64,000 nt of DNA from Adhaeribacter swui (GTDB lineage Bacteria; Bacteroidota; Bacteroidia; Cytophagales; Hymenobacteraceae), in contig NZ_CP055156.1 of the NCBI RefSeq assembly GCF_014217805.1, positions 868,001-932,000 on the forward strand. Direction: 5' to 3'. The notes below the pieces were generated by a model that saw nothing but the letters and a program-made list of their open reading frames with translations, searched no databases and had not been told where the DNA came from. Shown here piece by piece: positions 1 to 64,000 of the stretch (positions within the stretch are counted from its first letter, which is position 1; each line of letters opens with the position of its first letter). A program made the translations under genes and the position numbers.

Positions 1-1244
1 TAATTACGCCCGAAACAGCCGACCGGATACGGGATTATTATAAAAGCAAAAACACTTCATCGGCCAACCCTCTGCTGGTTGTTTTTGGTATTTTGGGAGC
101 TTTGTTAATCGGGCTGGGCATTATTTTAATTCTGGCGCACAACTGGGACGAACTTTCCCGGATAACCAAAACTTTGCTGGCTTTTTTACCGCTGCTGATA
201 GGGCAAGTACTTTGCGGGTATGGGCTTATTAAGAAACAGGTGGGTACGGCATACCGCGAAAGTGCGGCTACTTTTTTGTTTCTGGCGGTGGGTGCCAGCA
301 TAGCGTTGGTAAGCCAGATTTATAACATTCCGGGTGGCACGGGCACATTCTTACTCACCTGGATGCTGCTGGGGCTGCCTTTGGTGTATATCATGCCGTC
401 TTCGGTGGTTTCGTTACTGTATATTTGTGGTATTACCTATTATGCCGCCGAACTAGGTTACTGGTCTTACAAGTCCCCGCCGCCTTATTTGTATTGGCTT
501 CTGCTGATGGGCATTCTGTCCCATTATTACCAATTATACCGGCGCAAACCCACGGGCAATTTCATTATTTTTCATCATTGGCTCATTCCGGCATCAGTAA
601 CTGTTGCTTTGGGAACGGTGGCCCAAAAAGCCGATGAATTATTGTTTATCGCTTATTTCAGCCTTTTCGGTGCTTTTTACCTTTTCGGAAATTTAATTTT
701 TTTAAAAACGCAAAAACTAAAAAACAACGGCTATAAGGTTATCGGTGCATTGGGTACGGTGGCGTTATTACTCGCCTTAAGCTTTAATTGGTTTTGGGAA
801 AGTTTAATAAAACAAGCTTTTTCGGTTAACCAACTAATTAACGCCCCCGAATTTTACGCCTCCGTTTTAACCTCCTTAGCAGCTACCGGACTTTTTTACG
901 CTTACCTAAAAAACAAACCAATAAGCCGCTTACAGCCCATAGCACCTGCGTTTTTACTTTTTATATTCCTGTTTTTGCTGGGGCTTTTCTCGCCGGTGGC
1001 AGTGGTGCTCGTTAATATTTATATTTTATTGATTGGCGTATTAATTGTTAAAGACGGGGCCCGGCAAAATCATTTAGGGTTACTTAACCTGGGTTTGCTG
1101 TTAATTTCCGCTTTAGTCATTTGCCGTTTTTTCGACACCGACTTGAGTTTTGTTATCAGAGGTATTTTGTTTGTTTCGGTAGGCCTCGGGTTTTTCCTGG
1201 CCAATTACGGGCTACTTAAAAAGAGAAAAAACCATGAATTCTAA
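1..1244 (+). CDS. DUF2157 domain membrane protein (5' end outside window)
   Basis: The reading frame is open from the first bases, so the gene begins upstream of the window; a TTG at 93 is internal. The visible N-terminal part (ITPETADRIRDYYKSK) followed by a hydrophobic segment with LGIILILAHNWDEL is typical of DUF2157. About ten hydrophobic helices follow, so this is a polytopic inner-membrane protein. Its biochemical role is unknown. The stop overlaps the start of the next gene by 11 bp; DUF2157 and GDYXXLXY genes are often adjacent, which suggests the two act together. Confidence 0.85.
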   Translation, partial: ITPETADRIRDYYKSKNTSSANPLLVVFGILGALLIGLGIILILAHNWDELSRITKTLLAFLPLLIGQVLCGYGLIKKQVGTAYRESAATFLFLAVGASIALVSQIYNIPGGTGTFLLTWMLLGLPLVYIMPSSVVSLLYICGITYYAAELGYWSYKSPPPYLYWLLLMGILSHYYQLYRRKPTGNFIIFHHWLIPASVTVALGTVAQKADELLFIAYFSLFGAFYLFGNLIFLKTQKLKNNGYKVIGALGTVALLLALSFNWFWESLIKQAFSVNQLINAPEFYASVLTSLAATGLFYAYLKNKPISRLQPIAPAFLLFIFLFLLGLFSPVAVVLVNIYILLIGVLIVKDGARQNHLGLLNLGLLLISALVICRFFDTDLSFVIRGILFVSVGLGFFLANYGLLKKRKNHEF

Positions 1245-1809
1245 AAAACTGCTGATTTCCACCTTTATGCTGGTTGCGTTAGTTCAGGTGTACGTTCCGG
1301 CCAAAATGATTCTGGATCAGGAAAAAGTGTTAGCCACCGGTAAAGAATTTAAATTTAAAACCGCTCCTGTTGATCCCTACGATCCTTTCCGGGGAAAATA
1401 CATTACGTTAAACTTTGCCGGAAACACCGTTAAAATTCTAAAAAATGAAAATTGGTTACCCGGCGAAACTGCTTACGTTTCGGTAATTACCGATCAGGCC
1501 GGTTTTGCTAGCATAAAAGCTATTTCTAAAAAGGAACCTGCTACCACCGAAGCGTATTTTAAAACCACGGTGCGTTATGTAACGGAAGATAAACCCCAAC
1601 AAGCAGTTATTGACTTTCCGTTTGATCGTTATTACATGGAAGAATCGAAGGCGGCCGATGCGGAGAAATTATACCAGCAACTACAGAACGACACCACCCA
1701 AATAACTTATGCCCTGGTAAGTATTAAAAATGGCAGCGCCGTTTTAAAAGATGTTCTGGTCGGCGAAACGCCTATCCGGGAGTTAGTTAAAGCAAACCCC
1801 AAAAAGTAA
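1234..1809 (+). CDS. GDYXXLXY-type membrane-anchored protein
   Basis: A 191-residue protein with one N-terminal hydrophobic segment (residues 4-24), probably a membrane anchor, followed by a soluble domain. The family motif G-x-Y-x-x-L-x-[YF] is present as RGKYITLNF near residue 50, with Lys in place of the usual Asp. Translation is probably coupled to the upstream DUF2157 gene through the 11-bp overlap. Function is unknown; the pair likely forms a membrane complex (inference from gene pairing). Confidence 0.8.
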   Translation: MNSKKLLISTFMLVALVQVYVPAKMILDQEKVLATGKEFKFKTAPVDPYDPFRGKYITLNFAGNTVKILKNENWLPGETAYVSVITDQAGFASIKAISKKEPATTEAYFKTTVRYVTEDKPQQAVIDFPFDRYYMEESKAADAEKLYQQLQNDTTQITYALVSIKNGSAVLKDVLVGETPIRELVKANPKK

Positions 1810-1922
1810 TTCTTGCTTACCGGTAAAAAGAAGGCGAACCGTCTCTAAATTTTAAGGTTTGAGTTAATCAAAAATTTTAAATTTTATTATCATAGCTATC
1901 CTTTTCACAGCCGATCTCATTA

Positions 1923-3203
1923 TCAGATTTTAACTTTTAAAATTTCTTTCCAGTGCGTAGAATATCGGTCGCTTTTTTGAGAAAGAGTCATTTTCCAATT
2001 TTTATCCGTACCCCCGGCAGCGTAACTAATTACATTTTCGGCCCACTCGTTTTTACCCATTTTGGCGTTTAGTTTATCCAGGGCCATCATTAGCTTTTTA
2101 CTTTTATCCCGGTCGGTGGTATCAAACAAGTTGGTTTGCAGTTGACTTTCCGGCGTAAATTCCGATAAAATAACCCCGGCTTTTTTATACGCATATCCAT
2201 TTTGAAATATCTGCCGCAAACCCTGCAACGCGTACCGGATTAACTCACCCGTATCGGCAGACGCCATGGGCAAAGCGATAGTAGTAGCCCGGTGGTACTG
2301 CGGCGCGTGCACCGAAAATTTATTAGTCCGAATGAATACCGTAATGGCTTTGGCGGCGCTACGTTGCAGTCGTAATTTTTCGGCCGCGCGGGTGGTGTAC
2401 GTGGCCACGGCTTCCTGCAATTCGTCGAGGGTGGTAATGTATCGCGAAAAAGAGCGGGTGCAGGCAATATTCTTGCGCGATGGGTCTTCGGTTAAATCCA
2501 GTTCCTGGCACGGATTACCCAATAATTCCTGCCGGAGACGCACCCCTACTACCCCACCCAAGTGCCGGTATACCCAAGCGGCGCTGCGGTCTACCAGATC
2601 AGCCGCGGTGTAAACCTGGTGCTGGTGTAATTTAACGGCGTATCGCCGGCCTATTCCCCAAATATTTTCAACGGCTAAATGCCGGCGGGTAGCAGCTTGC
2701 TTTTCCGGAGTATCGAGCAAAGCTATCCCGTTATAAGCGGCATTTTTCTTAGCTAAATGATTGGCTACTTTTGCTAACGTTTTAGTAGGAGCTATGCCAA
2801 CGCAAACCGGCAGGTTTAAGTATTGCCAAATGGTTTCCCGGATGGAAATTGCCTTTTTCTCTAAATCAGCAGTTGGAACATGATCCAAGTTCACGAAGGC
2901 TTCGTCGATGGAGTAAACTTCTACTTCGCCAAACGTTTTTAAAATTTGCATTACCCGCCGCGACATGTCGCCGTAGAGCATAAAGTTAGACGAAAATACC
3001 CGCACGCCTTCGCACTCAATCAGCGGTTTTGCTTTAAATAAAGGTTCGCCCATTTTAATGCCTAAATCCTTCGCTTCCTGCGACCGCGAAATAATGCAGC
3101 CATCGTTATTCGATAACACTACCACCGGTTTGCCATTGAGCCAAGGCTCAAACACCCGCTCGCACGATACAAAAAAGTTGTTGCAATCAATCAGCGCGAT
3201 CAT
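1923..3203 (-). CDS. umuC: Y-family DNA polymerase, UmuC subunit of Pol V
   Basis: A 426-residue translesion polymerase. Catalytic carboxylates are visible: Asp6 in the N-terminal IDCNNFFVSCE motif and Asp100-Glu101 in SIDEAF. The motif GIAPTKTLAKVANHLAKK and a C-terminal little-finger region follow; length matches UmuC (about 420). It would copy across damaged template as part of Pol V with processed UmuD. Its start lies inside the end of umuD (17-bp overlap), so the two are one transcript read leftward. Induction by DNA damage is expected from the family, not shown here. Confidence 0.95.
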   Translation of the reverse strand: MIALIDCNNFFVSCERVFEPWLNGKPVVVLSNNDGCIISRSQEAKDLGIKMGEPLFKAKPLIECEGVRVFSSNFMLYGDMSRRVMQILKTFGEVEVYSIDEAFVNLDHVPTADLEKKAISIRETIWQYLNLPVCVGIAPTKTLAKVANHLAKKNAAYNGIALLDTPEKQAATRRHLAVENIWGIGRRYAVKLHQHQVYTAADLVDRSAAWVYRHLGGVVGVRLRQELLGNPCQELDLTEDPSRKNIACTRSFSRYITTLDELQEAVATYTTRAAEKLRLQRSAAKAITVFIRTNKFSVHAPQYHRATTIALPMASADTGELIRYALQGLRQIFQNGYAYKKAGVILSEFTPESQLQTNLFDTTDRDKSKKLMMALDKLNAKMGKNEWAENVISYAAGGTDKNWKMTLSQKSDRYSTHWKEILKVKI

Positions 3204-3636
3204 GGCCGTATAGTTTATGCAATACGTGAATAACTACGCCCCACACCATAAAATCCATCTCGGGAGTTATCTCCAGAGGCTGATACTTCGCGTTTTCGGG
3301 CCATAAGAATACTCTTTTCCCCTCGTGTTGCAGTCGCTTTACGGTAAACTCGCCTTGTACCATGGCCAATACAATATTACCATTTACCGCCCTTAAGGAT
3401 TTATCTACCACAATAATATCGCCATCGTACATGCCGGCATTTTGCATGGAGTCGCCCATTACTTTTACAAAAAAAGTAGCACTCGGGCGTTTTACGATAT
3501 ACTCGTTTAAATCTAAAGTCCGTTCGGTAAAATCGGCAGCCGGGGAAGGGAAACCAGCGGGTACCGTGTGTTCGTAAAGCCGCACGGGTGCCGATGTAGA
3601 GTGACTAGTCGGGAAATAAGTAGTAAGTATCTGCAT
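3187..3636 (-). CDS. umuD: UmuD / LexA-type S24 self-cleaving protein
   Basis: 149 residues, the usual UmuD size. The Ser-Lys dyad is visible as Ser63 (VMGDSMQNAG) and Lys100 (FTVKRL), and an Ala27-Gly28 bond (VPAGFP) matches the autocleavage site. RecA-stimulated self-cleavage would give UmuD', the partner of UmuC. First gene of umuDC. The ATG lies only 4 bp from a perfect 13-bp inverted repeat (3641-3672), so the repeat sits where the leader and ribosome site would be; this makes direct operator control likely. Confidence 0.95.
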   Translation of the reverse strand: MQILTTYFPTSHSTSAPVRLYEHTVPAGFPSPAADFTERTLDLNEYIVKRPSATFFVKVMGDSMQNAGMYDGDIIVVDKSLRAVNGNIVLAMVQGEFTVKRLQHEGKRVFLWPENAKYQPLEITPEMDFMVWGVVIHVLHKLYGHDRAD

Positions 3637-3640
3637 GCGT

Positions 3641-3672
3641 ATTTAGCAAATAAAGGCTATTATTTGCTAAAT
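3641..3672. promoter_or_regulatory. Perfect 13-bp inverted repeat at umuDC start, candidate operator
   Basis: ATTTAGCAAATAA (3641-3653) and its exact reverse complement TTATTTGCTAAAT (3660-3672) flank a 6-base spacer AGGCTA. It ends 4 bp before the umuD start codon. It is a good candidate for a binding site of a dimeric repressor of the damage response. A role as an RNA hairpin hiding the start is also possible. No matching -7 box TAnnTTTG was found just upstream. Confidence 0.6.
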
Positions 3673-3745
3673 ATACTAGCATATTTTAAATTAAGTTACT
3701 TTAAATACTAAATATTTTAGTTTTAAATACAGATTAACTTCTCCT

Positions 3746-4669
3746 TTAAACCTGCGAAGCCAATAAATACAGAACCGCCATCCGGATAGCAACGCCATTT
3801 TCTACTTGGTTAAGAATGATAGCTTGCTTGGAATCAGCAGCATCGCTGCTTAGTTCTACGCCCCGGTTAATGGGCCCTGGGTGCATAATTACAATTTCTT
3901 TATCCAGGCTATCGAGCAGTTTTTTGTTAATGCCGTAGTACAAGGTGTATTCGCGCAACGAAGGAAAATATTTCATTTGCTGCCGCTCCAGTTGAATGCG
4001 CAATACGTTGGCTACATCGCACCACTCCAAGGCTTTACGCACGTTTAATTCTACTTTTACGCCTAAAGCGCTGATGTAGCGGGGCAATAAAGTAACCGGA
4101 CCGCATACCATTACTTCGGCGCCTAACTTTTGTAAAGCAAAAATATTGGAAAGCGCTACCCGCGAATGCAGAATGTCGCCGATAATAGCTACTTTTTTTC
4201 CGGCCACATCGCCTAAACGCTCCCGGATAGAGAAGGCGTCGAGTAAAGCTTGCGTAGGATGCTCGTGGGTACCGTCGCCAGCATTTACAATATTGGCTTT
4301 TATGTGTTTGGATAAAAAATGCGGGGCGCCGGCGCTAGCGTGGCGCATCACAATCATATCCACCTTCATAGCCAGAATGTTGTTGACCGTATCCAGCAAG
4401 GTTTCGCCTTTTTTTACCGAACTGCCGCTCGCCGAAAAATTAACGATGTCGGCAGATAAGCGTTTTTGGGCCAGCTCAAACGACAGCCGGGTGCGGGTAG
4501 AATTTTCAAAAAAAACGTTAGCAATGGTAATATCGCGGAGCGAAGGTACTTTTTTAATAGGGCGGTTAAGAACTTCTTTAAAATTATCCGCCGTTTCAAA
4601 AATCAATTGAATATCGGCGGGGGTAATGTTTTTAATTCCTAAAAGATGCCTAACGCTGAGTGCTTGCAT
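3746..4669 (-). CDS. pyrB: Aspartate carbamoyltransferase catalytic subunit
   Basis: 307 residues, the usual PyrB length. The carbamoyl-phosphate loop STRTR is at 57-61, followed by HPTQALLD and the C-terminal HPGPINRGVE signature. It makes N-carbamoyl-aspartate from carbamoyl phosphate and aspartate, the committed step of pyrimidine synthesis. It starts 3 bp after the pyrR stop, so the two are co-transcribed; no pyrI regulatory subunit is seen beside it. Confidence 0.97.
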   Translation of the reverse strand: MQALSVRHLLGIKNITPADIQLIFETADNFKEVLNRPIKKVPSLRDITIANVFFENSTRTRLSFELAQKRLSADIVNFSASGSSVKKGETLLDTVNNILAMKVDMIVMRHASAGAPHFLSKHIKANIVNAGDGTHEHPTQALLDAFSIRERLGDVAGKKVAIIGDILHSRVALSNIFALQKLGAEVMVCGPVTLLPRYISALGVKVELNVRKALEWCDVANVLRIQLERQQMKYFPSLREYTLYYGINKKLLDSLDKEIVIMHPGPINRGVELSSDAADSKQAIILNQVENGVAIRMAVLYLLASQV

Positions 4670-4672
4670 GGA

Positions 4673-5224
4673 TTACTTTTCTTCGGTTTTGGTAATGAGC
4701 CAAATGTTATCTTCGGTTGTTTCGGCAGAACGCCACTCCACCAGTACCCTTTGCGATGATAAGGAGTTTACAGATTGCCCTACGTAGGTGGCCTCGATGG
4801 GTAAATCGCGACTGTAGCGCCGGTCGATGAGTACCAGCAGTTCTACTTTCTGCGGCCGGCCATAAGCAATCATAGCATCGAGGGCGGCGCGCACCGAGCG
4901 GCCGGTATACAACACATCGTCTACCAGAATAACTTGCTGGTTTTCAATAATAAAATCAATTTGGGTAGCGTTGGCCGTGAGCGGACTTTCGCGGCGGCGG
5001 AAATCATCGCGGTGAAAGGTGATATCCAGGCGACCAGTACGAACGGGTTTGCCAATAATGCGTTGCAAGGTTTGTTGCAGGCGCTCTGCCACAAATACGC
5101 CCCGGGGCTGCAAACCCAGGATAACTGAATTCGAAAAATCATGATGGTTTTCGATCAATTGCTGCGCCAGGCGTTCCAGCATAATTTCGAGCAACTGATT
5201 ACTAACGATTAATCTTTTCTGCAT
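4673..5224 (-). CDS. pyrR: Bifunctional pyrimidine regulator / uracil phosphoribosyltransferase
   Basis: 183 residues starting at MQKRLIV. A longer frame begins at 5272, but a -7 box lies between that position and 5224, so the inner ATG is preferred. The PRPP-binding signature VILVDDVLYTGRSVRAAL is clear near residue 95. PyrR-family proteins bind pyrimidine mRNA leaders in Firmicutes and show UPRTase activity; whether RNA-binding attenuation operates here is unknown, and I see no attenuator hairpin before the gene. Upstream partner of pyrB. Confidence 0.93.
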   Translation of the reverse strand: MQKRLIVSNQLLEIMLERLAQQLIENHHDFSNSVILGLQPRGVFVAERLQQTLQRIIGKPVRTGRLDITFHRDDFRRRESPLTANATQIDFIIENQQVILVDDVLYTGRSVRAALDAMIAYGRPQKVELLVLIDRRYSRDLPIEATYVGQSVNSLSSQRVLVEWRSAETTEDNIWLITKTEEK

Positions 5225-5243
5225 TTCAACCAGAGATATCGGA

Positions 5244-5251
5244 CAAAGATA
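5244..5251 (-). promoter_or_regulatory. -7 box (TATCTTTG) of pyrR-pyrB
   Basis: On the minus strand the site reads TATCTTTG, a full match to the Bacteroidota -7 consensus TAnnTTTG, 19 bp before the ATG at 5224. No clear -33 TTG element is seen. It supports the shorter pyrR start. Confidence 0.6.
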
Positions 5252-5261
5252 GGTAATTAGT

Positions 5262-5335
5262 CGATAGACCACAGTCCATCGTCCACAGAAATTTTCTTAG
5301 TCCACGGTCGATAGGCCATAGTCCACGGATTAAAA
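5262..5335. repeat. GTCCAC/GTCCATAG keyword repeats, left cluster
   Basis: Short imperfect copies of GTCCA-YGG-type words (for example AGTCCATCGTCCAC and two AGTCCACGG) are packed in the pyrR upstream region. Related words in opposite orientation occur at 5741-5778 and again at 24401-24423. They look like a dispersed low-complexity intergenic repeat, not coding sequence. Confidence 0.55.
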
Positions 5336-5406
5336 ATTAGTTTTTGCATTTTAGCAGAGAAGGATGGTTAGTAAATTATAGCCTTAACTTACAATCAACT
5401 TTGTAA

Positions 5407-5697
5407 TTAAAGAAACAACATAACGAAACTTAATAATAGAGCAAAAACAACCACTATTACAGTTATTCCTCCAGCAAATCCGCTTCTGATATTCTTATTT
5501 CCATTAGCTAAATTTTTAAAAAAGAAATAGCTGTTCAAAGCATTTATCCCGAAAACGATCCCGGCAAACAACTTTAAAGTAGATTTATCATAACTACCAT
5601 CCCAAGCAAAACCAAAAATTGTTTCTGCCAAAATTATAGAACTTATACTTAATAAGATGTAACCCCAGTTGGTCTGTCTACTATAGAAATCGTTCAT
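5407..5697 (-). CDS. Small membrane protein of unknown function
   Basis: 96 residues from the ATG at 5697 (MNDFYSRQTNWGY). A longer frame from 5763 would begin inside the GTCCATAG-type repeat and is rejected; AAAGGGA directly before the inner ATG supports that start. Three hydrophobic segments are visible (about 11-30, 42-58 and 71-95). No family is recognised. The gene stands alone between two clusters of inverted keyword repeats and its base composition is more AT-rich than its neighbours, so recent insertion is possible. Confidence 0.6.
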   Translation of the reverse strand: MNDFYSRQTNWGYILLSISSIILAETIFGFAWDGSYDKSTLKLFAGIVFGINALNSYFFFKNLANGNKNIRSGFAGGITVIVVVFALLLSFVMLFL

Positions 5698-5740
5698 TCC
5701 CTTTAAGTTAGAAACACAACCCATTAAACTAAAAAATTCA

Positions 5741-5778
5741 ATGGACCATGGACTATTGACCATAGACTATGGACTATT
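5741..5778. repeat. GTCCATAG keyword repeats, right cluster
   Basis: Alternating GGACCATGGACTAT and GACCATAGACTATGGACTAT words, partly self-complementary, lie between the small membrane gene and the secreted protein gene. They mirror the left cluster at 5262-5335 in opposite orientation. Confidence 0.55.
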
Positions 5779-7261
5779 TAAACACCACCTTATTCAAATA
5801 AAATACATTGCGGGCGGGGCCTCCTACCGGACGAACGCGCTGGTAACCGTAGGCAATAAAAACGTTATTGTACCACGATAGCAATCCGGTTTTTTCGGCT
5901 TCGGTTACTTTTTCGGTGGGGTCGTTAGGTTGTACGGCTACTTTGCTATTGTCTTGGGTAACGCTGTCTTGGTGGATGATTTTGTAGCGGATGCTTTTCT
6001 CGTCGCTGTAGGCCATAATAATTTTATCGCCACTCCGGATAAGTTGGGTATTTTCGACCAAATTTTCCTGCATGGCGTCTTTCAGGGTAAAGCTGTTATC
6101 CCAGATTAACTTTCCTTCTTTATCAAAAGCGCAGGCAATAGTATGCGTATACCGGTAACCATCGAACACCCGGGCCAAAGGCGCTAAGCCGTAACTGTAG
6201 GTGCTGGAACTGCTGTACTGCGGGTAATATGCTTCGGCCACCAGCAACATGCCTTTGTCGTAGTAAATAATGTCGTGCAACAAAATACGGTAGCGCAACC
6301 GGAAATCTTTATCCTTGGCTTTAAAGCGAGCCGCTTTGCGGTAAAGGCGCTCGCGGCGGCCTTTGCGCATGTAATCGAAGAAATGCCGGAAATTTTTAAA
6401 ATCGTAATAAATAATGTCGGTTTGGTCGTTGAACAGTTGGCTGGTAAAAATGCCCTGCGCGTACCGCATGTCGCGCAGCGAATAAGTGCCCACTAAGGTT
6501 TTGGCAATACTATCGCCGGGGCTTAACTGGCCGGTAATTAAACTGCGGTTTAGTTTAGATTGCAGAATTTTAATGCTGTGCAAATTACCTTCCGGCGAAA
6601 ACCGTTTTACCTGGAGCCGCCCAATTTTGCCATTGGATTCGGATAATACAAACTCAGCGCGTTGCGTAGCAGTATCGGCGTTAAAAGTGGCGAGTGCATC
6701 GGGTTTATCGTACAGCGCCGGAATGGTTTTAATCTGGTCGGTTTGTAAATCCAGGTTCAGCACAATTAAATGCCGCAGATCGTAGGCAATAAAATATGCA
6801 TTGTTGTCCAGCACTTTAAACCGGTCAATTTTTAAATCGGCGGGTAAATCGTAGTCGCGCAAATCGTAGGTAACTTCGGAGTACGATGCGTTTAAATTAT
6901 TAATTTTTAAAAAAACGAATTCCCAGGGCCGGTACGTAAGAAAAAGCAGGTAAACGTAATTCCGGTCGGCGTAAATGTGTTGCAGCGAGTAATCGTCCTG
7001 AATGGGAATTTCGCCGGACCAGATTTTATTTAAATTTTGATCGAAGCGCGAAAAAACAAACTTTTCGCGGGTACTTAAACCCGAGTAATCGTGCGCGTAC
7101 ACAAACAAGGTGCTGTCTTGTAAAGGATACACTTCGAAGTGCGAATCCGAAGTGCTAGCTTCAAACTCCACGCGGCTTGGCTGAACCGGCTCCTGGCTAT
7201 AAGCAATGTAAGACTGAAAAATCCAAAAAACGACTAGTAAAAACCACCTAGTTTGCAACAT
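5774..7261 (-). CDS. Secreted protein of unknown function
   Basis: 495 residues with an N-terminal signal sequence (hydrophobic residues 5-22, cut probably after AYS). The remainder has many short beta-like segments with recurring aromatic and Asp residues, consistent with a repeat or propeller-like fold, but I recognise no domain. A Lys/Arg-rich patch (near residues 310-330) is unusual. It appears monocistronic. Likely exported to the periplasm or beyond; substrate unknown. Confidence 0.7.
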   Translation of the reverse strand: MLQTRWFLLVVFWIFQSYIAYSQEPVQPSRVEFEASTSDSHFEVYPLQDSTLFVYAHDYSGLSTREKFVFSRFDQNLNKIWSGEIPIQDDYSLQHIYADRNYVYLLFLTYRPWEFVFLKINNLNASYSEVTYDLRDYDLPADLKIDRFKVLDNNAYFIAYDLRHLIVLNLDLQTDQIKTIPALYDKPDALATFNADTATQRAEFVLSESNGKIGRLQVKRFSPEGNLHSIKILQSKLNRSLITGQLSPGDSIAKTLVGTYSLRDMRYAQGIFTSQLFNDQTDIIYYDFKNFRHFFDYMRKGRRERLYRKAARFKAKDKDFRLRYRILLHDIIYYDKGMLLVAEAYYPQYSSSSTYSYGLAPLARVFDGYRYTHTIACAFDKEGKLIWDNSFTLKDAMQENLVENTQLIRSGDKIIMAYSDEKSIRYKIIHQDSVTQDNSKVAVQPNDPTEKVTEAEKTGLLSWYNNVFIAYGYQRVRPVGGPARNVFYLNKVVFK

Positions 7262-7427
7262 TAAAACCCCTATTACTTGGACGTAGTGAGACGCGATTTA
7301 GAAAACAATATTTAATCTATGACTTATACGGCACTTATGCAACGAGTGCAGGTTAGTTTGAAAAAATATTTACCGCCGGTACAACTTACCTGAGAAAATT
7401 ACCAATAGCATTGTTAAGGCAAAGAAA

Positions 7428-7466
7428 AACCTGGTTCCACTTTACAGAAGCAAGCCGAACCAGGTT
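7428..7466 (-). terminator. Hairpin with T-run, probable terminator
   Basis: AACCTGGTTC (7428-7437) pairs exactly with GAACCAGGTT (7457-7466) across a 19-base loop. Read leftward it is followed by TTTTTC, so it would terminate leftward transcripts such as that of the EVE-domain gene, although it is about 360 bp from that stop. Confidence 0.5.
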
Positions 7467-7590
7467 AAAAAATTTTAAAAATTAAAAATTTATCTCTTTA
7501 AAATAGCTTATTGCCTAATCAAATCAGGCTTCCGCAATAGCTTACCGGCTATTCTTTAAATTATTAATTTATTGTTTTAAGATTTAGAAG

Positions 7591-7730
7591 CTGTTTAGTA
7601 TTTATAAAAAAGAGGCAACCTTCGCCTTTGGGGGTGTCTGCACCACCAAAACGGGATAGCTCCACAAAATACTACTCCTAAATGCTTCTAATTGGTACCT
7701 TTTATTATTACATTTTAGATTGCTAAACAG
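7591..7730. repeat. 140-bp dispersed repeat, copy 1 (MITE-like)
   Basis: Bounded by CTGTTTAG (7591-7598) and its exact inverse CTAAACAG (7723-7730). A second copy lies at 37650-37790 and shares GAGGCAACCTTCG, CACCAAAACGGGAT, AAAATACTACTCCT and ATGCTTCTAATTGG in the same order. It has no open frame. Short terminal inverted repeats plus two intergenic copies fit a non-autonomous mobile element; target duplications are not evident. Confidence 0.7.
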
Positions 7731-7829
7731 ATTTTTAGCCAAAATTAAGCAGCCATACACTTAAAGACAAATCTCTAAAAGTCAAATATTTACAAACCCA
7801 ACAACGAACAACTAAAAACGATTAACTAC

Positions 7830-8234
7830 TTAATTACCCAAGCTTAGAATTATATCGTATTCTTCGGGTTTAAGGGGCATTACCGATAAGCGTGATTGGC
7901 GCAGCAAAGCAATGTTTTCGAGCCGTTCGTCTTTTTTAATTTGATCCAGAGTTACCGGTTTTTTAAAATCCTGGCTGGGCACCAGGTCTACGGTTTGCCA
8001 GCGGGCATCGTCGGTAGTGGGGTCTTGGTAAGCTTCGCGGTCTACCTGGGCTACCCCCACCACGGCTTTTTCGGATACGCTATGGTAAAACAAAACCAGG
8101 TCGCCGGTTTTCATTTGCGTTATATTGTTACGGGCCTGGTAGTTGCGCACGCCAGTCCAGGAAGTTTTACCATCTTTTACTAAATCGGCCCAGGAATAAG
8201 CCTCCGGTTCTGATTTTACGAGCCAGTACTGCAT
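7830..8234 (-). CDS. EVE domain-containing protein
   Basis: 134 residues spanning one EVE domain (PUA-like): MQYWLVKSEPEAYSW, WTGVRNYQARN, GDLVLFYHS and LSVMPLKPEEYDIIL are family hallmarks. EVE domains bind modified bases in DNA or RNA (known for the family); the ligand here is unknown. The gene is divergent from polX, with a -7 box TATCTTTG at 8270-8277 on its strand. Slightly shorter than the usual 140-155 residues but complete. Confidence 0.9.
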   Translation of the reverse strand: MQYWLVKSEPEAYSWADLVKDGKTSWTGVRNYQARNNITQMKTGDLVLFYHSVSEKAVVGVAQVDREAYQDPTTDDARWQTVDLVPSQDFKKPVTLDQIKKDERLENIALLRQSRLSVMPLKPEEYDIILSLGN

Positions 8235-8269
8235 GTATTTTTTAAATTTTAGAATAAAAATTGCCGCAC

Positions 8270-8277
8270 CAAAGATA
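8270..8277 (-). promoter_or_regulatory. -7 box (TATCTTTG) of the EVE gene
   Basis: Minus-strand TATCTTTG, full match to TAnnTTTG, 36 bp before the EVE start codon. No convincing -33 element. Confidence 0.5.
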
Positions 8278-8384
8278 ATTTTATTTCTTTTAATTTAGTA
8301 AAACACCGCAAGTCCAGTAGGTCCGGCTGGGTAAAGTCTAACCAAATTGCCTGAATTTCGGCCGCCGCTGCTTCCAGAAAAGTG

Positions 8385-8392
8385 TATCTTTG
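8385..8392 (+). promoter_or_regulatory. -7 box (TATCTTTG) of polX
   Basis: TATCTTTG matches the Bacteroidota -7 consensus, 18 bp before the TTG at 8410. It lies inside the longer open frame that begins at 8347, so that upstream start would precede the promoter and is unlikely. Confidence 0.55.
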
Positions 8393-8409
8393 TAAAAAAA
8401 TTGGTCGCC

Positions 8410-10125
8410 TTGAAAAATAAAGATATCATCCGGAGCTTCCGTTTAGCGGTTTCGTTGCTGGAGCTACACGACGAAAACCCTTTTAAAATTCGCACCTACA
8501 GCAATGCCGTGGCTAACCTGGAACGGTTAGAAGTGCCGCTGGCAAGTTTAAAAGTGGCCGAACTGGAACATCTGGAAGGTATCGGCAAATCCATTGCGAG
8601 TAAAATTTTTGAATTAAACCAAACTGGTAGTTTTCCGGAACTGGATGCTTTGCTGGCCGCAACCCCGCCCGGTGTGGTAAACATGCTGCAGATTAAAGGC
8701 ATTGGCCCCAAGAAAATACGCGCCATCTGGAAAGAACTGGGCGTAGAAACTACCGAAGATTTGCTGCAAGCCTGCGAAAACAACCAGATTGCCGCCCTTA
8801 AAGGTTTCGGGGCCAAAACCCAGGAAACTATCAAAAACGCTTTACTTTATTCCGAGTCGAGCAAGGGTAAAGTACACTACGCTACCGTAGAAAAATACAC
8901 CGAAGAACTAGTTACTTTTTTAAAAAATAACTTAAATACCGACCTGGTAGCGGCAGCCGGCGAAGTGCGGCGGCGGCTGGAAATCATACAAACCATGCAA
9001 TTTGTAGTAGGCACCGATCAGCCCTTGCAAATACCCGCATTGTTAGCACAACGCCCGGAGTTACAACCCGACCTAGAGAAATCCGGCCCCTTTACTTGGC
9101 GCGGCCACGAAACGCAAACCGGCGTGCAGGTAGAAATAAAAACGGTGGTGCCGGCCTCGTTTTACAATAATTTATTTATTTATTCCGGCGCTCCCGCTCA
9201 CTTAAACGCTACTTACAACGATTCGGCTAGTTTACTGCAATTAGCAAATCAGCAAGTATTTACTTCGGAACAGGAAATTTACGAAAAAGCCGGCTTGGCA
9301 TACATTGAGCCCGAAATGCGCGAAGGCACCCAGGAAATTGAACTGGCCCGCGAAAACCGGCTGCCCGTTTTAATTACCGACGATGACTTACAAGGCATTT
9401 TGCACAACCACACCACGTACAGCGATGGCGCCAATACCTTAGCCACCATGGCCACTTATTGCCGCGACCATGGTTACCAGTACGTAGGCATCTGCGACCA
9501 TTCCAAAGCGGCATTTTACGCCAATGGCCTGATAGAGCACCGGGTAAAAGAACAACACCGCGAAATAGATTCTTTAAACCGCGAATTAGCGCCATTTAAA
9601 ATTTTTAAAGGCATTGAAGCCGACATTCTGGCCGATGGCTCCCTGGACTACAACGACGAGGTGCTGAGTAGTTTTGATTTCGTGGTTGCCTCGATTCATA
9701 GTAATTTAAAAATGGAAGAGAAAAAGGCTACTGAGCGTTTGCTGGGTGCTATTCAAAATCCGTTTACAACTATTTTGGGCCACCCTACCGGCCGATTGCT
9801 TCTGCAACGCGAAGGATATCCCATCGACTACAAAACCGTGATTGATGCCTGCGCTTTTTACAAGGTAATTATTGAAATAAATGCCAACCCGTGGCGCTTG
9901 GATTTAGATTGGCGCTGGGTAGAATACGCCTTAAGCCAGGGCGTTTTGCTAAGCATTAACCCGGATGCCCATAGCACCGCCGGTTACCACGACATGCATT
10001 ACGGCGTGCAGGTAGCCCGCAAAGGGGGCCTTACCAAAGAAATGACTTTTAATGCCTGGCCTTTAGAAAAAGTAAGTAAGTATTTTGAAGAGCGCCGGAT
10101 AAAAGCGCTTGCGGCAATTAAATGA
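8410..10125 (+). CDS. polX: Family X DNA polymerase with PHP domain (PolX)
   Basis: About 571 residues from TTG 8410 (KNKDIIRSFRLAVSLLELHDENPFK); TTG 8401 is an alternative. The N-terminal helix-hairpin-helix/Pol X region (LEGIGKSIASKI, IKGIGPKKIRAIW, LKGFGAKTQETI) is followed by the polymerase palm and a C-terminal PHP domain with HNHTTYSDG, CDHSK, GIEADIL and NPDAHS, whose His/Asp residues bind metals for 3'-5' exonuclease activity. The palm does not show an obvious GSxxR-DxD signature (RRRLEIIQTMQFVVGT instead), so polymerase activity may be lost, as in some bacterial PolX. Role: gap-filling repair. Overlaps the next gene by 4 bp. Confidence 0.9.
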   Translation: MKNKDIIRSFRLAVSLLELHDENPFKIRTYSNAVANLERLEVPLASLKVAELEHLEGIGKSIASKIFELNQTGSFPELDALLAATPPGVVNMLQIKGIGPKKIRAIWKELGVETTEDLLQACENNQIAALKGFGAKTQETIKNALLYSESSKGKVHYATVEKYTEELVTFLKNNLNTDLVAAAGEVRRRLEIIQTMQFVVGTDQPLQIPALLAQRPELQPDLEKSGPFTWRGHETQTGVQVEIKTVVPASFYNNLFIYSGAPAHLNATYNDSASLLQLANQQVFTSEQEIYEKAGLAYIEPEMREGTQEIELARENRLPVLITDDDLQGILHNHTTYSDGANTLATMATYCRDHGYQYVGICDHSKAAFYANGLIEHRVKEQHREIDSLNRELAPFKIFKGIEADILADGSLDYNDEVLSSFDFVVASIHSNLKMEEKKATERLLGAIQNPFTTILGHPTGRLLLQREGYPIDYKTVIDACAFYKVIIEINANPWRLDLDWRWVEYALSQGVLLSINPDAHSTAGYHDMHYGVQVARKGGLTKEMTFNAWPLEKVSKYFEERRIKALAAIK

Positions 10126-11105
10126 AGAAAATACTAGTTCTGCGGTTTTCTTCTATCGGCGATATTGTGCTTACTACACCGGTAGTGCGCGCCTTAAAGC
10201 AGCAATTGCCCGCGGCTCAAATCCACTATGCTACCAAGTACAACTTCCGGAGTATAGTAGAATCGAATCCCTACATCGACCGGGTGCATTATTTGCGCGA
10301 TAACCTGAACGACTTTATTAAAGAACTGCAAGCCGAGCAATTTGATTACATCGTGGACCTGCACCGCAACCTGCGCACCAGCGTTATTAAATTTAAATTG
10401 GGCGTACCCAACAAAAGCTTCCATAAATTAAATTTAAAAAAATGGCTCTTGGTACGCTTTAAAGTAAATAAACTGCCGGACGTACACATTGTAGACCGAT
10501 ATTTGGCCGCTGCCGCTGATTTAGGTGTAGTTAATGACGGCCAGGGACTCGATTATTTTATTCCGGTGCAAGATGAAGTAGCGTTAAGCAGTTTACCAGC
10601 CACGCACCAAAACGGCTATTACGCGTTTGCCATTGGGGCGCAACATTACACCAAAAGGCTGCCCACCGAACGCATCATCGAACTTTGCGCGAAAATAAAT
10701 GCGCCCATTATTTTGTTAGGCGGCAAAGAAGACCAACCCGTAGCCGCCGAAATCACCAACTACTTCCAAAACCAACCAATCAGTAACGAGCAACAAACAA
10801 CCATTTACAACGCCTGCGGCCAGTATAACTTAAATCAATCGGCGTCGCTGGTAAAGCAGGCTATTGCGGTTTTTAGCCACGATACAGGTTTAATGCACAT
10901 TGCGGCGGCTTTTAAAAAGAAGATTTACTCGATTTGGGGCAATACGGTGCCGGAGTTTGGCATGTACCCCTATAAAACAGAGTTTGAAGTATGGGAACGG
11001 CCCAACCTGTATTGCCGGCCTTGCTCTAAAATTGGTTATCGTAAATGTCCGCAGGGACATTTTAAATGTATGCGCGAAATTAATTTCGACTTGCAACTGC
11101 CTTAA
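10122..11105 (+). CDS. Family 9 glycosyltransferase (heptosyltransferase-like)
   Basis: 327 residues. The N-terminal ILVLRFSSIGDIVLTTPVVRALK and C-terminal AVFSHDTGLMHIAAAFKKKIYSIWG are the two Rossmann-like motifs of the GT9/ADP-heptose:LPS heptosyltransferase family. It likely adds a sugar to the lipopolysaccharide core at the inner membrane face. The ATG overlaps the polX stop (ATGA), so the two are translationally coupled, though no functional link is evident. The C-terminus has several Cys (RPCSKIGYRKCPQGHFKCM), a possible metal site also seen in related proteins. Confidence 0.88.
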   Translation: MKKILVLRFSSIGDIVLTTPVVRALKQQLPAAQIHYATKYNFRSIVESNPYIDRVHYLRDNLNDFIKELQAEQFDYIVDLHRNLRTSVIKFKLGVPNKSFHKLNLKKWLLVRFKVNKLPDVHIVDRYLAAAADLGVVNDGQGLDYFIPVQDEVALSSLPATHQNGYYAFAIGAQHYTKRLPTERIIELCAKINAPIILLGGKEDQPVAAEITNYFQNQPISNEQQTTIYNACGQYNLNQSASLVKQAIAVFSHDTGLMHIAAAFKKKIYSIWGNTVPEFGMYPYKTEFEVWERPNLYCRPCSKIGYRKCPQGHFKCMREINFDLQLP

Positions 11106-11179
11106 TTTTTTTCAGCGAATTAAATTTTTTAAATTTTTAGCTTTCCGGAAAATACAATACACGCAAACAGCACGAACCT

Positions 11180-11449
11180 ATGAAAACCAAACTTTGCTCC
11201 CACCTGCAAGCCCTGGACGAGATAAAACCGGCTGATAAGAATTATTGCGAAGAATGCGTGAAAACCAACTCCACCTGGGTGCATTTACGGGTTTGCCAAA
11301 CCTGCGGCAAAGTGCATTGCTGCGACGACTCGCCCAACCAACACGCGTCTAAACATTACCGGGCCACCGAACATCCGGTTATCAGCTCCGGGGAGCCCGG
11401 CGAACGCTGGCTTTGGTGTTTTCCCGACGAGCAATTTGCGGCTTATTAA
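11180..11449 (+). CDS. UBP-type zinc finger protein
   Basis: 89 residues that form almost a single zf-UBP domain: C6-SHL, CEEC, CQTCG, HCCDDSP, HASKHYRATEHPV and W-C. The Cys/His pattern would bind zinc. In eukaryotes this fold binds ubiquitin C-termini; in bacteria the small stand-alone versions have no assigned role. 74 bp after the glycosyltransferase; may share its transcript. Confidence 0.88.
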   Translation: MKTKLCSHLQALDEIKPADKNYCEECVKTNSTWVHLRVCQTCGKVHCCDDSPNQHASKHYRATEHPVISSGEPGERWLWCFPDEQFAAY

Positions 11450-11702
11450 AAACAGGCTTATTTTAAAAATTATCCTGACGTAAGCTTGTAAGCGGTATGC
11501 CTTTGTTTTTATTCTACTTAAAAGTAAACCTGACTGTAATAACCGCTTAGCAGCGCACCTCGAAAAATAAACTTTTGGGCGCTCCCTTAAATTAACCCAA
11601 CCTTTTTTGCTATTCATAGTATCACACCTATATACCGGTAAGTTTAGTTACTACACTAAGTTTCCGGGTTTATTTTTTACTTACACTCTTATTACTAAAA
11701 CT

Positions 11703-11882
11703 ATGAAAAGCTTCAGATACTATTTCTCGATATTGCTGGTATTTCTGGCCCTAACCGTAACCAGTTGCGAAGTTATCGGCGACATTTTTAAAGCCGGTAT
11801 GTGGACGGCCTTTATCGGGATTATTTTAATTGTATTTTTTGTGCTGTGGCTCGTGCGTAAAATGCGTGGTCCGCGTATGTAA
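11703..11882 (+). CDS. Small lipoprotein-like membrane protein
   Basis: 59 residues from ATG 11703 (MKSFRYYFSILLVF). A lipobox-like LTVTSC puts a Cys at about residue 23, and a second hydrophobic stretch (33-50) ends in Arg/Lys (RKMRGPRM). Such short paired-helix proteins are frequent in Cytophagales; function unknown. The longer frame starting at 11607 adds an unlikely N-terminus. Followed by a strong terminator. Confidence 0.65.
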   Translation: MKSFRYYFSILLVFLALTVTSCEVIGDIFKAGMWTAFIGIILIVFFVLWLVRKMRGPRM

Positions 11883-11910
11883 GAAATTATTATTTGTACT
11901 TCTGGTTAAT

Positions 11911-11942
11911 AAAAAAAAGCTCCTATGCAGGAGCTTTTTTTT
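11911..11942. terminator. Bidirectional terminator
   Basis: AGCTCCT (11918-11924) / AGGAGCT (11929-11935) with a 4-base loop, extended by an A-tract on the left and a T-tract on the right. It sits between two convergent genes and can end both transcripts. Confidence 0.85.
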
Positions 11943-11963
11943 ATTAGTAACTAAATTTTTAAA

Positions 11964-12575
11964 TTATTTCGATTTCTCGGGAGGCATGGTACCCAAAATC
12001 CAATCCCACAATGGCGACGATACGCCGTACGCTTTATCGTCGTGTTTGTAGTGGTGAATGCTGTGGTGAATCCATAGGATTTTTAAAAAATTCTTGGGTG
12101 GCGCGTAGGCATGTACCGCGTAATGCACAAACAAGTAAATGGCATAACCAAACAAAAATCCGGACAAAATACCAAACACCGCTGAGCCAAAAATTAGTTT
12201 GAACACAAAAAAGAAAAACGAAGCCAGAAATAAACTCACGATGGGCGGCATAGCCAATCGCGACTTATCTTTCGGATAATCATGGTGATTGCCATGGAAG
12301 GTATACTGGATGTTTTTCTTCATTTCGGTATCGGTATCCATGTGAAACAAGTGCCGGTGTGCCATATACTCCACGAACGTGAACATAAACCAACCCACAA
12401 AGAAAAGCCCTAAAGCCGATAATACCGTAATAAAGCCGTGCATTAATCCGTAATAAATTAAGCCGGCGGCAATAACTATAAAAATAGCAATGGGTACAGC
12501 AATATGCGTACGGGTAAATTTCTCCAGAACAGGATTTTTAAAAATTTGTGCCGTGCCTTTATGATTTGGTTTCAT
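11964..12575 (-). CDS. Sterol desaturase / fatty acid hydroxylase superfamily protein
   Basis: 203 residues with four or five membrane segments and the superfamily's histidine boxes: HRHLFH, HGNHHDYP, HYAVH and HHSIHHYKHDD, which would hold a di-iron centre. It resembles the fatty-acid 2-hydroxylase subgroup (scs7/FA2H-like C-terminus) without a cytochrome b5 domain. A role in hydroxylating acyl chains of Bacteroidota sphingolipids or LPS is plausible inference. Monocistronic. Confidence 0.87.
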   Translation of the reverse strand: MKPNHKGTAQIFKNPVLEKFTRTHIAVPIAIFIVIAAGLIYYGLMHGFITVLSALGLFFVGWFMFTFVEYMAHRHLFHMDTDTEMKKNIQYTFHGNHHDYPKDKSRLAMPPIVSLFLASFFFFVFKLIFGSAVFGILSGFLFGYAIYLFVHYAVHAYAPPKNFLKILWIHHSIHHYKHDDKAYGVSSPLWDWILGTMPPEKSK

Positions 12576-12657
12576 CTGTTATAAACTTGTTTTAAACAAT
12601 TGATTAAACTACTGCTAAAATAAAGATTAGGTTTACTTAATTAAAGTTGCATGGGTA

Positions 12658-13188
12658 TTATTTTTTAACCAGCCATTGGTCTATTAACTGGCATAATTCG
12701 TGGGCGCTGGGATTTAAACTGGCATAGGTAATGGTAGCTTTCGTATAAAACTGTTTACGATGGCTTAATGTTTCAGAAAAAAACTGATGTAGCTGCGCAT
12801 CGGTCTTGCCCGCCAACAACGGACGTACCGCAATTCCTTCGGCTTTCATCCGGGATAATATTTCGGTAATGGGTACTTCAATGTACACGCTAATGCCATG
12901 CCGGTTAATGTAATCCATATTGCCTTCGAAGCACGGCGTGCCGCCCCCGGTAGCAATAATGGCCTGGTCGTATTCTTCGGTAGCTTGCCGCAGCGCCAGG
13001 GCTTCGGTTTTCCGAAACCACGATTCCCCGGTTTTTTCAAAAATTTTCCGCACACTTTTTCCTTCTTTCCGCTCGATGTAATGATCGAGGTCAATAAAAG
13101 GCAACTGCAGGTGCGTAGCCAGTTGGCGGCCCAGTGTGGTTTTGCCCGAACCCGGCATGCCAACCAAATAAATACGATTATCCGTCAC
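12658..13188 (-). CDS. aroK: Shikimate kinase
   Basis: 176 residues. P-loop GMPGSGKT at residues 10-17, DLDHYIE (shikimate-binding Asp), FRKTEALAL (Arg-Glu) and IATGGGTPCF are all present; RPLLAG is the lid region. It phosphorylates shikimate in aromatic amino acid synthesis. A -7 box TACTTTTG lies at 13211-13218 on its strand. Confidence 0.95.
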   Translation of the reverse strand: MTDNRIYLVGMPGSGKTTLGRQLATHLQLPFIDLDHYIERKEGKSVRKIFEKTGESWFRKTEALALRQATEEYDQAIIATGGGTPCFEGNMDYINRHGISVYIEVPITEILSRMKAEGIAVRPLLAGKTDAQLHQFFSETLSHRKQFYTKATITYASLNPSAHELCQLIDQWLVKK

Positions 13189-13210
13189 ACAAAAAAGTTA
13201 AATACTGCAA

Positions 13211-13218
13211 CAAAAGTA
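13211..13218 (-). promoter_or_regulatory. -7 box (TACTTTTG) of aroK
   Basis: Minus-strand TACTTTTG matches TAnnTTTG, 22 bp before the ATG. No clear -33 element. Confidence 0.5.
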
Positions 13219-13335
13219 TTAAGACTTTCTGTAGCATGCCAGAAAGAACGGCATTAGTTTTAGTTCTTAGGGTTAAGTAGCTTATTCTTTAACTGTTAGG
13301 TGGGGGCTGGATGGTATAAATAATTAGATTTTTAA

Positions 13336-13532
13336 AGTTTTTCTTTGGAGTCTGTTCCAGTCTCCATGCTCAGGTGCTACCTAGCTTGATAAGTAACCAG
13401 TTTGCCTCATGGCCGGCAGGCCTCGTTTGGCTCTTTCGGGCGGTCTAAGTTTCCTTTCCTCGACTGCGTCTGCGGAATGTGGCTATGCCACACCGGAACC
13501 TTAGAAGGCCCTCAATAGCCAAACTGGTGTCA
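13336..13532. repeat. 197-bp dispersed structured repeat, copy 1
   Basis: Shares long stretches with 47034-47229, including TTGCCTCATGGCCGGC, CCTCGTTTGGCTCT, TCGGGCGGTCTAAG, CGGAATGTGGC, ACCGGAACCTTAGAAGGCCC and AGCCAAACTGGTGTCA. GTTTGGCT (13425-13432) can pair with AGCCAAAC (13517-13524), CTAAGTTTCC with GGAACCTTAG, and GTGGC-TAT-GCCAC makes a terminal hairpin, so a folded RNA or cruciform is likely. No open frame. Confidence 0.7.
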
Positions 13533-13760
13533 TTTATTCTTAGCCGTTTTTTTAGTTTGCTAGCTAGTCGTTTTTTACTGTTTTACAAGGCTGAAATTTA
13601 GAAAAATTTAAAATTCAACTTTCCTATAAGGGTACACTACTTTAATTTCAATGTAGCTGCTTCGTAGCCAACAAGGTTCCTGCTGAATGACAAAATTTTA
13701 AGAAATTAAATTTTTATGAGCCGGCCATGCAACAAACAACAATAGCCGGGTGCAAAAGGT

Positions 13761-13830
13761 GACGCTAAACTGTTCGAGCGGTCAGCGAGTTTTTAGCGTC
13801 TTGATTTTTTTGGTTCTTTTTGTATCAAGA
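13761..13830. repeat. Tandem hairpins (GACGCTAAA and TCTTGAT stems)
   Basis: GACGCTAAA (13761-13769) pairs with TTTAGCGTC (13792-13800); directly after, TCTTGAT (13799-13805) pairs with ATCAAGA (13824-13830). A related GACGCTAAA...AGCGTC hairpin occurs at 46072-46101. Could act as a terminator, but no gene ends nearby on the plus strand. Confidence 0.5.
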
Positions 13831-13995
13831 CAAAGAGAACAAGAAGCGAGCAATGAAACAACTTCAACTAGCAATCAGAGCTAGTACAGCGGCTATGCGA
13901 ACGAGAACTTTTTAAGCTAAGTTGATTATTCGAAAGTCACGGAAGTAAATCCGCGCCATAGTGTGCGAACGATAATAAACTGGCGTTACACAACC

Positions 13996-15054
13996 CTACA
14001 ACTTAACCCGTGGATCGACAAAAGCATACAGCAAATCCACCAGAATATTAATCAGCACAAATAAAAAGGCAACGAGCAAAGTAGCCCCAATTACTACCGG
14101 AAAATCCAAGTTCTCGACGGCGTGCAAGGTTACGGAACCCAAGCCTTTCCAGTTAAAAATATACTCAATAAAAAAAGCACCCGCCATGAGCGAAGCCAAC
14201 CAACCCGATACGGCCGTAATAACCGGATTTAAAGCATTTTTAAAGGCATGCTGCCAGATTACCCGCCGGTACGATAAACCTTTGGCTCGTGCCGTCCGGA
14301 TGAAATCCTGCGACAAAACTTCGATCATGGAAGCGCGGGTAAGCTGCATAATTACCGCCAAGGGCCGAATGCCTAAAGCAAAAGCGGGTAAAATTAAATT
14401 TTGCCACACCAGGTGCCTTCCGGTAAAAGCATCTATTTCGTAGAGTTGGCCGGTTAAACTCAATCCGGTAAAACTGCTCCAGTAAAAACCGAACGTCATG
14501 GCAATAACAATAGCCGCCACAAATGAGGGCACCGAAATACCCAGCACCGAAGTGGTTACCAAGGCATGATCCAGAAAACTATGTGGTTTAAGTGCCGCTA
14601 CCATGCCCAGGAAAATACCTAGCACGGTTGCCAGCAACATAGCGGCTCCGGCCAGCCACAAAGTACCCACCAAATGGTCCAGCAAAATAGCGGTAACCGG
14701 TTTATTACTTTGGAACGAACGCCGCAGATATGGCGCTTTAAGCACTATTGCTTTGTTGTTTAGGGTAAATAAGCGTTGGTAGTGGTATTTCTGCTGGTTA
14801 TCCGGTGTATCCGGGTGGATAGAAACCGGCGAAACATCGTTGAGGTAATAGAGTAATTGCGCCGGTAAAGGTTTATCTAAACCTAAATCCGAGATAATGG
14901 CTTCGCGGGTGGCAATGTCGTTGCGCTGCCCGGCCAACATAGATACTGGGTCGCCGGGCAAAACGTTAAACAAAAAAAAGACTGTTACTACTACGCCCAC
15001 CATAATCAGCAGGCCGTGTAACAGTCTTTGCCCCACGAAGCGCAGCAAACTCAT
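13996..15054 (-). CDS. ABC transporter permease, OppB/DppB family
   Basis: 352 residues. N-terminal RFVGQRLLHGLLIMVGVVVTVFFLFNVLPGDP is the family signature; a periplasmic loop (about 50-110) and five more membrane segments follow, with the ATPase-contact loop LTRASMIEVLSQDFIRTARAKGLS (EAA-like). It is one half of the membrane channel of a peptide/nickel-type importer; the partner permease, ATPases and binding protein are not in this window. Its ATG overlaps the upstream stop by 4 bp. Confidence 0.9.
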   Translation of the reverse strand: MSLLRFVGQRLLHGLLIMVGVVVTVFFLFNVLPGDPVSMLAGQRNDIATREAIISDLGLDKPLPAQLLYYLNDVSPVSIHPDTPDNQQKYHYQRLFTLNNKAIVLKAPYLRRSFQSNKPVTAILLDHLVGTLWLAGAAMLLATVLGIFLGMVAALKPHSFLDHALVTTSVLGISVPSFVAAIVIAMTFGFYWSSFTGLSLTGQLYEIDAFTGRHLVWQNLILPAFALGIRPLAVIMQLTRASMIEVLSQDFIRTARAKGLSYRRVIWQHAFKNALNPVITAVSGWLASLMAGAFFIEYIFNWKGLGSVTLHAVENLDFPVVIGATLLVAFLFVLINILVDLLYAFVDPRVKL

Positions 15055-16145
15055 AAAAGCTGCTCTACGGTGTTAATATCCGGCGTATCGTTGTAATGCC
15101 ACTTTCCTACTACTTGTCCGTTTTTAAAAAGCATGATTCCAGGATTAGAACGCATCATGGTTTTTAAAACGGTAGCATCGCCGAAGTAATACGGGGCACT
15201 TAAATTGGTTTCGTGCCGGAAGACGTCGTAATCCTGGCTACTGCTGGCCGTAATCACTACGGGTTTAATGTTTTTGCTTGATTTCTCGGCTGCCGCGACT
15301 AATTGGTTTATTTGCGTAAATACCTTTTGATCGGCTTTACTAACGTCTTGCACCAGAATAACTAACTTATTGCCGTTAAATACTTCCTGGGTAAAATCGC
15401 CTTCGTCGTTCCAGATGTTGAAGTCCGTGATTTTAGGGCCATCCTGGGGGTTAAGCGGCACCATTTTTTTAAATTTCCAGGTCGAGTCGGTAGGATAATT
15501 GGTAAATTCTTTTTCTTCGCCGTTTTTTGCCATAATGTATTTGTAGCGCAGCGGAGCCGATGGTTTCATCAAAGCCGGAATGTTGTTGCCTACTTTGTAC
15601 GCCCGAAAATCAACAAAGGGCTCGTGGTTGTACGCGTAAATGCCAATACCAAACGAAATGAGTGCCGTAACGGCCACAAGTACTCCGGCAATCTTGGCTT
15701 TGGTTTCGGGTAAATACCGGCGGGTAGCCAGCAAAATAAAGATTAAAATGAGCAGAATAATATCCTTCGAGAACGACTGCCAGGGCGTTAATTTAATGGC
15801 ATCGCCGAAACAGCCGCAGTCGGTTACTTTGTTAAAATACGCCGAATAAAACGTCAGGAAGGTAAAGAAAACCATCAGCACGAGTAAGCTTACCAGAATT
15901 TGCCGCAAGCGCCAGCGCAGCAGCAAGGCTACGCCCAAAATTATCTCCAAAGCGCTCAGCAGAATAGATAAGTAGAGCGCGTACGGTTTAAAAATTAAAA
16001 AAAACGAGGCAAAATCGGTGGCGAAAACTTCAAAATATTCTTCGAGCTTAATAGCGGTACCTACCGGGTCGTTAATTTTAATTAACCCCGAAAAAATGAA
16101 TAGCCCGCCCACAAAAAGCCAGCTTAACTTGCTAATTACTTTCAT
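15051..16145 (-). CDS. BT_3928-like protein: DoxX/MauE membrane domain plus thioredoxin-like domain
   Basis: 364 residues from ATG 16145. About five membrane segments in the first 190 residues carry KINDPVGTAIKLEEYF and the VTDCGCFGD motif typical of MauE/DoxX-type proteins; the C-terminal part (about 250-364) resembles a thioredoxin-fold domain (ILVQDVSKADQ, GIMLFKNGQVVGKWHY) without a CxxC. Likely a membrane redox or electron-carrier partner; exact role unknown. It overlaps DUF1599 by 14 bp and the permease by 4 bp: one three-gene operon. Confidence 0.82.
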   Translation of the reverse strand: MKVISKLSWLFVGGLFIFSGLIKINDPVGTAIKLEEYFEVFATDFASFFLIFKPYALYLSILLSALEIILGVALLLRWRLRQILVSLLVLMVFFTFLTFYSAYFNKVTDCGCFGDAIKLTPWQSFSKDIILLILIFILLATRRYLPETKAKIAGVLVAVTALISFGIGIYAYNHEPFVDFRAYKVGNNIPALMKPSAPLRYKYIMAKNGEEKEFTNYPTDSTWKFKKMVPLNPQDGPKITDFNIWNDEGDFTQEVFNGNKLVILVQDVSKADQKVFTQINQLVAAAEKSSKNIKPVVITASSSQDYDVFRHETNLSAPYYFGDATVLKTMMRSNPGIMLFKNGQVVGKWHYNDTPDINTVEQLL

Positions 16146-16689
16146 CGGCAGCAAAATCTAGTTTAATAAGTGCAAAAACGGCATAGTTAATCATGTCGCG
16201 GTAATTGGCTTCTACCCCTTCCGAAATTAAGGTGTGGCCTTGGTTATCTTCTATTTGTTTGGTGCGGTACAGCTTCATCAGAATAATATCGGTAATCGAC
16301 GACACCCGCATATCGCGCCAGGCTTCGCCGTAATCGTGGTTTTTAGCCAGGAGCAGTTCAATGTTTTTATTGATGTGCGCATTATACGATTCAGCTACCT
16401 GCGGGGCCGGAATTTCCAGTTGTGTTTCGCCGGCTAAGTCCATTTGCATTAAAGCAATTACGCAGTAGTTAATAATGCCCACAAACTCCGAGGTAATATC
16501 TTCGGCAATTTTCTGCACGCCTTTTTCCTGGATGGAACGGATGCGCTGGGCTTTGATGAAAATCTGGTCGGTAATAGAAGGCAAGCGCAAAATGCGCCAA
16601 GCCGTACCGTAGTCAACAGTTTTTTTAATAAATATTTCGTGGCAGGCCCGTATTACCCGTTTATATTCCGACAGCGTTTGATTAATCAA
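16132..16689 (-). CDS. DUF1599 domain protein
   Basis: 185 residues starting at TTG. Two similar halves are visible: K-TVDYGTAWRILRLPSITDQIFIK...IINYCVIAL and K-NHDYGEAWRDMRVSSITDIILMK...MINYAVFAL, that is, an internal duplication. The helical pattern recalls MazG-like nucleotide pyrophosphatases, but no clear ExxE metal motif is seen, so function stays open. First gene of the operon with the BT_3928-like gene; divergent from folP, 44 bp apart. Confidence 0.8.
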   Translation of the reverse strand: MINQTLSEYKRVIRACHEIFIKKTVDYGTAWRILRLPSITDQIFIKAQRIRSIQEKGVQKIAEDITSEFVGIINYCVIALMQMDLAGETQLEIPAPQVAESYNAHINKNIELLLAKNHDYGEAWRDMRVSSITDIILMKLYRTKQIEDNQGHTLISEGVEANYRDMINYAVFALIKLDFAADESN

Positions 16690-16733
16690 CTTTTTAGGCT
16701 TATTTTAGAGGATTCGTAAACAGATATCCCGGT

Positions 16734-17591
16734 TTGAAGGCGAAAGATACGTTTTTTTACAAAAAGAGTACACTCAACTGCCACGGAAAAATCCTCTCGC
16801 TGGCTACCCCCGTAGTAATGGGGATTTTAAACGTAACCCCCGATTCTTTTTACGAGGGCAGCCGCTACACTACCCTGGAACAGATAGTAGCGCAAGCCGA
16901 AAAAATGTTGGCTGATGGGGCAACCATTCTGGACATTGGCGGTTATTCCTCCAGACCGGGCGCTACGGATATCTCGGCGGAAGAAGAAAAAGCGCGCGTT
17001 ATACCGGCCATTGAAGCTATCCGGAAAGCGTTTCCGGGTACTATTCTGTCGATAGATACGTTCCGGGCCGAGGTAGCCGAAGCATCAGTTCAAGCGGGAG
17101 CTTCGATCATCAACGATATTTCGGGCGGTACCCTGGACGAAAACATGTTTGCGAAAGCGGCTGAATTAAAGGTGCCGTACATTTTAATGCACATGCGCGG
17201 CACGCCGCAAACCATGAAACAGTTAACCCACTACGATAATTTAATAGTAGAACTGGTTACCTATTTTGAGCAGAAAATAGCGCAACTCCGGGCTGCCGGC
17301 GTAGTAGATATTATTATAGACCCAGGCTTTGGCTTCGCTAAAAATACCGAGCAAAACTTTGCTTTGCTGCGCTCTTTGGCCGATTTGGATTTACTGGAGT
17401 TGCCGGTTTTGGTGGGTTTGTCGCGCAAATCGATGACGTATAAAACCCTGGGCATTGAAGCCTCGGAAGCCTTGCCGGGCACTATTGCCCTGAACACTAT
17501 TGCCTTGTTACAAGGAGCAAGTATTTTGCGGGTACACGATGTAAAAGAAGCCGTGCAAACCATAAAACTGATAAGTAAAGTTGCAGGTTGA
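16734..17591 (+). CDS. folP: Dihydropteroate synthase
   Basis: 285 residues beginning at TTG. Signatures: MGILNVTPDSFYEGSRY, DIGGYSSRPGA, SIDTF, NDISGG, MHMRGTPQTM, DPGFGFAKNTEQN, VGLSRKS and LRVHDV, covering all substrate loops. It joins pABA to the pterin pyrophosphate in folate synthesis. Transcribed divergently from DUF1599, a common neighbour arrangement in Bacteroidota. Both divergent genes use TTG starts within a very short 44-bp gap. Confidence 0.95.
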   Translation: MKAKDTFFYKKSTLNCHGKILSLATPVVMGILNVTPDSFYEGSRYTTLEQIVAQAEKMLADGATILDIGGYSSRPGATDISAEEEKARVIPAIEAIRKAFPGTILSIDTFRAEVAEASVQAGASIINDISGGTLDENMFAKAAELKVPYILMHMRGTPQTMKQLTHYDNLIVELVTYFEQKIAQLRAAGVVDIIIDPGFGFAKNTEQNFALLRSLADLDLLELPVLVGLSRKSMTYKTLGIEASEALPGTIALNTIALLQGASILRVHDVKEAVQTIKLISKVAG

Positions 17592-17602
17592 GTGAAGTTG
17601 AA

Positions 17603-17867
17603 GGTTACAGGTTGCAAGTTTCAGGTATTAAGTTGTAGTTGAAAGTTGCAAATTCTAGTTTGGCAACTCATTTATTGATTAGCTGGTGTACTGGCATGTA
17701 GCCGCGATTTTTAAATGTTTTACAACTGAGCAAATTTTAAAAATAAAGAACTGACGATATAATTTAGAAATAAATATTAAAAATAGACGTTACCTAATTT
17801 TTTGATTGAAAACCGGCTAAAATTTAAAAATTTAAAAAAATCAACCTGTAACTTGCAACCTGTAACC
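17603..17867. repeat. 18-bp perfect inverted repeat bounding the folP-cdaA gap
   Basis: GGTTACAGGTTGCAAGTT (17603-17620) and its exact inverse (17850-17867) flank about 230 bp of AT-rich sequence. Degenerate copies of the same AGGTTGCAAGTT-type word surround both arms. The right arm ends 12 bp before the cdaA TTG start. Confidence 0.75.
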
Positions 17868-17878
17868 TGAAACTTGAT

Positions 17879-18727
17879 TTGATACCGTTATTTACCATCG
17901 GATTTTTGGAAATAAACTGGCTCGATATTGCTGATATCTTGCTGGTAACGGTATTGCTGTATCAATTATACAAGGTGCTTACCGGCAGCGTAGCCTTAAA
18001 AATATTTGTGGGCTTGCTTTCAGTTTATTTGTTGTACCTGGTGGTAAAAGCCGCCGGCATGGAGTTGCTGACCATTATTCTGGGGCAGTTTATGGGCGTA
18101 GGGGTGCTGGCCATGATTATTCTGTTTCAGCAGGAAATCCGGCGTTTCCTGATGATGATTGGCAAAAGCTCACCGCTGAATAAAGATAATTTTTTCCTGG
18201 GCTTTCCGTGGCGTAAAACTGAAAGTGAAAATCGCATCAATCTTACCCCTTTTATCGAAGCGGCCAAATCGTTGGCGGGTAAAAATACCGGTGCTTTAAT
18301 TGTATTTGCCCGCAGTTCTGAGCTTAAATTTTACGCCGACTCCGGCGACTTGATTGATGCCGTGGTATCGAAACGGCTAATACTTTCTATTTTTAATAAA
18401 ACCAGTCCGCTGCACGATGGGGCCGTTATTATAGCTAATAACCGTATTAAAGCAGCCCGCTGCATTTTACCCGTAACCGAAAACAACGACGTGCCGGCTT
18501 CCATGGGTTTGCGGCACCGGGCCGCCATTGGCCTAAGCGAAGTAACCGACAGCGTGGTACTGGTGGTATCGGAAGAAACCGGGCAAATTTCGTTGGTGCG
18601 TAATGGCGAGGTGTACCGCAACCTGGCCGCAGCCGATTTACGCTCTAAACTCAACCACTTCCTCTTCGACATCGAGCCTAAATCTACGGCCGCTCCTGCC
18701 GGCGAAAAATCGGTACCGGTGGCGTAG
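17879..18727 (+). CDS. cdaA: Diadenylate cyclase CdaA (c-di-AMP synthase)
   Basis: 282 residues from TTG 17879. Three N-terminal membrane helices (about 15-85) precede the DAC catalytic domain with DGA at 180-182 and RHR at 212-214, the two signature motifs. It condenses two ATP to c-di-AMP, a second messenger for osmotic and wall homeostasis. No CdaR/YbbR regulator gene follows. The start codon abuts an inverted repeat, so the leader is made of repeat DNA. Confidence 0.94.
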   Translation: MIPLFTIGFLEINWLDIADILLVTVLLYQLYKVLTGSVALKIFVGLLSVYLLYLVVKAAGMELLTIILGQFMGVGVLAMIILFQQEIRRFLMMIGKSSPLNKDNFFLGFPWRKTESENRINLTPFIEAAKSLAGKNTGALIVFARSSELKFYADSGDLIDAVVSKRLILSIFNKTSPLHDGAVIIANNRIKAARCILPVTENNDVPASMGLRHRAAIGLSEVTDSVVLVVSEETGQISLVRNGEVYRNLAAADLRSKLNHFLFDIEPKSTAAPAGEKSVPVA

Positions 18728-18844
18728 TTTTTAATTTTCTACCCTTCGTATTATTTGTATTTGCTATTATTAATCTAATTATTGGCTGGTTCAGCTAATA
18801 ATAACTTTTCGTTGGTATTTAGCGCAATAATTAAAAAATATAAC

Positions 18845-19832
18845 ATGAGTACCATCCAAACAGGCAAGGAACTGTTAACTGCGGTAAAAGAAATTATTAT
18901 TCAGGCTAAAAACCTGGCTTTTAGAAACAGTAATTCCATTCTGCTGCAGATGTATTGGCAAATTGGTCAACTGATTGTAGAGGACGAGCAGCAAGGCCGG
19001 GCCAAAGCTACCTACGGCAAAGAAACACTCAAGAATCTTTCGCGGCAGCTTACCCTCGAATTTGGCAAAGGTTATGACGAAAGTAACTTACGGAATATCC
19101 GTCAGTTTTATTTGGCTTTTCCAATTCGTGACGCACTGCGTCACGAATTAAGCTGGACGCATTACCGCATCTTAAGTCGCATTGAAAGTCAAAGTCTTCG
19201 GAAACAATACGTGCAGTATGCCATAGAAGGAAACTGGAATACGCGCACCTTACAACGTAACATCGAAAGCCAGTACTTAGGTCGCCTACTCGAAATGCCG
19301 CAAACGGACGATAAATCCGTTGAAACCCGAAACTTTATTAAAGATCCGTACATTTTTGAGTTTCTAGGATTGCCTAACCATACGGCTGTAAGCGAAAACA
19401 AAATAGAAACAGCCCTTATTAATCATTTGCAGCAATTTTTAATGGAGTTAGGTAAAGGTTTCGCCTTTGTAGCCCGGCAACAACATATGGTAACCGATAC
19501 GTCTGATTTTTACATTGATCTGGTTTTCTACAACTATTACCTTAAATGCTTTGTGCTGATTGATCTGAAAACCGACAAGCTCACGCATGCCGCCATTGGG
19601 TAGATGGATATGTATGTGCGCATGTACAACGACCTGAAACGCAGCGAAGGCGATAACCCCACGATTGGTATTATTTTGTGTACGGAAAAAGACGAAACCA
19701 TTGTAAAATACTCGGTACTGGCCGAAAACGAGCAGCTCTTTGCGAGTAAATACCGCTTTATACCTGCCCAAAGAAGAAGAACTAAAGCAGTTAATAGAAA
19801 CGGACCGGATTAACTTAGAATTAGATAGTTAA
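18845..19832 (+). pseudogene. DUF1016 (YhcG-type) PDDEXK nuclease gene, disrupted
   Basis: From ATG 18845 the frame encodes a DUF1016 N-terminal domain and the nuclease core (DFYIDLVFYNYYLKCFVLIDLKTD), then meets TAG at 19601-19603 where the family has Gln (IG-Q-MDMYVRMYNDLKR). The same frame continues with conserved sequence (NPTIGIILCTEKDETIVKYSVL) until an extra base in TTT 19757-19759; the next frame then gives LPKEEELKQLIETDRINLELDS and a stop at 19830-19832. Two separate lesions point to an inactive gene, though a truncated 252-residue product is still possible. Confidence 0.85.
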
Positions 19833-19975
19833 TCTTACTTTATAGCTAAAGCACCCATTAATCCGCCAGTTCTTTTTCAAGCTGTACGTGACTTTGCCAA
19901 AAATTAAAATAAACGTAATTAGCCATCAGTTTTTTAAATTTATCCATTTAACTGCTATTATAAGCCAATAAAAAA

Positions 19976-20485
19976 ATGGTTATTCTGGAAACCGAAAGAT
20001 TAACAATTGCCCCGGCTGCTCTCACCGACAAAGAATTTTTCTTTGCGCTGCTGAACAGCCGTAATTGGCTACAATTTATCGGCGACCGGGGCATAAAAAC
20101 CGTGCAGGACGCCGAAAACTACATCCGCAACTCGTTAATAAAAAGCTATCAGGAGAAAGGCTTTGGCTTGTATAAAGTACTCTTAAAACCCACCAACGAG
20201 CCCATTGGAATTTGCGGATTTTTAAAAAGAGATTACCTGGATTCGGTGGATATTGGCTACGCCATTTTACCGACCTACGAAGGCAAAGGCTATACCCTGG
20301 AAGCTGCCACGGCCATAATGGAATACGGCAAAACTCAATTAGGTCTGCAAATTGTTTACGGTATTACCACCGAAGTTAATCTGGCTTCGCGACGCATTCT
20401 CGAAAAACTAGGCCTACAGCTTATTTCCCGGCGCATAGACAACGACCAAAATACGGAACTACTGATTTATTCAAATAAAGTGTAA
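19976..20485 (+). CDS. GNAT N-acetyltransferase (RimJ/RimL-like)
   Basis: 169 residues. The start LETERLTIAPA, the central IGICGFLKRDYLDSVDIGYAILPTYEGKGYTLEAA (acetyl-CoA loop, here EGKGYT) and the C-terminal NLASRRILEKLGLQ are characteristic of the Acetyltransf_3 group. Likely acetylates an amine on a protein or small molecule; substrate unknown. ATG is preceded by an A-run. Followed after 31 bp by the AlkZ-like gene, so possibly co-transcribed. Confidence 0.9.
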   Translation: MVILETERLTIAPAALTDKEFFFALLNSRNWLQFIGDRGIKTVQDAENYIRNSLIKSYQEKGFGLYKVLLKPTNEPIGICGFLKRDYLDSVDIGYAILPTYEGKGYTLEAATAIMEYGKTQLGLQIVYGITTEVNLASRRILEKLGLQLISRRIDNDQNTELLIYSNKV

Positions 20486-20516
20486 AGGTAACCAACCCCC
20501 AATTTTAAATTAGTGT

Positions 20517-21593
20517 ATGCACCTCTCCGACATTGCCCCGCTCCGACTTCAGAATCAACAAATAACCAACACCAATTTTACCACTCCTTCGGAAATGGTG
20601 CATTGGTTGGGGGCGGTGCAGGCTCAGGATTATAACATGGCTAAATGGGCAGTGGGACTGCGGCTGCCCGGCAGCACCAATGAGCAAATAGAAGCCGCAC
20701 TGAATAACGGCCACATTATCCGGACGCATATTTTACGACCTACCTGGCATTTGGTAGCGGCAAGCGATATCCGGTGGATGCTCGAACTTACGGCTCCGCA
20801 TTTAAAAAGAATAGCAGCTGGTTATAACCGGAAATTAGAACTGGATACGCCGCTTTTTTTAAAAATTTTTGATTTACTCACCCAAGCTTTGGCCAACCAA
20901 CAAGAACTTAGCCGGCCGGAGCTCATGCTTATTTTACAACAAGCCGGTATCCGGACAGATGAACTGCGTAGCTCGCACATCATGTTTCAGGCGGAGATAG
21001 AAGGTTTGGTGTGTAACGGCGCCCGGCGCAACAAACAGTTTACCTATGCCCTCCTGGACGAGAAAGTTCCACCCGGTTCCCAAACGTTTACCCGCCCCGA
21101 AGCTTTAGCGGAACTAGCCAGGCGTTACTTTACCAGCCACGGTCCGGCCACATTACCCGATTTTGCCTGGTGGAGCGGCTTAAATTTAACAGATGCCCGC
21201 TTAGGCTTAGAAGGAGCCAAAACCTATCTGCTTTCCGAAACTATGGCGGGTCAGACTTATTGGTTCGGAGAACAAGCCGGATTTTTAAATTCTACCTCCG
21301 AAAGCTTGTATCTACTTCCTGCTTTCGATGAGTTTATGGTGAGCTACAAAGATCGCACGGCAGCGCTGGATTTATCGCGCGCTAAAGAAGCCATTACGGG
21401 TAATGGTATTTTTAAACCCATTGTGGTGTTAAACGGCAAAGTAGTAGGTACCTGGAAACCAATAATAAAAAAACAGAAAATAACTTTGGATTGGCAATTA
21501 TTTAATCCGGAAGAACAATTAAACCCAGAACTTGTACGCTCCGTCCAGCAAAGATATTTTACTTTTCTGGATTGCAACCCAGAACTGGTTTAG
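20517..21593 (+). CDS. Winged-helix protein of the AlkZ/YcaQ DNA glycosylase family
   Basis: 358 residues of the HTH_42 family: repeated winged-helix units with IIRTHILRPTWHLV and LLPAFDEFMVSYKDR. A QxQ motif (Gln35-Ala-Gln37 in GAVQAQDY), catalytic in AlkZ and YcaQ glycosylases that excise alkylated bases or unhook interstrand crosslinks, is present. So DNA repair activity is probable, though AlkZ-like subgroups differ in substrate. Ends before a strong terminator. Confidence 0.85.
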   Translation: MHLSDIAPLRLQNQQITNTNFTTPSEMVHWLGAVQAQDYNMAKWAVGLRLPGSTNEQIEAALNNGHIIRTHILRPTWHLVAASDIRWMLELTAPHLKRIAAGYNRKLELDTPLFLKIFDLLTQALANQQELSRPELMLILQQAGIRTDELRSSHIMFQAEIEGLVCNGARRNKQFTYALLDEKVPPGSQTFTRPEALAELARRYFTSHGPATLPDFAWWSGLNLTDARLGLEGAKTYLLSETMAGQTYWFGEQAGFLNSTSESLYLLPAFDEFMVSYKDRTAALDLSRAKEAITGNGIFKPIVVLNGKVVGTWKPIIKKQKITLDWQLFNPEEQLNPELVRSVQQRYFTFLDCNPELV

Positions 21594-21684
21594 GTAGATG
21601 TTCCCCTTAATTCCGAACTTGCTATGGAAGTAAATGCCTGAATTTCGACCACTCCAGCAGAGAGTATAAAAAGCAAATACGGAA

Positions 21685-21720
21685 GCAAGCCGTACCTCGA
21701 AAAGTACGGCTTGCCCTTTT
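21685..21720. terminator. Bidirectional terminator
   Basis: GCAAGCCGTAC (21685-21695) and GTACGGCTTGC (21704-21714), 11-bp perfect stem with an 8-base loop, then CCTTTT. Lies between two convergent genes. Confidence 0.8.
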
Positions 21721-21757
21721 AAGTCCCCGGCAAACAGTCCGGTTAGAAGCAAAAATT

Positions 21758-22774
21758 TTAAAAATTAACTTTTTCAATCGTACCGTCGAAAGTCTCGGCG
21801 ATGTAAAAAGTTTTCGGGCCGCTCTTCTCGATGGAATTCGGGAAGTTTAAATTATTTAACAAGGGAATATTCTTGCCGGAAGTAGATAATACCATCCGGC
21901 CCGAATGAGGGACGAATGTCTCACCGGTCCAGGTGCCGTATTCCAATACTACTGGTTTTTGATCAACTCCTAATTCCATGTCGGTTAAAATAGACAAGCC
22001 GCTTTGGTATACCGAAGTATTTCCGGCTAAGTCAATCTGATAAATAACGGCTTGTTTGGCTGGGTACGGATAACCGGTAAAAGTACAAACCAAAAACTTT
22101 TCGCCGTCGAAAGTAATGCCGGTAGGTACGGCTTCTACCTGGGCGGGCTCTCCCTCGGGATTATCGATGGGCGGAATGGTGGCAAATACGCTTAATTTTT
22201 TAGTTTTACTATCCCGCCGAATAATAGCGTTAGCGGCCGCATCGGCAATAAACAGATCTCCTTCCGGACCTACGGTTAAGTTAAAAATATCGGTTTCATC
22301 TGTTTTCAGGTGCTTTTTCACCCAAGATCCTACATCTTCGTACTCCAGCTCGGCCGCTTGGCGGGGCTTATTGCCGGGTTTATAATCAGAAATATCCAAC
22401 TTATACAGCCGGCCTTCCACGCCATGCAGCATGTACAATACATTATCTTTCAAAAGCAAATGGTTTAAACCAAAAATAGCGCCTTCGGGGCTCGCCAGCG
22501 AGGTAAAGCCCTGCACTACCGGATACACCACTCCTTGCTGGTTAATAAAAGCAAGCTCCCCGTCGTTTTCGGTGCCGGTGCCCGCTTCCGTTACCCATAA
22601 CTGCCCGGTGGCATCGCTCTCCAGGCCCAAAGGAGCGGTTAAACCGGTTACAAAAATCCGGGACTTGGGAGGCATCGGTTTTAGGTCCTCCACAATGTCG
22701 AAAAATTCCTGGCACCCGGTAGTACCCATTAACAGCAATAAACTACTAAAAAGGAGTGTGATTTTGGAGCGCAT
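21758..22774 (-). CDS. ScyD/ScyE family lipoprotein
   Basis: 338 residues with a lipobox (LLLLMGTTGCQ, Cys about 21), so an exported lipoprotein. The body has propeller-like repeats (FVTGLTAPLGLESDATGQLWVTEAG, NLTVGPEGDLFIADAAANAIIRRD, PTGITFDGEKFLVCTFTG) matching the ScyD/ScyE family first named from scytonemin clusters. In non-cyanobacteria the function is unknown; binding of a small ligand or sugar is possible. Stand-alone gene. Confidence 0.78.
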   Translation of the reverse strand: MRSKITLLFSSLLLLMGTTGCQEFFDIVEDLKPMPPKSRIFVTGLTAPLGLESDATGQLWVTEAGTGTENDGELAFINQQGVVYPVVQGFTSLASPEGAIFGLNHLLLKDNVLYMLHGVEGRLYKLDISDYKPGNKPRQAAELEYEDVGSWVKKHLKTDETDIFNLTVGPEGDLFIADAAANAIIRRDSKTKKLSVFATIPPIDNPEGEPAQVEAVPTGITFDGEKFLVCTFTGYPYPAKQAVIYQIDLAGNTSVYQSGLSILTDMELGVDQKPVVLEYGTWTGETFVPHSGRMVLSTSGKNIPLLNNLNFPNSIEKSGPKTFYIAETFDGTIEKVNF

Positions 22775-23201
22775 AGCCTTAGCATTTAGGTGAAAAATAT
22801 AGTTTAAACCAGAAAGAGCAACGCGTTAGAAGGCAAACTGCTAACCGATATGAGCTAAGCTTATCGGTAACAAAGCTGAAACATCTTCTAAAAAGGTAAA
22901 GGCAAAAAATTAGTTTTAAGGAATAGGTAGCGCGTAGGTGGCATGGTCCGGCACCATAAACGCAGTTTTAAATCCGGAAGTAATTACACGTGAGTAAATT
23001 ACATTTTAATTTTAGCAATGCTTTATTTTTGAAATTATTTTTTTTACTGAGTGGCTCCGAAAAACTAAGTTTTTAAAAATTCAGATTTCCGGAACTACCA
23101 AAATAAGGAAAATAGCGGCGGTAGAAGCATTAAAAGGGAAATAACAAAAAAACCACTTCGGTAAGGAGTGGCTTTTTCTATTCTAAATGTACGAGGTAGG
23201 C
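22775..23201. other. Gene-free region before the kbl terminator
   Basis: 427 bp, AT-rich. A small ACCGATA/TATCGGT hairpin near 22839-22863 and the kbl terminator at 23145-23177 are the only structures I see. Confidence 0.6.
23145..23177 (-). terminator. Terminator of kbl
   Basis: Read leftward: AAAAAGCCACTCCT-TACC-GAAGTGGTTTTTTT, a stem with one G-T pair and a T-run, 25 bp past the kbl stop. Confidence 0.8.
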
Positions 23202-24392
23202 TTACTTTAATACGCCCAGTTCGCGCCCTACTTCGGTAAAGGCCCGAATGGCTTTATCCAGGTGTTCCTGGTTATGGGAGGCCGATAATTGTACCCGGAT
23301 GCGGGCATTGCCCTGGGGCACTACCGGGTAGTAAAAACCAATCACGTAAATGCCTTTATCTAATAAACGAGCGGCAAACTCCTGCGCCAGTTTAGCTTCG
23401 TACAGCATAATAGGCACAATGGGGTGTTCGCCGGGGCGTATATCAAAACCAGCGGCCGTCATGTTGTCGCGGAAGTATTTGGTATTCCATTCCAGTTTAT
23501 CGCGCAGTTCGGTAGTTTCGGAAAGCATATCGAGTACCGCGATAGAAGCCCCCACAATGGCCGGCATCAGTGAGTTAGAAAACAAATATGGCCGCGACCG
23601 CTGCCGCAGCATCTGAATAATTTCTTTGCGCCCCGAGGTAAAACCGCCCATGGCGCCGCCCAAGGCTTTGCCTAAAGTACCGGTAATAATATCAATGCGC
23701 CCCATTACATTCCGGTACTCGTGCGTACCGCGGCCGGTTTTGCCAATAAAGCCCGATGAGTGGCTTTCGTCTACCATCACCAAAGCTTTATACTGGTCGG
23801 CGAGGTCACAGATCTTATCGAGTTGCGCAATGGTACCATCCATCGAAAAAGAACCATCCGTTACAATAATGCGGTGTTTGGCACCTTGCGCTTCCTGCAA
23901 TTTAGCTTCCAGATCGGCCATATCGTTGTGATTATAACGGAAGCGCTGCGCCTTGCACAAACGTACCCCGTCGATAATTGAAGCATGGTTTAGTGCATCC
24001 GAGATAATGGCAGAATCTTCGCCCAGAAGCGGTTCAAACACGCCCCCGTTGGCATCAAAGGCGGCGGCGTACAAAATGGTATCTTCGGTACCCAAAAACT
24101 CCGCTAGTTTCTTTTCCAGCTCTTTGTGAATATCCTGGGTACCGCAGATAAACCGCACCGACGATAAACCATAACCGTGCGTATCGATGGTGCGCTTAGC
24201 GGCTTCAATCACAACGGGGTGCGACGACAAGCCCAAATAATTATTCGCGCAAAAATTTAAAACTTCTTTGCCTTCGGTAGTTTGAATAACGGCTCCCTGG
24301 GGCGTGGTTATAATGCGTTCTTTTTTATATAAACCAGCTTCTTCTATTTCAGCGAGCTGCTGCTCCAAATCAGGTTTTAAGGTTTCGTACAT
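23202..24392 (-). CDS. kbl: Glycine C-acetyltransferase (2-amino-3-ketobutyrate CoA ligase)
   Basis: 396 residues, the usual length. Signatures of the alpha-oxoamine synthase family: [45 protein letters not shown], and the PLP lysine in [14 protein letters not shown] (about residue 243). It cleaves 2-amino-3-ketobutyrate with CoA to glycine and acetyl-CoA, the second step of threonine breakdown. The first-step dehydrogenase is encoded 1.8 kb away at 26204-27172. GTCCACGGACCATAG repeat words lie just upstream. Confidence 0.95.
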
Positions 24393-24400
24393 ATTAGTTA

Positions 24401-24423
24401 GTCGTTAGTCCACGGACCATAGA
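24401..24423. repeat. GTCCACGGACCATAG keyword repeat upstream of kbl
   Basis: Same short words as in the clusters at 5262-5335 and 5741-5778, here in the kbl leader. Confidence 0.45.
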
Positions 24424-24535
24424 TTTAAGTTATTTAATAAGATTACTATTCTGTAATAGTGCTCTGAGTAATATCTCGAATTTAGCACCTATCTTAATTA
24501 AAATAAGTTTTCAAGCATCTTGCTCCTACATCTAA

Positions 24536-26002
24536 CTATTCTGGTGAAGGAATATTGCTATTTGTATTTTCTGGCGCATCTGGCTTTGTTGGCCGTTTAA
24601 AAATTGGTCGAGGCCGAGGCGTTTTCGGTGGTACAGGCACCTCCGGAACATCCTCTGCAGGAGTTACCAGACTACCAGCTTCCGTATCAGCCGGCTCTGG
24701 TGCATCTTTTTTTAAATTTTTTACTTCCTGATCCGGCTGCCTGGCTTCTGGCAAGCTCTCTGGTGCGGGTTCCGGAGTTGGTGATTCCGGAGAAGCTACC
24801 GGCCGCTTCATAACCGGCCGTGGCCGCGGAAACTTAGGCGTATCCGGCACAAGAGCACTTTCGGCCGTATTGTCTACCGATGGTTCCGGAGTTGGTTCTG
24901 CTGCGTTTTGTGCTGGCGCGGTGGTGCCTGGTCGCTTAAATATCGGCCGTGGCCTTGGTGGTTTTACCGGTTCCGGTGATAACTCAGTTGTTTTTTCCGG
25001 CTGTACTTCAGTGGAGTTATTTTCAACTAAACCTTCGGGTTCAGCACTTGGTTCTTTGGCTGGCTCCGTTGTAGCCGTGCTAATGGGCCGTTTAAAAACA
25101 GGCCGTGGCCGAGGTGGCTTGGGAGCATCCGGAATGGCTTCAACTGGATTTTCTTCCGGGGTACTTACGGAATCTGTTACCGGGTTAACGGGTGCTTCCG
25201 GCGTAGCAGCGGTTTGCTCCGGCTCAGGCGTAGTTGCGGAGGCAGGCCGCTTAAATACAGGTCGCGGACGCGGAGGTTTGGGAGTTTCCGCTGGATTTAC
25301 ATTACTGGGTTCGGGTAAGGACGTAGCTTTTGTTTCCGCGGGACTCTGCTCGGCTGTATGGGGGTTGGTCGTGTCGTTTTCCGGAGCAGTGGGCTTGCGG
25401 AAAACTGGCCGGGGCCGCGGTGGCTTAGCTGGTTGTACTGTCGGGCTCGTGGTTGCCGGGTTTACGGGTGGTTCTGTTTGCGGTATTGGTTTACTATCAT
25501 CGGCCGCATTAGTAGGTTCCGTAGTTGGTCGCTTAAATACCGGGCGGGCACGACCAGGTTTAGGCGTTTCCGGGTTACTGACCTCTTTTTCCGTAGCAGT
25601 TACTGGAGTTTGTGGTTCTGGTTTTGTTTCGTCGGATGCAGTGGCTGGAGGTGCCGTAGGCTTACGAATTACCGGCCGGGTACGCGGTGCGGGCTCCGGG
25701 GTACGATCTACGCTCAGCGAAGGCTCATCCGGAATAGCCGAAGCCGTGCTGGGTACCGTTCCGGTCGCCCGGCGTACGACCGATTTAGCCGCTGCTGGAG
25801 CAGTAGCTACCGCCGGCTTAGGCACTTCGGCTAACCAAAATTGCCGGCGCACCTCGTTAATCACCATTTTTACGGAAGTATAAAAAGTATTGGGGTGAAC
25901 CTGCTCGTACAGCATCCGCCAGGCGGCATATCTTTCCGGGTCGCCGGCAGCAAAAGCGGCTACGTTTATTCGTCGTTTGGTCAGGTCTTCCTCAAAGGTC
26001 AT
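24536..26002 (-). CDS. Proline-rich tandem-repeat protein
   Basis: 488 residues. Residues 1-58 form a compact, probably helical domain (FEEDLTKRRINVAAFAAGDPERYAAWRMLYEQVHPNTFYTSVKMVINEVRRQFWL). The rest is disordered and Pro/Thr/Glu-rich, with eight basic PRPRP[VI][FM]KRP-type motifs spaced roughly 40-50 residues by acidic linkers. No signal peptide, so probably cytoplasmic. No function known; the alternating basic motif/acidic linker design suggests a scaffold or nucleic-acid or protein binding tether (inference). It is divergent from tdh and sits between kbl and tdh. Confidence 0.75.
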   Translation of the reverse strand: MTFEEDLTKRRINVAAFAAGDPERYAAWRMLYEQVHPNTFYTSVKMVINEVRRQFWLAEVPKPAVATAPAAAKSVVRRATGTVPSTASAIPDEPSLSVDRTPEPAPRTRPVIRKPTAPPATASDETKPEPQTPVTATEKEVSNPETPKPGRARPVFKRPTTEPTNAADDSKPIPQTEPPVNPATTSPTVQPAKPPRPRPVFRKPTAPENDTTNPHTAEQSPAETKATSLPEPSNVNPAETPKPPRPRPVFKRPASATTPEPEQTAATPEAPVNPVTDSVSTPEENPVEAIPDAPKPPRPRPVFKRPISTATTEPAKEPSAEPEGLVENNSTEVQPEKTTELSPEPVKPPRPRPIFKRPGTTAPAQNAAEPTPEPSVDNTAESALVPDTPKFPRPRPVMKRPVASPESPTPEPAPESLPEARQPDQEVKNLKKDAPEPADTEAGSLVTPAEDVPEVPVPPKTPRPRPIFKRPTKPDAPENTNSNIPSPE

Positions 26003-26112
26003 ATGCTACAGAAATAGAAGTTCAAAAAAGTAAAAATTTTAAAAAATCAGCTTCATGCCAGCCTTTACCCACGAAACTGAGCACACCGGCAAAATCATAC
26101 CTGTGGTTTTAC

Positions 26113-26146
26113 TTTTTGCAAAGATATTAAATCCCGCCTAACTTTG
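26113..26146 (+). promoter_or_regulatory. Promoter of tdh (TTTTTG-N20-TAACTTTG)
   Basis: -33-like TTTTTG at 26113-26118 and a full -7 consensus TAACTTTG at 26139-26146 with a 20-base spacer, a near ideal Bacteroidota promoter, 57 bp before the ATG. Confidence 0.75.
26119..26126 (-). promoter_or_regulatory. -7 box (TATCTTTG) for the proline-rich gene
   Basis: Minus-strand TATCTTTG, full TAnnTTTG match, located inside the spacer of the opposing tdh promoter. The two divergent promoters overlap and may compete. No -33 match. Confidence 0.5.
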
Positions 26147-26203
26147 ACCCCGGCTTTAGCGATCAGTTTTGCTGCACCAAAGCCCCCTGATTCCAAATAA
26201 ACC

Positions 26204-27172
26204 ATGACTCCCACGAAAGATAAAATTCTGGTTACTGGCGCCTGCGGCCAGTTAGGTTCCGAACTTACTTTAGAATTACGAAAGATTTACGGCGAGGCTC
26301 AGGTCATTGCAGCCGACATTGCCGTACCCAAACAAAAAGAGTTGGCCGAATCGGGGCCTTTTGAAATTCTGGATGTGCTCGACCGCCATCATTTAGCCGA
26401 TTTAGCTTATAAACACGAGTTTACGCAAATCTACCATTTAGCGGCGGTGTTATCGGCTACCGGCGAAAAACGCCCCAAGTTTACCTGGAAAGTAAACATG
26501 AAAGGTTTGGAAAATATTCTGGATTTAACACTGGAGAAAGGCATCCAGAGAGTATACTGGCCTAGTTCTATCGCGGTTTTCGGGCCCGGTACCCCGCGGC
26601 AGCACACGCCCCAGCACACCATCATGGACCCAAACACCGTGTACGGCATTAGTAAACTAACCGGCGAACGCTTCTGCGAATACTACGCTACCCGCTATAA
26701 TCTAGACATCCGCAGTTTGCGCTATCCCGGCTTGATCGGTTACAAAGCGCTGCCGGGCGGCGGTACCACCGATTACGCCGTGGATATTTACCACAAAGCT
26801 TTAGAAGATGCGCCTTTTGAATGTTATTTGGCCGAAAACACGTATTTGCCCATGATGTACATGCCCGATGCTTTAAAAGCTACGCTGGAGGTAATGCACG
26901 CTCCTACGGAGAATATTAAGGTCCGTTCGTCGTATAACTTAACCGCCATGAGCTTTTCGCCCGCCGAAATAGCAGCTTCTATTCAAAAACACATTCCGGA
27001 TTTTAAAATTACGTACAAACCGGATTACCGGCAGCAAATTGCGGCTTCCTGGCCCGAATCGATTGATGACTCAGCGGCGCAACAAGATTGGAATTGGCGC
27101 CCCAGTTACGATTTAGCCCGCATGACGCAGGACATGTTGGAAAACCTTAAAAAACAAAAAGCGGGCCTTTAA
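26204..27172 (+). CDS. L-threonine 3-dehydrogenase, epimerase (SDR) type
   Basis: 322 residues of the extended SDR family. The NAD-binding GACGQLGSEL motif is at the N-terminus, and the catalytic YGISK (Tyr-x-x-x-Lys) follows PSSIAVFGP. Close in pattern to the UDP-galactose-epimerase-like threonine dehydrogenases (DAPFECYLAENTYLPMMYMPDALKA). It would oxidise threonine to 2-amino-3-ketobutyrate, the Kbl substrate. The presence of kbl nearby supports this over other epimerase roles. Its last codons and stop are built into a terminator. Confidence 0.88.
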   Translation: MTPTKDKILVTGACGQLGSELTLELRKIYGEAQVIAADIAVPKQKELAESGPFEILDVLDRHHLADLAYKHEFTQIYHLAAVLSATGEKRPKFTWKVNMKGLENILDLTLEKGIQRVYWPSSIAVFGPGTPRQHTPQHTIMDPNTVYGISKLTGERFCEYYATRYNLDIRSLRYPGLIGYKALPGGGTTDYAVDIYHKALEDAPFECYLAENTYLPMMYMPDALKATLEVMHAPTENIKVRSSYNLTAMSFSPAEIAASIQKHIPDFKITYKPDYRQQIAASWPESIDDSAAQQDWNWRPSYDLARMTQDMLENLKKQKAGL

Positions 27173-27185
27173 GCCCGCTTTTTGT
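27154..27185. terminator. Terminator overlapping the tdh stop codon
   Basis: ACAAAAAGCGGGC (27154-27166) pairs with GCCCGCTTTTTGT (27173-27185); the stop TAA (27170-27172) is in the 6-base loop. Serves tdh and, in reverse, the small gene at 27196-27351. Confidence 0.88.
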
Positions 27186-27195
27186 TTTATGTAAA

Positions 27196-27351
27196 TTATC
27201 TGGTACTAATATCGGGAGTGGCGGATCGCCACGAAACTTGCTTACTCGCCGGAAATGTTTCGGCTTTAATGTACCGAGCCGTAAAAGCCGCTGTAATCAG
27301 TAATAATATAACAAAAACCATATTTAAAAGCCAACGCATAAACTTCTTCAT
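27196..27351 (-). CDS. Small single-pass membrane protein, 51 residues
   Basis: ATG at 27351, stop TAA at 27196-27198. Starts MKKFMRWLLNMVFVILLLIT, a typical membrane or signal segment with two basic residues first, then a short polar tail (AETFPASKQVSWRSATPDISTR). It is convergent with tdh and shares its terminator, which supports a real transcript. Not recognised as a known family; could also be a chance frame. Confidence 0.45.
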   Translation of the reverse strand: MKKFMRWLLNMVFVILLLITAAFTARYIKAETFPASKQVSWRSATPDISTR

Positions 27352-27781
27352 CTAATTACTAAAGAACTTTTTTATAAGACCTCTTATCGGCCGCAATGGT
27401 TGCATTGCAAAAATCACACCGGATCAGAAGTATTGCTTTTACTAGCTTATTAGCTGTTTAAGAACGAATTATACCAGCAAAAATTTTCTTTGAATCGCCA
27501 GAATTAATGAGCAGAAGAAAGGATGGGAGTAAATTATTTTCGGCGAACAGCAGCAGTATTACTGGTAAATTTTTAAAATTTCAAGTTTATTATGCGATAC
27601 ATAGCTGATTTCGGAATTGTTTACCAGCAGCCAAAAATTAAAAAATTTCCTTAAGCTATAATCCGTACCGAAGTAAAAATTAAGATAAACCAAAAGTAAA
27701 GGCCGGAGATGTGTTCCGGCCTTTACTTTAATTAATGTTGTATTTAAATGCAATCCATTACATTTTATTTCGTCCGTGTCT
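27352..27781. other. Gene-free region with terminator
   Basis: 430 bp, AT-rich; no supported frame. Contains the 15-bp stem terminator 27693-27729 and one unit of a 17-bp tandem duplication (27764-27780). Confidence 0.6.
27693..27729. terminator. Bidirectional terminator, 15-bp perfect stem
   Basis: AAAGTAAAGGCCGGA (27693-27707) and TCCGGCCTTTACTTT (27715-27729), 7-base loop. Downstream of the leftward SusC-SusD-VCBS cluster. Confidence 0.85.
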
Positions 27782-27797
27782 TTATTTCGTCCGTGTC
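27764..27797. repeat. 17-bp tandem duplication at a stop codon
   Basis: TTTATTTCGTCCGTGTC occurs twice in direct succession (27764-27780 and 27781-27797). The inner copy encodes the last residues (TRTK and stop) of the VCBS gene. Confidence 0.8.
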
Positions 27798-30700
27798 TTT
27801 TTATAGGCTACTACTGGTTGCTGATTCCGGCCAAATAAAATAAACTGATTCACAGGTAGAATGCACCGCACATCGCCTTTTACTTGCAAGCCTGATTGCA
27901 GTTGCGGCACGTAGGTAAAAGTGCCCTGGCTGTTTCCTTGCAGCAGGGTACCGTAGTTGGCGTCGGATTTACCAAAACGTAAACGAGCCTGGTTGCTGTT
28001 GCCCCCCAAAAGCAAATCTAAATGACCATCCTGGTTATAATCTAAGGCGGCAATGGCATGAACCGGCGAAAACTGCGCCTGTACCGGAAGGGACTTTTCT
28101 ACGAATTTGCCCGCATTACCCATTTGAAAATAAGCTGTATTTAGGTAATTAGCGGAAAGTTTTTGGGCGCCCTCCAGTTCTTCGGGTTTAAAAATATCTT
28201 TTAAGGTAGTGTTGGCATAGCTTTTATAATCCGGAAAACGAGTACGCATGATGCTCATTTGTTCCAGTAATTCGTCGCGGCTCACGTAAGGGTAACTTTT
28301 GCCCTGCATGTAAAAACACAAAATCGGGTCTACGGAGCCATTATCGTCGAAATCTTTGTAAAACAGATCGGCGGGTTGCTTATCCGAAACTTTACACTGA
28401 GAATTTAAACCGGCGTTGCCCAGTACTAAGTCGGGTTTATTGTCGCGGTTAAAATCGCTGATGTAAATTTTATTCCACCAGCCCCGGTAAGCTTTATTAA
28501 AATACGTTTTAGTCGATTCCTGCAATTTACCCTTGTTCATACTAAACACTGTTACCGGCATCCACTCGCCTACTAGTATGAGTTCGGGGGTTTTATCATT
28601 ATTTAAATCTTGCCAAGCGGCATCGGTTACCATCCCAATTTTTTGTAGCGCTGGTGCAACCGCGGCGGTTTGGTCGGTGAATTTGCCTTTACCATTGTTT
28701 AGCAACACGTAGCTGCGCGGTGCTTCGGGGTAGCGGCCCGGAATAACCCGGCCACCCACAAACAAGTCTACGTAGCCATCGCGGTTTATATCAGTAGCGC
28801 GCACGCAACTGGTACTGGTTAGCATGGCGGGCAAAGCTTCGGCATTTTTTAAAAAATTTCCTTTTCCATCGCCTAAATAAATCCGGTCCTGCAGTAAAGG
28901 ATCATCGGGCATAAAATTACCGTAGCCACCGCTGCACACGTATAAATCCAGCTTCGAATCGCCGTTGGCATCAAAAAACAAGGCGTCTACGTCTTCGTGG
29001 GCTTTGTCGGCGGCAAAAGCCGGGTTGGTTTTGGAAATAAATTTACCGCCTTTTTGCTGCAGGTATAATACTCCAGCCTGCCCTCCGCTACCACCGGCGT
29101 ACACATCTTCCAGGCCATCTTGGTTTACATCGGCTTTTACCAGGCAAGGTCCGGCAAACGACAAGGGGCTTACCAACAAAGGTTGGCGTTTAAAATCGTT
29201 GGTATTTTGTTTTTGGTGGGCAAAAGCTACCGGCGCTTTTACTTCCGAAAAAACAGGCACTGATTTCTTAATAATGGGATTTTTTAAAATTTTAGCATCC
29301 TGCTCTTTTAAAGTAAGCAATTGATTGGCTTGTACCTGCCGCAACACTTGTTGCTTCCCACTAAGCCAACGTATTTGTAAAGAATCTATCACGGTGGCGG
29401 AACCTAAACCGAAGTGCAATACCGGCGAAACGCTCGATTGATATCCGCGGGTAGGCATTTGCTCCAGGTATTGCTGTTTCCCTTTGCTATAAAGAGTTAT
29501 TTTGGTACCCAAGCCCAGGGTATTTTTACTGGCACCTTGTAGTTTAATCTGCAAATATTGGTTTTTAAATTGCTGGTCGGCCTGATTTTGATAAATAAAA
29601 GCTGGTTGGTTTATGTTATTAACTATCAGGTCCAAGTCTCCGTCGTTATCCAGGTCGGCGTAGGCGGCACCGTTGCTGCTTGAGGCCTGCTTTAAGCCCC
29701 AAGAGGCACTTGTATCTTTAAAGCTTAAATTTCCATTATTTTTGTACGCATAGTTTGTTACATTGGAGGCTGGCATTTGATGTACCAAGTCCAGTAAGTC
29801 ATTGCGTTTTAAAGAACCACCTTTTTGTTGGGCATAGCTATCCGTAAACTTTACAAAATCCATGTTTGTAAAATCCCGCAAAATGCCATTGGTAATATAT
29901 AAGTCTTTCCAGCCATCGTTATCGTAATCGGCCAGTAATGGCGCCCAGCTCCAATCCGTATTAGAGACACCAGCCAACTGGCCAATTTCACTAAAGGTAC
30001 CATCGCCATTGTTTACCTGCAGCATATTCCGCATATACTGGTAATAAAAACCAGAGCGCAAATTCAGGTCAAACTTTTCGTAGTTATCCGGAGCAAACAA
30101 AAGTTTTTGCCGCTGGTTATCTTCCGGTAACATATCTAGGCTAAATATATCGGGGAATGCATCGTTATTAATGTCGGCTATCTCGTTACCCATAGATGAT
30201 TGTGAAGTGTGGCCGACACTTTCCTGTAATTGGTTCCGGAAGGTACCGTTCTGGTTGTTGATATAAAGAAAATCGGGTATGGTGTAATCGTTGGATATAT
30301 AAATATCTAACCAACCGTCGTTGTTTAAATCAGAAATACCGGCGCCTAAGCCATACGTCAGAGCCGAACTTTGTATGCCGGCATTTTCGGTTATATCTAT
30401 AAATTGGCCTGCATCATTCCGCAAAAGCCGGACTCCAATTTCGGTATTTACTTCTTTTAAAGTGGCGGCAGTTAACACTTCATCCAGCACTGGCGAAGGT
30501 TTGGGATTATGGTTCAGCAGAAACATATCCAAGTCGCCATCACGGTCGTAATCAAAAAAAGAAGCATTGGTAGTGTAAGCTGGGTTTGTAAGTCCTAATT
30601 GCGCAGCCTGATCAGTAAACCGTGGAACACCATTGGCATCTGGCCCTTGATTGATAAAAAATTGGTTTACACGCTTTTCTGGACGTACGTTACCCGAATA

Positions 30701-31137
30701 GCAAACAAAAATATCTAACAGGTTATCACCATTAATGTCTACCATGGTAACGCCGGTTTTCCAAGGGCCTTCACGGCCCGTAACACCTGCCGGTAAAGTA
30801 ATATCCGAGAACTGCATATTACCTTTATTTAAGTAGAGCCGGTTGGAGCCCATGTTACTGGTAAAATACAGATCCTGCAAACCATCGTTGTTAATATCCC
30901 TACAGCCACGCCGCCCCCGTTGTAAAAATATTCATACATCAGCACGTTGGTGTTTAAGCCTTCGGTGAGGGTATTGGCAAAAGTTACCCCGGTTTTTTCG
31001 GGCGGTAAAAGGGTAAATAATGGAGCAGTTACCGGGTCGGGCACCCTGCTTGTAGCTTTTTTGGAAGAATCTGGCTGGCAAGCAAATACCAGCATAGTTA
31101 GTAGTATAACAAAAAAAGCAAACTTAGATGGCAACAA
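27782..31137 (-). pseudogene. VCBS/FG-GAP repeat and ASPIC/UnbV lipoprotein, frameshifted
   Basis: The start (MLPSKFAFFVILLTMLVFACQ, a lipobox) reads YNGGGVAVG and then leaves frame; the next frame resumes exactly with DINNDGLQDLYFTSNMGSNRLYLNKG. One G appears lost at the CCC (plus strand) 30898-30900. Joined, the protein is about 1,118 residues: many Ca-binding D-x-[DN]-x-DG repeats, a CRTAC1-type ASPIC/UnbV domain near residue 550 (GLGTKITLYSKGKQQYLEQ), then more repeats. Such surface lipoproteins often accompany SusCD. Could be a sequencing error, in which case the gene is intact. Confidence 0.85.
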
Positions 31138-31229
31138 TTTTTTAAAATTAAAATAGCTGGGATATAAAGAAAAAAATCTATGCCGGTTGGGACCAGCATA
31201 GATTTTAAATTTACAAAAAAAACAAATTC

Positions 31230-33104
31230 TTAATAACCTGGGTTCTGAACTAATTTATCATTCCGGTTCATTTCATCGCGATGAATAGGGAAGAAATACA
31301 TTTTATCCTGCCATTGCCGGTTTTCGATACCGGGATCAATAGTTAACGGACGGTAAGTATAGTTGTAAGTCTCCGGATCATACTTGTATACATCAACGGA
31401 TTTGCCAGGTTTTAAGGTACCGGTTATACTAATAATACCTACTTTTTGACCCAATGTTTCTGGAGCAATCATCCAGCGGCGGGCATCTGAGAAGCGATGC
31501 TCTTCGTAAACCAGTTCTATTTCACGCTCATTACGATACCGTTGTCTTAAGGCATCGCCTGATTCCGTTACAGCCGGCATACCAGCCCGAAAACGAACTT
31601 TGTTTAACCAGGTTCTTGCCTCGTCTTCCTGACCCAATTCAATGCAAGCTTCCACATAATTTAATAAGGCCTCTGTATACCGGAAGAAAGGCCATGGAAT
31701 TTCCTGACGGGTGTTTTGATCCTGAATAGCCGGGTTTGGATCAACAAATTTTTGCATGTAATAGCCAGTCCGGGTTCCGTTCCAATCTTCTACCGAACTA
31801 TTGCGGGTATCGAGGCCAAAATAAGACACCGGATTACTGGCACTGCCAATCTGATACTGGCCAGTCTGAATTTGATTGTTCGGGTCTTTAGCTTGTACAT
31901 CCGGGGTACGTGGTTTCCAATTAGCTCCATCGTACAAAATGGTAGCATAAAAACGCGGATCGCGGTTTTGATAAGGAGCACTCGCTTTAGCTGGATCAGA
32001 CCAGTTAAATGGCGTTCCATCCATCATTTCATAATCGTCTACCAGGTTTTGGGTAGGAGTATTACCCGCCCAGTTATGGTAACCATTCGGTCCGTTATTC
32101 CGACCTACCCAGCCTCCGGCTTCATCGCGGGCATTGATATAATACCGACCAAACAATATTTCTCTTTCACCACCTTTAGGCACGGTGGCGCTACCACCAC
32201 CCATGGCAATAATTTTATAGTTTTCGGTTCCCTGAGCGGGAGATACCGGAGCGGTTAAGTTTAGCTCATAACCATAACCTGGTAAATCCAATACTGCTTT
32301 GGCAGCATCCCGGGCTTTTTGCCAACGCTCCATCCGGTCACCGCTTACATAACCCAATAATGCCGCATTCTGGAAGGCAGAAATTACACTGGATTTAGAT
32401 TTAGCCGTTGAAGCGTCATACAAATCACTAGCGGCATAAGTTAATATGCGGGACTTCAGCGCCAATGCCGCTGCTTGGGTAGCCCGGCCTTTTACCATGT
32501 TTTTACCTTGTAAAAGCTGAGCTGCTTCTTCGGCATCTTTTACTATAAAATTAACACACTCTTCAAACGTGTTCCGGGCAATGGTATAATCTGGCTGGCC
32601 TAACTCATATGCTTCCGCTACAATAGGCACACCACCATAGTACCGAACTAACTGATGGTAATAATACGCCCGCATAAATTTTGTTTCTCCCCTTAAACGG
32701 TCAGCCAAAGACGGGTTATCAAACTGAGGGGTTGCCAAATTTTCCAAGGCTAAATTACAAGCCCGGATTCGCCGGTATAAATCATCCCAATCACGGGTTC
32801 CATTCATCCAGCCAATATCAGCTGGGTTGGAGCGGGATTCTGTAATCGTGTTAATACCACGACCGGGGTGGGTAAAAATAGCTTCATCGGTTAAAGAAGC
32901 CATCATTTGTTCATCAAAACCACCCTGCCCTAAACCATTATAAATTTCGGTAATAAAGGCTTCAGCAAGTGCCGGATCTTTCCAGGTTTCTGAGGCTTGC
33001 ACTTCCCCTAAAGGTTTAGTATTCACAAAGTCGTCATCACAGCCAGTTACTAGAAATACAGCAGTAATAAGGCTTAGAGAAATATTTTTTATTTTATTAT
33101 TCAT
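31230..33104 (-). CDS. SusD/RagB family outer-membrane lipoprotein
   Basis: 624 residues from ATG 33104 (MNNKIKNISLSLITAVFLVTGCDDD; a TTG further out at 33119 is less likely). Lipobox Cys about 22; TPR-like helices (KFMRAYYYHQLVRYYGGVPIVAEAY is the family signature) and a C-terminal PYRYTEALLNYVEA-type region (PWPFFRYTEALLNY). It is the surface lid that captures a ligand for the SusC channel encoded 18 bp upstream. Substrate cannot be told from sequence. Confidence 0.94.
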   Translation of the reverse strand: MNNKIKNISLSLITAVFLVTGCDDDFVNTKPLGEVQASETWKDPALAEAFITEIYNGLGQGGFDEQMMASLTDEAIFTHPGRGINTITESRSNPADIGWMNGTRDWDDLYRRIRACNLALENLATPQFDNPSLADRLRGETKFMRAYYYHQLVRYYGGVPIVAEAYELGQPDYTIARNTFEECVNFIVKDAEEAAQLLQGKNMVKGRATQAAALALKSRILTYAASDLYDASTAKSKSSVISAFQNAALLGYVSGDRMERWQKARDAAKAVLDLPGYGYELNLTAPVSPAQGTENYKIIAMGGGSATVPKGGEREILFGRYYINARDEAGGWVGRNNGPNGYHNWAGNTPTQNLVDDYEMMDGTPFNWSDPAKASAPYQNRDPRFYATILYDGANWKPRTPDVQAKDPNNQIQTGQYQIGSASNPVSYFGLDTRNSSVEDWNGTRTGYYMQKFVDPNPAIQDQNTRQEIPWPFFRYTEALLNYVEACIELGQEDEARTWLNKVRFRAGMPAVTESGDALRQRYRNEREIELVYEEHRFSDARRWMIAPETLGQKVGIISITGTLKPGKSVDVYKYDPETYNYTYRPLTIDPGIENRQWQDKMYFFPIHRDEMNRNDKLVQNPGY

Positions 33105-33122
33105 TTTTCTTTTAAACAATTA

Positions 33123-36100
33123 TTAGAAACTAACTGAAACCCCAGTATTAAGAATTCTGGATTGTGGATAATACTGACCAAGTGAGTTGTCTGATTCCGG
33201 ATCAAAGCCTTCTAACTTAGTAAAGGTTAACAGGTTTAAGCCATTTACATATACCCGTAAGCTACCAATTCCAATTTTGTTGCCGAAGCTTGTAGGTAAA
33301 GTATAGCCCAATTCCAGGTTTTTCAAACGGAGATAATCGTTATTCCGCAACCAGTAGGTATTACCGCTGGAGTAGTATTGGTTACCCCGGTCAGCAATGC
33401 GTGGATGCTCGCTGCTTGGATTGGCTACTGTCCAACGATTTTCGTAAATATCCTGCAGGTAATTACCTATACTTCCCATTTCGCCGGTGCTAATAGGCAA
33501 CAGAGCACCAGCTGCCCCCTGGAATAAGATAGTTAAATCGAAATTTTTAAAATTAGCTCCAATATTTAAACCACCCTGGAACCGAGGAGTATTGTTTTTA
33601 TCAATCCGTACCCGATCATCCGGATTTATTACTTTGTCGTTATTATAGTCTTTGTATTTCATGTCGCCGGGGCGAAGCGTACCTGTAATAGCGGAGTAAT
33701 CCAAAACAGCCGTAGTTGCATCAATATCAGCCTGGTCTTTAAACACGCCATCATATTGGTAGTACAGGTTGGTATTCATGGGCGCTCCGGTAGATCTTTG
33801 CCAATCTGGTGCACCTGGTGCTTCATCCCAGAATTTAATTTCGTTTTTAGCATAGCCCCCGTTTACCGCAACATTGTAACGGAACTCACCAACTTGGCCA
33901 TTATAACCAATTCTTAGATCCCAGCCTTTGTTATTTACTTTTCCAATGTTTTCGGCAGGTAAAGTCATACCCGTAGTTTGTGGGATAGAAGCATTTCTTT
34001 GCCACAAAATATTAGTACGCTTATTTAGGAATGCATCAATTTCGAAGAATATTTTTCCATTAAGTAACTGACCTTCTAAACCAATATTAGAGTTGTTAGC
34101 TACCTCCCAGGTTACTGTGTTGTTTGGTACGCGGCTTTCGATTAAGGTTTTTTGCCGCTGGTTATTAATAATGTATTCACCAAAGCCGTAAGTACCCAAA
34201 TACTGATACTCTTGTAAAGTACCATTATAATAAATCTGGTCGTTACCCATTTGGCCCCATGAACCACGTAATTTTAAATAATTAACTGCCTGTATGTTAT
34301 TTTTCCAGAAATCTTCTTCAGAAATCTGCCAGCCTAACATTACCCCAGGGAAGAATCCATAACGCGTATTTTCGGGGAACATGTAAGAACCGTCGTAACG
34401 CCACAAGAACTCTGCTAAGTATTTTTCTTTATAATTATAGGCAACCCGGCCAAAATAATTCATCCGGGCTCTTTCCCAGGCACTACCGCCGTTATCCTGC
34501 TCCGGAGCACCACCGGCAAATAATTGATCTATAGCGGGCGAAATAAAGAACCGGCGGAAAGCATAGAAATTATCATTGTTGATGGTTTCGCGGTTAGCAC
34601 CAGCCAGTAAAGTAAAGGTATGATTCCCGATGGTACGATCGTAGGATAACAAAGTACCCAATAAAATATTTAACTGGTCTTCATTACCTAACCGCAATCT
34701 TGGTTCGGCTGGCCCCCGTTTACCTGCTACCAGCTTAGGCGTTACACCGTCAGCTTCAAAACCGCTGCCCCGGGTATACAAAGTCCATGGTGTTTCCCAT
34801 CTTTTTGTACGCTGGATGTATTTATCAATAGCCGCATTGGCCGTTAATTTTAGACCGGCAATCCAGGGATTGGTAATTTCAATTTGTCCGTTGCTCTGGA
34901 AATAATAACGGGTATCGCGGTCGTAACCAGTTTGGTTAGTAGTAATGGTTACCGGGTTTTCTCCGTTTTCAATATCTGGGCCAGGTAAGCCATTAGGCCA
35001 GTATGCCGGTTGGGTTGGGTTGCCCCGCATTTGCATCCGGAAAATAGTACTTGCTGGTTTAGTCGGGAACTCCCGGTTTTCCTGACGGCCTAATACGCCC
35101 ACTTGTGCCGATATATATTTGTTAACCTTCGCATCCAGGTTTACCCGCATATCATATTGCTTGTAACCGGTAGCCGAGTTTCTATAGAAAGCATCCTGGT
35201 TCTGGTATCCTATTGAAGCCAGATATTTCAGATTATCGGTACCACCGTTTAGTTGCATATTATGCCGCGATTGTGGTGACCACGACTTTAAAGTGGCTTT
35301 GTACCAATCTGTATTGGGATGCCCCCAGGGGTCAGAACCATCCCGGAATTTCTGAAAATCGTCTGGTTTGAATGGGGCATTAATGGTAGAACCATTAGCC
35401 CGGGTATAGCTGCCATTTTGCCGGAATGCTTCCGAAGCGGCTTGCCATTCCCCAACGGGTAAGTTAAAAATTTCCAGTTCATTTCTTAATTCAGCAAATT
35501 GGGCAGCATCAGTTAGCTTAGGAATAATAGCAGGCTGCGACCAGCCTTGGTTAAAAGAATAAGAAAGCTCTGGTTTACCGGTTTTACCACGTTTTGTGGT
35601 AACCAAAATTACCCCATTCGCGGCCCGGGCACCATAAATAGCGGCCGAAGCATCTTTTAATACCGATATATTTTCGATATCAGCTGGGTTTAAGCGCTCG
35701 ATACCGCCTTGACGTGCGGGTACACCATCAATAACAACCAGAGCATCGTTATTACCTAAGGTATTTGAACCCCGAATCCGGATAGCGGACCCATCATAAC
35801 CAGGCTCACCACTTCTGTTTACCGCAATTACACCCGGCATCCGGCCAGCAATAGAATTGGAAACGTTAAGCGCTGGTGATTTTACCAGTTCAGCACCTTT
35901 AACTGTGGCCACAGACCCCGTAACCGTTTCTTTCTTTTGAGTACCGTATCCTACTACTACTACTTCGTCTAAAGCTTTAGTATCAGGTTTTAAAGAAATA
36001 TTAATGGAAGCACGATTATTTACCGCTACTTCTTGAGTTTGAAAACCAATAAAAGATATAACTAAAGTACCAGCCCCACTTGGTAAACCCAAAGAATAAT

Positions 36101-36293
36101 TACCCTCCGGATCGGTAGTGGCCCCCGTAGAAGTTCCTTTTAATAACACAGTTACGCCAGGTAATCCTTCCCCATCGTCGCCAGTTATTCTCCCCTTTAC
36201 AGTGAACCCTTGTGCCCAGGAGTCCGAAAAAGAGAGTAACAAAATTTGAAGCAGAATAAAATACTTCAGGTTCCTTAGTAATAGTTGTTGCAT
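33123..36293 (-). CDS. SusC/RagA family TonB-linked outer-membrane protein
   Basis: 1,056 residues. Signal peptide (to about 27), carboxypeptidase-D-like domain (FTVKGRITGDDGEGLPGVTVLLKGTSTG), TonB box region DEVVVVGYGTQKK, plug (VSNSIAGRMPGVI, IRIRGSNTLGNNDALVVIDGVP, ADIENISVLKDASAAIYGARAANGVIL), then a beta-barrel ending in GVSVSF. It imports a large ligand through the outer membrane with SusD. No STN domain, unlike the SusC at 54412-57866, so no sigma/anti-sigma signalling is expected. Confidence 0.96.
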   Translation of the reverse strand: MQQLLLRNLKYFILLQILLLSFSDSWAQGFTVKGRITGDDGEGLPGVTVLLKGTSTGATTDPEGNYSLGLPSGAGTLVISFIGFQTQEVAVNNRASINISLKPDTKALDEVVVVGYGTQKKETVTGSVATVKGAELVKSPALNVSNSIAGRMPGVIAVNRSGEPGYDGSAIRIRGSNTLGNNDALVVIDGVPARQGGIERLNPADIENISVLKDASAAIYGARAANGVILVTTKRGKTGKPELSYSFNQGWSQPAIIPKLTDAAQFAELRNELEIFNLPVGEWQAASEAFRQNGSYTRANGSTINAPFKPDDFQKFRDGSDPWGHPNTDWYKATLKSWSPQSRHNMQLNGGTDNLKYLASIGYQNQDAFYRNSATGYKQYDMRVNLDAKVNKYISAQVGVLGRQENREFPTKPASTIFRMQMRGNPTQPAYWPNGLPGPDIENGENPVTITTNQTGYDRDTRYYFQSNGQIEITNPWIAGLKLTANAAIDKYIQRTKRWETPWTLYTRGSGFEADGVTPKLVAGKRGPAEPRLRLGNEDQLNILLGTLLSYDRTIGNHTFTLLAGANRETINNDNFYAFRRFFISPAIDQLFAGGAPEQDNGGSAWERARMNYFGRVAYNYKEKYLAEFLWRYDGSYMFPENTRYGFFPGVMLGWQISEEDFWKNNIQAVNYLKLRGSWGQMGNDQIYYNGTLQEYQYLGTYGFGEYIINNQRQKTLIESRVPNNTVTWEVANNSNIGLEGQLLNGKIFFEIDAFLNKRTNILWQRNASIPQTTGMTLPAENIGKVNNKGWDLRIGYNGQVGEFRYNVAVNGGYAKNEIKFWDEAPGAPDWQRSTGAPMNTNLYYQYDGVFKDQADIDATTAVLDYSAITGTLRPGDMKYKDYNNDKVINPDDRVRIDKNNTPRFQGGLNIGANFKNFDLTILFQGAAGALLPISTGEMGSIGNYLQDIYENRWTVANPSSEHPRIADRGNQYYSSGNTYWLRNNDYLRLKNLELGYTLPTSFGNKIGIGSLRVYVNGLNLLTFTKLEGFDPESDNSLGQYYPQSRILNTGVSVSF

Positions 36294-36844
36294 AATTTAA
36301 ATAGTTAAAGTGTAGGTAAAAACAAATAAATGCTATGCATTAGGCAATAATTTACTAACCCGAAACAAGCGGGAATAGCCGGAATAAACGTACTCCAATT
36401 TTGGAACAGATACAATACAGCCCTAAAAAAATAGCATAATTTCAATACCATCATTTAATCATTTTAATAATTTTAATAAGTGTCAAAATAACTTATATCA
36501 TTTTCAATAAGTATACTAACTAGTATGCGTACATCCTACTTGCTTTAACCTTTAAGCAAGCTTTAACACGTAATTACTTTAGTAAAAAAACGCTTTTATC
36601 CAGCTTACTTTTTACTCAAAATTTTAAAAAAAAATCATAAACAATTGATAAATAATAAATTATATAAATGTTGATACATAAATTTAAGTATGAATTTATA
36701 TTGATCTATATTTGCTTATTTTAAACTTTATCGTGGCGCTAAGGCAAAATTTTGCAATTACTGCTTAACATTAACTATTTTATAAAGCAGTTAAAACTTT
36801 CGGGGCATTAATCAGGTAAATAACCCGTATTTACTTATTTTACT
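36294..36844. other. AT-rich gene-free region between divergent genes
   Basis: 551 bp, strongly AT-rich. It should hold the susC promoter (none matching TAnnTTTG was found on that strand) and, on the plus strand, TATATTTG at 36707-36714, a full -7 match that could serve the DUF3891 gene with a leader of about 130 bases. Confidence 0.55.
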
Positions 36845-37570
36845 ATGATTGTAAACCTGGTTAAAGAAGGTTGGGAAATTATTTACCAGCAGGCCCACGC
36901 TTTATTAGCGGCCGAAATTGCTTTTAACTGGCGCAAATTAGATCGGCCCACGCGGTGGGTAGACACGTTAGCTGCAATTGCCCAGCACGACGACGGCCAA
37001 CGCTACTGGGCAGGTAAGATAGGTTTAACCGCGGCTGGAGCGCCGGCTAATTTTACTATGTTGCCTTTTTCGCTGGAACAAGCGCAACAGGTAATGGAAG
37101 AAGCCCGGTTTCAGGGGCAATGGCGCTCTTTACTTACCTCCATGCACCTGTCTTTTTTATATAATGGATTACGCGGGCAAAACTCCAATACCGATGCTTT
37201 CCTGGACAAACAAACGCAAAATCAGGCTGCATGGCGAAAAGCTTTGAAGGTAACCAAAAAAGAAGCGCAAAAAGCTTATAATTTAATGCAATGGTGCGAT
37301 CGCTTATCTTTAATATTGTGCCGCCGGGAACTACCCGAAGCAGAACGCGTCCTGGAAATTAGCATTGGTCCTGATGGGCAACGTTATGATGTATGCCAAT
37401 TACAAAATGGCCAAATTAAGGTAACTCCCTGGCCATTTACCCAGAGCCATTTTACAATAATGGTAGAGGCCTCTTACTTGGCCCAACTACAATTTCAATC
37501 AGAAGAAGAACTAGCATTGGCTTTACGTAAAGCTCCCATCCGAACTGTATCCTGGGAATTGTCTAATTAA
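36845..37570 (+). CDS. DUF3891 family protein
   Basis: 241 residues. MIVNLVKEGWEIIYQQAHALLAAEIAFNW and AAIAQHDDGQRYW fit DUF3891, with conserved His and His-Asp residues (AHALL, QHDDG) and a later CDRLSLILC motif that recall an all-helical metal-dependent hydrolase (HD-like). No biochemical function is established. Monocistronic. Confidence 0.85.
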   Translation: MIVNLVKEGWEIIYQQAHALLAAEIAFNWRKLDRPTRWVDTLAAIAQHDDGQRYWAGKIGLTAAGAPANFTMLPFSLEQAQQVMEEARFQGQWRSLLTSMHLSFLYNGLRGQNSNTDAFLDKQTQNQAAWRKALKVTKKEAQKAYNLMQWCDRLSLILCRRELPEAERVLEISIGPDGQRYDVCQLQNGQIKVTPWPFTQSHFTIMVEASYLAQLQFQSEEELALALRKAPIRTVSWELSN

Positions 37571-37994
37571 CACTTATTACTGTTATAGCAATATTCGCAA
37601 TTATAACAAAACTAAGTTTTCGTTTATAAAATTACTTTATACTGTGAACCTGTTTAGCCTTTATAAAACCAGAGGCAACCTTCGTCATTGGGGATTTCTC
37701 CATCACCAAAACGGGATTTAGCAACAAAATACTACTCCTGCATGCTTCTAATTGGCACTTTTAATTATTCGATTTTAGGATCCTAAACAGCTTCAGTATC
37801 AATAAATGCAGGTAGTTGGTTTAAAATTAATCTTTTCTTCATACCTTATTGAGCTATTACCCTGGTTTATTTCTTTCTACCCCGGCACAAACTGGTTGAT
37901 AATAAACTATCCGCCACTTATACACGTTACAGCTTTAATTTCGCCTGCATTACTTTAGTTCATTCTTAATTTTAGGGCGTTTTTTTAAAAATTT
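37571..37994. other. Gene-free region with repeat copy 2
   Basis: 424 bp. Contains the second copy of the 140-bp repeat (37650-37790); the rest shows nothing I can name apart from a presumed DUF4403 promoter. Confidence 0.6.
37650..37790. repeat. 141-bp dispersed repeat, copy 2 (MITE-like)
   Basis: Same CTGTTTAG...CTAAACAG ends (37650-37657, 37783-37790) and the same internal words as 7591-7730, in the same orientation. Differences are scattered substitutions, so the copies are not recent. Confidence 0.7.
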
Positions 37995-39446
37995 ATGCTT
38001 TCTTCCATTAATCTATATAACCGGTTATTTGCTTTTATTGCTGGCATTCTCCTTTTTGCCAGTTGCCAGAAAACTACCACTATTAATGCCTCCGCTCCGA
38101 ACCAGCCCGTAGCTGCTGCGCCAGCTTTTGAACGGAAAATTTCTACCATTACGGTACCCGTTTCTTTTCAGGCAGCCAGCCTGGAAAATAAACTGAACCA
38201 GGAACTAACCGGCATCTTATACAAAGACGATAACCTGGATGATGATAATCTGGCGGTTACCGTAAGCAAAATCGGTAAACTAGGTATCCGAGCCGAGCAA
38301 AACAAGATTTACTTTACCGTACCGCTGCATATTTTTGCTAAAGGACGCTGGAAATGGGAACCCTGTAAAATATGCCCCAAAATTGATAAAACTGAAAGCA
38401 CCGAGTTTGATGTAGTAGTAAAAACCGAAAGTTTACTCTCGTTTACCCAAGATTATAAAGTTAAAACCACCACTACCAGTAATTTTGATTGGGGTGCTAC
38501 TAAACCTACTTTAACCATTGGCCCATTGCAAATTGGATTAGCCCGTTTTGTAGAACCCGCTATACAGGATCAGATGGGTCGGTTATCTGGGATGCTGGAC
38601 CAGGAAATTCAGAACCGGCTAAACATCCGGCAATACGTGCAGGAAGCCTGGCTGAAATTACAGGAACCGATTCAACTGGATAAAACCTATAATGCCTGGC
38701 TAACCGTTACTCCGCAGGATATTCGCATTTCACCGCTGCAAGCCGCCAATGGCGTATTGAATCTGCGCATTGGCTTTAATTCTTTTATCGAAACAGTAAC
38801 CAACGGCAAACCCCAGGTAAAAGTAAACCCCACATTGCCTAAACTTATTACGGATAACCGCCTGACGGATAATGTGCAGATTGGTTTAATTGGCGAAGTG
38901 CCTTTTGCCCATGCCACGCAATTGTTAAAAGAGCAGGTAACTGGCCAAACTTTTAAATTTGAAAACGGCAAGCAGCAAATTACCGTGAACAATGCCGAAA
39001 TTAGCGGTAGCGGCGACAAATTAGTAGTAATGCTGGATGTAAATGGTCAGGCTAAAACCGGTTTGTTTACCAAGAAAATTGTGGGACAGGTATTTTTAAA
39101 AGCCATCCCGTATTACGATGCCCAAACCAGCAGTATCCGGATAAGGGAGGTAGATTACGATTTAAAAACCAAAGATCAATTGCTAAAAACGGCCAGTTGG
39201 CTGGCAAAAGGCCGGTTTATTCATAACCTGGAAGAGCAGATAAATTTTCCGGTAAAAACGCAACTAGAGCAAGCCCGTACTTTATTGCAAAAATCCCTGG
39301 ACCAATCGGCACACCTAAATGACAATATCTTATTAAAAGGCACGATCCGCTCGTTTACCCCCGATAATATTTACCTTACCCCTACTTCTATTAAAGCGGT
39401 AGTAAATGCCCAAGGCAACCTAATGGTGCAAATTGTAAAAATTTAA
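37995..39446 (+). CDS. DUF4403 family lipoprotein
   Basis: 483 residues. Signal with lipobox (LLFASCQ, Cys about 25). The body matches DUF4403: FERKISTITVPVSFQAASLENKLNQEL, WKWEPCKIC, LQIGLARFVEPAIQDQM, and a C-terminal half repeating the same style of amphipathic strands (NFPVKTQLEQARTLLQKSLDQ). Periplasm-facing lipoprotein; function not established, lipid or membrane-related binding is a guess. Confidence 0.85.
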   Translation: MLSSINLYNRLFAFIAGILLFASCQKTTTINASAPNQPVAAAPAFERKISTITVPVSFQAASLENKLNQELTGILYKDDNLDDDNLAVTVSKIGKLGIRAEQNKIYFTVPLHIFAKGRWKWEPCKICPKIDKTESTEFDVVVKTESLLSFTQDYKVKTTTTSNFDWGATKPTLTIGPLQIGLARFVEPAIQDQMGRLSGMLDQEIQNRLNIRQYVQEAWLKLQEPIQLDKTYNAWLTVTPQDIRISPLQAANGVLNLRIGFNSFIETVTNGKPQVKVNPTLPKLITDNRLTDNVQIGLIGEVPFAHATQLLKEQVTGQTFKFENGKQQITVNNAEISGSGDKLVVMLDVNGQAKTGLFTKKIVGQVFLKAIPYYDAQTSSIRIREVDYDLKTKDQLLKTASWLAKGRFIHNLEEQINFPVKTQLEQARTLLQKSLDQSAHLNDNILLKGTIRSFTPDNIYLTPTSIKAVVNAQGNLMVQIVKI

Positions 39447-39508
39447 AAATTTACCCTTAAAGCTATCCCGGGTATCTGCGTTACTATATTACAAGATAGA
39501 TTTAACAG

Positions 39509-39543
39509 AAATCTGCTCTTCCGGGGATGGCGCAGGTTTTTTA
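39509..39543 (+). terminator. Terminator of the DUF4403 gene
   Basis: AAATCTGC pairs with GCAGGTTT (one G-T) across a 15-base loop and is followed by TTTTTTA, about 60 bp past the stop and 10 bp before the convergent acyltransferase stop. Confidence 0.7.
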
Positions 39544-39555
39544 TTTTAAATAGGC

Positions 39556-40656
39556 TTAAACGTGGCTGGTTTGGGATATGGGCGGTATAACTGGTATGTC
39601 TCCTTTATTATCGTAAGTTTTAAATCCGGCCTTTAGCCGCTGATGAATAAAAGCTACTACCACCGCCGATATCATAATAAATAAAAACCGGCCCAGGCTT
39701 GTTTCGGCAATAACAACGGGCAACGATTTCCGGAATAAACTTAGAACGTATACAAAAACAATGTGCCAAAAATAAACCCAGGCCGAAGTTTTAGAAAGAA
39801 ACAAAACCAGTTGGTTATTAAATAAATTTTTAAAAACTGAATAATCCAAGAGTTGGTAAAGCAGTAAACTCACAAAAACGCCGTACGAGATGTAATACAA
39901 CTGCGGCGGATATTTAAATGCCTGAACAGCCAGGTGATTGTTCTGGTAACCAAGCAACAAAAAAATACCCAGGAACAGCAGACAGGCGCCGGCAATTTCG
40001 CGACGACTTAAACGGGACAACCGTACCCCAAAGGCGGCAATTAAGCTGTAACTTAAGCCGTAAAATATAAACTCGGTAAACAAGGTTCGCACTGCACCAT
40101 CTAAATAATGGTTAATATTATTTAAAGCACTGTAAAACCCATGTAACTGGTCGTGGATAAACAATAGCAAAGCGTAAACCCCGTAACCGGCCACAAGCAG
40201 TAAATAATACCAGAAATTGCTTTTTACCTTATTGCTTAATTTTAAAATAAACGGACTCAGGATAGCTACCAGAAAAGATACTTTAATTATCCAGACATAG
40301 CCAATGCCACTGGTTAAACTATAAGAAGTAATAATCTTAGAAAAGCTGAAATAATACTTGTCTTCCGCGATAACAGAAACAAGATAGAAAAAGCAGAAAA
40401 AGAAAGTAAGAAACATCCAGGCGGGCACTACTAACCGTTGGAAACGCTTTTTTACATAGTCCAGATAAGAGAAATTCTTTTTCTGGCTGCTGAGGTAAAA
40501 AGAATTGCCCAGCAACAGCATCATTAATACCACATTAAAGTTTCTTATCTCCAATATAATGCTGTTGGGTTTACTATGGCCTAAAATGATACACGTAATA
40601 GCTATGGCGCGCAGAATATCGGTTTTTGGTTCTCGCCTTTTTATGTTTGCTTTCAA
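39556..40656 (-). CDS. Acyltransferase family 3 membrane protein
   Basis: 366 residues from TTG 40656 with about ten membrane helices. N-terminal KTDILRAIAITCIILGHSKP is the acyltransferase-3 signature with the conserved His (here GHSKP). Such enzymes O-acylate surface polysaccharides or related glycans. The promoter -7 box is at 40679-40686, with a 36-bp palindrome directly beyond it. Confidence 0.85.
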   Translation of the reverse strand: MKANIKRREPKTDILRAIAITCIILGHSKPNSIILEIRNFNVVLMMLLLGNSFYLSSQKKNFSYLDYVKKRFQRLVVPAWMFLTFFFCFFYLVSVIAEDKYYFSFSKIITSYSLTSGIGYVWIIKVSFLVAILSPFILKLSNKVKSNFWYYLLLVAGYGVYALLLFIHDQLHGFYSALNNINHYLDGAVRTLFTEFIFYGLSYSLIAAFGVRLSRLSRREIAGACLLFLGIFLLLGYQNNHLAVQAFKYPPQLYYISYGVFVSLLLYQLLDYSVFKNLFNNQLVLFLSKTSAWVYFWHIVFVYVLSLFRKSLPVVIAETSLGRFLFIMISAVVVAFIHQRLKAGFKTYDNKGDIPVIPPISQTSHV

Positions 40657-40678
40657 TTTGCTTCGTATTTCAGAGATG

Positions 40679-40686
40679 CAAATTTA
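40679..40686 (-). promoter_or_regulatory. -7 box (TAAATTTG) of the acyltransferase gene
   Basis: Minus-strand TAAATTTG matches TAnnTTTG, 22 bp before the TTG start. A TTG (-33-like) lies at 40711-40713, within the palindrome, with a longer than usual spacer of 24. Confidence 0.5.
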
Positions 40687-40705
40687 GAAGCATTTTTTAC
40701 ATTAA

Positions 40706-40741
40706 TTAAACAATATATAATAATTATTATATATTGTTTAA
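40706..40741. promoter_or_regulatory. 36-bp perfect palindrome, candidate operator
   Basis: Each 18-bp half (TTAAACAATATATAATAA from 40706) is the exact inverse of the other with no spacer. It covers the -33 zone of the acyltransferase promoter. Could bind a dimeric or tetrameric repressor, or extrude as a cruciform. Confidence 0.6.
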
Positions 40742-40835
40742 AACTTTGACCCTACATGTCTCCATCAGGCTATTTTGTAGGTAAGTCATCAATAAAAACC
40801 AGCAAAAAGCCATTAAACAGCAACTTACGCGGCAA

Positions 40836-40878
40836 CACAAAACGCTATTTTTAAAATTTTTTAAAATAGCGTTTTGTG
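40836..40878. repeat. 16-bp-stem hairpin in the divergent gap
   Basis: CACAAAACGCTATTTT (40836-40851) pairs exactly with 40863-40878 across an AT loop. Lies between the acyltransferase and HMA promoters; could insulate the two divergent units. Confidence 0.6.
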
Positions 40879-40934
40879 ATTAAAAGCAATTAGCCGGTTT
40901 ATCCGATAAAATTTTACACAATTCCGTAAAAACC

Positions 40935-40969
40935 TTGTAACACAAGCAGGCTGTTACGCTTTATTTTTG
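40935..40969 (+). promoter_or_regulatory. Promoter of the HMA-MBL operon
   Basis: TATTTTTG at 40962-40969 is a full -7 match; TTG at 40935-40937 is a possible -33 with a rather long spacer (24). The ATG follows 30 bp downstream. Confidence 0.6.
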
Positions 40970-40999
40970 TAGTGTAAAATTTAAGAATCAGTAAAAATC

Positions 41000-41236
41000 A
41001 TGAAAACTTTAAAATTTAAAACCAATATTAACTGCAGTAATTGTGTAGCCACCGCCAAACCTTTTCTGGATACCTTGCCCCAACCAACTACCTGGGAAGT
41101 AGATACCGCTAACCCCGAAAAAATTTTAACCGTGAAAGGCGAAGCCGTTACCGCCCCCGAAGTAATAGAAAAGGTAAAACAAGCCGGCTTTAAAATAGAA
41201 GAACAAAAAAGCTTGTTCGGCAAGTTATTTTCTTAA
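41000..41236 (+). CDS. Heavy-metal-associated (HMA) domain protein, CopZ-like
   Basis: 78 residues covering one ferredoxin-like HMA domain. The metal motif is N-C12-S-N-C15, without the usual Met (GMxCxxC), so specificity may differ from classical copper chaperones. It may carry copper or another soft metal in the cytoplasm. 37 bp before the MBL-rhodanese gene and on the same strand, so co-transcribed. Confidence 0.88.
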   Translation: MKTLKFKTNINCSNCVATAKPFLDTLPQPTTWEVDTANPEKILTVKGEAVTAPEVIEKVKQAGFKIEEQKSLFGKLFS

Positions 41237-41273
41237 TTCGTAACTTGCGGCTGGTAATTTAACCGGATACTAT

Positions 41274-42617
41274 ATGAAAATAGAGCAATTTGAGGATAAA
41301 GGGTTAGCTCATTTCTCCTACATTATCAGCAGCGAAGGCCAAATGGCCGTAATAGATCCGGCCCGTAATCCGCAGCCTTATTATGAGTATGCCAACCTGC
41401 ACGATGCCTGTCTGATGGCCGTAATTGAAACGCACCCGCACGCCGATTTTGTGAGCAGCCACCAGGAAATTGCGCAAACCAAAGAAGCTACCATTTACGC
41501 CAGCAAACTCACCGGCGCTGCTTACCCGTACCAAGCTTTTGACGAAGGCGATAGCATCCGGATTGGCGAGGTAACTTTGCACGCTATCAACACACCGGGG
41601 CATTCGCCCGATAGTATTTCGGTGCTGGTAAAAGACGAAAATGAACAACCAGTAGCTCTTTTTTCCGGCGACACGTTGTTTATCGGTGATGTAGGCCGGC
41701 CCGACTTGCGGGAAACCGCCGGCAGCATTACCGCTAAACGCGAAGAGCTGGCCCGGCAAATGTATTACTCTACCCGCGAAAAAATAATGCCTTTGCCCGA
41801 TACCGTTACCGTATACCCTGCCCATGGTGCGGGCTCTTTGTGCGGTAAAGGCATGAGCGAAGCCAAGCAAAGCTCTATTGGAACCGAAAAAAAGACCAAT
41901 CCGGCTTTGCAGCCCATGTCGGAAGAAGATTTTTTAAAATATTTGCTCGCCGACCAACCTTTTGTACCCAAATATTTCCCGTTTGCTGTTGACCTGAATA
42001 AACACGGAGCGCCTACTTTCCGGCATAGTGTTTCGCAGGTGCCTTATTTACCGCCGCATTGCGCTTTAGATAAAAACACCTTAATTATTGATACGCGCCC
42101 CGAGAAACAATTTAAACAGGGCCATTTACCCGATGCTATTAACCTGCAGGACGCCTTAAAATTTGAAACCTGGCTGGGAGCCGTAGTGGGCCCGCAGGAA
42201 AAGTTTTATTTAGTAGCCGATTCGGAAGAAGCCTTGGAGCAGGTAATCGCTAAAACTGCTAAAATTGGGTACGAACGCAATATTAAAGGCGGCCTGATTG
42301 CCCCCGACAATCAAATTGAAAAATCCGATATAACCGATTTAGAAAATTTTAAAAATAATCCGGAGGCGTATACCATTATTGATATCCGGAACCACAACGA
42401 ACTAAAAGAAGGCAAACTGTTCCCGGCTGCTTTGCCCATCCCTTTGCCGGAACTGCGCGAACGGATAAACGAAATCCCCACCGATAAGCCCATTATGGTT
42501 CATTGCGCTGGTGGCTACCGCTCCGCGGCCGGAGCTTCTATTATCACCCGCAAAATTAAAAATCAACCCGTTTACGACTTAAGCGAAGCCGTAAAAGAGT
42601 TTACCCCAGAGAAATGA
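41274..42617 (+). CDS. MBL-fold hydrolase with two rhodanese domains (persulfide dioxygenase-like)
   Basis: 447 residues. N-terminal metallo-beta-lactamase domain with H54-x-H56-x-D58 and H63 (THPHADFVSSH), GHSPDS, GDTLFIGDVGRPDL and YPAHGAG, as in ETHE1/CstB persulfide dioxygenases. Two rhodanese-like domains follow: the first (about 265-345) lacks a catalytic Cys, the second has it at Cys411 (HCAGGYRS). Likely oxidises glutathione- or protein-persulfide and transfers sulfane sulfur. Domain order matches CstB-type fusions. Ends in a very long hairpin. Confidence 0.9.
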   Translation: MKIEQFEDKGLAHFSYIISSEGQMAVIDPARNPQPYYEYANLHDACLMAVIETHPHADFVSSHQEIAQTKEATIYASKLTGAAYPYQAFDEGDSIRIGEVTLHAINTPGHSPDSISVLVKDENEQPVALFSGDTLFIGDVGRPDLRETAGSITAKREELARQMYYSTREKIMPLPDTVTVYPAHGAGSLCGKGMSEAKQSSIGTEKKTNPALQPMSEEDFLKYLLADQPFVPKYFPFAVDLNKHGAPTFRHSVSQVPYLPPHCALDKNTLIIDTRPEKQFKQGHLPDAINLQDALKFETWLGAVVGPQEKFYLVADSEEALEQVIAKTAKIGYERNIKGGLIAPDNQIEKSDITDLENFKNNPEAYTIIDIRNHNELKEGKLFPAALPIPLPELRERINEIPTDKPIMVHCAGGYRSAAGASIITRKIKNQPVYDLSEAVKEFTPEK

Positions 42618-42623
42618 TCTAGG

Positions 42624-42703
42624 AATAACAACAAATAAAGCCGCCTTCCGGATAAATCTTTATCTTAAAAATCATCCGGAAGGCGGCTTTATTTGTTGTT
42701 ATT
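42624..42703. terminator. 30-bp perfect-stem terminator
   Basis: 42624-42653 and 42674-42703 are exact inverses (30 bp, core AAAGCCGCCTTCCGGAT) with a 20-base loop. 7 bp past the MBL-rhodanese stop. Much longer than a normal intrinsic terminator. Confidence 0.85.
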
Positions 42704-42904
42704 CTGTTGGCAGTTCTACTCCTCTAGTCATCCTGGCAAGACCTAATCGATTTAAAGTAGCAGCCGAAACATTTTATAACTTGATGTACAAGTGGTTATT
42801 ACCAGTAAATTTACCAAGCACTACATATCAGGCGTTCGTCGATACATTTACCGGAATTACCGGCAAATAAATAAAGGTTGCTTCGGAAATTAGTTTCTTT
42901 GTTT

Positions 42905-44032
42905 ATGTTTCGCTCTAAGGCCTTTACCTTTTTTACCCATGCTATTTGCTGGCTGTTCTTTTTTAGCATCCCGGTGCTTTTTATAAATCAGCGGTCCGAA
43001 TCGGAGCTATTCACGGATATTCTTAAAACCGGACCTTACTGGTTATTTTATGGTTGTTACATCCTGCTTTTTTACTTGCACGGGTATGTTCTGTTACCGC
43101 GTTTTTTCCTCCGGAAAAAGTATGTGGCCTACGGTAGCATTCTGTTACTGCTCTTAACCGGGGTCTATTTCTTAAAACCTTTCGATACTTTAATTACCAA
43201 AATTAGCCGCACCGCCGATCTTAACCGCAACCCAAACCGGGAACCGGATGGCTTAAGACCCGGTCCACCCCCAGATCGTCGGGCCGCTCCGCCGTTTAAC
43301 GGCCCAGGCCGACGCATGGGCCCACCGCGTGGAGGCCAGATGCGGGTAGATATCGTGAGTATTTTTTTATTTATCATGATTGTGGCGCTTAGCCTGGCCA
43401 TAGAAGTTACCCGACGACTCCGCGCTACGCAACAACGCGCTCTGCTGGCTGAAGCTGAAAAAGCAAAGGCCGAACTTTCGTTTCTGAAAGCGCAAATTAA
43501 TCCGCACTTCCTGTTTAATATTTTAAATAGTATTTACTCGCTCGCCATAACCCAAAACGAAAACACCGCCAATGCTATTCTTAAATTATCGAACTTAATG
43601 CGGTATTTAACCGACGAAGTAACTGCCGACTACGTAGCTTTATCAGCGGAAGTGGCCAGTTTGCAGGATTACATTGCTTTGCAACAACTGCGCTTAAGCA
43701 AAAAAGTACAAGTAGATTTTTCGGTTGCCGGCAACCTCGAAAATAAAAAAATAGCCCCGCTTATCTTTATTCCCTTCATCGAAAATGTTTTTAAGTACGG
43801 CATCAGCAACCGGGAGGCATCGCACCTTATTATTCGCTTGCAGATAGAAGAGCAAAAAATTACTTTTTACTGCCAGAACCCTATTTTCCCGCACCAAACA
43901 ACTTTAGAACGGACCGGCATTGGTATTTCTAATACCCGCGAACGGCTGCAACACCTGTATCCCAACAACCACGCACTGACCATATCCACCGAAAACCAGC
44001 TTTTTACCTTATTACTTACCTTACCGGTTTAA
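42905..44032 (+). CDS. LytS-type sensor histidine kinase
   Basis: 375 residues from ATG 42905 (MFRSKAFTFF). Four membrane segments (about 8-25, 42-62, 73-93 and 157-178). Between the third and fourth lies an unusual Pro/Arg/Gly-rich stretch (NPNREPDGLRPGPPPDRRAAPPFNG...). The His_kinase domain (FLKAQINPHFLFNILNSIYSLA, phospho-His in NPHFLFN) and an HATPase with IPFIENVFKYGI and GIGISNTRERL follow. It phosphorylates the LytTR regulator encoded 46 bp downstream. Signal unknown. Confidence 0.92.
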   Translation: MFRSKAFTFFTHAICWLFFFSIPVLFINQRSESELFTDILKTGPYWLFYGCYILLFYLHGYVLLPRFFLRKKYVAYGSILLLLLTGVYFLKPFDTLITKISRTADLNRNPNREPDGLRPGPPPDRRAAPPFNGPGRRMGPPRGGQMRVDIVSIFLFIMIVALSLAIEVTRRLRATQQRALLAEAEKAKAELSFLKAQINPHFLFNILNSIYSLAITQNENTANAILKLSNLMRYLTDEVTADYVALSAEVASLQDYIALQQLRLSKKVQVDFSVAGNLENKKIAPLIFIPFIENVFKYGISNREASHLIIRLQIEEQKITFYCQNPIFPHQTTLERTGIGISNTRERLQHLYPNNHALTISTENQLFTLLLTLPV

Positions 44033-44078
44033 CACTTAGGAACTAAGAGCTATAATCGTAAAAATTTAAAAATTTACC

Positions 44079-44792
44079 GTGAAAAACGCGCTTGTAAGAT
44101 GTGTCGCCGTAGATGATGAGCCTTTGGCTCTGGATGTTATCTCGGCTTACGTGGCCAAAATACCAGCTTTAACTTTGGTGCAAACTTTCGACGATGCCAT
44201 AGCGGCATCTGAATTTTTGCGGACCACTGCCATCGATATTTTGTTCGTAGATATTAATATGCCTGATATCACAGGCATTGATTTGGTGCGCTCGCTGGAG
44301 AAAAAACCGCTCGTTATTTTTACTACCGCTTATAAAAACTTTGCCTACGAAGGCTTTCAACTGGAGGCAATTGATTATTTGTTAAAACCCATTGCATTTG
44401 ACTTGTTTTTGAAAGCCGTAAACAAAGCCCTGGACTTTATGGAGTATAAGAACCAGGCCAAAGCGAACCTCGAAGAAAGCTTGTACGTGAGTTCAGAGTA
44501 TCGCCTGATAAAGATAAACCTGCGCGACATAGAATACATCGAAAGCCTGGAGGATTACATCAAAATTCACGTGACGAACGCTAAGCCTATTCTTACTTTG
44601 CTTTCCATGAAAAAGGTGCTGGAAAAGTTACCCAGCACACAATTTAAAAGAATTCATCGGAGTTTTATCGTACCCCTGGCCAAAGTTACGGCCATTCAGA
44701 GCCGCAAAGCACAGCTTACTTCCGGCAAAGAGTTACCCATCAGCGATTCTTACATCAGTTTTATTCAAGACTGGAACCAGAAGGTTTCTTAG
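44079..44792 (+). CDS. LytTR-family response regulator
   Basis: 237 residues from GTG. Receiver domain with VDDEP, phospho-acceptor Asp in ILFVDINMPD (about residue 59), TTAYKNFAYEGF and LLKPI; C-terminal LytTR DNA-binding domain (YIESLEDYIKIHV, FKRIHRSFIVPLAKV). Cognate of the upstream kinase. Target genes are unknown; autoregulation or control of neighbouring genes is possible. Confidence 0.94.
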   Translation: MKNALVRCVAVDDEPLALDVISAYVAKIPALTLVQTFDDAIAASEFLRTTAIDILFVDINMPDITGIDLVRSLEKKPLVIFTTAYKNFAYEGFQLEAIDYLLKPIAFDLFLKAVNKALDFMEYKNQAKANLEESLYVSSEYRLIKINLRDIEYIESLEDYIKIHVTNAKPILTLLSMKKVLEKLPSTQFKRIHRSFIVPLAKVTAIQSRKAQLTSGKELPISDSYISFIQDWNQKVS

Positions 44793-44814
44793 GTAAATTT
44801 TTAAAAAAATTACC
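44792..44814. terminator. Weak bidirectional hairpin
   Basis: GGTAAATTTTT pairs imperfectly with AAAAAAATTACC, followed by GTTTTT; between two convergent genes. Only one mismatch but few G-C pairs. Confidence 0.45.
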
Positions 44815-44823
44815 GTTTTTACA

Positions 44824-45546
44824 CTAAGAATGGAGTTTTCTACTGTCTAGTTCTAAAACTAAAAGCAAGGCATTATTACTGAGAGCTTCCAGTTCTACTT
44901 CGGTGGTATTCCATAAAGCTAAGCCATCTTTTTCGTGGAGTAAACGGCCTTCTACCTCAAAAGCCCCGGCAATTACAAAAGCAAAGAAAAGCGACATTTG
45001 ATCTGGTAAGAGGTAAATTACTTCCTGGCGACCAGCAAATCGCCCTAAGTTCAACGAGAACGGATACGTTGCTTCTGCTTTATTCGCAGAAATAATTTTT
45101 ACTAAAGGATTATTAAATTCATTCAGGTTAAAGGCTATCCGTTGCACGGAGGGGGCAAGAAGCGGCTCCTGGGCTTGGATCTGGAGGTGTAAAAATTGAA
45201 TGGTATCTGCCGGAAATAAATTTTGCACCTCGATGGTACTATTAGCTGCGGCCGAAATTACCAGCACCTCACCGGCCTCTACCATTACGTCGCTATTCAA
45301 CAAGGTGCCTACCCGAACGGCTCCCGTGAGGGGAATAATAAGCACATACGCCGAATGGTCTACAGGCAAATCTACGTGGTGCCCTCGGGCAACTAATTCT
45401 TCGTTTACCACGCACAAATCGCCCAAGGGCGTTTTATGTTCCTGGTAAAAAGTACCAAAGTTAAAAGTACTATACCGTTGAAACTGATGCGTGCTTAGTT
45501 GCCCCCGCTGGTCGGCGAGGTATATTTTACCCGGGGTTTGTTTCAT
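44824..45546 (-). CDS. Pirin-like bicupin protein
   Basis: 240 residues with two cupin halves (HHVDLPVDHSAYVLIIPLTGAVRVG...AGEVLVISA and ...SLFFAFVIAGAFEVEGRLLHEKDGLALWN), as in pirin/YhhW-type proteins. Metal-binding His are sparse (HHVDLP), so quercetinase-like activity is uncertain. Start overlaps the end of the gene before it by 20 bp, so the pair is co-transcribed. Confidence 0.75.
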   Translation of the reverse strand: MKQTPGKIYLADQRGQLSTHQFQRYSTFNFGTFYQEHKTPLGDLCVVNEELVARGHHVDLPVDHSAYVLIIPLTGAVRVGTLLNSDVMVEAGEVLVISAAANSTIEVQNLFPADTIQFLHLQIQAQEPLLAPSVQRIAFNLNEFNNPLVKIISANKAEATYPFSLNLGRFAGRQEVIYLLPDQMSLFFAFVIAGAFEVEGRLLHEKDGLALWNTTEVELEALSNNALLLVLELDSRKLHS

Positions 45547-46057
45547 GATTTTGGCTGGCTTGGGTTTGCAAAGAATAAATACTTAAATAAGGTTGAATGG
45601 CCAATAAATGCGTAAGCGCTGGTTCGCCACTATTAGCTGATTCGGATACCAACAAATATTGATTTAAGGTATCGTGCCAGATCAGTGGTTGAGAGTAAAA
45701 TTTAATGGCCACCTGGTGCTTGCTTTTATCCAATATATCGGAGTTAATAATTTGAAATTGAAATTGATCAAATTTGAGGAAATGTTGCCCCAGGTTGTTC
45801 AGGATATCGGGCACCATATTATTTAATTGCTGCAGGTAACCCAGTACGGCGGCACTCACCAGAAAATGCAATTTATCCGCTCCCGGCACGTGTTGTTTCA
45901 ACTCGGCAAAGCTACGATACTTTTTTTCCTGGTTATACAGTTGCGCCTGCATTTTAAATTCGGTGTAACTATCCTCAAAAACCAGCTTTTCCCAGGGTTT
46001 AGTGGAATTCGCATCTACTATTTTCCGGTAACATAAAGTAATTAAGCGGTTCGGCAT
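45527..46057 (-). CDS. Conserved protein of unknown function
   Basis: 176 residues, no signal or membrane segment. Mixed alpha/beta composition with no recognisable motif; the N-terminus (MPNRLITLCYRKIVDANSTKPWEKLVFEDSYTEFKMQ) is the best conserved-looking part. Sits before the pirin-like gene with a 20-bp overlap, so a functional link with it is likely. Confidence 0.6.
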   Translation of the reverse strand: MPNRLITLCYRKIVDANSTKPWEKLVFEDSYTEFKMQAQLYNQEKKYRSFAELKQHVPGADKLHFLVSAAVLGYLQQLNNMVPDILNNLGQHFLKFDQFQFQIINSDILDKSKHQVAIKFYSQPLIWHDTLNQYLLVSESANSGEPALTHLLAIQPYLSIYSLQTQASQNHETNPG

Positions 46058-46071
46058 CTTAAAAATTTAGT

Positions 46072-46101
46072 AAGACGCTAAAGGCAAAACTTCAGCGTCT
46101 T
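46072..46101 (-). terminator. GACGCT hairpin downstream of the dioxygenase gene
   Basis: AAGACGCT (46072-46079) pairs with AGCGTCTT (46094-46101). Located 25 bp past the dioxygenase stop (leftward) and just before the next gene. Shares its GACGCTAAA core with the hairpin at 13761-13800, so it may belong to a repeat family. Confidence 0.55.
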
Positions 46102-46125
46102 CTTTTTTTTAAATTTTTTTAAATT

Positions 46126-46857
46126 TTAAGCGGCTACGTTCAGTTTAATGGCTAGTTCAAAACCATCCGTGGTGTTGCCGGTTACGGTGGCAATTTCTAC
46201 TCCGGCTGTATCGTCGCTGAACACGTTGTCTTTGGCGTTGTAGGTATAGCCACTCAGCCCTTTTTTGTAGCCGTTTACGGCCACCAACGCGCTGTTGCTA
46301 CCTTCCGGAAAAGCAATTTGGGTTACCTTTAGCGAGGTGCCGCTGGCGTTATAAATGTGCACGTGAATGTGGGTAGCCCTACCGTTGTACCAGCCCGGGA
46401 AAATAGTAGTAAAGGTTACCAGTCCGTTGGCATCGGTTACCTGCCGGCCCCGTAAAAAATGCACCGATTGCAGGTTCGTGGATTGCATGCCGGTACCGCC
46501 GTACTCCGAGTAATTGCCTTCGGCGTCGCAGTGCCAGATATCCACAATGGCGTTGGCCAAACCAGCACAACCGTTATTCACGTTGCCGATGGTAATTTTA
46601 GCTGTTAGCTTGTAACCGGTGCGGCCATCGGTAATATCGCTGCGCACGTAAGAAGCCGGGCTTTTAGTAGGAAAAGGTCCTTCGGTTTCGGAAGGGGCTA
46701 CCGTGCAACTGCCGGAATCTGTGCCGGTGCCCGTACCGGTGCCGCTGGTATCGGTAGATGGGGTGACGGTATCAGAATCTTTATCGCAGGCTGATAATAC
46801 CACGGGGGTAGCAATAGTGCCGAGGAGCAAACTCTTTAAAAAGCTTTTTCTTTCCAT
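46126..46857 (-). CDS. Intradiol dioxygenase-like lipoprotein
   Basis: 243 residues. Lipobox VVLSAC (Cys about 24), then a Thr/Ser/Gly linker with a GTGTGTGT run, then an intradiol dioxygenase beta-sandwich: ETEGPFP, DIWHCDAEGNYSEYGG and FPGWYNGRATHIHVHIY supply the expected Tyr/Tyr/His/His iron ligands. The family opens catechol-type rings; here the enzyme would act outside the cytoplasm on an unknown aromatic or polymer-derived substrate. Not flanked by other aromatic catabolism genes. Confidence 0.85.
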   Translation of the reverse strand: MERKSFLKSLLLGTIATPVVLSACDKDSDTVTPSTDTSGTGTGTGTDSGSCTVAPSETEGPFPTKSPASYVRSDITDGRTGYKLTAKITIGNVNNGCAGLANAIVDIWHCDAEGNYSEYGGTGMQSTNLQSVHFLRGRQVTDANGLVTFTTIFPGWYNGRATHIHVHIYNASGTSLKVTQIAFPEGSNSALVAVNGYKKGLSGYTYNAKDNVFSDDTAGVEIATVTGNTTDGFELAIKLNVAA

Positions 46858-47033
46858 ATTACAATTACATTAATGGGTTTACTTTTTGGTTATACAAATG
46901 TGCGTAAACCAGGTACCGGCTACAATCATGTATCGGTAAATAGGATTTTTGTATCGGTGAATTGCCTTTTAGTATTTAGGGAATAAGTAGATTAATGCAA
47001 AATTTGGGAAATTAAGTTAAGATGTTAGAGTAA

Positions 47034-47229
47034 GTTTTTTCTTTGGAGCCTTTTCAAGTCTCCATGCCCAGGTTCCATCTTATTGGAACGGGCTGAGATT
47101 GCCTCATGGCCGGCGGGCCTCGTTTGGCTCTCTCGGGCGGTCTAAGCTTCCTTTCCTCGCTCCGCTGCGGAATGTGGCTTAACGCCCCACCGGAACCTTA
47201 GAAGGCCCTCAACAGCCAAACTGGTGTCA
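47034..47229. repeat. 196-bp dispersed structured repeat, copy 2
   Basis: Same order of conserved blocks as 13336-13532 and same orientation. The outer stem GTTTGGCT/AGCCAAAC is kept, and the small hairpin changes from GTGGC-TAT-GCCAC to GTGGC-TTAAC-GCCCCAC, keeping its base. Confidence 0.7.
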
Positions 47230-47465
47230 GTCACACTTAGCTACGGCTTTATAGATCTATAAGTACGAGGACAGACTAAGGATATAATTAAAGGTAGTAA
47301 AGCTCCCCGCCTATTTTAGGAGGGGCAGGGGTGGTAAATTTTCTTGCTGTTCCTTTTGGAATTTCTAGGAGGTAATTTTGTCTGAAACGTTAACTAGAAG
47401 TATTTAGATGATCAAAGCCTGTTTAGGGATAGAAACTAAACAATAGAGTTGGGGCATTACAAAAT

Positions 47466-47507
47466 AAAAAGTGGTTCCACAATGCTTAGATCGTGGAACC
47501 ACTTTTT
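47466..47507. terminator. Terminator, 15-bp perfect stem
   Basis: AAAAAGTGGTTCCAC (47466-47480) and GTGGAACCACTTTTT (47493-47507), 12-base loop, 18 bp beyond the stop of the leftward gene at 47525-47803. Confidence 0.88.
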
Positions 47508-47524
47508 GTTTTATACCAATAAAA

Positions 47525-47803
47525 TTAGGCGTTTACCGGCTGGGGCTTAAAAATAACGAAATGTTTGTTTTCGTGGTAAGCCCGGAAAGTAATGCCGTTT
47601 TGGTTGCAAAAATAGCTTAGTTTATCTTCGGTTGTGCGTTCCAGTGGTCGGTGACCAATTAACCCGAAGGCTAACAAACGGCTTACATCGGTAGCAGGGT
47701 CGGCCGGAAATAAATTTTGTAATTGATCCCCGCTCACGTAAACCGGCGATTGCAGGGCAGATTTTGCTAATTCTTTAGTTTGTTGGAAGGTATTTGCAAA
47801 CAT
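47525..47803 (-). CDS. Small protein of unknown function
   Basis: 92 residues, soluble. No recognised domain; the sequence (KSALQSPVYVSGDQLQNLFPADPATDVSRLLAFGLIGHRP) has an amphipathic helical look. Its own strong terminator and a 411-bp upstream region suggest an independently expressed gene. Confidence 0.6.
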   Translation of the reverse strand: MFANTFQQTKELAKSALQSPVYVSGDQLQNLFPADPATDVSRLLAFGLIGHRPLERTTEDKLSYFCNQNGITFRAYHENKHFVIFKPQPVNA

Positions 47804-48214
47804 GATACAGACCTTTATAAATTCTAATACTTAGATTAACTTAATTGTTTAGTACAATTTTAAACAAAGTTTATAAAAATGCGAAACACTTGTTTGCAAA
47901 TGGATAGTTCCTGTAATTTTAGATAATAATATACAATCCCAATCTTAATTTAACAATAATTTTTACCATGTTTTAACTTACATATTCTCAATTATATACA
48001 AATTTTAATATTTAAATAATGTATCAATTGCTACCGGCCAGACATATCCTAAAACACAGATTTATATTACAAATAAGCTGTTAGTTAACTTAAAACAAAT
48101 CAATTTATTAAATACCTAAACAATAAAAACAAGAGGAAAAATTATTTAGAGAACAGGCAGGTCAATACGGCTTTCTTGATTTAAAAAGCTTTGTACAACA
48201 CGGCAAAATTAATC
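47804..48214. other. AT-rich gene-free region
   Basis: 411 bp, very AT-rich, no frame or hairpin worth naming. Should hold the promoter of the 92-residue gene; the nearest -7-like site is imperfect. Confidence 0.5.
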
Positions 48215-48466
48215 TTATTTTAGGGTAGATTCTATTACCTGGGCAATGGCTTGAAGCAGGCCAATATCAATTTTTAAATTTTTGTTTAACTGCGTTTCAT
48301 TTAAAACAGCGCGGTAGTTCTGGTCTTCGTCGGGTTCAAAAGAAACCAGGTGGCCATCTATTTCTACTTCTAACTTATGGGTATAGCCCGAAGTTAACAG
48401 CCGGGTAGTAAAGTCGCGTTCTTCGCCTTTGTAAGTAACGGGTATGGCAAAATATTCGTTGCTCAT
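48215..48466 (-). CDS. Small protein of unknown function
   Basis: 83 residues, soluble, beta-rich first half (FAIPVTYKGEERDFTTRLLTSGYTHKLEVEIDGHLVSFEPDEDQNYRAVL) and a C-terminal helix (IDIGLLQAIAQVIESTL). Not recognised by name; resembles small conserved proteins of Cytophagales. 30 bp after the gene at 48497-48712, so probably one transcript. Confidence 0.65.
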   Translation of the reverse strand: MSNEYFAIPVTYKGEERDFTTRLLTSGYTHKLEVEIDGHLVSFEPDEDQNYRAVLNETQLNKNLKIDIGLLQAIAQVIESTLK

Positions 48467-48496
48467 GGGTTTGGTTATGGATATAACGGCGGGAAT

Positions 48497-48712
48497 TTAC
48501 TCAATTTCCCGGGCATGTTCGTAATCCTGAAAATCGTCGAGGTTACGGTAATTAGGCAAGTTCCGGTCTTTTGGCACAATCTCCCACCCATCGGCCAGCG
48601 CTGGCGCTGATTGCACGCTGTTATTATTAAGCCAATCGGCTTGTTGCTCCTTGGGTACGTTTTGCAGCACTAAGGCTAAAAATTCGTCTTGCGTTAATTT
48701 ACTCTCGGCCAT
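48497..48712 (-). CDS. Small acidic protein of unknown function
   Basis: 71 residues, rich in Asp/Glu/Asn, without membrane segment. No domain recognised. Precedes the 83-residue gene in the same direction. Confidence 0.55.
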   Translation of the reverse strand: MAESKLTQDEFLALVLQNVPKEQQADWLNNNSVQSAPALADGWEIVPKDRNLPNYRNLDDFQDYEHAREIE

Positions 48713-48814
48713 GTTACCTTTTTTTAGCTGTATTTACGGAGAAACATGGGTTTAGATTAACTTTTCTGATAAACAACTTACTTACAGACATTTATCAGCA
48801 CATGCCAAAAAGTA

Positions 48815-48889
48815 AAAATTTAAAAAATAGCTTCAGAAACCTGTCCGGCCATATACTACTTTGTATTCTGAAGCTATTTTTTAAATTTT
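48815..48889. terminator. 24-bp perfect-stem terminator
   Basis: 48815-48838 and 48866-48889 are exact inverses (core AATAGCTTCAGAA) with a 27-base loop. Located 40 bp past the stop of the dehydratase gene at 48930, closing the long leftward SusCD/dehydratase cluster. Confidence 0.85.
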
Positions 48890-48929
48890 ACGCCATCTGC
48901 CAATTTCTTCAGCAGAAAATAATTACAGA

Positions 48930-50090
48930 TTACGATTTGCGAGCACCTTTTACCACCGATTCCATTAAGCCGCGCATGTAGCCGATAGCAAACAAATTGC
49001 CCAAGGTCATATATCCCGGATGGGTATTTTGTTCGCCGGCCATGGTGGGTACGTGGTCCGGACGAATAGCGCCTTTAAAGCCAATTTCGTAGTACGCCTT
49101 CATGGATTCGTACATATCAATCTGGCCTTCGTCGTGGAAAGTTTCGGTGAATTTAGTGCTGGGCAGTTTACCGCTTAAGTCTTGCACGTTCCGGAAATGC
49201 ACAAAATGAATTTTACCCGCTTTGCCCCAGCGCCGCACCAACGATGGAGTATCGGTGCCCATTAAGGCAAAATTACCCTGACATAGGGTAACACCGTTAA
49301 AATCGCTCGGCATAATTTTTAACATGCGATCAAAGCTTTCTACGGTGTTCATAATCCTGGAAATGCCCTGGATGCTGTGCACCTGCGGGTCATCGGGGTG
49401 CAAAGCCAGCTTCATTTCTATTTTTTCGGCTTCGGGAACTACGGCTTTCAGGAAATATTCCAGGTTCTTCCACATGGTTTCTTTAGTAACTTCGCCGTAT
49501 TTGGTCAAAGGTTTATTCTTAATATCGTCGTAATCAAAAGCGGTAACCAAAGCGCCACCCCGCGCCGGCCGGTCCATTTGTGTACGGGCCCAGCTAATTA
49601 CCGGCATCCAGTTGTAGCAAATAACGTTTACGCCCGCTTTTTTTAAATTTTTCATAAACGTGATGAAGTTGGCAATTTCTTCGTCGCGGCCAGCCAGCCC
49701 CAATTTGGTTTTTTCGCCGAGCGAAGGCGGCCCTTCTACTACGGTATAATTTAAACCTACTTTTTTCCAGGCTTCTTTTACGGCGGCAATGGCCTTATAC
49801 TCGTAGGGTTTTACGTCGGTTAAGCCAGTAATGCGGCTATCGATGCCGGCTACGGCGCCCAAGGCATCCATTTGCTTCGCCAATTCTATTAGTTGCCGAT
49901 TAGCCTCAATGCCCGAAAAATAAGCGGTACTCATTTCCATGCCGGCATCTTTGGCCATGGAGTTTAAAACTACATTCGCTTTTGCTTTTTCTAAGCCCGC
50001 ATTAGCTACCGCCGTACCCAAGCCACCCATTGAAAAGGCGGCAGCCAGGGAAGCACTTTTTTTAATAAAATCCCTACGATTGTCTTTCAT
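48930..50090 (-). CDS. Exported mannonate dehydratase-like TIM-barrel protein (1)
   Basis: 386 residues. The N-terminus MKDNRRDFIKKSASLAAAFSMGG has a twin-arginine-like signal (NRRDFIKK, then a hydrophobic stretch). The mature part matches UxuA: EGPPSLGEKTKLG, NWMPVISWART, RGGALVTAFD, LCQGNF, VHFRNVQ, FHDEGQIDMYE and RPDHVP, which contain the Cys, His, Asp and His metal ligands known in the family. UxuA dehydrates D-mannonate to 2-keto-3-deoxygluconate and is normally cytoplasmic; export is unusual. Near-paralogue of 51536-52672. Confidence 0.85.
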   Translation of the reverse strand: MKDNRRDFIKKSASLAAAFSMGGLGTAVANAGLEKAKANVVLNSMAKDAGMEMSTAYFSGIEANRQLIELAKQMDALGAVAGIDSRITGLTDVKPYEYKAIAAVKEAWKKVGLNYTVVEGPPSLGEKTKLGLAGRDEEIANFITFMKNLKKAGVNVICYNWMPVISWARTQMDRPARGGALVTAFDYDDIKNKPLTKYGEVTKETMWKNLEYFLKAVVPEAEKIEMKLALHPDDPQVHSIQGISRIMNTVESFDRMLKIMPSDFNGVTLCQGNFALMGTDTPSLVRRWGKAGKIHFVHFRNVQDLSGKLPSTKFTETFHDEGQIDMYESMKAYYEIGFKGAIRPDHVPTMAGEQNTHPGYMTLGNLFAIGYMRGLMESVVKGARKS

Positions 50091-50242
50091 AACTCAATAA
50101 TTTAAAAATTTTAAAAATAAATTTCAGGCGTTCGTAAACCTGGCTGCTGGTTAAATCAGGGGTAACTTTTGCATTATTTACTTGTTTAATCCCGCATTTT
50201 ACTAAAAACAAGGCAATTTATCAACCTAAATCCAGATATAAC

Positions 50243-51427
50243 TCAGGCATTTACCCCCGTTTCTTTTAGCGAAACCACGGCTTGCATCATGGCTTTGGTA
50301 TAGGCTACATTATAGGCTTCGGCAGCGTACCCGCCGCCGCCCGGGTACATACTTTTAATACCGCCAGGGTGTTCCCGGTCGTAATCCAACGCGCGGGGAT
50401 GTTCGGGATAAATACCAAATTTATAACCGAGGTTAAATACTTCCTGCATTACCGCGAACATATTTACCTGGCCTTCGTCGATAAAAACTTCGGAATATTT
50501 TACGTAGGGCTTCTCTACCGTAACATTGCGGTAGTGCATGTGGTTAATCCGGTCCCGGGAACCTAAATAGCGCAGCACTTCTAGCGGGTCTTCGCCCATT
50601 TCGCGGGTAACGCCGCAATCGAAGGTCATACCGTTAGCAGGACTATCTACAATTTCCAAAAGTCGTTGCCAGTCTTTAAAGGTGGCCATAATCTGGTCGT
50701 GCCCGTGACTAACCGGAATAGGCGGATCGTTGGGGTGCAAAGCCATGCGCACGCCAGCTTTTTCGGCCACCGGAATAATGGCTTTCAGAAAATAAGTTAA
50801 ATTATTCCAGAGCATTTCGGCGGTTTGCGGCGTACCTAATTTGGGATCGGTGGGTAAGTTTTTACCTTTTTCGTAATCAAAACTGGTATTGCTGGCCCCG
50901 CCCCGGGCTTTTTCTTCGTAGTAGCCTTCCAGGAGCCGGTGGGCGTAAAAGTTATATTCTACCACCGGTAAACCCGCCTGACCCGCGGCTACTAACGAAT
51001 CCTGGATTTTTTTAATTTCTTCGTCGCGGCCTTCCCGCCCGTAAATGGCATTGGGGTGTTCCCCAATCATCATGTTTATTACGGTTAAACCTTCGTCTTT
51101 AAAACGATCCATTATTTCCCGGAGGCTTTCCACGGTCCAGGGAATAGGTGGCCCGCCCATCAGCACGTAATCCACGCCTAATTGTTTAATCTGCCGCATT
51201 TGCGCTACCGTAGCCTTACTGGAAACCCCTAACGTTAACCGGGGCTGGTTCTCCCCTATTTTAATGGGCCATTCGGCACCTTTGGTATTATTGGCGCTGC
51301 CGGTAAGAACTGCCCTACCATTTTCAGCAGGTTCTTTGCCGGAAGAGCTGCAGCCGCTTAGGCCTACCACTGAAAGCGCAGCTAAAGCGGTACTTTTTTT
51401 TAAAAAATCGCGACGGTTATCTTTCAT
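50243..51427 (-). CDS. Exported mannonate dehydratase-like TIM-barrel protein (2), divergent
   Basis: 394 residues. Starts MKDNRRDFLKKSTALAALSVVGLSGCSSSG: twin-arginine-like motif plus a lipobox-like Cys. The barrel is more distant from the other two: FDCGVT and HYRNV are kept, but GQIDM becomes GQVNM and RPDHVP becomes YPEHPR, so a metal-binding or catalytic carboxylate may differ. It may act on another sugar acid or as an isomerase of the Xyl/AP endonuclease 2-like superfamily. Confidence 0.8.
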   Translation of the reverse strand: MKDNRRDFLKKSTALAALSVVGLSGCSSSGKEPAENGRAVLTGSANNTKGAEWPIKIGENQPRLTLGVSSKATVAQMRQIKQLGVDYVLMGGPPIPWTVESLREIMDRFKDEGLTVINMMIGEHPNAIYGREGRDEEIKKIQDSLVAAGQAGLPVVEYNFYAHRLLEGYYEEKARGGASNTSFDYEKGKNLPTDPKLGTPQTAEMLWNNLTYFLKAIIPVAEKAGVRMALHPNDPPIPVSHGHDQIMATFKDWQRLLEIVDSPANGMTFDCGVTREMGEDPLEVLRYLGSRDRINHMHYRNVTVEKPYVKYSEVFIDEGQVNMFAVMQEVFNLGYKFGIYPEHPRALDYDREHPGGIKSMYPGGGGYAAEAYNVAYTKAMMQAVVSLKETGVNA

Positions 51428-51465
51428 GTTTAATCATTTTAATAGGTGAGAAAATGAACGAAAGA

Positions 51466-51505
51466 AGCATACCGGGTACTTTTGGGTAAAAGCACCCGGT
51501 ATGCT
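51466..51505. terminator. Hairpin between dehydratase genes 2 and 3
   Basis: AGCATACCGGGT (51466-51477) pairs with ACCCGGTATGCT (51494-51505); CTTTT/AAAAG adds an inner stem. No clean T-run follows on the minus strand, so it may be a partial terminator or mRNA stabiliser that sets different dosage of the genes. Confidence 0.6.
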
Positions 51506-51535
51506 GGGGATTAAATCAGATGAACCTTAAAAAAA

Positions 51536-52672
51536 TCAAGCTTTGGCGTTTGCTTTGGCAACGGATTCGGCTAAACCGCGCATGTAACCAATGGCGTATA
51601 AAGTACCTAAAGTCATGTAACCGGGGCGGGTATTTTCTTCGCCGTGCATGGTAGGCACGTGGTCCGGGCGAATGGTTCCTTTAAAACCAATGTCGTAGTA
51701 GGCTTGCATGGCGGCGTGCATATCAATCTGGCCCTCGTCGTGAAAAGTTTCGGTAAATTTAGTACTGGGCAATACGCCGCTTAAATCCTGCACATTCCGG
51801 AAGTGCGCAAAATTAATTTTACCGGCTTTGCCCCATCTTCTAATCAGGGCTGGAATATCGGCTCCCATTAAGGAAAAATTACCCTGGCACATGGTTAAAC
51901 CGCTGTATTTGCTGGGCATGATTTTGAGCATGCGGTCGAAATTTTCTACGGTATTCATAATCCGGGAAATACCCTGAATGCTGTGTACCTGCGGGTCGTC
52001 GGGGTGCAGCGACAAGTTCATGCCTATTTTCTCGGCTTCGGGCACCACGGCTTTCAGAAAATACTCTAAATTCTTCCACATGGCTTCTTTCGAAACCTGG
52101 CCATACTGCGTGACCGGTCTGTTTTTAATATCATCGTTATCGAAAGAAGTGACCAAAGCTCCTCCCCGGCCCGGCCGGTCCATGGTGGTACGCGCCCAGC
52201 TAATTACCGGCATCCAGTTATAGCAGATCACATCCACGCCGCCGTATTGCTTCAGGTTTTTCATAAAGGTGATGAAGTTGGAAATTTCTTCATCCCGGCC
52301 CGATAATGCTAATTTGGTTTGTTCGCCCAAGGAAGGCGGTCCTTCTACCACGGTCCATTTTATGCCTTCTTTATCCCAAGCGGCTTTGGTGGCTTTAATG
52401 GCTTCCGGGTCCCAGGGTTTTAGGTTAGGATTTCGAATAATCCCCGAAACCGCATGCATCACATCTATTTGCTTGGCAAATGGTACCCGCGGCGAATCGG
52501 GGCTCATGGCCAAAGCGAATTTCATTCCGGCATCCCGGGCAAAGGCTTTTAATTTATTTGGTTTTTCTTTGGTCACCAGCGGGTTAACCATAGTCGAGGC
52601 TGTACTGCCTATAGACAAGGCGGCCGCCAGGTAAGCACTTTTCTTGATAAAATTTCTGCGGTTATCTTTCAT
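51536..52672 (-). CDS. Exported mannonate dehydratase-like TIM-barrel protein (3)
   Basis: 378 residues, with MKDNRRNFIKKSAYLAAALSIG as twin-arginine-like signal. All UxuA-like motifs of copy 1 are present (EGPPSLGEQTKLA, NWMPVISWART, LTMCQGNF, AHFRNVQ, FHDEGQIDMHA, RPDHVP). Copies 1 and 3 are close paralogues by eye, separated by the divergent copy 2. Located 89 bp downstream of the SusD gene. Confidence 0.85.
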   Translation of the reverse strand: MKDNRRNFIKKSAYLAAALSIGSTASTMVNPLVTKEKPNKLKAFARDAGMKFALAMSPDSPRVPFAKQIDVMHAVSGIIRNPNLKPWDPEAIKATKAAWDKEGIKWTVVEGPPSLGEQTKLALSGRDEEISNFITFMKNLKQYGGVDVICYNWMPVISWARTTMDRPGRGGALVTSFDNDDIKNRPVTQYGQVSKEAMWKNLEYFLKAVVPEAEKIGMNLSLHPDDPQVHSIQGISRIMNTVENFDRMLKIMPSKYSGLTMCQGNFSLMGADIPALIRRWGKAGKINFAHFRNVQDLSGVLPSTKFTETFHDEGQIDMHAAMQAYYDIGFKGTIRPDHVPTMHGEENTRPGYMTLGTLYAIGYMRGLAESVAKANAKA

Positions 52673-52761
52673 AATGCTACTTTTTTAAATTTTAGCGAAA
52701 CAGAAAATTTTTAAAAATTTGATTAAAACGCTTTCTTTAATCCGGAAAGCTACTTGCCTGG

Positions 52762-54366
52762 TTATTCCTTGTCCCACCAAACGCGGGTAGTATATAAATC
52801 GGGGCCTTGGTTCTGGATGGCATTTTCTACACTGGCTGCATTCAAAGATTTTTCTTCAAACGAATACATTAAGCGCCGTAACGGAGTACCGCCGGTGGCA
52901 TTAAGCGGGTAATTAATCGGTTGCAAAGCCGGAATTCCGGTGCGGCGCCAGTTCGACCAGGCTTCAAAAAAGTCGAGGTACATGTAGTGCGCCAGGTAAA
53001 ACTGCGTGTGAATTTGCTCCATCATTTCGGGCATGCCGCTGGTTAACGGGTGCGCTGCAATGTAGGTATCAATTTCGGCGGGAGTAATGGCTACATTGGC
53101 CACGCTGCTATTCGGGTATAAAGTAGACGACTCCATATTGGCACGGATAGCTTTATGGTAATGGTCTTGGGCGTTGCCGGTTTCCCAACCGCGTAGGGCC
53201 GCCTCAGCTAATAAAAATTCTACCTCGGAATAGCTCAGGATAATGGAAGGCGCCGAAAAGTTAGCCACCGTAGCCGTATTGGGTTCGGAGTATTCGCGCA
53301 GCAATTCGTTTTTCCAGTTCGGAATAACCGTACTAATCGTGTTTGGATCGTAACCATTGGGCAACGCTTTTTGCAGTTCGGCAGCGGTAGTTTGCGTTAT
53401 CACCTGGCCTTGTTTGGCGTCGATGTTGCCTTCCCACAAAGTCATGTAAAACGGTATGCGCGGGTCTTGATTGGCCTGCAGTAAATCCAGGAAAGTTTTA
53501 CCCATTTTTACTAAACCCAGGCCTTGGTTGCCTTCGGGTAAGCTTTCTCTTTTTAATTCGCGGGCATCCCAGTTCCAGGTGTTTTCATTAGCCGAAATAT
53601 GCACCAGTTTGGCAATATCGGCATTGCTTTGCATCACGCCACCGGCTATGGCTTTCTGCGCCCAGGTTTGCGCCAGAGCCGGGTCTACTTTGGTTAAGCG
53701 CATGGCTAAACGCAGCATTAAAGAATAACCAAAGGCTTTCCATTTGGGCACATTACCGGAGTAAATAACATCGGCCGCGCCAAAAGTAGGTTTAGCAGCA
53801 TCCATCTGGTTTAAAGCCGCTTCCAGATCCTGCAGCATCCACGGGTAAATCTCCGATTGCTTATCGTAGGCGGGTTTATAAATACCTTCGGGCGCGCCGG
53901 CGGCTTGTTTATAAGGTACATCGCCGTACGCATCGGTAACCCGGTGCAAGGCATATACTTTCCAGATTTTAGCAATGGCATTTTGATTTACCAATTCCGG
54001 ATTGCCTTCTGTTTCCCGGATTACAATCATCAGTTCCCGCAAATGCGAAGTATAAACCGTTTCGAAGAAATTACCGGTTTGGGCGTTTACAATGCCTTTT
54101 TCGCCATACCAAAAATTTTGCAGCGTAGCGTGGTACTGCATAATACCCGATGCATATTTAATATTCGTCCGGTTACGGTCGGCGGTACCGGTGCCCACGG
54201 TGCGGATAATACTATTGGTAAACAAAGGTTCAATGGCCGGCTCGGTAAAGGAGTTCGGGTTAATGTTCATTTCTTCGAAACCTTTATCGCAGGAGGTTAA
54301 GAAGAAAACTGCTAAAAAGCCGGTTTTAAAAGTAAAAGCAGCTATTTTACGTTTTATATTATTCAT
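52762..54366 (-). CDS. SusD/RagB-like outer-membrane lipoprotein
   Basis: 534 residues. Lipobox VFFLTSCDKG (Cys about 26). KVYALHRVTDAYGDVPYKQA and LSYSEVEFLLAEAALRGW are SusD-like (SusD-like_2 type) motifs. It pairs with the SusC encoded 45 bp upstream to bind and deliver a ligand. The ligand is unknown, but the following sugar-acid dehydratase-like genes suggest uronate or aldonate containing material (inference). Confidence 0.93.
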   Translation of the reverse strand: MNNIKRKIAAFTFKTGFLAVFFLTSCDKGFEEMNINPNSFTEPAIEPLFTNSIIRTVGTGTADRNRTNIKYASGIMQYHATLQNFWYGEKGIVNAQTGNFFETVYTSHLRELMIVIRETEGNPELVNQNAIAKIWKVYALHRVTDAYGDVPYKQAAGAPEGIYKPAYDKQSEIYPWMLQDLEAALNQMDAAKPTFGAADVIYSGNVPKWKAFGYSLMLRLAMRLTKVDPALAQTWAQKAIAGGVMQSNADIAKLVHISANENTWNWDARELKRESLPEGNQGLGLVKMGKTFLDLLQANQDPRIPFYMTLWEGNIDAKQGQVITQTTAAELQKALPNGYDPNTISTVIPNWKNELLREYSEPNTATVANFSAPSIILSYSEVEFLLAEAALRGWETGNAQDHYHKAIRANMESSTLYPNSSVANVAITPAEIDTYIAAHPLTSGMPEMMEQIHTQFYLAHYMYLDFFEAWSNWRRTGIPALQPINYPLNATGGTPLRRLMYSFEEKSLNAASVENAIQNQGPDLYTTRVWWDKE

Positions 54367-54411
54367 ATTTTTCTAAATCATTTTGGATAAAGTAATTACC
54401 TAAATCTGTTT

Positions 54412-57400
54412 TTATAAGCGCACGCTTAAGTTAATGCCGTAGGTGCGGGTAGATGGCAAACCAAAGTTTTCGAGGCCTTGCGCATTACCGCTGCTATAAT
54501 TCGATTCCGGGTCGATGTTTTTGGTGGCGCGGTATAGAATAAGCAGGTTCCGGCCCACAAACGAAATATTCGCCGACTGGAAAGGCGTTTTCGCGAGCAA
54601 CGCCGACGGCAAGGTGTAGCCAATGTTAATGGAACGCAGCTTAATAAAATCGGCTTTCTCCACAAACTCGCTGGTAATGGTGTTCCAAAGGCCTTTGTAA
54701 TACGTTTCGGCGGGTACGGTTTTAGTAAAGGCTTCGCCTTTTTCGTTCACGCCATTTACTACTACCCCGGTTTCGCGCACGTTATTTTCTACGGTGCGTT
54801 TATCTAAACCAAACTGGGTACCGTAAGCGCTGGTAGCTGAGTAAATACTGCCGCCCCAGCGGCTATCCAGTAAAATACCAGCCGTGAAATTTTTAAAAGT
54901 AAAGTCGTTATTTAAACCTACGGCCAAGGGTGGCACGCCTTTACCTAAAGGTACTACCGGACTGGCAATAGGTAAACCGTTAGAGCTGTTGTAAATAATT
55001 CGGCCGCTAGCATCGCGGGAGTACGTGCTGCCGGCAATCTGACCGAAAGGCTCGCCCTGGTAGTGGGTAATCCAGCCGTTTTCGGTGCGGGTAGTAGCGC
55101 CGGGTAAACGCAAACTGGTTAAGCCTAACTCGGGGGCAATGCTGATAACCTCATTTTTATTGTAAGCCGTATTTAAAGCCAGGTTCCACGACAATCCGCT
55201 TTCGGAAGAAACCGGCGTACCCGAAATCATTAATTCCACGCCCCGGTTTTTCATTTTACCCACGTTTAAAGCAACTGCGGTGTAGCCACTGGATTGCGGC
55301 AAAGTAGCGTTTACAATGTCGTTGGTAGTGGTGCGGTCGTAGAGGGTTACATCCACGCCCAAGCGGTTATTAAAAATTTTAGTTTCGATACCAAATTCGG
55401 TGGTGGTAGAAGTATAAGGCGTGAGCAGCGTAGGTAAGGTAGCGCTGGTAACGTTCATTAAAGTTTGGCCTAAATGCTGCTGCGACTGCGCCGAAAACGT
55501 TTGGGTAATGGCATAAGCATTCGGTGCACCGCCCCCTACCTGGGCCCAGGAACTTCTTATTTTGGCGTAATCTAACCAGGCGGGTTTAGAAGCCCAGGCA
55601 TCGGAAGCCACAAAGCTTAACCCTACCGATGGGTAAAACAAGCTGTTTTTCTTAGGGTCTAAGGTCGAGAACCAATCGTTGCGGCCGGTCAAGGTTAAAT
55701 ACAGATAATTATTAAAATCAATATCCGCGGAAGCAAACAACGAATTAATGCCTACCTGGCTGTAGTTGATGCCAAAGTTCTGGCTGCGGCCATTAGCAAT
55801 AAAATACTCAAAAGGCCGGTTAAACTGACCGCTGGACAAATTAATGCCATCGAAGGTATTGCGCATCTGGTTACCGCCAGCAAACACGTTAATCGAGAAA
55901 GCGCCTACTTCTTTGCGATAGCCAATGGTTCCTTCCAGGTTGGTTTCGGATTGCAAACTTTGGTCGGTGCTCATGGAACCGGGTTGGTTAAAAGCTAAAC
56001 CGGTGGGCTGAATGGCAAAACCATCGAAGTTTACCTGGTCAATCCCAAAGCGGGCCCGCACGTAGAGTTCATCGGTAATATTATAAGTAGTATTAAAAGA
56101 ACCAATAAACCGTTTTTTGGTATCGCCATTCCGGACTTTGTTAATGGCAAAATACGGGTTGGTAGCGTACTCGTAATCGCTCCATTTAAATTCGTTGCCG
56201 TTGGGCAAATAACCCGGCGACAAGGTTTCTATCGGAATGTTAGAAGCTAACAACTGGGCACCCGTATTAGGGTTTAATTGAAAATCAGCCAGATAGGTGC
56301 GGTTTTTAACGTCTTCGATGTTGTACTGGGCATTACCTTCAAACACAATTTTTTTAGCCAGAGTCGCGCTGGTACTCAGGTTAAAAGTTTTAATATTCAT
56401 GTCGTTGTTGGGTACAATGGCCTTGTTATCCAGGTTAGAGGCCGAGAACCGGAAGCGGGCAATTTCGTTGCCGCCGGTAAACGCCAGCGTATTCACGAAG
56501 TTGGTACCGGTTTGGTAGAAATTTTTAAAATTATTCTTCTGCGCGGAGTAAGGCCGCGTCTGCCCATCCGGTTGAATCACCGGCGAACCATCTAAACGGG
56601 CACCCCACGACATGCGGCCATTAGAAATAGCCTGCGCCTGGGTGGTAGGCGCGGCTCCCAAAGAACCGGAGCCATATTCGTACTGCCAATCAGTTAAGTT
56701 AATGGCTTGCTGAAAGGTAAAGTTGGTATTGTACTCTACCCCAATGCCTTTTTGCGTTTTCCCGGATTTAGTGGTAATTAAAATAACGCCATTGGCCGCC
56801 CGAGCCCCGTACAAAGCGGCCGCCGTACCGCCTTTTAAAACCGAAATACTTTCAATATCGTCGGGGTTAATGCTGGCCAAACCATCGCCCCGGTCGATGC
56901 CCCGAAGGTGCCCGCGGAGCCTTGGTTGTTGTTGGTAATGGGCATGCCGTTAACCACGTACAAAGGCTGGTTTTCGCCGTTTAAAGACCCGTTCCCCCGG
57001 ATCACAATGCGGCTGGAACCGCCTGGTCCGCCCGAAGTACCGGAGGCCGTTACCCCGGCTACCCGGCCGGCTAAAGCGTTACCCACGTTAATTTCCCGGG
57101 CCTGGGTTAGTTTCTCGCCGCCCACTTCCGATACGGCGTAGGTTAAGGCTTTCTTTTCCCGTTTAATACCCAAGGCGGTTACTACAACTTCGTCCAGGGT
57201 TTGCGTATCGTCGAGTAAAGTTACATTCAGGGTGGCGCTGCCATTAAAAGCTACTTCTTTGGTGGTATAGCCAATAAAGGAAAATACCAAAGTGCCGTTA
57301 TCGGTGGGTGCCGTAATAGAATAAGAACCATCCGCGCTAGAAGCAGTACCGGTAGTAGTACCTTTTACTAAAACCGTTACACCCGGCAAACCTTCGCCGG

Positions 57401-57866
57401 TAGCCGAGGTAATTTTACCGGTAATGGTAGCGGCCAGCACCGGTCTTTTAGTAGATACCAGCATCGAACCCGATTGGTCGGCTAAAGGCACATAGCCACT
57501 GGTTTTTAATTTTTTGAGCACTACTTCGCCGCCTACCGGTTCAAAATCAATGTGCATGGGCGTGAGCAGCTCCGTAAGTACGAGGGCTAGTTTTTTATTA
57601 GTGGCCGCTACCGATACTTTGCGCGACGCATCAATCATTTGGTTACTGTAAATAAAATGAATGCCGCTTTGGTCTTCAATTTTCCGGAGAACCACACTTA
57701 ACTCAGTATTTTCTAATTTTAAGGTAATTGCCCGGTTTAATACTTCTTTGGCGCGGTTGTCTTCGGCCAGCGTAACTGGTGGTTTAAAGAATAGAAAAAG
57801 AGCTAACAAAAAAGCAGTTCGGCAAATAAACCACCCTGGTTTTTGCTTCAAGCGTAATATTTTCAT
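54412..57866 (-). pseudogene. STN-containing SusC/RagA TonB-dependent receptor, frameshifted
   Basis: The upstream part (57866 to about 56905) has a signal peptide, an STN domain (VLNRAITLKLENTELSVVLRKIEDQSGIHFIYSNQ), a carboxypeptidase-like domain (ATITGKITSATGEGLPGVTVLVKG) and the plug start through NNQGSAGTFG. The next frame then resumes as GIDRGDGLASINPDDIESISVLKGG and runs through the barrel to LSVRL. One G seems missing at CCCC (plus strand) 56900-56903. Joined, about 1,150 residues. The STN domain contacts a FecR anti-sigma; FecR and ECF sigma lie directly upstream. Real mutation, phase-variable tract or sequence error are all possible. Confidence 0.88.
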
Positions 57867-58049
57867 AGATACACGTTGTTTTTAAATTTTTACAATAATG
57901 CAGAGATAAGGCAAAATAAGACCAGGCATGCATTAACCGGTGAATGCCGCAACGAGGAAGAAATTAAAAAAAGTGCCGAAGTGAGTATACTGCCGGTTTA
58001 GTACAAGTAATTTTGTGGCATAAGCTAGCTTTTAATTTAAAAAATTGGT

Positions 58050-59087
58050 TTATAAGCAACCTGCTCCTGAAATCAGGTATTTATCGTCATCTACCTGGTA
58101 GGTGGCGCCAATGGATTTACAAATCATATCGAGCTTTACCGGTAAGGGCTGATTATAAAAATAAGCCGTTAAATTGCATTGTTTCAGCCGGACATTTGCT
58201 AAGGTAATGGTTACCCGGTGCTGGTCTTCTAAAGCCTGAATCACTTCGGTTAAAGGATTATCCGGGAACACTAGTTTTTCCAGAGGCAACTGCTTTTCCC
58301 AGTACAGCTTGCTTATTTTTTGTTTAATGGCCGTATCCCGCGTTGCATCAAAATGCGCTTTCTCGTTTAATTGCAATTGCACCGTTTTTTTGGCGGTATG
58401 CACAAACGGCAAATAATCCGGCAAGCTTTTTTCGGTGGAAGTAACGGCTACTTTGCCCGTGCGTACCAGCACTTCGGCCACTTGCTCGGTGGTAAAATCA
58501 ACGCCAAAGCTGGTGCCTAACACTTTTACTTCTACGGCACTCCCGTATACCCGGAACGGATGTTGTTTATCGCGGGCTACCGAGAAAAAAGCTTTGCCGT
58601 GTAAAAACACATCGCGGCTGGCCCCGGTAAACTGCACCGGATATTTAATTTGGGAACCTGGCTCTAACCACACCAGCGAGCCATCGCTAAGCGCCACGCG
58701 TTGCGCTTTTTTTAAATCATTTTGTTTTTGTAATAAGGCTACCTGGTTTTCGGGTACCCGGAAGCGTGGGTATAAAGCAAAGCCAAGCAGCAATAAAAAA
58801 GTAGCTGCTATGCCGTACCAGTAATTAGGACTCCAGCTAATCGTACGGCCTGGTTCTTCTGCCGCATCGGGTTCTTCTTCGGCGGCAGCTTGTTGTATTT
58901 TAGCGTTTAAAATTTCCCAGTTTTTACTTTTGCGGCTTTGTAGGTTCTCGTCTGGTTCCGGCCCCGTTGCTTGGTGGTTTAAATTCTCGTACCATTCGGC
59001 CACAATAGCTTCTTCTTCCGGGGATAACTCGCCAGCTAAGTATTTTTTTAAAAGCCTTTGCAGCTTTTCTTGTTCGTTTTTGCTCAT
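58050..59087 (-). CDS. FecR family anti-sigma factor
   Basis: 345 residues. Cytoplasmic N-terminal anti-sigma part (KLQRLLKKYLAGELSPEEEAIVAEWYENL), one membrane segment (about 94-114, YWYGIAATFLLLLGFAL), periplasmic FecR domain (RVALSDGSLVWLEPGSQIKYP...GKAFFSVARDKQHPFRVYG...VKVLGTSFGVDF) and a C-terminal DUF4974 region. It transmits ligand occupancy of the STN-SusC to the ECF sigma encoded upstream. Confidence 0.94.
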   Translation of the reverse strand: MSKNEQEKLQRLLKKYLAGELSPEEEAIVAEWYENLNHQATGPEPDENLQSRKSKNWEILNAKIQQAAAEEEPDAAEEPGRTISWSPNYWYGIAATFLLLLGFALYPRFRVPENQVALLQKQNDLKKAQRVALSDGSLVWLEPGSQIKYPVQFTGASRDVFLHGKAFFSVARDKQHPFRVYGSAVEVKVLGTSFGVDFTTEQVAEVLVRTGKVAVTSTEKSLPDYLPFVHTAKKTVQLQLNEKAHFDATRDTAIKQKISKLYWEKQLPLEKLVFPDNPLTEVIQALEDQHRVTITLANVRLKQCNLTAYFYNQPLPVKLDMICKSIGATYQVDDDKYLISGAGCL

Positions 59088-59203
59088 GTATCCGCCTAAC
59101 CTGTTTGCCTTAGCTGGTTTCTTACTTATTTAGCCAAGCAAATGCGGGATTACCCTAAATCAAAAATCGATTTTTTTAAAAAATTTGTAAAAAAGAAGCA
59201 GGA

Positions 59204-59782
59204 TTAGCAGTAAACGGCGATACAAAGCAGTGGAACCACAAAATCTTTGAGAAAAATTTTAAGATGCTTTAGGGTTTTGGTGATGTGAAACTCCACGGCT
59301 TTATCAGTGAGTTGGAGTTCGTGGGCAATTTCTTTGTTAGATAGGTTTTGAAAGCGGCTTTTTTCAAAAACTTCGCACGTTTTAGCAGACAATAAAGCCA
59401 GCGCGTTTTTTAAGGCAGTATTTAACTCACTGGTTATAACGCTTTCTTCGGTGTAGTTAGCGGCCGCTATGGAGTGGTCGGCGGCAGACTGGTATTTAGT
59501 ACGGACTAATTGCGACTGGAAATGATTAATAATGGCGTATTTAACAGCCGTAAAAAGGTAGGCTTCCAGGCTGCTGGTAATAACAATGGTTTTCCGTTTC
59601 AGCCAGAGATTTAAAAATATTTCCTGCACCAATTCTTCGGCAACTTCTTTTGTACCGGTTTTGCGGTACGCCACCTGGTACAGTTTTGTCCAGTAGCGAT
59701 CATATATTACCCGAAACGATTCAGCCGATTCGTTTCGTAAACCATCTAAAAGTTCGTTGTCTTTTAAACTGTTCGGGCTCAA
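59204..59782 (-). CDS. ECF RNA polymerase sigma factor (Bacteroidota FecI-like)
   Basis: 192 residues from TTG 59782. Region 2 (FRVIYDRYWTKLYQVAYRKTGTKEVAEELVQEIFLNLWLKR) and region 4 (LLSAKTCEVFEKSRFQNLSNKEIAHELQLTDKAVEFHITKTLKHLK) are complete. First gene of the sigma-FecR-SusC-SusD-dehydratase series, all leftward. A -7 box TATATTTG is at 59805-59812 on its strand. It presumably drives the SusC operon when FecR is relieved. Confidence 0.94.
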   Translation of the reverse strand: MSPNSLKDNELLDGLRNESAESFRVIYDRYWTKLYQVAYRKTGTKEVAEELVQEIFLNLWLKRKTIVITSSLEAYLFTAVKYAIINHFQSQLVRTKYQSAADHSIAAANYTEESVITSELNTALKNALALLSAKTCEVFEKSRFQNLSNKEIAHELQLTDKAVEFHITKTLKHLKIFLKDFVVPLLCIAVYC

Positions 59783-59804
59783 TGATCTTGGTTTTGGTAT
59801 TTGT

Positions 59805-59812
59805 CAAATATA
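59805..59812 (-). promoter_or_regulatory. -7 box (TATATTTG) of the sigma factor gene
   Basis: Minus-strand TATATTTG, full TAnnTTTG match, 22 bp before the TTG start codon, which supports that start. Confidence 0.55.
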
Positions 59813-60183
59813 AATTATAATGGAATCAAAAAAAACAGAGGTTATTTTCAATTATTTCAATTTTTAAAAATTAACAACATAATACCTGGTTTAAAATAAA
59901 AATAGAACAACAGTAAGCCATCTGTTAACTAAAACCGATTAAGCAGACTAAAAAAATAGAAATTTTAATTTAGTTAAATACCCCGGTTTTACCGGAATTT
60001 ACTCCTGTACTTTAGCTGATTGGCCATTAAAATTATATTTTTTTAAATTTTAGACTTTCCCCAAAATAAATTAATTGTACTTAGCATGAGTAAACTGGGC
60101 GAAGTACTAAAGTTGTGCTTGGAGTTTGTAAGTTGGTATTTAAAGTTCGTGTAGGCGGTCCAGCAAGTTCTACTTATCCCTTT

Positions 60184-60329
60184 CCTGGTTGTACTTAGAG
60201 TTAGCGCAGCGCTCTAAGTACAACCAGGTGCCGCCAATCTCTGATTGGCGTTTATCCGAACTTTTGAGTTACGCCAATCAGAGATTGGCAGTCCGAAAAT
60301 ACGTAGAGACCGCTAACGCAAACTCTACG
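60184..60329. repeat. Cluster of three perfect hairpins, one nested
   Basis: (1) CCTGGTTGTACTTAGAG 60184-60200 with 60212-60228, 17 bp. (2) GCCAATCTCTGATTGGCGT 60233-60251 with 60271-60289, 19 bp; each arm is itself a small hairpin (GCCAATC-TCT-GATTGGC). (3) CGTAGAG 60302-60308 with 60323-60329. It could act as a double-sided transcription end for the PQQ dehydrogenase gene or be a REP-like mobile element. Confidence 0.75.
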
Positions 60330-60387
60330 CATAACGCCGTTTTACCATTTTTTTCAAACAACTATCTATTTTTCTAACAAACAAAGA

Positions 60388-62589
60388 CTACGGCAAAGCA
60401 AAAGCCACGTAATTACCGCCACCTTTTAAGCCCCGGGCGCCGCCCGCCGCAATTACCACGTATTGTTTACCATCTACCATATAGGTAATGGGGGTAGCAA
60501 AACCTCCGGCGGGTAATTGGTATTCCCATACTACCTGGCCGGTTTTGCGGTCAAAAGCCCGGATTTTCTCGTCGCGGGTGCCGGCAATAAATACCAGGTT
60601 GCCGCCTGTTACTACTGGGCCTCCGTAACTTTCGGTGCCGGTGGTGGGTACGCCTTTTTTGGCCAGTTCCGGGTATTCGCCCAACGGTACGCGCCACAAG
60701 TATTCGCCGGTATTTAAATCAATAGCATTTAAGGTGCCCCAAGGTGGTTTAATAGCCGGGTAGCCGTTTTGGTCGGTAAACTTTTTCCAGACTTTGTTTA
60801 CGTATTGTGGCACGTACGGGAAGCTTTCTTTTTTAGCGGTTTCAGTAGGCCCGGTTTCGCTGTGTTCGCCGGCTACTTTATCGGCGGCAGTTTCCTTGTT
60901 TAGTAAATAACGCACGATGGCTTCGCGGTTTTCTTTGGGGATGTGGGTAAAAGCGGGCATGCGGCCCCGGCCACTTTCCAGAATCGCCAGCACTCCGGCG
61001 GCGTTGTATTTTTTATCTACATCGGTTAAACTCGGGAAATCAGAACCACTGCCCTTGCGGTCGCGGCCGTGGCAAACCGCGCAATTAGCCAGGTAAAAGC
61101 CATTGCCTTTGGTAACCGCAGCCATTTCTTTTTTCCGTTCGTCCTGCGATACCATTTGCAAAATCCAGGGATCGTCGTTGGCGTTCTGGTACAAAATACC
61201 GTCCGGACTGATGGAATTACCGCCCCATTCGGCGCCACCGCTGTAACCAAACAAAATGGTACCCTTCTCGGTAGGTGGCGCAAACTTATGATCGGTGCGC
61301 ATTTCCGCAAAACGTTCTTTTACGTAAGCGTGGGCTTCCGGTGAAATATCAGTAATATCTTCTTCGGTAAATACCTGATGGGCAAACGGAGCCGGTTTTA
61401 ACGGAAACTTCTGGGTAGGGAAAGGGTGTTCGCCGGGCAAAGCGGGCGAAGTAGGCACCGGCCGTTCTTCCACGGGGAACAAAGAAACGCCCGTGTCGCG
61501 GTCGAGTACATATACTAAACCGTCTTTGGTAGCCTGCACCACTACATCTACTTTTTTACCATTGTGTTTTACGGTAGCTAAATTGGGCGGCGACGGATGA
61601 TCGCGGTCCCATAAATCGTGGTGAATGGTTTGATAGTGCCACACGCGTTGGCCGGTTTCGGCATTAAGCGCCATAATGCAGGTGGCAAACAAGTTTTCGC
61701 CTTGGCGGTCGCCGCCGTAAAAGTCCGAAGCCGGGGAGCCGGTACCAAAATAAACGGTGCCCCGTTTTTCGTCTACCACCAACCCACTCCAGTTATTGGT
61801 GGCGCCAATGTATTTATAAGCGGTAGGTGGCCAGGTATCATAGCCGTACTCGCCGGGCTGCGGAATGGTATGAAAAACCCACTTTAATTTACCCGTTACC
61901 ACATCAAAGGCCCGCACGTGCCCCGGGGCCGCATCACCGGACTCGGAAACGCTGGAACCAATAATAAACGTATTTTTATAAACTACGCCCGGCGACGAAG
62001 CCGTAACAGAAAGCTCACTCACATCATGGTCCAGGTTGGTTTGCAAACCTTCGTGCAGGTCTACGTAGCCGTTTGCGCCAAAGCTGGTAATTTGTTGGCC
62101 GGTTACCGCATTAATGGCATATAGCCGCGAACCTACCGAATACAAAATGCGCTTGTCGTCGCCACTCTCCCAGTAAACTACCCCGCGGCTGGTGTTAAAT
62201 TTTTGTTCGTCTTTTTCGGGCTCAAAACGCCACAATTGTTCGCCGGTACCGGCGTTTAATGCAAATAATTTTAACTCCGCCGAAGTACCGTATAATACGC
62301 CATTTACCACAATCGGCTGGCATTGGATGGCTTTCGGCCGCTGGGGTGTAGTGCTGTTTGGATCAGGCTTTTCGGAGGAATCGTACATCCAGGCCACCTG
62401 CAAATTTTTAACATTATCGAGGTTTATCTGGTTTAAGGGCGAGTAGCGGTTGCCGGCTTTATTGCCACCGTACACCGCGTAATCTAAATTTTTAACTTGG
62501 GAGAGGTCCGTGCTTTTCTCGCGGTTCGGATTTAAACAACTACCTAAAACCAACAAGCCTACCGCTAGCGGCTTAAATTTGTACTTCAT
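60388..62589 (-). CDS. PQQ-dependent dehydrogenase with cytochrome c domain
   Basis: 733 residues. Lipobox-like LLVLGSCLN (Cys about 18). Quinoprotein propeller repeats (LFALNAGTGEQLWRFEPE, LYAINAVTGQQI, DLNTGEYLWRVPLGEYPE) of the membrane glucose/quinate dehydrogenase type, with an inserted cytochrome c domain bearing CAVCHG and the distal Met in GRGRMPAF. It would oxidise an aldose or alcohol on the outer face of the inner membrane or in the periplasm and pass electrons via haem. No PQQ synthesis genes are in the window. Next to the sugar-acid locus. Confidence 0.92.
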   Translation of the reverse strand: MKYKFKPLAVGLLVLGSCLNPNREKSTDLSQVKNLDYAVYGGNKAGNRYSPLNQINLDNVKNLQVAWMYDSSEKPDPNSTTPQRPKAIQCQPIVVNGVLYGTSAELKLFALNAGTGEQLWRFEPEKDEQKFNTSRGVVYWESGDDKRILYSVGSRLYAINAVTGQQITSFGANGYVDLHEGLQTNLDHDVSELSVTASSPGVVYKNTFIIGSSVSESGDAAPGHVRAFDVVTGKLKWVFHTIPQPGEYGYDTWPPTAYKYIGATNNWSGLVVDEKRGTVYFGTGSPASDFYGGDRQGENLFATCIMALNAETGQRVWHYQTIHHDLWDRDHPSPPNLATVKHNGKKVDVVVQATKDGLVYVLDRDTGVSLFPVEERPVPTSPALPGEHPFPTQKFPLKPAPFAHQVFTEEDITDISPEAHAYVKERFAEMRTDHKFAPPTEKGTILFGYSGGAEWGGNSISPDGILYQNANDDPWILQMVSQDERKKEMAAVTKGNGFYLANCAVCHGRDRKGSGSDFPSLTDVDKKYNAAGVLAILESGRGRMPAFTHIPKENREAIVRYLLNKETAADKVAGEHSETGPTETAKKESFPYVPQYVNKVWKKFTDQNGYPAIKPPWGTLNAIDLNTGEYLWRVPLGEYPELAKKGVPTTGTESYGGPVVTGGNLVFIAGTRDEKIRAFDRKTGQVVWEYQLPAGGFATPITYMVDGKQYVVIAAGGARGLKGGGNYVAFALP

Positions 62590-62936
62590 GTACTGGGTTA
62601 ATTTGTATCGGAATGGAAAAAATTTAAAAATTAAAAATAAGGGTTAATCTATTCGGGAGAAAACGTCCGCTGAAAAAGTATCAGAAATAGATAAAATAGT
62701 ACCGGAATTGGATGTTAGATATTAGATGTTAGATATCAGATTTTCGGGGGGTTGATAAAAGGGCATCAGTATATGATTCCAACACCCACACACGACGAAA
62801 TAGGTGAAGTTGATGATATTGGTTATTCGATTTCCGGATTTTAAAATTTTTAAAATTTTGTGTACCAGAGCCAGCTAACTGGTCGTACCTTTAAGGTAGT
62901 TGCCTTAAACAAAAACCTACTCTAACTATTTAGCCT
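62590..62936. other. Gene-free region with short tandem repeat
   Basis: 347 bp. GATGTTAGATATTA followed by GATGTTAGATATCA (62711-62738) is a short tandem repeat of the keyword type seen elsewhere. Otherwise AT-rich; promoters of both divergent genes must lie here, but no full TAnnTTTG was found. Confidence 0.55.
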
Positions 62937-64000
62937 ATGCCAGCAGACGAAATTGTAACGAAAAAGAAGTTGGTTTATCCTATTTCCAAGCGGCTCCGAA
63001 AATACCTGCGAACCTACGACCGCGAAGCGAAATTACCCGTGCGCTACGAAGATTTACTGCACAACAGCGAATCGTTTCCGTATTACGACAAGTCCGGGAA
63101 AGACACGCTCTGGGAAACTGTTTTGTACGAGCAAAGCCGCCAGCAGGAACTCAGCGAGGGTCTCACTATGAACTACGCTTTACTTAAAACGGCTGGTGAT
63201 ATTTCGGTAATGGAGCACTTGCGCGTGTCGCGTATTGATTATTGCACCTTTGGCAATACCAACCCGTTCCGGGTACAAATTAAAAATCAGCTAAACGATA
63301 ACTACGACTATTTTTACGTGAAACGGGCCGATGCCTCGCGGGTTTATGGCCTGGAACTGGAGCATATTTTATCACCAAGTCGCATTAACTACCGCGTAGA
63401 TGGCGAAACAATCATTGAAGAGCACATTGCCGGTATTCCCGGCGACGTATTTATAAAAGAACACCTGGACCGGCCCAACACCAACAAAGTTCGCATAGCC
63501 AAGGAGTTTGTAAAGTTTAACGAACGCTGCTTTATCAGGCTGCTCGGCGACATGCGTTCTTATAATTACGTGATTGATGTAACCCCCGATTTTGAAGACG
63601 AACAATACCGCGTGCGCTCCATAGACTTCGACCAGCAATCGTACGAAGGTCGCCGCTCGAAATATTTACCCCAATTTTTTAAAGACAATAACAAAGTGGT
63701 AGAACTGGTATTGCAACTCCTCAATCGCCAAACCGTGCAGCAATACCAAAGCGAAGAACGCACCTTGCTGTACCAACGCTTAAAATTAGCCCGTTACCGC
63801 CTGAAAGATTTAATTGATGCTATGCGTGCCGATACGCTTTCTACGCCTGAAAAAATAGAGCAACTCAAACAAGAACTGGCGCAGTACCACCAATCCGACG
63901 ATTTTTTAAAATGCCAGAACATGGGCGACTTAGTCAGGCTCAACATTAAAACCATTCTTACCCGCGAACCCCGCATTGTGGTGAATAAAACCAAACGGAA
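62937..64000 (+). CDS. Conserved protein of unknown function (3' end outside window)
   Basis: Open from ATG 62937 (MPADEIVTKKKLVYPISKRLRKYLRTYDRE) to the window edge, 354 codons seen. No signal or membrane segment. The middle part (HIAGIPGDVFIKEHL, KFNERCFIRLLGDMRSYNYVIDV, YRVRSIDFDQQSYEGRRSKY) has an order of motifs loosely like kinase-fold proteins (an Asn-containing loop, then a Asp-Phe-Asp), but this is weak. The C-terminal part is helical and charged (LKDLIDAMRADTLSTPEKIEQLKQEL). Confidence 0.8.
   Translation, partial: MPADEIVTKKKLVYPISKRLRKYLRTYDREAKLPVRYEDLLHNSESFPYYDKSGKDTLWETVLYEQSRQQELSEGLTMNYALLKTAGDISVMEHLRVSRIDYCTFGNTNPFRVQIKNQLNDNYDYFYVKRADASRVYGLELEHILSPSRINYRVDGETIIEEHIAGIPGDVFIKEHLDRPNTNKVRIAKEFVKFNERCFIRLLGDMRSYNYVIDVTPDFEDEQYRVRSIDFDQQSYEGRRSKYLPQFFKDNNKVVELVLQLLNRQTVQQYQSEERTLLYQRLKLARYRLKDLIDAMRADTLSTPEKIEQLKQELAQYHQSDDFLKCQNMGDLVRLNIKTILTREPRIVVNKTKR

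Follow-up and report, generated by a model that had tools for sequence, protein, structure and literature searches.

A candidate extracytoplasmic sugar-acid route with Tat-type UxuA dehydratases in Adhaeribacter swui

Results

Gene content of the locus

In a 64-kb window of the Adhaeribacter swui genome, which is the whole stretch of DNA analysed here, we find a locus that we lean towards reading as an extracytoplasmic sugar-acid route, in which oxidation and dehydration would both proceed outside the cytoplasm and be followed by the import of a 2-keto-3-deoxy acid. This reading builds on a gene set, export signals, a conserved active site and a recurrence of the parts in other genomes, all of which are evident in the sequence. 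As the original prediction had it, the genes of a sigma factor, FecR, SusC, SusD and three UxuA-like proteins are all present and read leftward, with a PQQ dehydrogenase gene upstream of the block on the same strand (Table 1). Terminator-like hairpins such as the one listed number 26 compared to 25.1 expected in shuffled sequences, and an equally long stem is found only at 47466-47507. The number of sites in a promoter scan of the window is at chance level, an Rfam scan of positions 46000-63500 returned no matches and genes for a permease, kinase or aldolase belonging to the pathway are absent up to 8 kb from the window anchor. A quinate-to-protocatechuate route, combining the PQQ enzyme and a TIM-barrel dehydratase with an intradiol dioxygenase-like gene (46126-46857), was rejected because the latter gene is 2 kb away with only small open reading frames in between and because UxuA1 and UxuA3 keep the UxuA residues.

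Table 1. Features of the locus in the A. swui window.
Feature	Position	Strand	Characteristics
UxuA1	48930-50090	-	Tat-type signal, putative UxuA-type dehydratase, active-site residues conserved
UxuA2	50243-51427	-	Tat-type signal and lipobox (LSGC), paralogue, metal site changed
Terminator-like hairpin, 18 pairs, between uxuA3 and uxuA2	51466-51505	-	consensus match only
UxuA3	51536-52672	-	Tat-type signal, putative UxuA-type dehydratase, active-site residues conserved
SusD-like protein	52762-54366	-	PF12771, PF12741
SusC C-terminal part (remaining plug, barrel), other frame	54412-56880	-	TIGR04056, 448.8 bits
SusC N-terminal part (STN-like, CarbopepD_reg_2, plug start)	56835-57866	-	frame stops at break
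FecR-type anti-sigma factor/transducer	58050-59087	-	PF04773 and PF16344 above cut-off
ECF sigma factor, TIGR02985 type, TTG start as listed	59204-59782	-	134 bits, cut-off 126.4
PQQ dehydrogenase with cytochrome c domain	60388-62589	-	PF01011 met; lipobox VLGSC, by eye

Export signal and family of UxuA1 and UxuA3

The N-termini of the three UxuA-like proteins read MKDNRRDFIKKS, MKDNRRDFLKKS and MKDNRRNFIKKS, and the twin-arginine-like start MKDNRR[DN]F[IL]KKS that had been claimed for each is present in all of them. The UxuA1/3 clade comprises 52 proteins, which were picked by score and not by motif, and every one of them (52/52) has the sequence RRxF at residues 4-6 onward, with the start codon taken as the one closest to the arginine pair or to the aligned start. 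These 52 proteins exclude UxuA1/3-type matches below 350 bits (L044, L045, L047, L048, L049, L050 and one of two in L014), of which L049 was treated as non-exported, and the fragment in L046 has no anchor. The same motif occurs in none of 10 canonical UxuA proteins and in one of 15 'short' ones, there within a doubtful 5' extension, a distribution that argues against chance. With an (S/T/N)RRxF(L/I)K motif, a hydrophobic stretch and TatC encoded in the A. swui genome, export of UxuA1 and UxuA3 by the Tat pathway is supported as judged by motif, which bears out the export signals proposed originally. In the phylogenetic tree, a supported branch (96/86) separates the clade from the remaining proteins, with long branches elsewhere, and the A. 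swui genome encodes a canonical UxuA as well (L001). The uxuA frames are full-length, and the triplet is kept in the sister genome G177 at 82-93% identity. A class-wide search, which led nowhere, was positive in 3 of 395 genomes including the own one, and none of 22 genomes was positive in the small order around G390.

The assignment to the UxuA family is reflected in profile scores. All three proteins exceed the PF03786 cut-off of 23.7 bits (UxuA1 273.8, UxuA2 144.1, UxuA3 270.9), and UxuA1 and UxuA3 pass the subfamily cut-off of 191 for NF003027 of NCBIfam (244.1 and 244.7), which UxuA2 fails with 122.0. The cut-off of 199.55 for the uxuA equivalog TIGR00695 is missed by UxuA1 (166.3 bits), UxuA2 (94.8) and UxuA3 (176.2). 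The metal and active-site residues H233, C271, H298, R349, D351, H352, W110, R112, E63, K72 and Y368 of E. coli UxuA are conserved throughout the clade (52/52), with structure alignments covering 38 of its 52 proteins, three short ones and 21 of 26 UxuA2-type proteins. The predicted model of UxuA3 (pLDDT 86.6) is closest to solved mannonate dehydratases in Foldseek searches (E-values of 1e-26 to 1e-23), the next fold following at 1e-11. We thus infer that UxuA1 and UxuA3 are UxuA-type dehydratases, which would act on mannonate or another aldonate.

Recurrence of the block and relationship to the PQQ dehydrogenase

A comparative search for the gene set, as proposed along with the original prediction, finds the ECF-FecR-SusC-SusD-UxuA unit to recur: of 50 loci with exported UxuA, 18 have SusC-SusD genes immediately upstream of it and 32 do not, and ECF and FecR genes accompany them in 15 of these 18 (15/50 overall), both counts including the window. 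The proposed control by a ligand is weakened at the locus itself, where the ECF sigma factor and FecR, both above cut-off, adjoin a SusC whose gene is frameshifted near 56850 into two overlapping frames in the A. swui assembly and whose STN match of 26.0 bits is just below the Pfam cut-off of 28.4. The susC of the sister genome G177 is also broken, at other positions.

The PQQ dehydrogenase is predicted to be a periplasmic lipoprotein. With 463.7 bits it misses the cut-off of 832.65 for TIGR03074 (glucose/quinate/shikimate), and the solved structures to which it is most closely related are those of alcohol dehydrogenases, so that 'aldose' as its substrate is a guess. PqqE was found above cut-off in none of six genomes and likewise in none of 14 control genomes, which leaves this search without a positive control. 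Since 605 bp separate the PQQ gene from the sigma gene, a single transcription unit with the block is not established, and the gene possibly forms a unit of its own.

By the original prediction, a PQQ gene that is never conserved beside the block would count as a refutation. The gene does adjoin the same block in G177 (L031) and is found near exported UxuA in other arrangements in Parapedobacter (L008), G385 (L033) and G329 (L034), whereas a constant partnership did not hold up. Of the 50 exported-UxuA loci, five, which represent three families, contain a PQQ gene in the stretch around UxuA, with some stretches ending early. In a neighbouring family, 2 of 43 exported-UxuA genes are within 20 kb of one (neighbouring-family counts, here and below, employ E-value limits set after the initial search for PQQ homologues and the best four candidates per genome in one search or the best seven in the other). 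Within 8 kb of UxuA, the gene is not enriched, being found in 3 of 50 loci compared to 0 of 20 control regions, which were hand-chosen places in genomes of the sample (p 0.55). On these grounds, PQQ as constant partner of UxuA was rejected.

The same counts, together with the intergenic distance and a stretch devoid of PQQ genes in 15 of the 18 SusC-SusD-UxuA loci, speak for an account that we regard as doubtful but deserving consideration, in which UxuA1 and UxuA3, once exported, would act on a sugar acid from outside, derived for example from plant or microbial polymers, with the unit comprising SusC-SusD-UxuA only and the PQQ gene being an independent neighbour. Its independence is at odds with the proximity found in G177 and three more genomes, compared to a rough chance expectation of 0.15 in 46 loci for the PQQ subclade, calculated from rounded inputs (46 loci for 48, 20 subclade matches for 19) and a density sample to which the L008 genome does not belong. 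It is also at odds with the co-occurrence of exported UxuA and the subclade in 38 genomes compared to 18.4 expected, a number uncorrected for kinship and genome size. PQQ matches of at least 57% identity amount to 18 besides that of the window, and the neighbourhoods compared are those of 17 of them, all but the G177 match at 5.04 Mb. In the reading that we lean towards, the PQQ gene would be coupled to the UxuA genes at this locus.

Parallel loci with ManD- and DgoD-like dehydratases

Oxidation and dehydration outside the cytoplasm, as the original prediction envisaged, finds support as an architecture in the recurrence of the PQQ subclade beside Tat-tagged dehydratases of unrelated families. 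A survey of 222 genomes from another family in this order yielded 144 PQQ-subclade genes, of which 123 are located within 12.5 kb of a ManD-like dehydratase, all 123 pairs on the same strand and 51 of them at most 500 bp apart. These dehydratases are Tat-tagged wherever their start was read, which was in a subset of loci, and most survey matches align from query residue 1-7, covering the RR motif. The loci often also hold a 2-keto-3-deoxygalactonate kinase, a KDPG-type aldolase and an MFS permease. The one ManD-like enzyme that was scanned scores below the cut-off of the ManD equivalog (396.7 compared to 550). Among the neighbours, eight exported homologues of DgoD share 44-46% identity with the E. 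coli enzyme along its length and conserve D183, H185, E209, E235, H285 and E310. The two of the eight that were scanned both pass the NCBIfam cut-off for galactonate dehydratase, and two further Tat-tagged paralogues are below it (207.5 and 208.1 compared to 311). In one locus (L034), PQQ dehydrogenase, DGOK kinase, KDPG-type aldolase, MFS permease and exported UxuA are all found together. The De Ley-Doudoroff kinase, aldolase and permease beside a dehydratase, absent at the window locus, are present elsewhere in the A. swui genome, where a second set at 1.94-1.97 Mb comprises a DGOK kinase, an aldolase and an MFS permease besides an exported DgoD.

UxuA2 and alternative reactions

Of the three mannonate dehydratase homologues originally listed, UxuA1 and UxuA3 retain the active site and UxuA2 does not. 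In UxuA2-type proteins, C271 is replaced by aspartate and D351 by glutamate (26/26), R349 and Y368 are conserved in none of the 26 and H233, H298 and H352 in all. UxuA2 matches TIGR01409 (20.7 bits, cut-off 16.7), and a class-wide search for it in 395 genomes retrieved its own genome only. Three equal mannonate dehydratases were thus rejected, UxuA2 being a distant lipobox-bearing paralogue for which the altered metal site makes the label unwarranted. The protein may instead catalyse some other step as epimerase, isomerase or other dehydratase.

This different metal site also lends itself to an unlikely alternative, in which the exported UxuA-like proteins would be periplasmic enzymes that catalyse a different reaction, for instance the elimination or hydration of 3-keto sugars or the hydration of dienoates, akin to other xylose-isomerase-like TIM barrels. 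A 2-hydroxy-3-keto-glucal hydratase and a 3-keto-glucoside 4-epimerase are among the fold neighbours, a Gfo/Idh/MocA-like gene with twin-arginine start is found near UxuA in 2 of 50 loci (L037, L038), an AP_endonuc_2 protein is encoded near UxuA2 of L007 and a UxuA-annotated Paenibacillus protein is proposed to be a dienoate hydratase (PMC12673573). Conversely, all listed UxuA residues are conserved in UxuA1 and UxuA3, solved mannonate dehydratases rank far above other folds and a scan of the window block, which encodes nine proteins, gave no match to a Gfo/Idh/MocA family. That the copies are decaying, or serve the FecR/ECF circuit as sugar-acid binding proteins, as the susC broken in both A. 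swui and its sister and the three copies in one block might suggest, is highly improbable in view of the invariant active-site residues, the full-length frames and the preserved triplet in G177.

Discussion

In the extracytoplasmic route that we favour, SusC/SusD, controlled by ECF/FecR, would take a sugar or sugar acid across the outer membrane. In the periplasm, the PQQ dehydrogenase, which has a cytochrome c domain of its own, would oxidise an aldose, with the aldonate or the lactone as product, and the Tat-exported UxuA1 and UxuA3 would dehydrate the aldonate while it is still outside the cytoplasm. The resulting 2-keto-3-deoxy-aldonate would enter via a permease encoded elsewhere and, once inside, be phosphorylated by a KDG/KDGal kinase and split by a KDPG-type aldolase, with flow presumably proceeding in this direction. 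We are evenly divided on the broader proposal that ligand-controlled extracytoplasmic oxidation-dehydration defines a whole class of routes in the order of A. swui and its relatives, where at least two unrelated dehydratase families would have been Tat-recruited downstream of a periplasmic PQQ dehydrogenase and where the imported intermediate would be a 2-keto-3-deoxy-aldonate and not the sugar or aldonate. The dehydratase families of this proposed class are the UxuA-type TIM barrel and the DgoD- and ManD-like members of the enolase superfamily.

Entner-Doudoroff-like dehydration is taught as a step inside the cytoplasm. If carried out outside, it would reserve the oxidised sugar for own use prior to uptake, with respiratory electrons gained at the PQQ step, and exclude competitors unable to import 2-keto-3-deoxy acids. 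Metabolic models would in this case misplace the compartment of Tat-tagged 'mannonate/galactonate dehydratase' genes. The defined enzyme set is open to testing.

In Pseudomonas and Gluconobacter, glucose and gluconate are oxidised in the periplasm by a PQQ enzyme acting on the sugar outside, as proposed here, whereas dehydration there follows inside after phosphorylation. Acetic acid bacteria may possess a periplasmic aldonate dehydratase; among the open-licence papers listed, none on these bacteria mentions aldopentonate. A description of an exported sugar-acid dehydratase was not found among the open-licence papers searched, which is weak evidence of novelty, nor in the portions considered of PMC5788505, PMC12673573, PMC5507952, PMC5698469 and PMC11036162. 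The carrageenan PUL of Zobellia likewise unites oxidation, an enolase-superfamily enzyme, a KDGal kinase and an aldolase in its route for anhydrogalactose, but an NAD(P) enzyme there oxidises the imported monosaccharide, and no exported dehydratase is mentioned in the portion considered (PMC5698469). The UxuA D-mannonate dehydratases of E. coli and S. suis (PDB 4eac, 3ban) have the fold and the listed active-site residues in common with UxuA1 and UxuA3, which differ from them in their Tat-type signal, the lack of an insertion of about 40 residues, their own clade and scores under the TIGR00695 cut-off. Finally, other loci, as well as the region at 1.94-1.97 Mb of the A. swui genome, encode homologues of all four De Ley-Doudoroff components of E. 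coli (DgoD, DgoK, DgoA and DgoT), those of DgoK, DgoA and DgoT with only about 25-36% identity to the E. coli proteins; in contrast to that pathway, the dehydratase in these sets carries a Tat-type signal and has a PQQ dehydrogenase gene nearby.

Organization of the locus

The block, which was originally predicted to combine an ECF sigma factor, FecR, SusC, SusD and three UxuA-like genes with a PQQ dehydrogenase, was confirmed gene for gene. The PQQ dehydrogenase carries a cytochrome c domain and is separated by a gap of 605 bp from the gene of the sigma factor, which scores above the cut-off of TIGR02985. The genome of 6.2 Mb on three contigs encodes TatC and, elsewhere, one copy of canonical UxuA without signal (L001). 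Named relatives, together with the SusC/SusD genes, point to Bacteroidota as the phylum. SusC consists of two overlapping frames with a frameshift near 56850 in this assembly. In the sister genome G177 (L031), where the gene order is the same, it is broken at two places, both differing from the break in the window and one residing at a run of seven A; these breaks may reflect assembly error or real loss. A hairpin of 18 pairs between uxuA3 and uxuA2 could reduce transcription of uxuA2 and uxuA1. Also encoded in the window is a protein resembling intradiol (protocatechuate 3,4-type) dioxygenases; it bears a lipobox-like signal (VVLSAC) and is retained in the sister genome.

Features of the window and of loci from its own and related genomes
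Feature	Location	Strand
Block: PQQ dehydrogenase, ECF sigma, FecR, SusC, SusD, UxuA3, UxuA2, UxuA1 (upstream to downstream)	48930-62589	-
PQQ dehydrogenase	60388-62589	-
SusC	54412-57866	-
UxuA3	51536-52672	-
Hairpin	51466-51505	
UxuA2	50243-51427	-
UxuA1	48930-50090	-
Intradiol dioxygenase-like gene	46126-46857	
Same, sister genome	L031:3015-3752	
Second sugar-acid cluster, own genome (C3, ~1.96 Mb)	L109:4838-12191	
RraA-like homologue	L008:15034-15966	
RraA-like homologue	L013:16660-17589	
RraA-like homologue	L021:7341-8132	
Signal-bearing ~325 aa protein	L108:10133-11119	

Export signals and phylogeny of UxuA homologues

Selection by a score >350 bits defined a set of 52 UxuA1/3-type proteins from 50 loci. 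All 52 contain RRxF near their start, with the twin-arginine-type consensus [S/N/T]-R-R-x-F-[I/L]-[K/R], and in a tree of 105 rows a supported branch (96/86) separates them from all other sequences; long branches meet elsewhere in this tree. The motif is found in 0/10 canonical UxuA proteins and in 1/15 of the short type, the single case being located inside a doubtful 5' extension. Among UxuA2-type proteins (26 rows; the 24 source loci include Bacteroidota and Acidobacteriota), 22 rows, including those of the window and G177, contain the motif and seven a lipobox-like site. The twin-arginine-like start noted originally is borne out, and on this motif both types would be exported. Exported UxuA is patchy within the order (14/390 genomes at E <1e-114, own genome counted), with 43/222 genomes in another family of the same order and 3/395 in a class sample at E 1e-45 (own genome counted).

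Active sites and structure models

Residues E63, K72, W110, R112, H233, C271, H298, R349, D351, H352 and Y368 of E. coli UxuA are kept in all 52 proteins of the UxuA1/3 clade; we take H, C, H and D to be metal ligands and a His and Tyr to be catalytic, as in the S. suis mannonate dehydratase. The structures nearest to the predicted UxuA3 model (pLDDT 86.6) are the mannonate dehydratases 3ban, 1tz9 and 4eac. UxuA2-type proteins show replacement of Cys by Asp and of Asp by Glu in 26/26 cases, with R349 and Y368 kept in none, W110 mostly being Leu (20/26) and R112 mostly Glu (22/26). The resulting H/D/H/E set presumably resembles that of sugar epimerases and isomerases, and 3ban is still nearest to the UxuA2 model (pLDDT 85.8). 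Of the three mannonate dehydratase homologues named originally, UxuA1 and UxuA3 remain candidate mannonate dehydratases, and UxuA2 is a divergent paralogue. Since UxuA2 adjoins UxuA1/3 and SusC-SusD in four loci (the window, L031, L008 from Parapedobacter and L009 from a Chitinophagales bacterium), it probably functions together with them. Signal-bearing RraA-like aldolase homologues are found close to UxuA2-type genes at L008, L013 and L021, which makes an extracytoplasmic aldolase step conceivable.

Neighbourhood of exported UxuA

SusC-SusD is located directly upstream of exported UxuA in 18/50 loci, 15 of which, the window counted, also contain FecR and ECF; in the remaining three (L008, L009, L075) the contig stops 2-5 kb upstream. 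Within 8 kb, SusD is present in 19/50 loci versus 0/20 control regions (p 0.0007), ECF in 12/50 versus 0/20 (p 0.014) and SusC in 20/50 versus 3/20 (p 0.053). The proposed association of the PQQ gene with the block is preserved in G177, and a PQQ gene is contained in five of the 50 stretches (the window, L031, L033, L034 and L008), whereas we find no enrichment within 8 kb (3/50 versus 0/20, p 0.55). In L034, PQQ is followed by a DGOK kinase, a KDPG-type aldolase and an MFS permease (all three confirmed by Pfam), one opposite-strand gene and exported UxuA. The L033 locus has PQQ together with a ManD-like gene bearing a twin-arginine signal, both convergent on UxuA, and in L037 and L038 a Gfo/Idh/MocA-like gene is found near UxuA in place of PQQ/ManD-like genes. 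A weak UxuA relative starting with RK rather than RR resides in a SusCD cluster at L050, next to a GntP permease, an HpcH/HpaI-type aldolase, an NAD_binding_2 dehydrogenase and an enolase-superfamily gene; this cluster looks like an aldarate route.

PQQ dehydrogenases and exported enolase-superfamily dehydratases

Exported UxuA and the PQQ subclade occur in the same genome in 38 cases versus 18.4 expected (Fisher p 9e-12, uncorrected for kinship and genome size). We fetched 17 stretches around PQQ relatives, with L109 being a mere continuation of L108. In 14 of them the PQQ gene is 54-71% identical to that of the window, and one or more enolase-superfamily genes whose products start with a twin-arginine motif lie within the 20 kb of each; in L123 and L124, with PQQ at 48-50% identity, the stretch contains none. 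Because these genomes were pre-selected for exported UxuA, the test was redone in all 222 genomes analysed from their family, the other family of the order, scoring the best four PQQ and best seven ManD-like candidates per genome. Of 144 PQQ genes (E <1e-245) in 95 genomes, 123 have a ManD-like match within 12.5 kb, in all 123 cases on the same strand and in 51 less than 500 bp apart. Among the other 21, 17 have no match on their own contig, and for four the distance to it is 20 kb to 4.7 Mb. Conversely, 123/142 ManD-like matches are located near PQQ.

Twin-arginine DgoD homologues reside near many PQQ-subclade genes. Eight that were compared share 44-46% identity with E. coli DgoD, aligning from its residue 1 after an N-terminal extension of ~40-70 residues; the six residues tested, whose roles we assume, are conserved throughout. 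The copies in L109 and L120 exceed the NCBIfam galactonate dehydratase cut-off (442.0 and 447.7 versus 311 bits), while their second enolase-superfamily paralogues (208.1 and 207.5 versus 311 bits) and, for the ManD cut-off, the ManD-like copy of L110 (396.7 versus 550) remain below. An MFS protein in L120 best matches the D-galactonate transporter TIGR00893 (249.4, under the cut-off of 395). As ManD-like and DgoD genes are repeatedly found near PQQ genes, PQQ oxidation and an adjoining, putatively exported dehydratase constitute, as judged from sequence, a recurrent gene module, with the dehydratase being of the UxuA type in the window.

The L109 cluster of the window genome contains two twin-arginine enolase-superfamily genes, one over the galactonate dehydratase cut-off, together with a LacI-like gene (by eye), a DGOK kinase, a KDPG-type aldolase and an MFS permease. 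KDPG-type aldolases are located at 1.965 and 2.273 Mb, the former adjoining kinase and permease, and a second PQQ gene, 64% identical to the first, lies ~19 kb from the kinase. A signal-bearing protein of ~325 aa is found beside PQQ dehydrogenases in L108, L110, L112, L114, L115, L118 and L119; searches of Pfam and NCBIfam with the L118 copy gave no match.

Proposed route and relation to known systems

Most likely, a substrate taken up by SusC/SusD would be oxidized by the PQQ enzyme, whose sequence-nearest solved relatives are alcohol dehydrogenases, and the product dehydrated outside the cytoplasm by UxuA1/3, followed by import of the 2-keto-3-deoxy acid and the action of kinase and aldolase inside the cell. 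Since the PqqE profile was over its cut-off in 0/6 genomes, with 0 control genomes passing as well, PQQ may be scavenged rather than made.

The component families of the locus are all known, and our search of open-licence papers found no description of exported sugar-acid dehydratases. Proteomics of a Maribacter PUL lists a mannonate dehydratase, whose export is not discussed in the sections available of that study (PMC11036162). The carrageenan route of Zobellia, as far as the available part of its description extends, employs similar chemistry to that proposed for the window, but performs it on sugar already taken up (PMC5698469).
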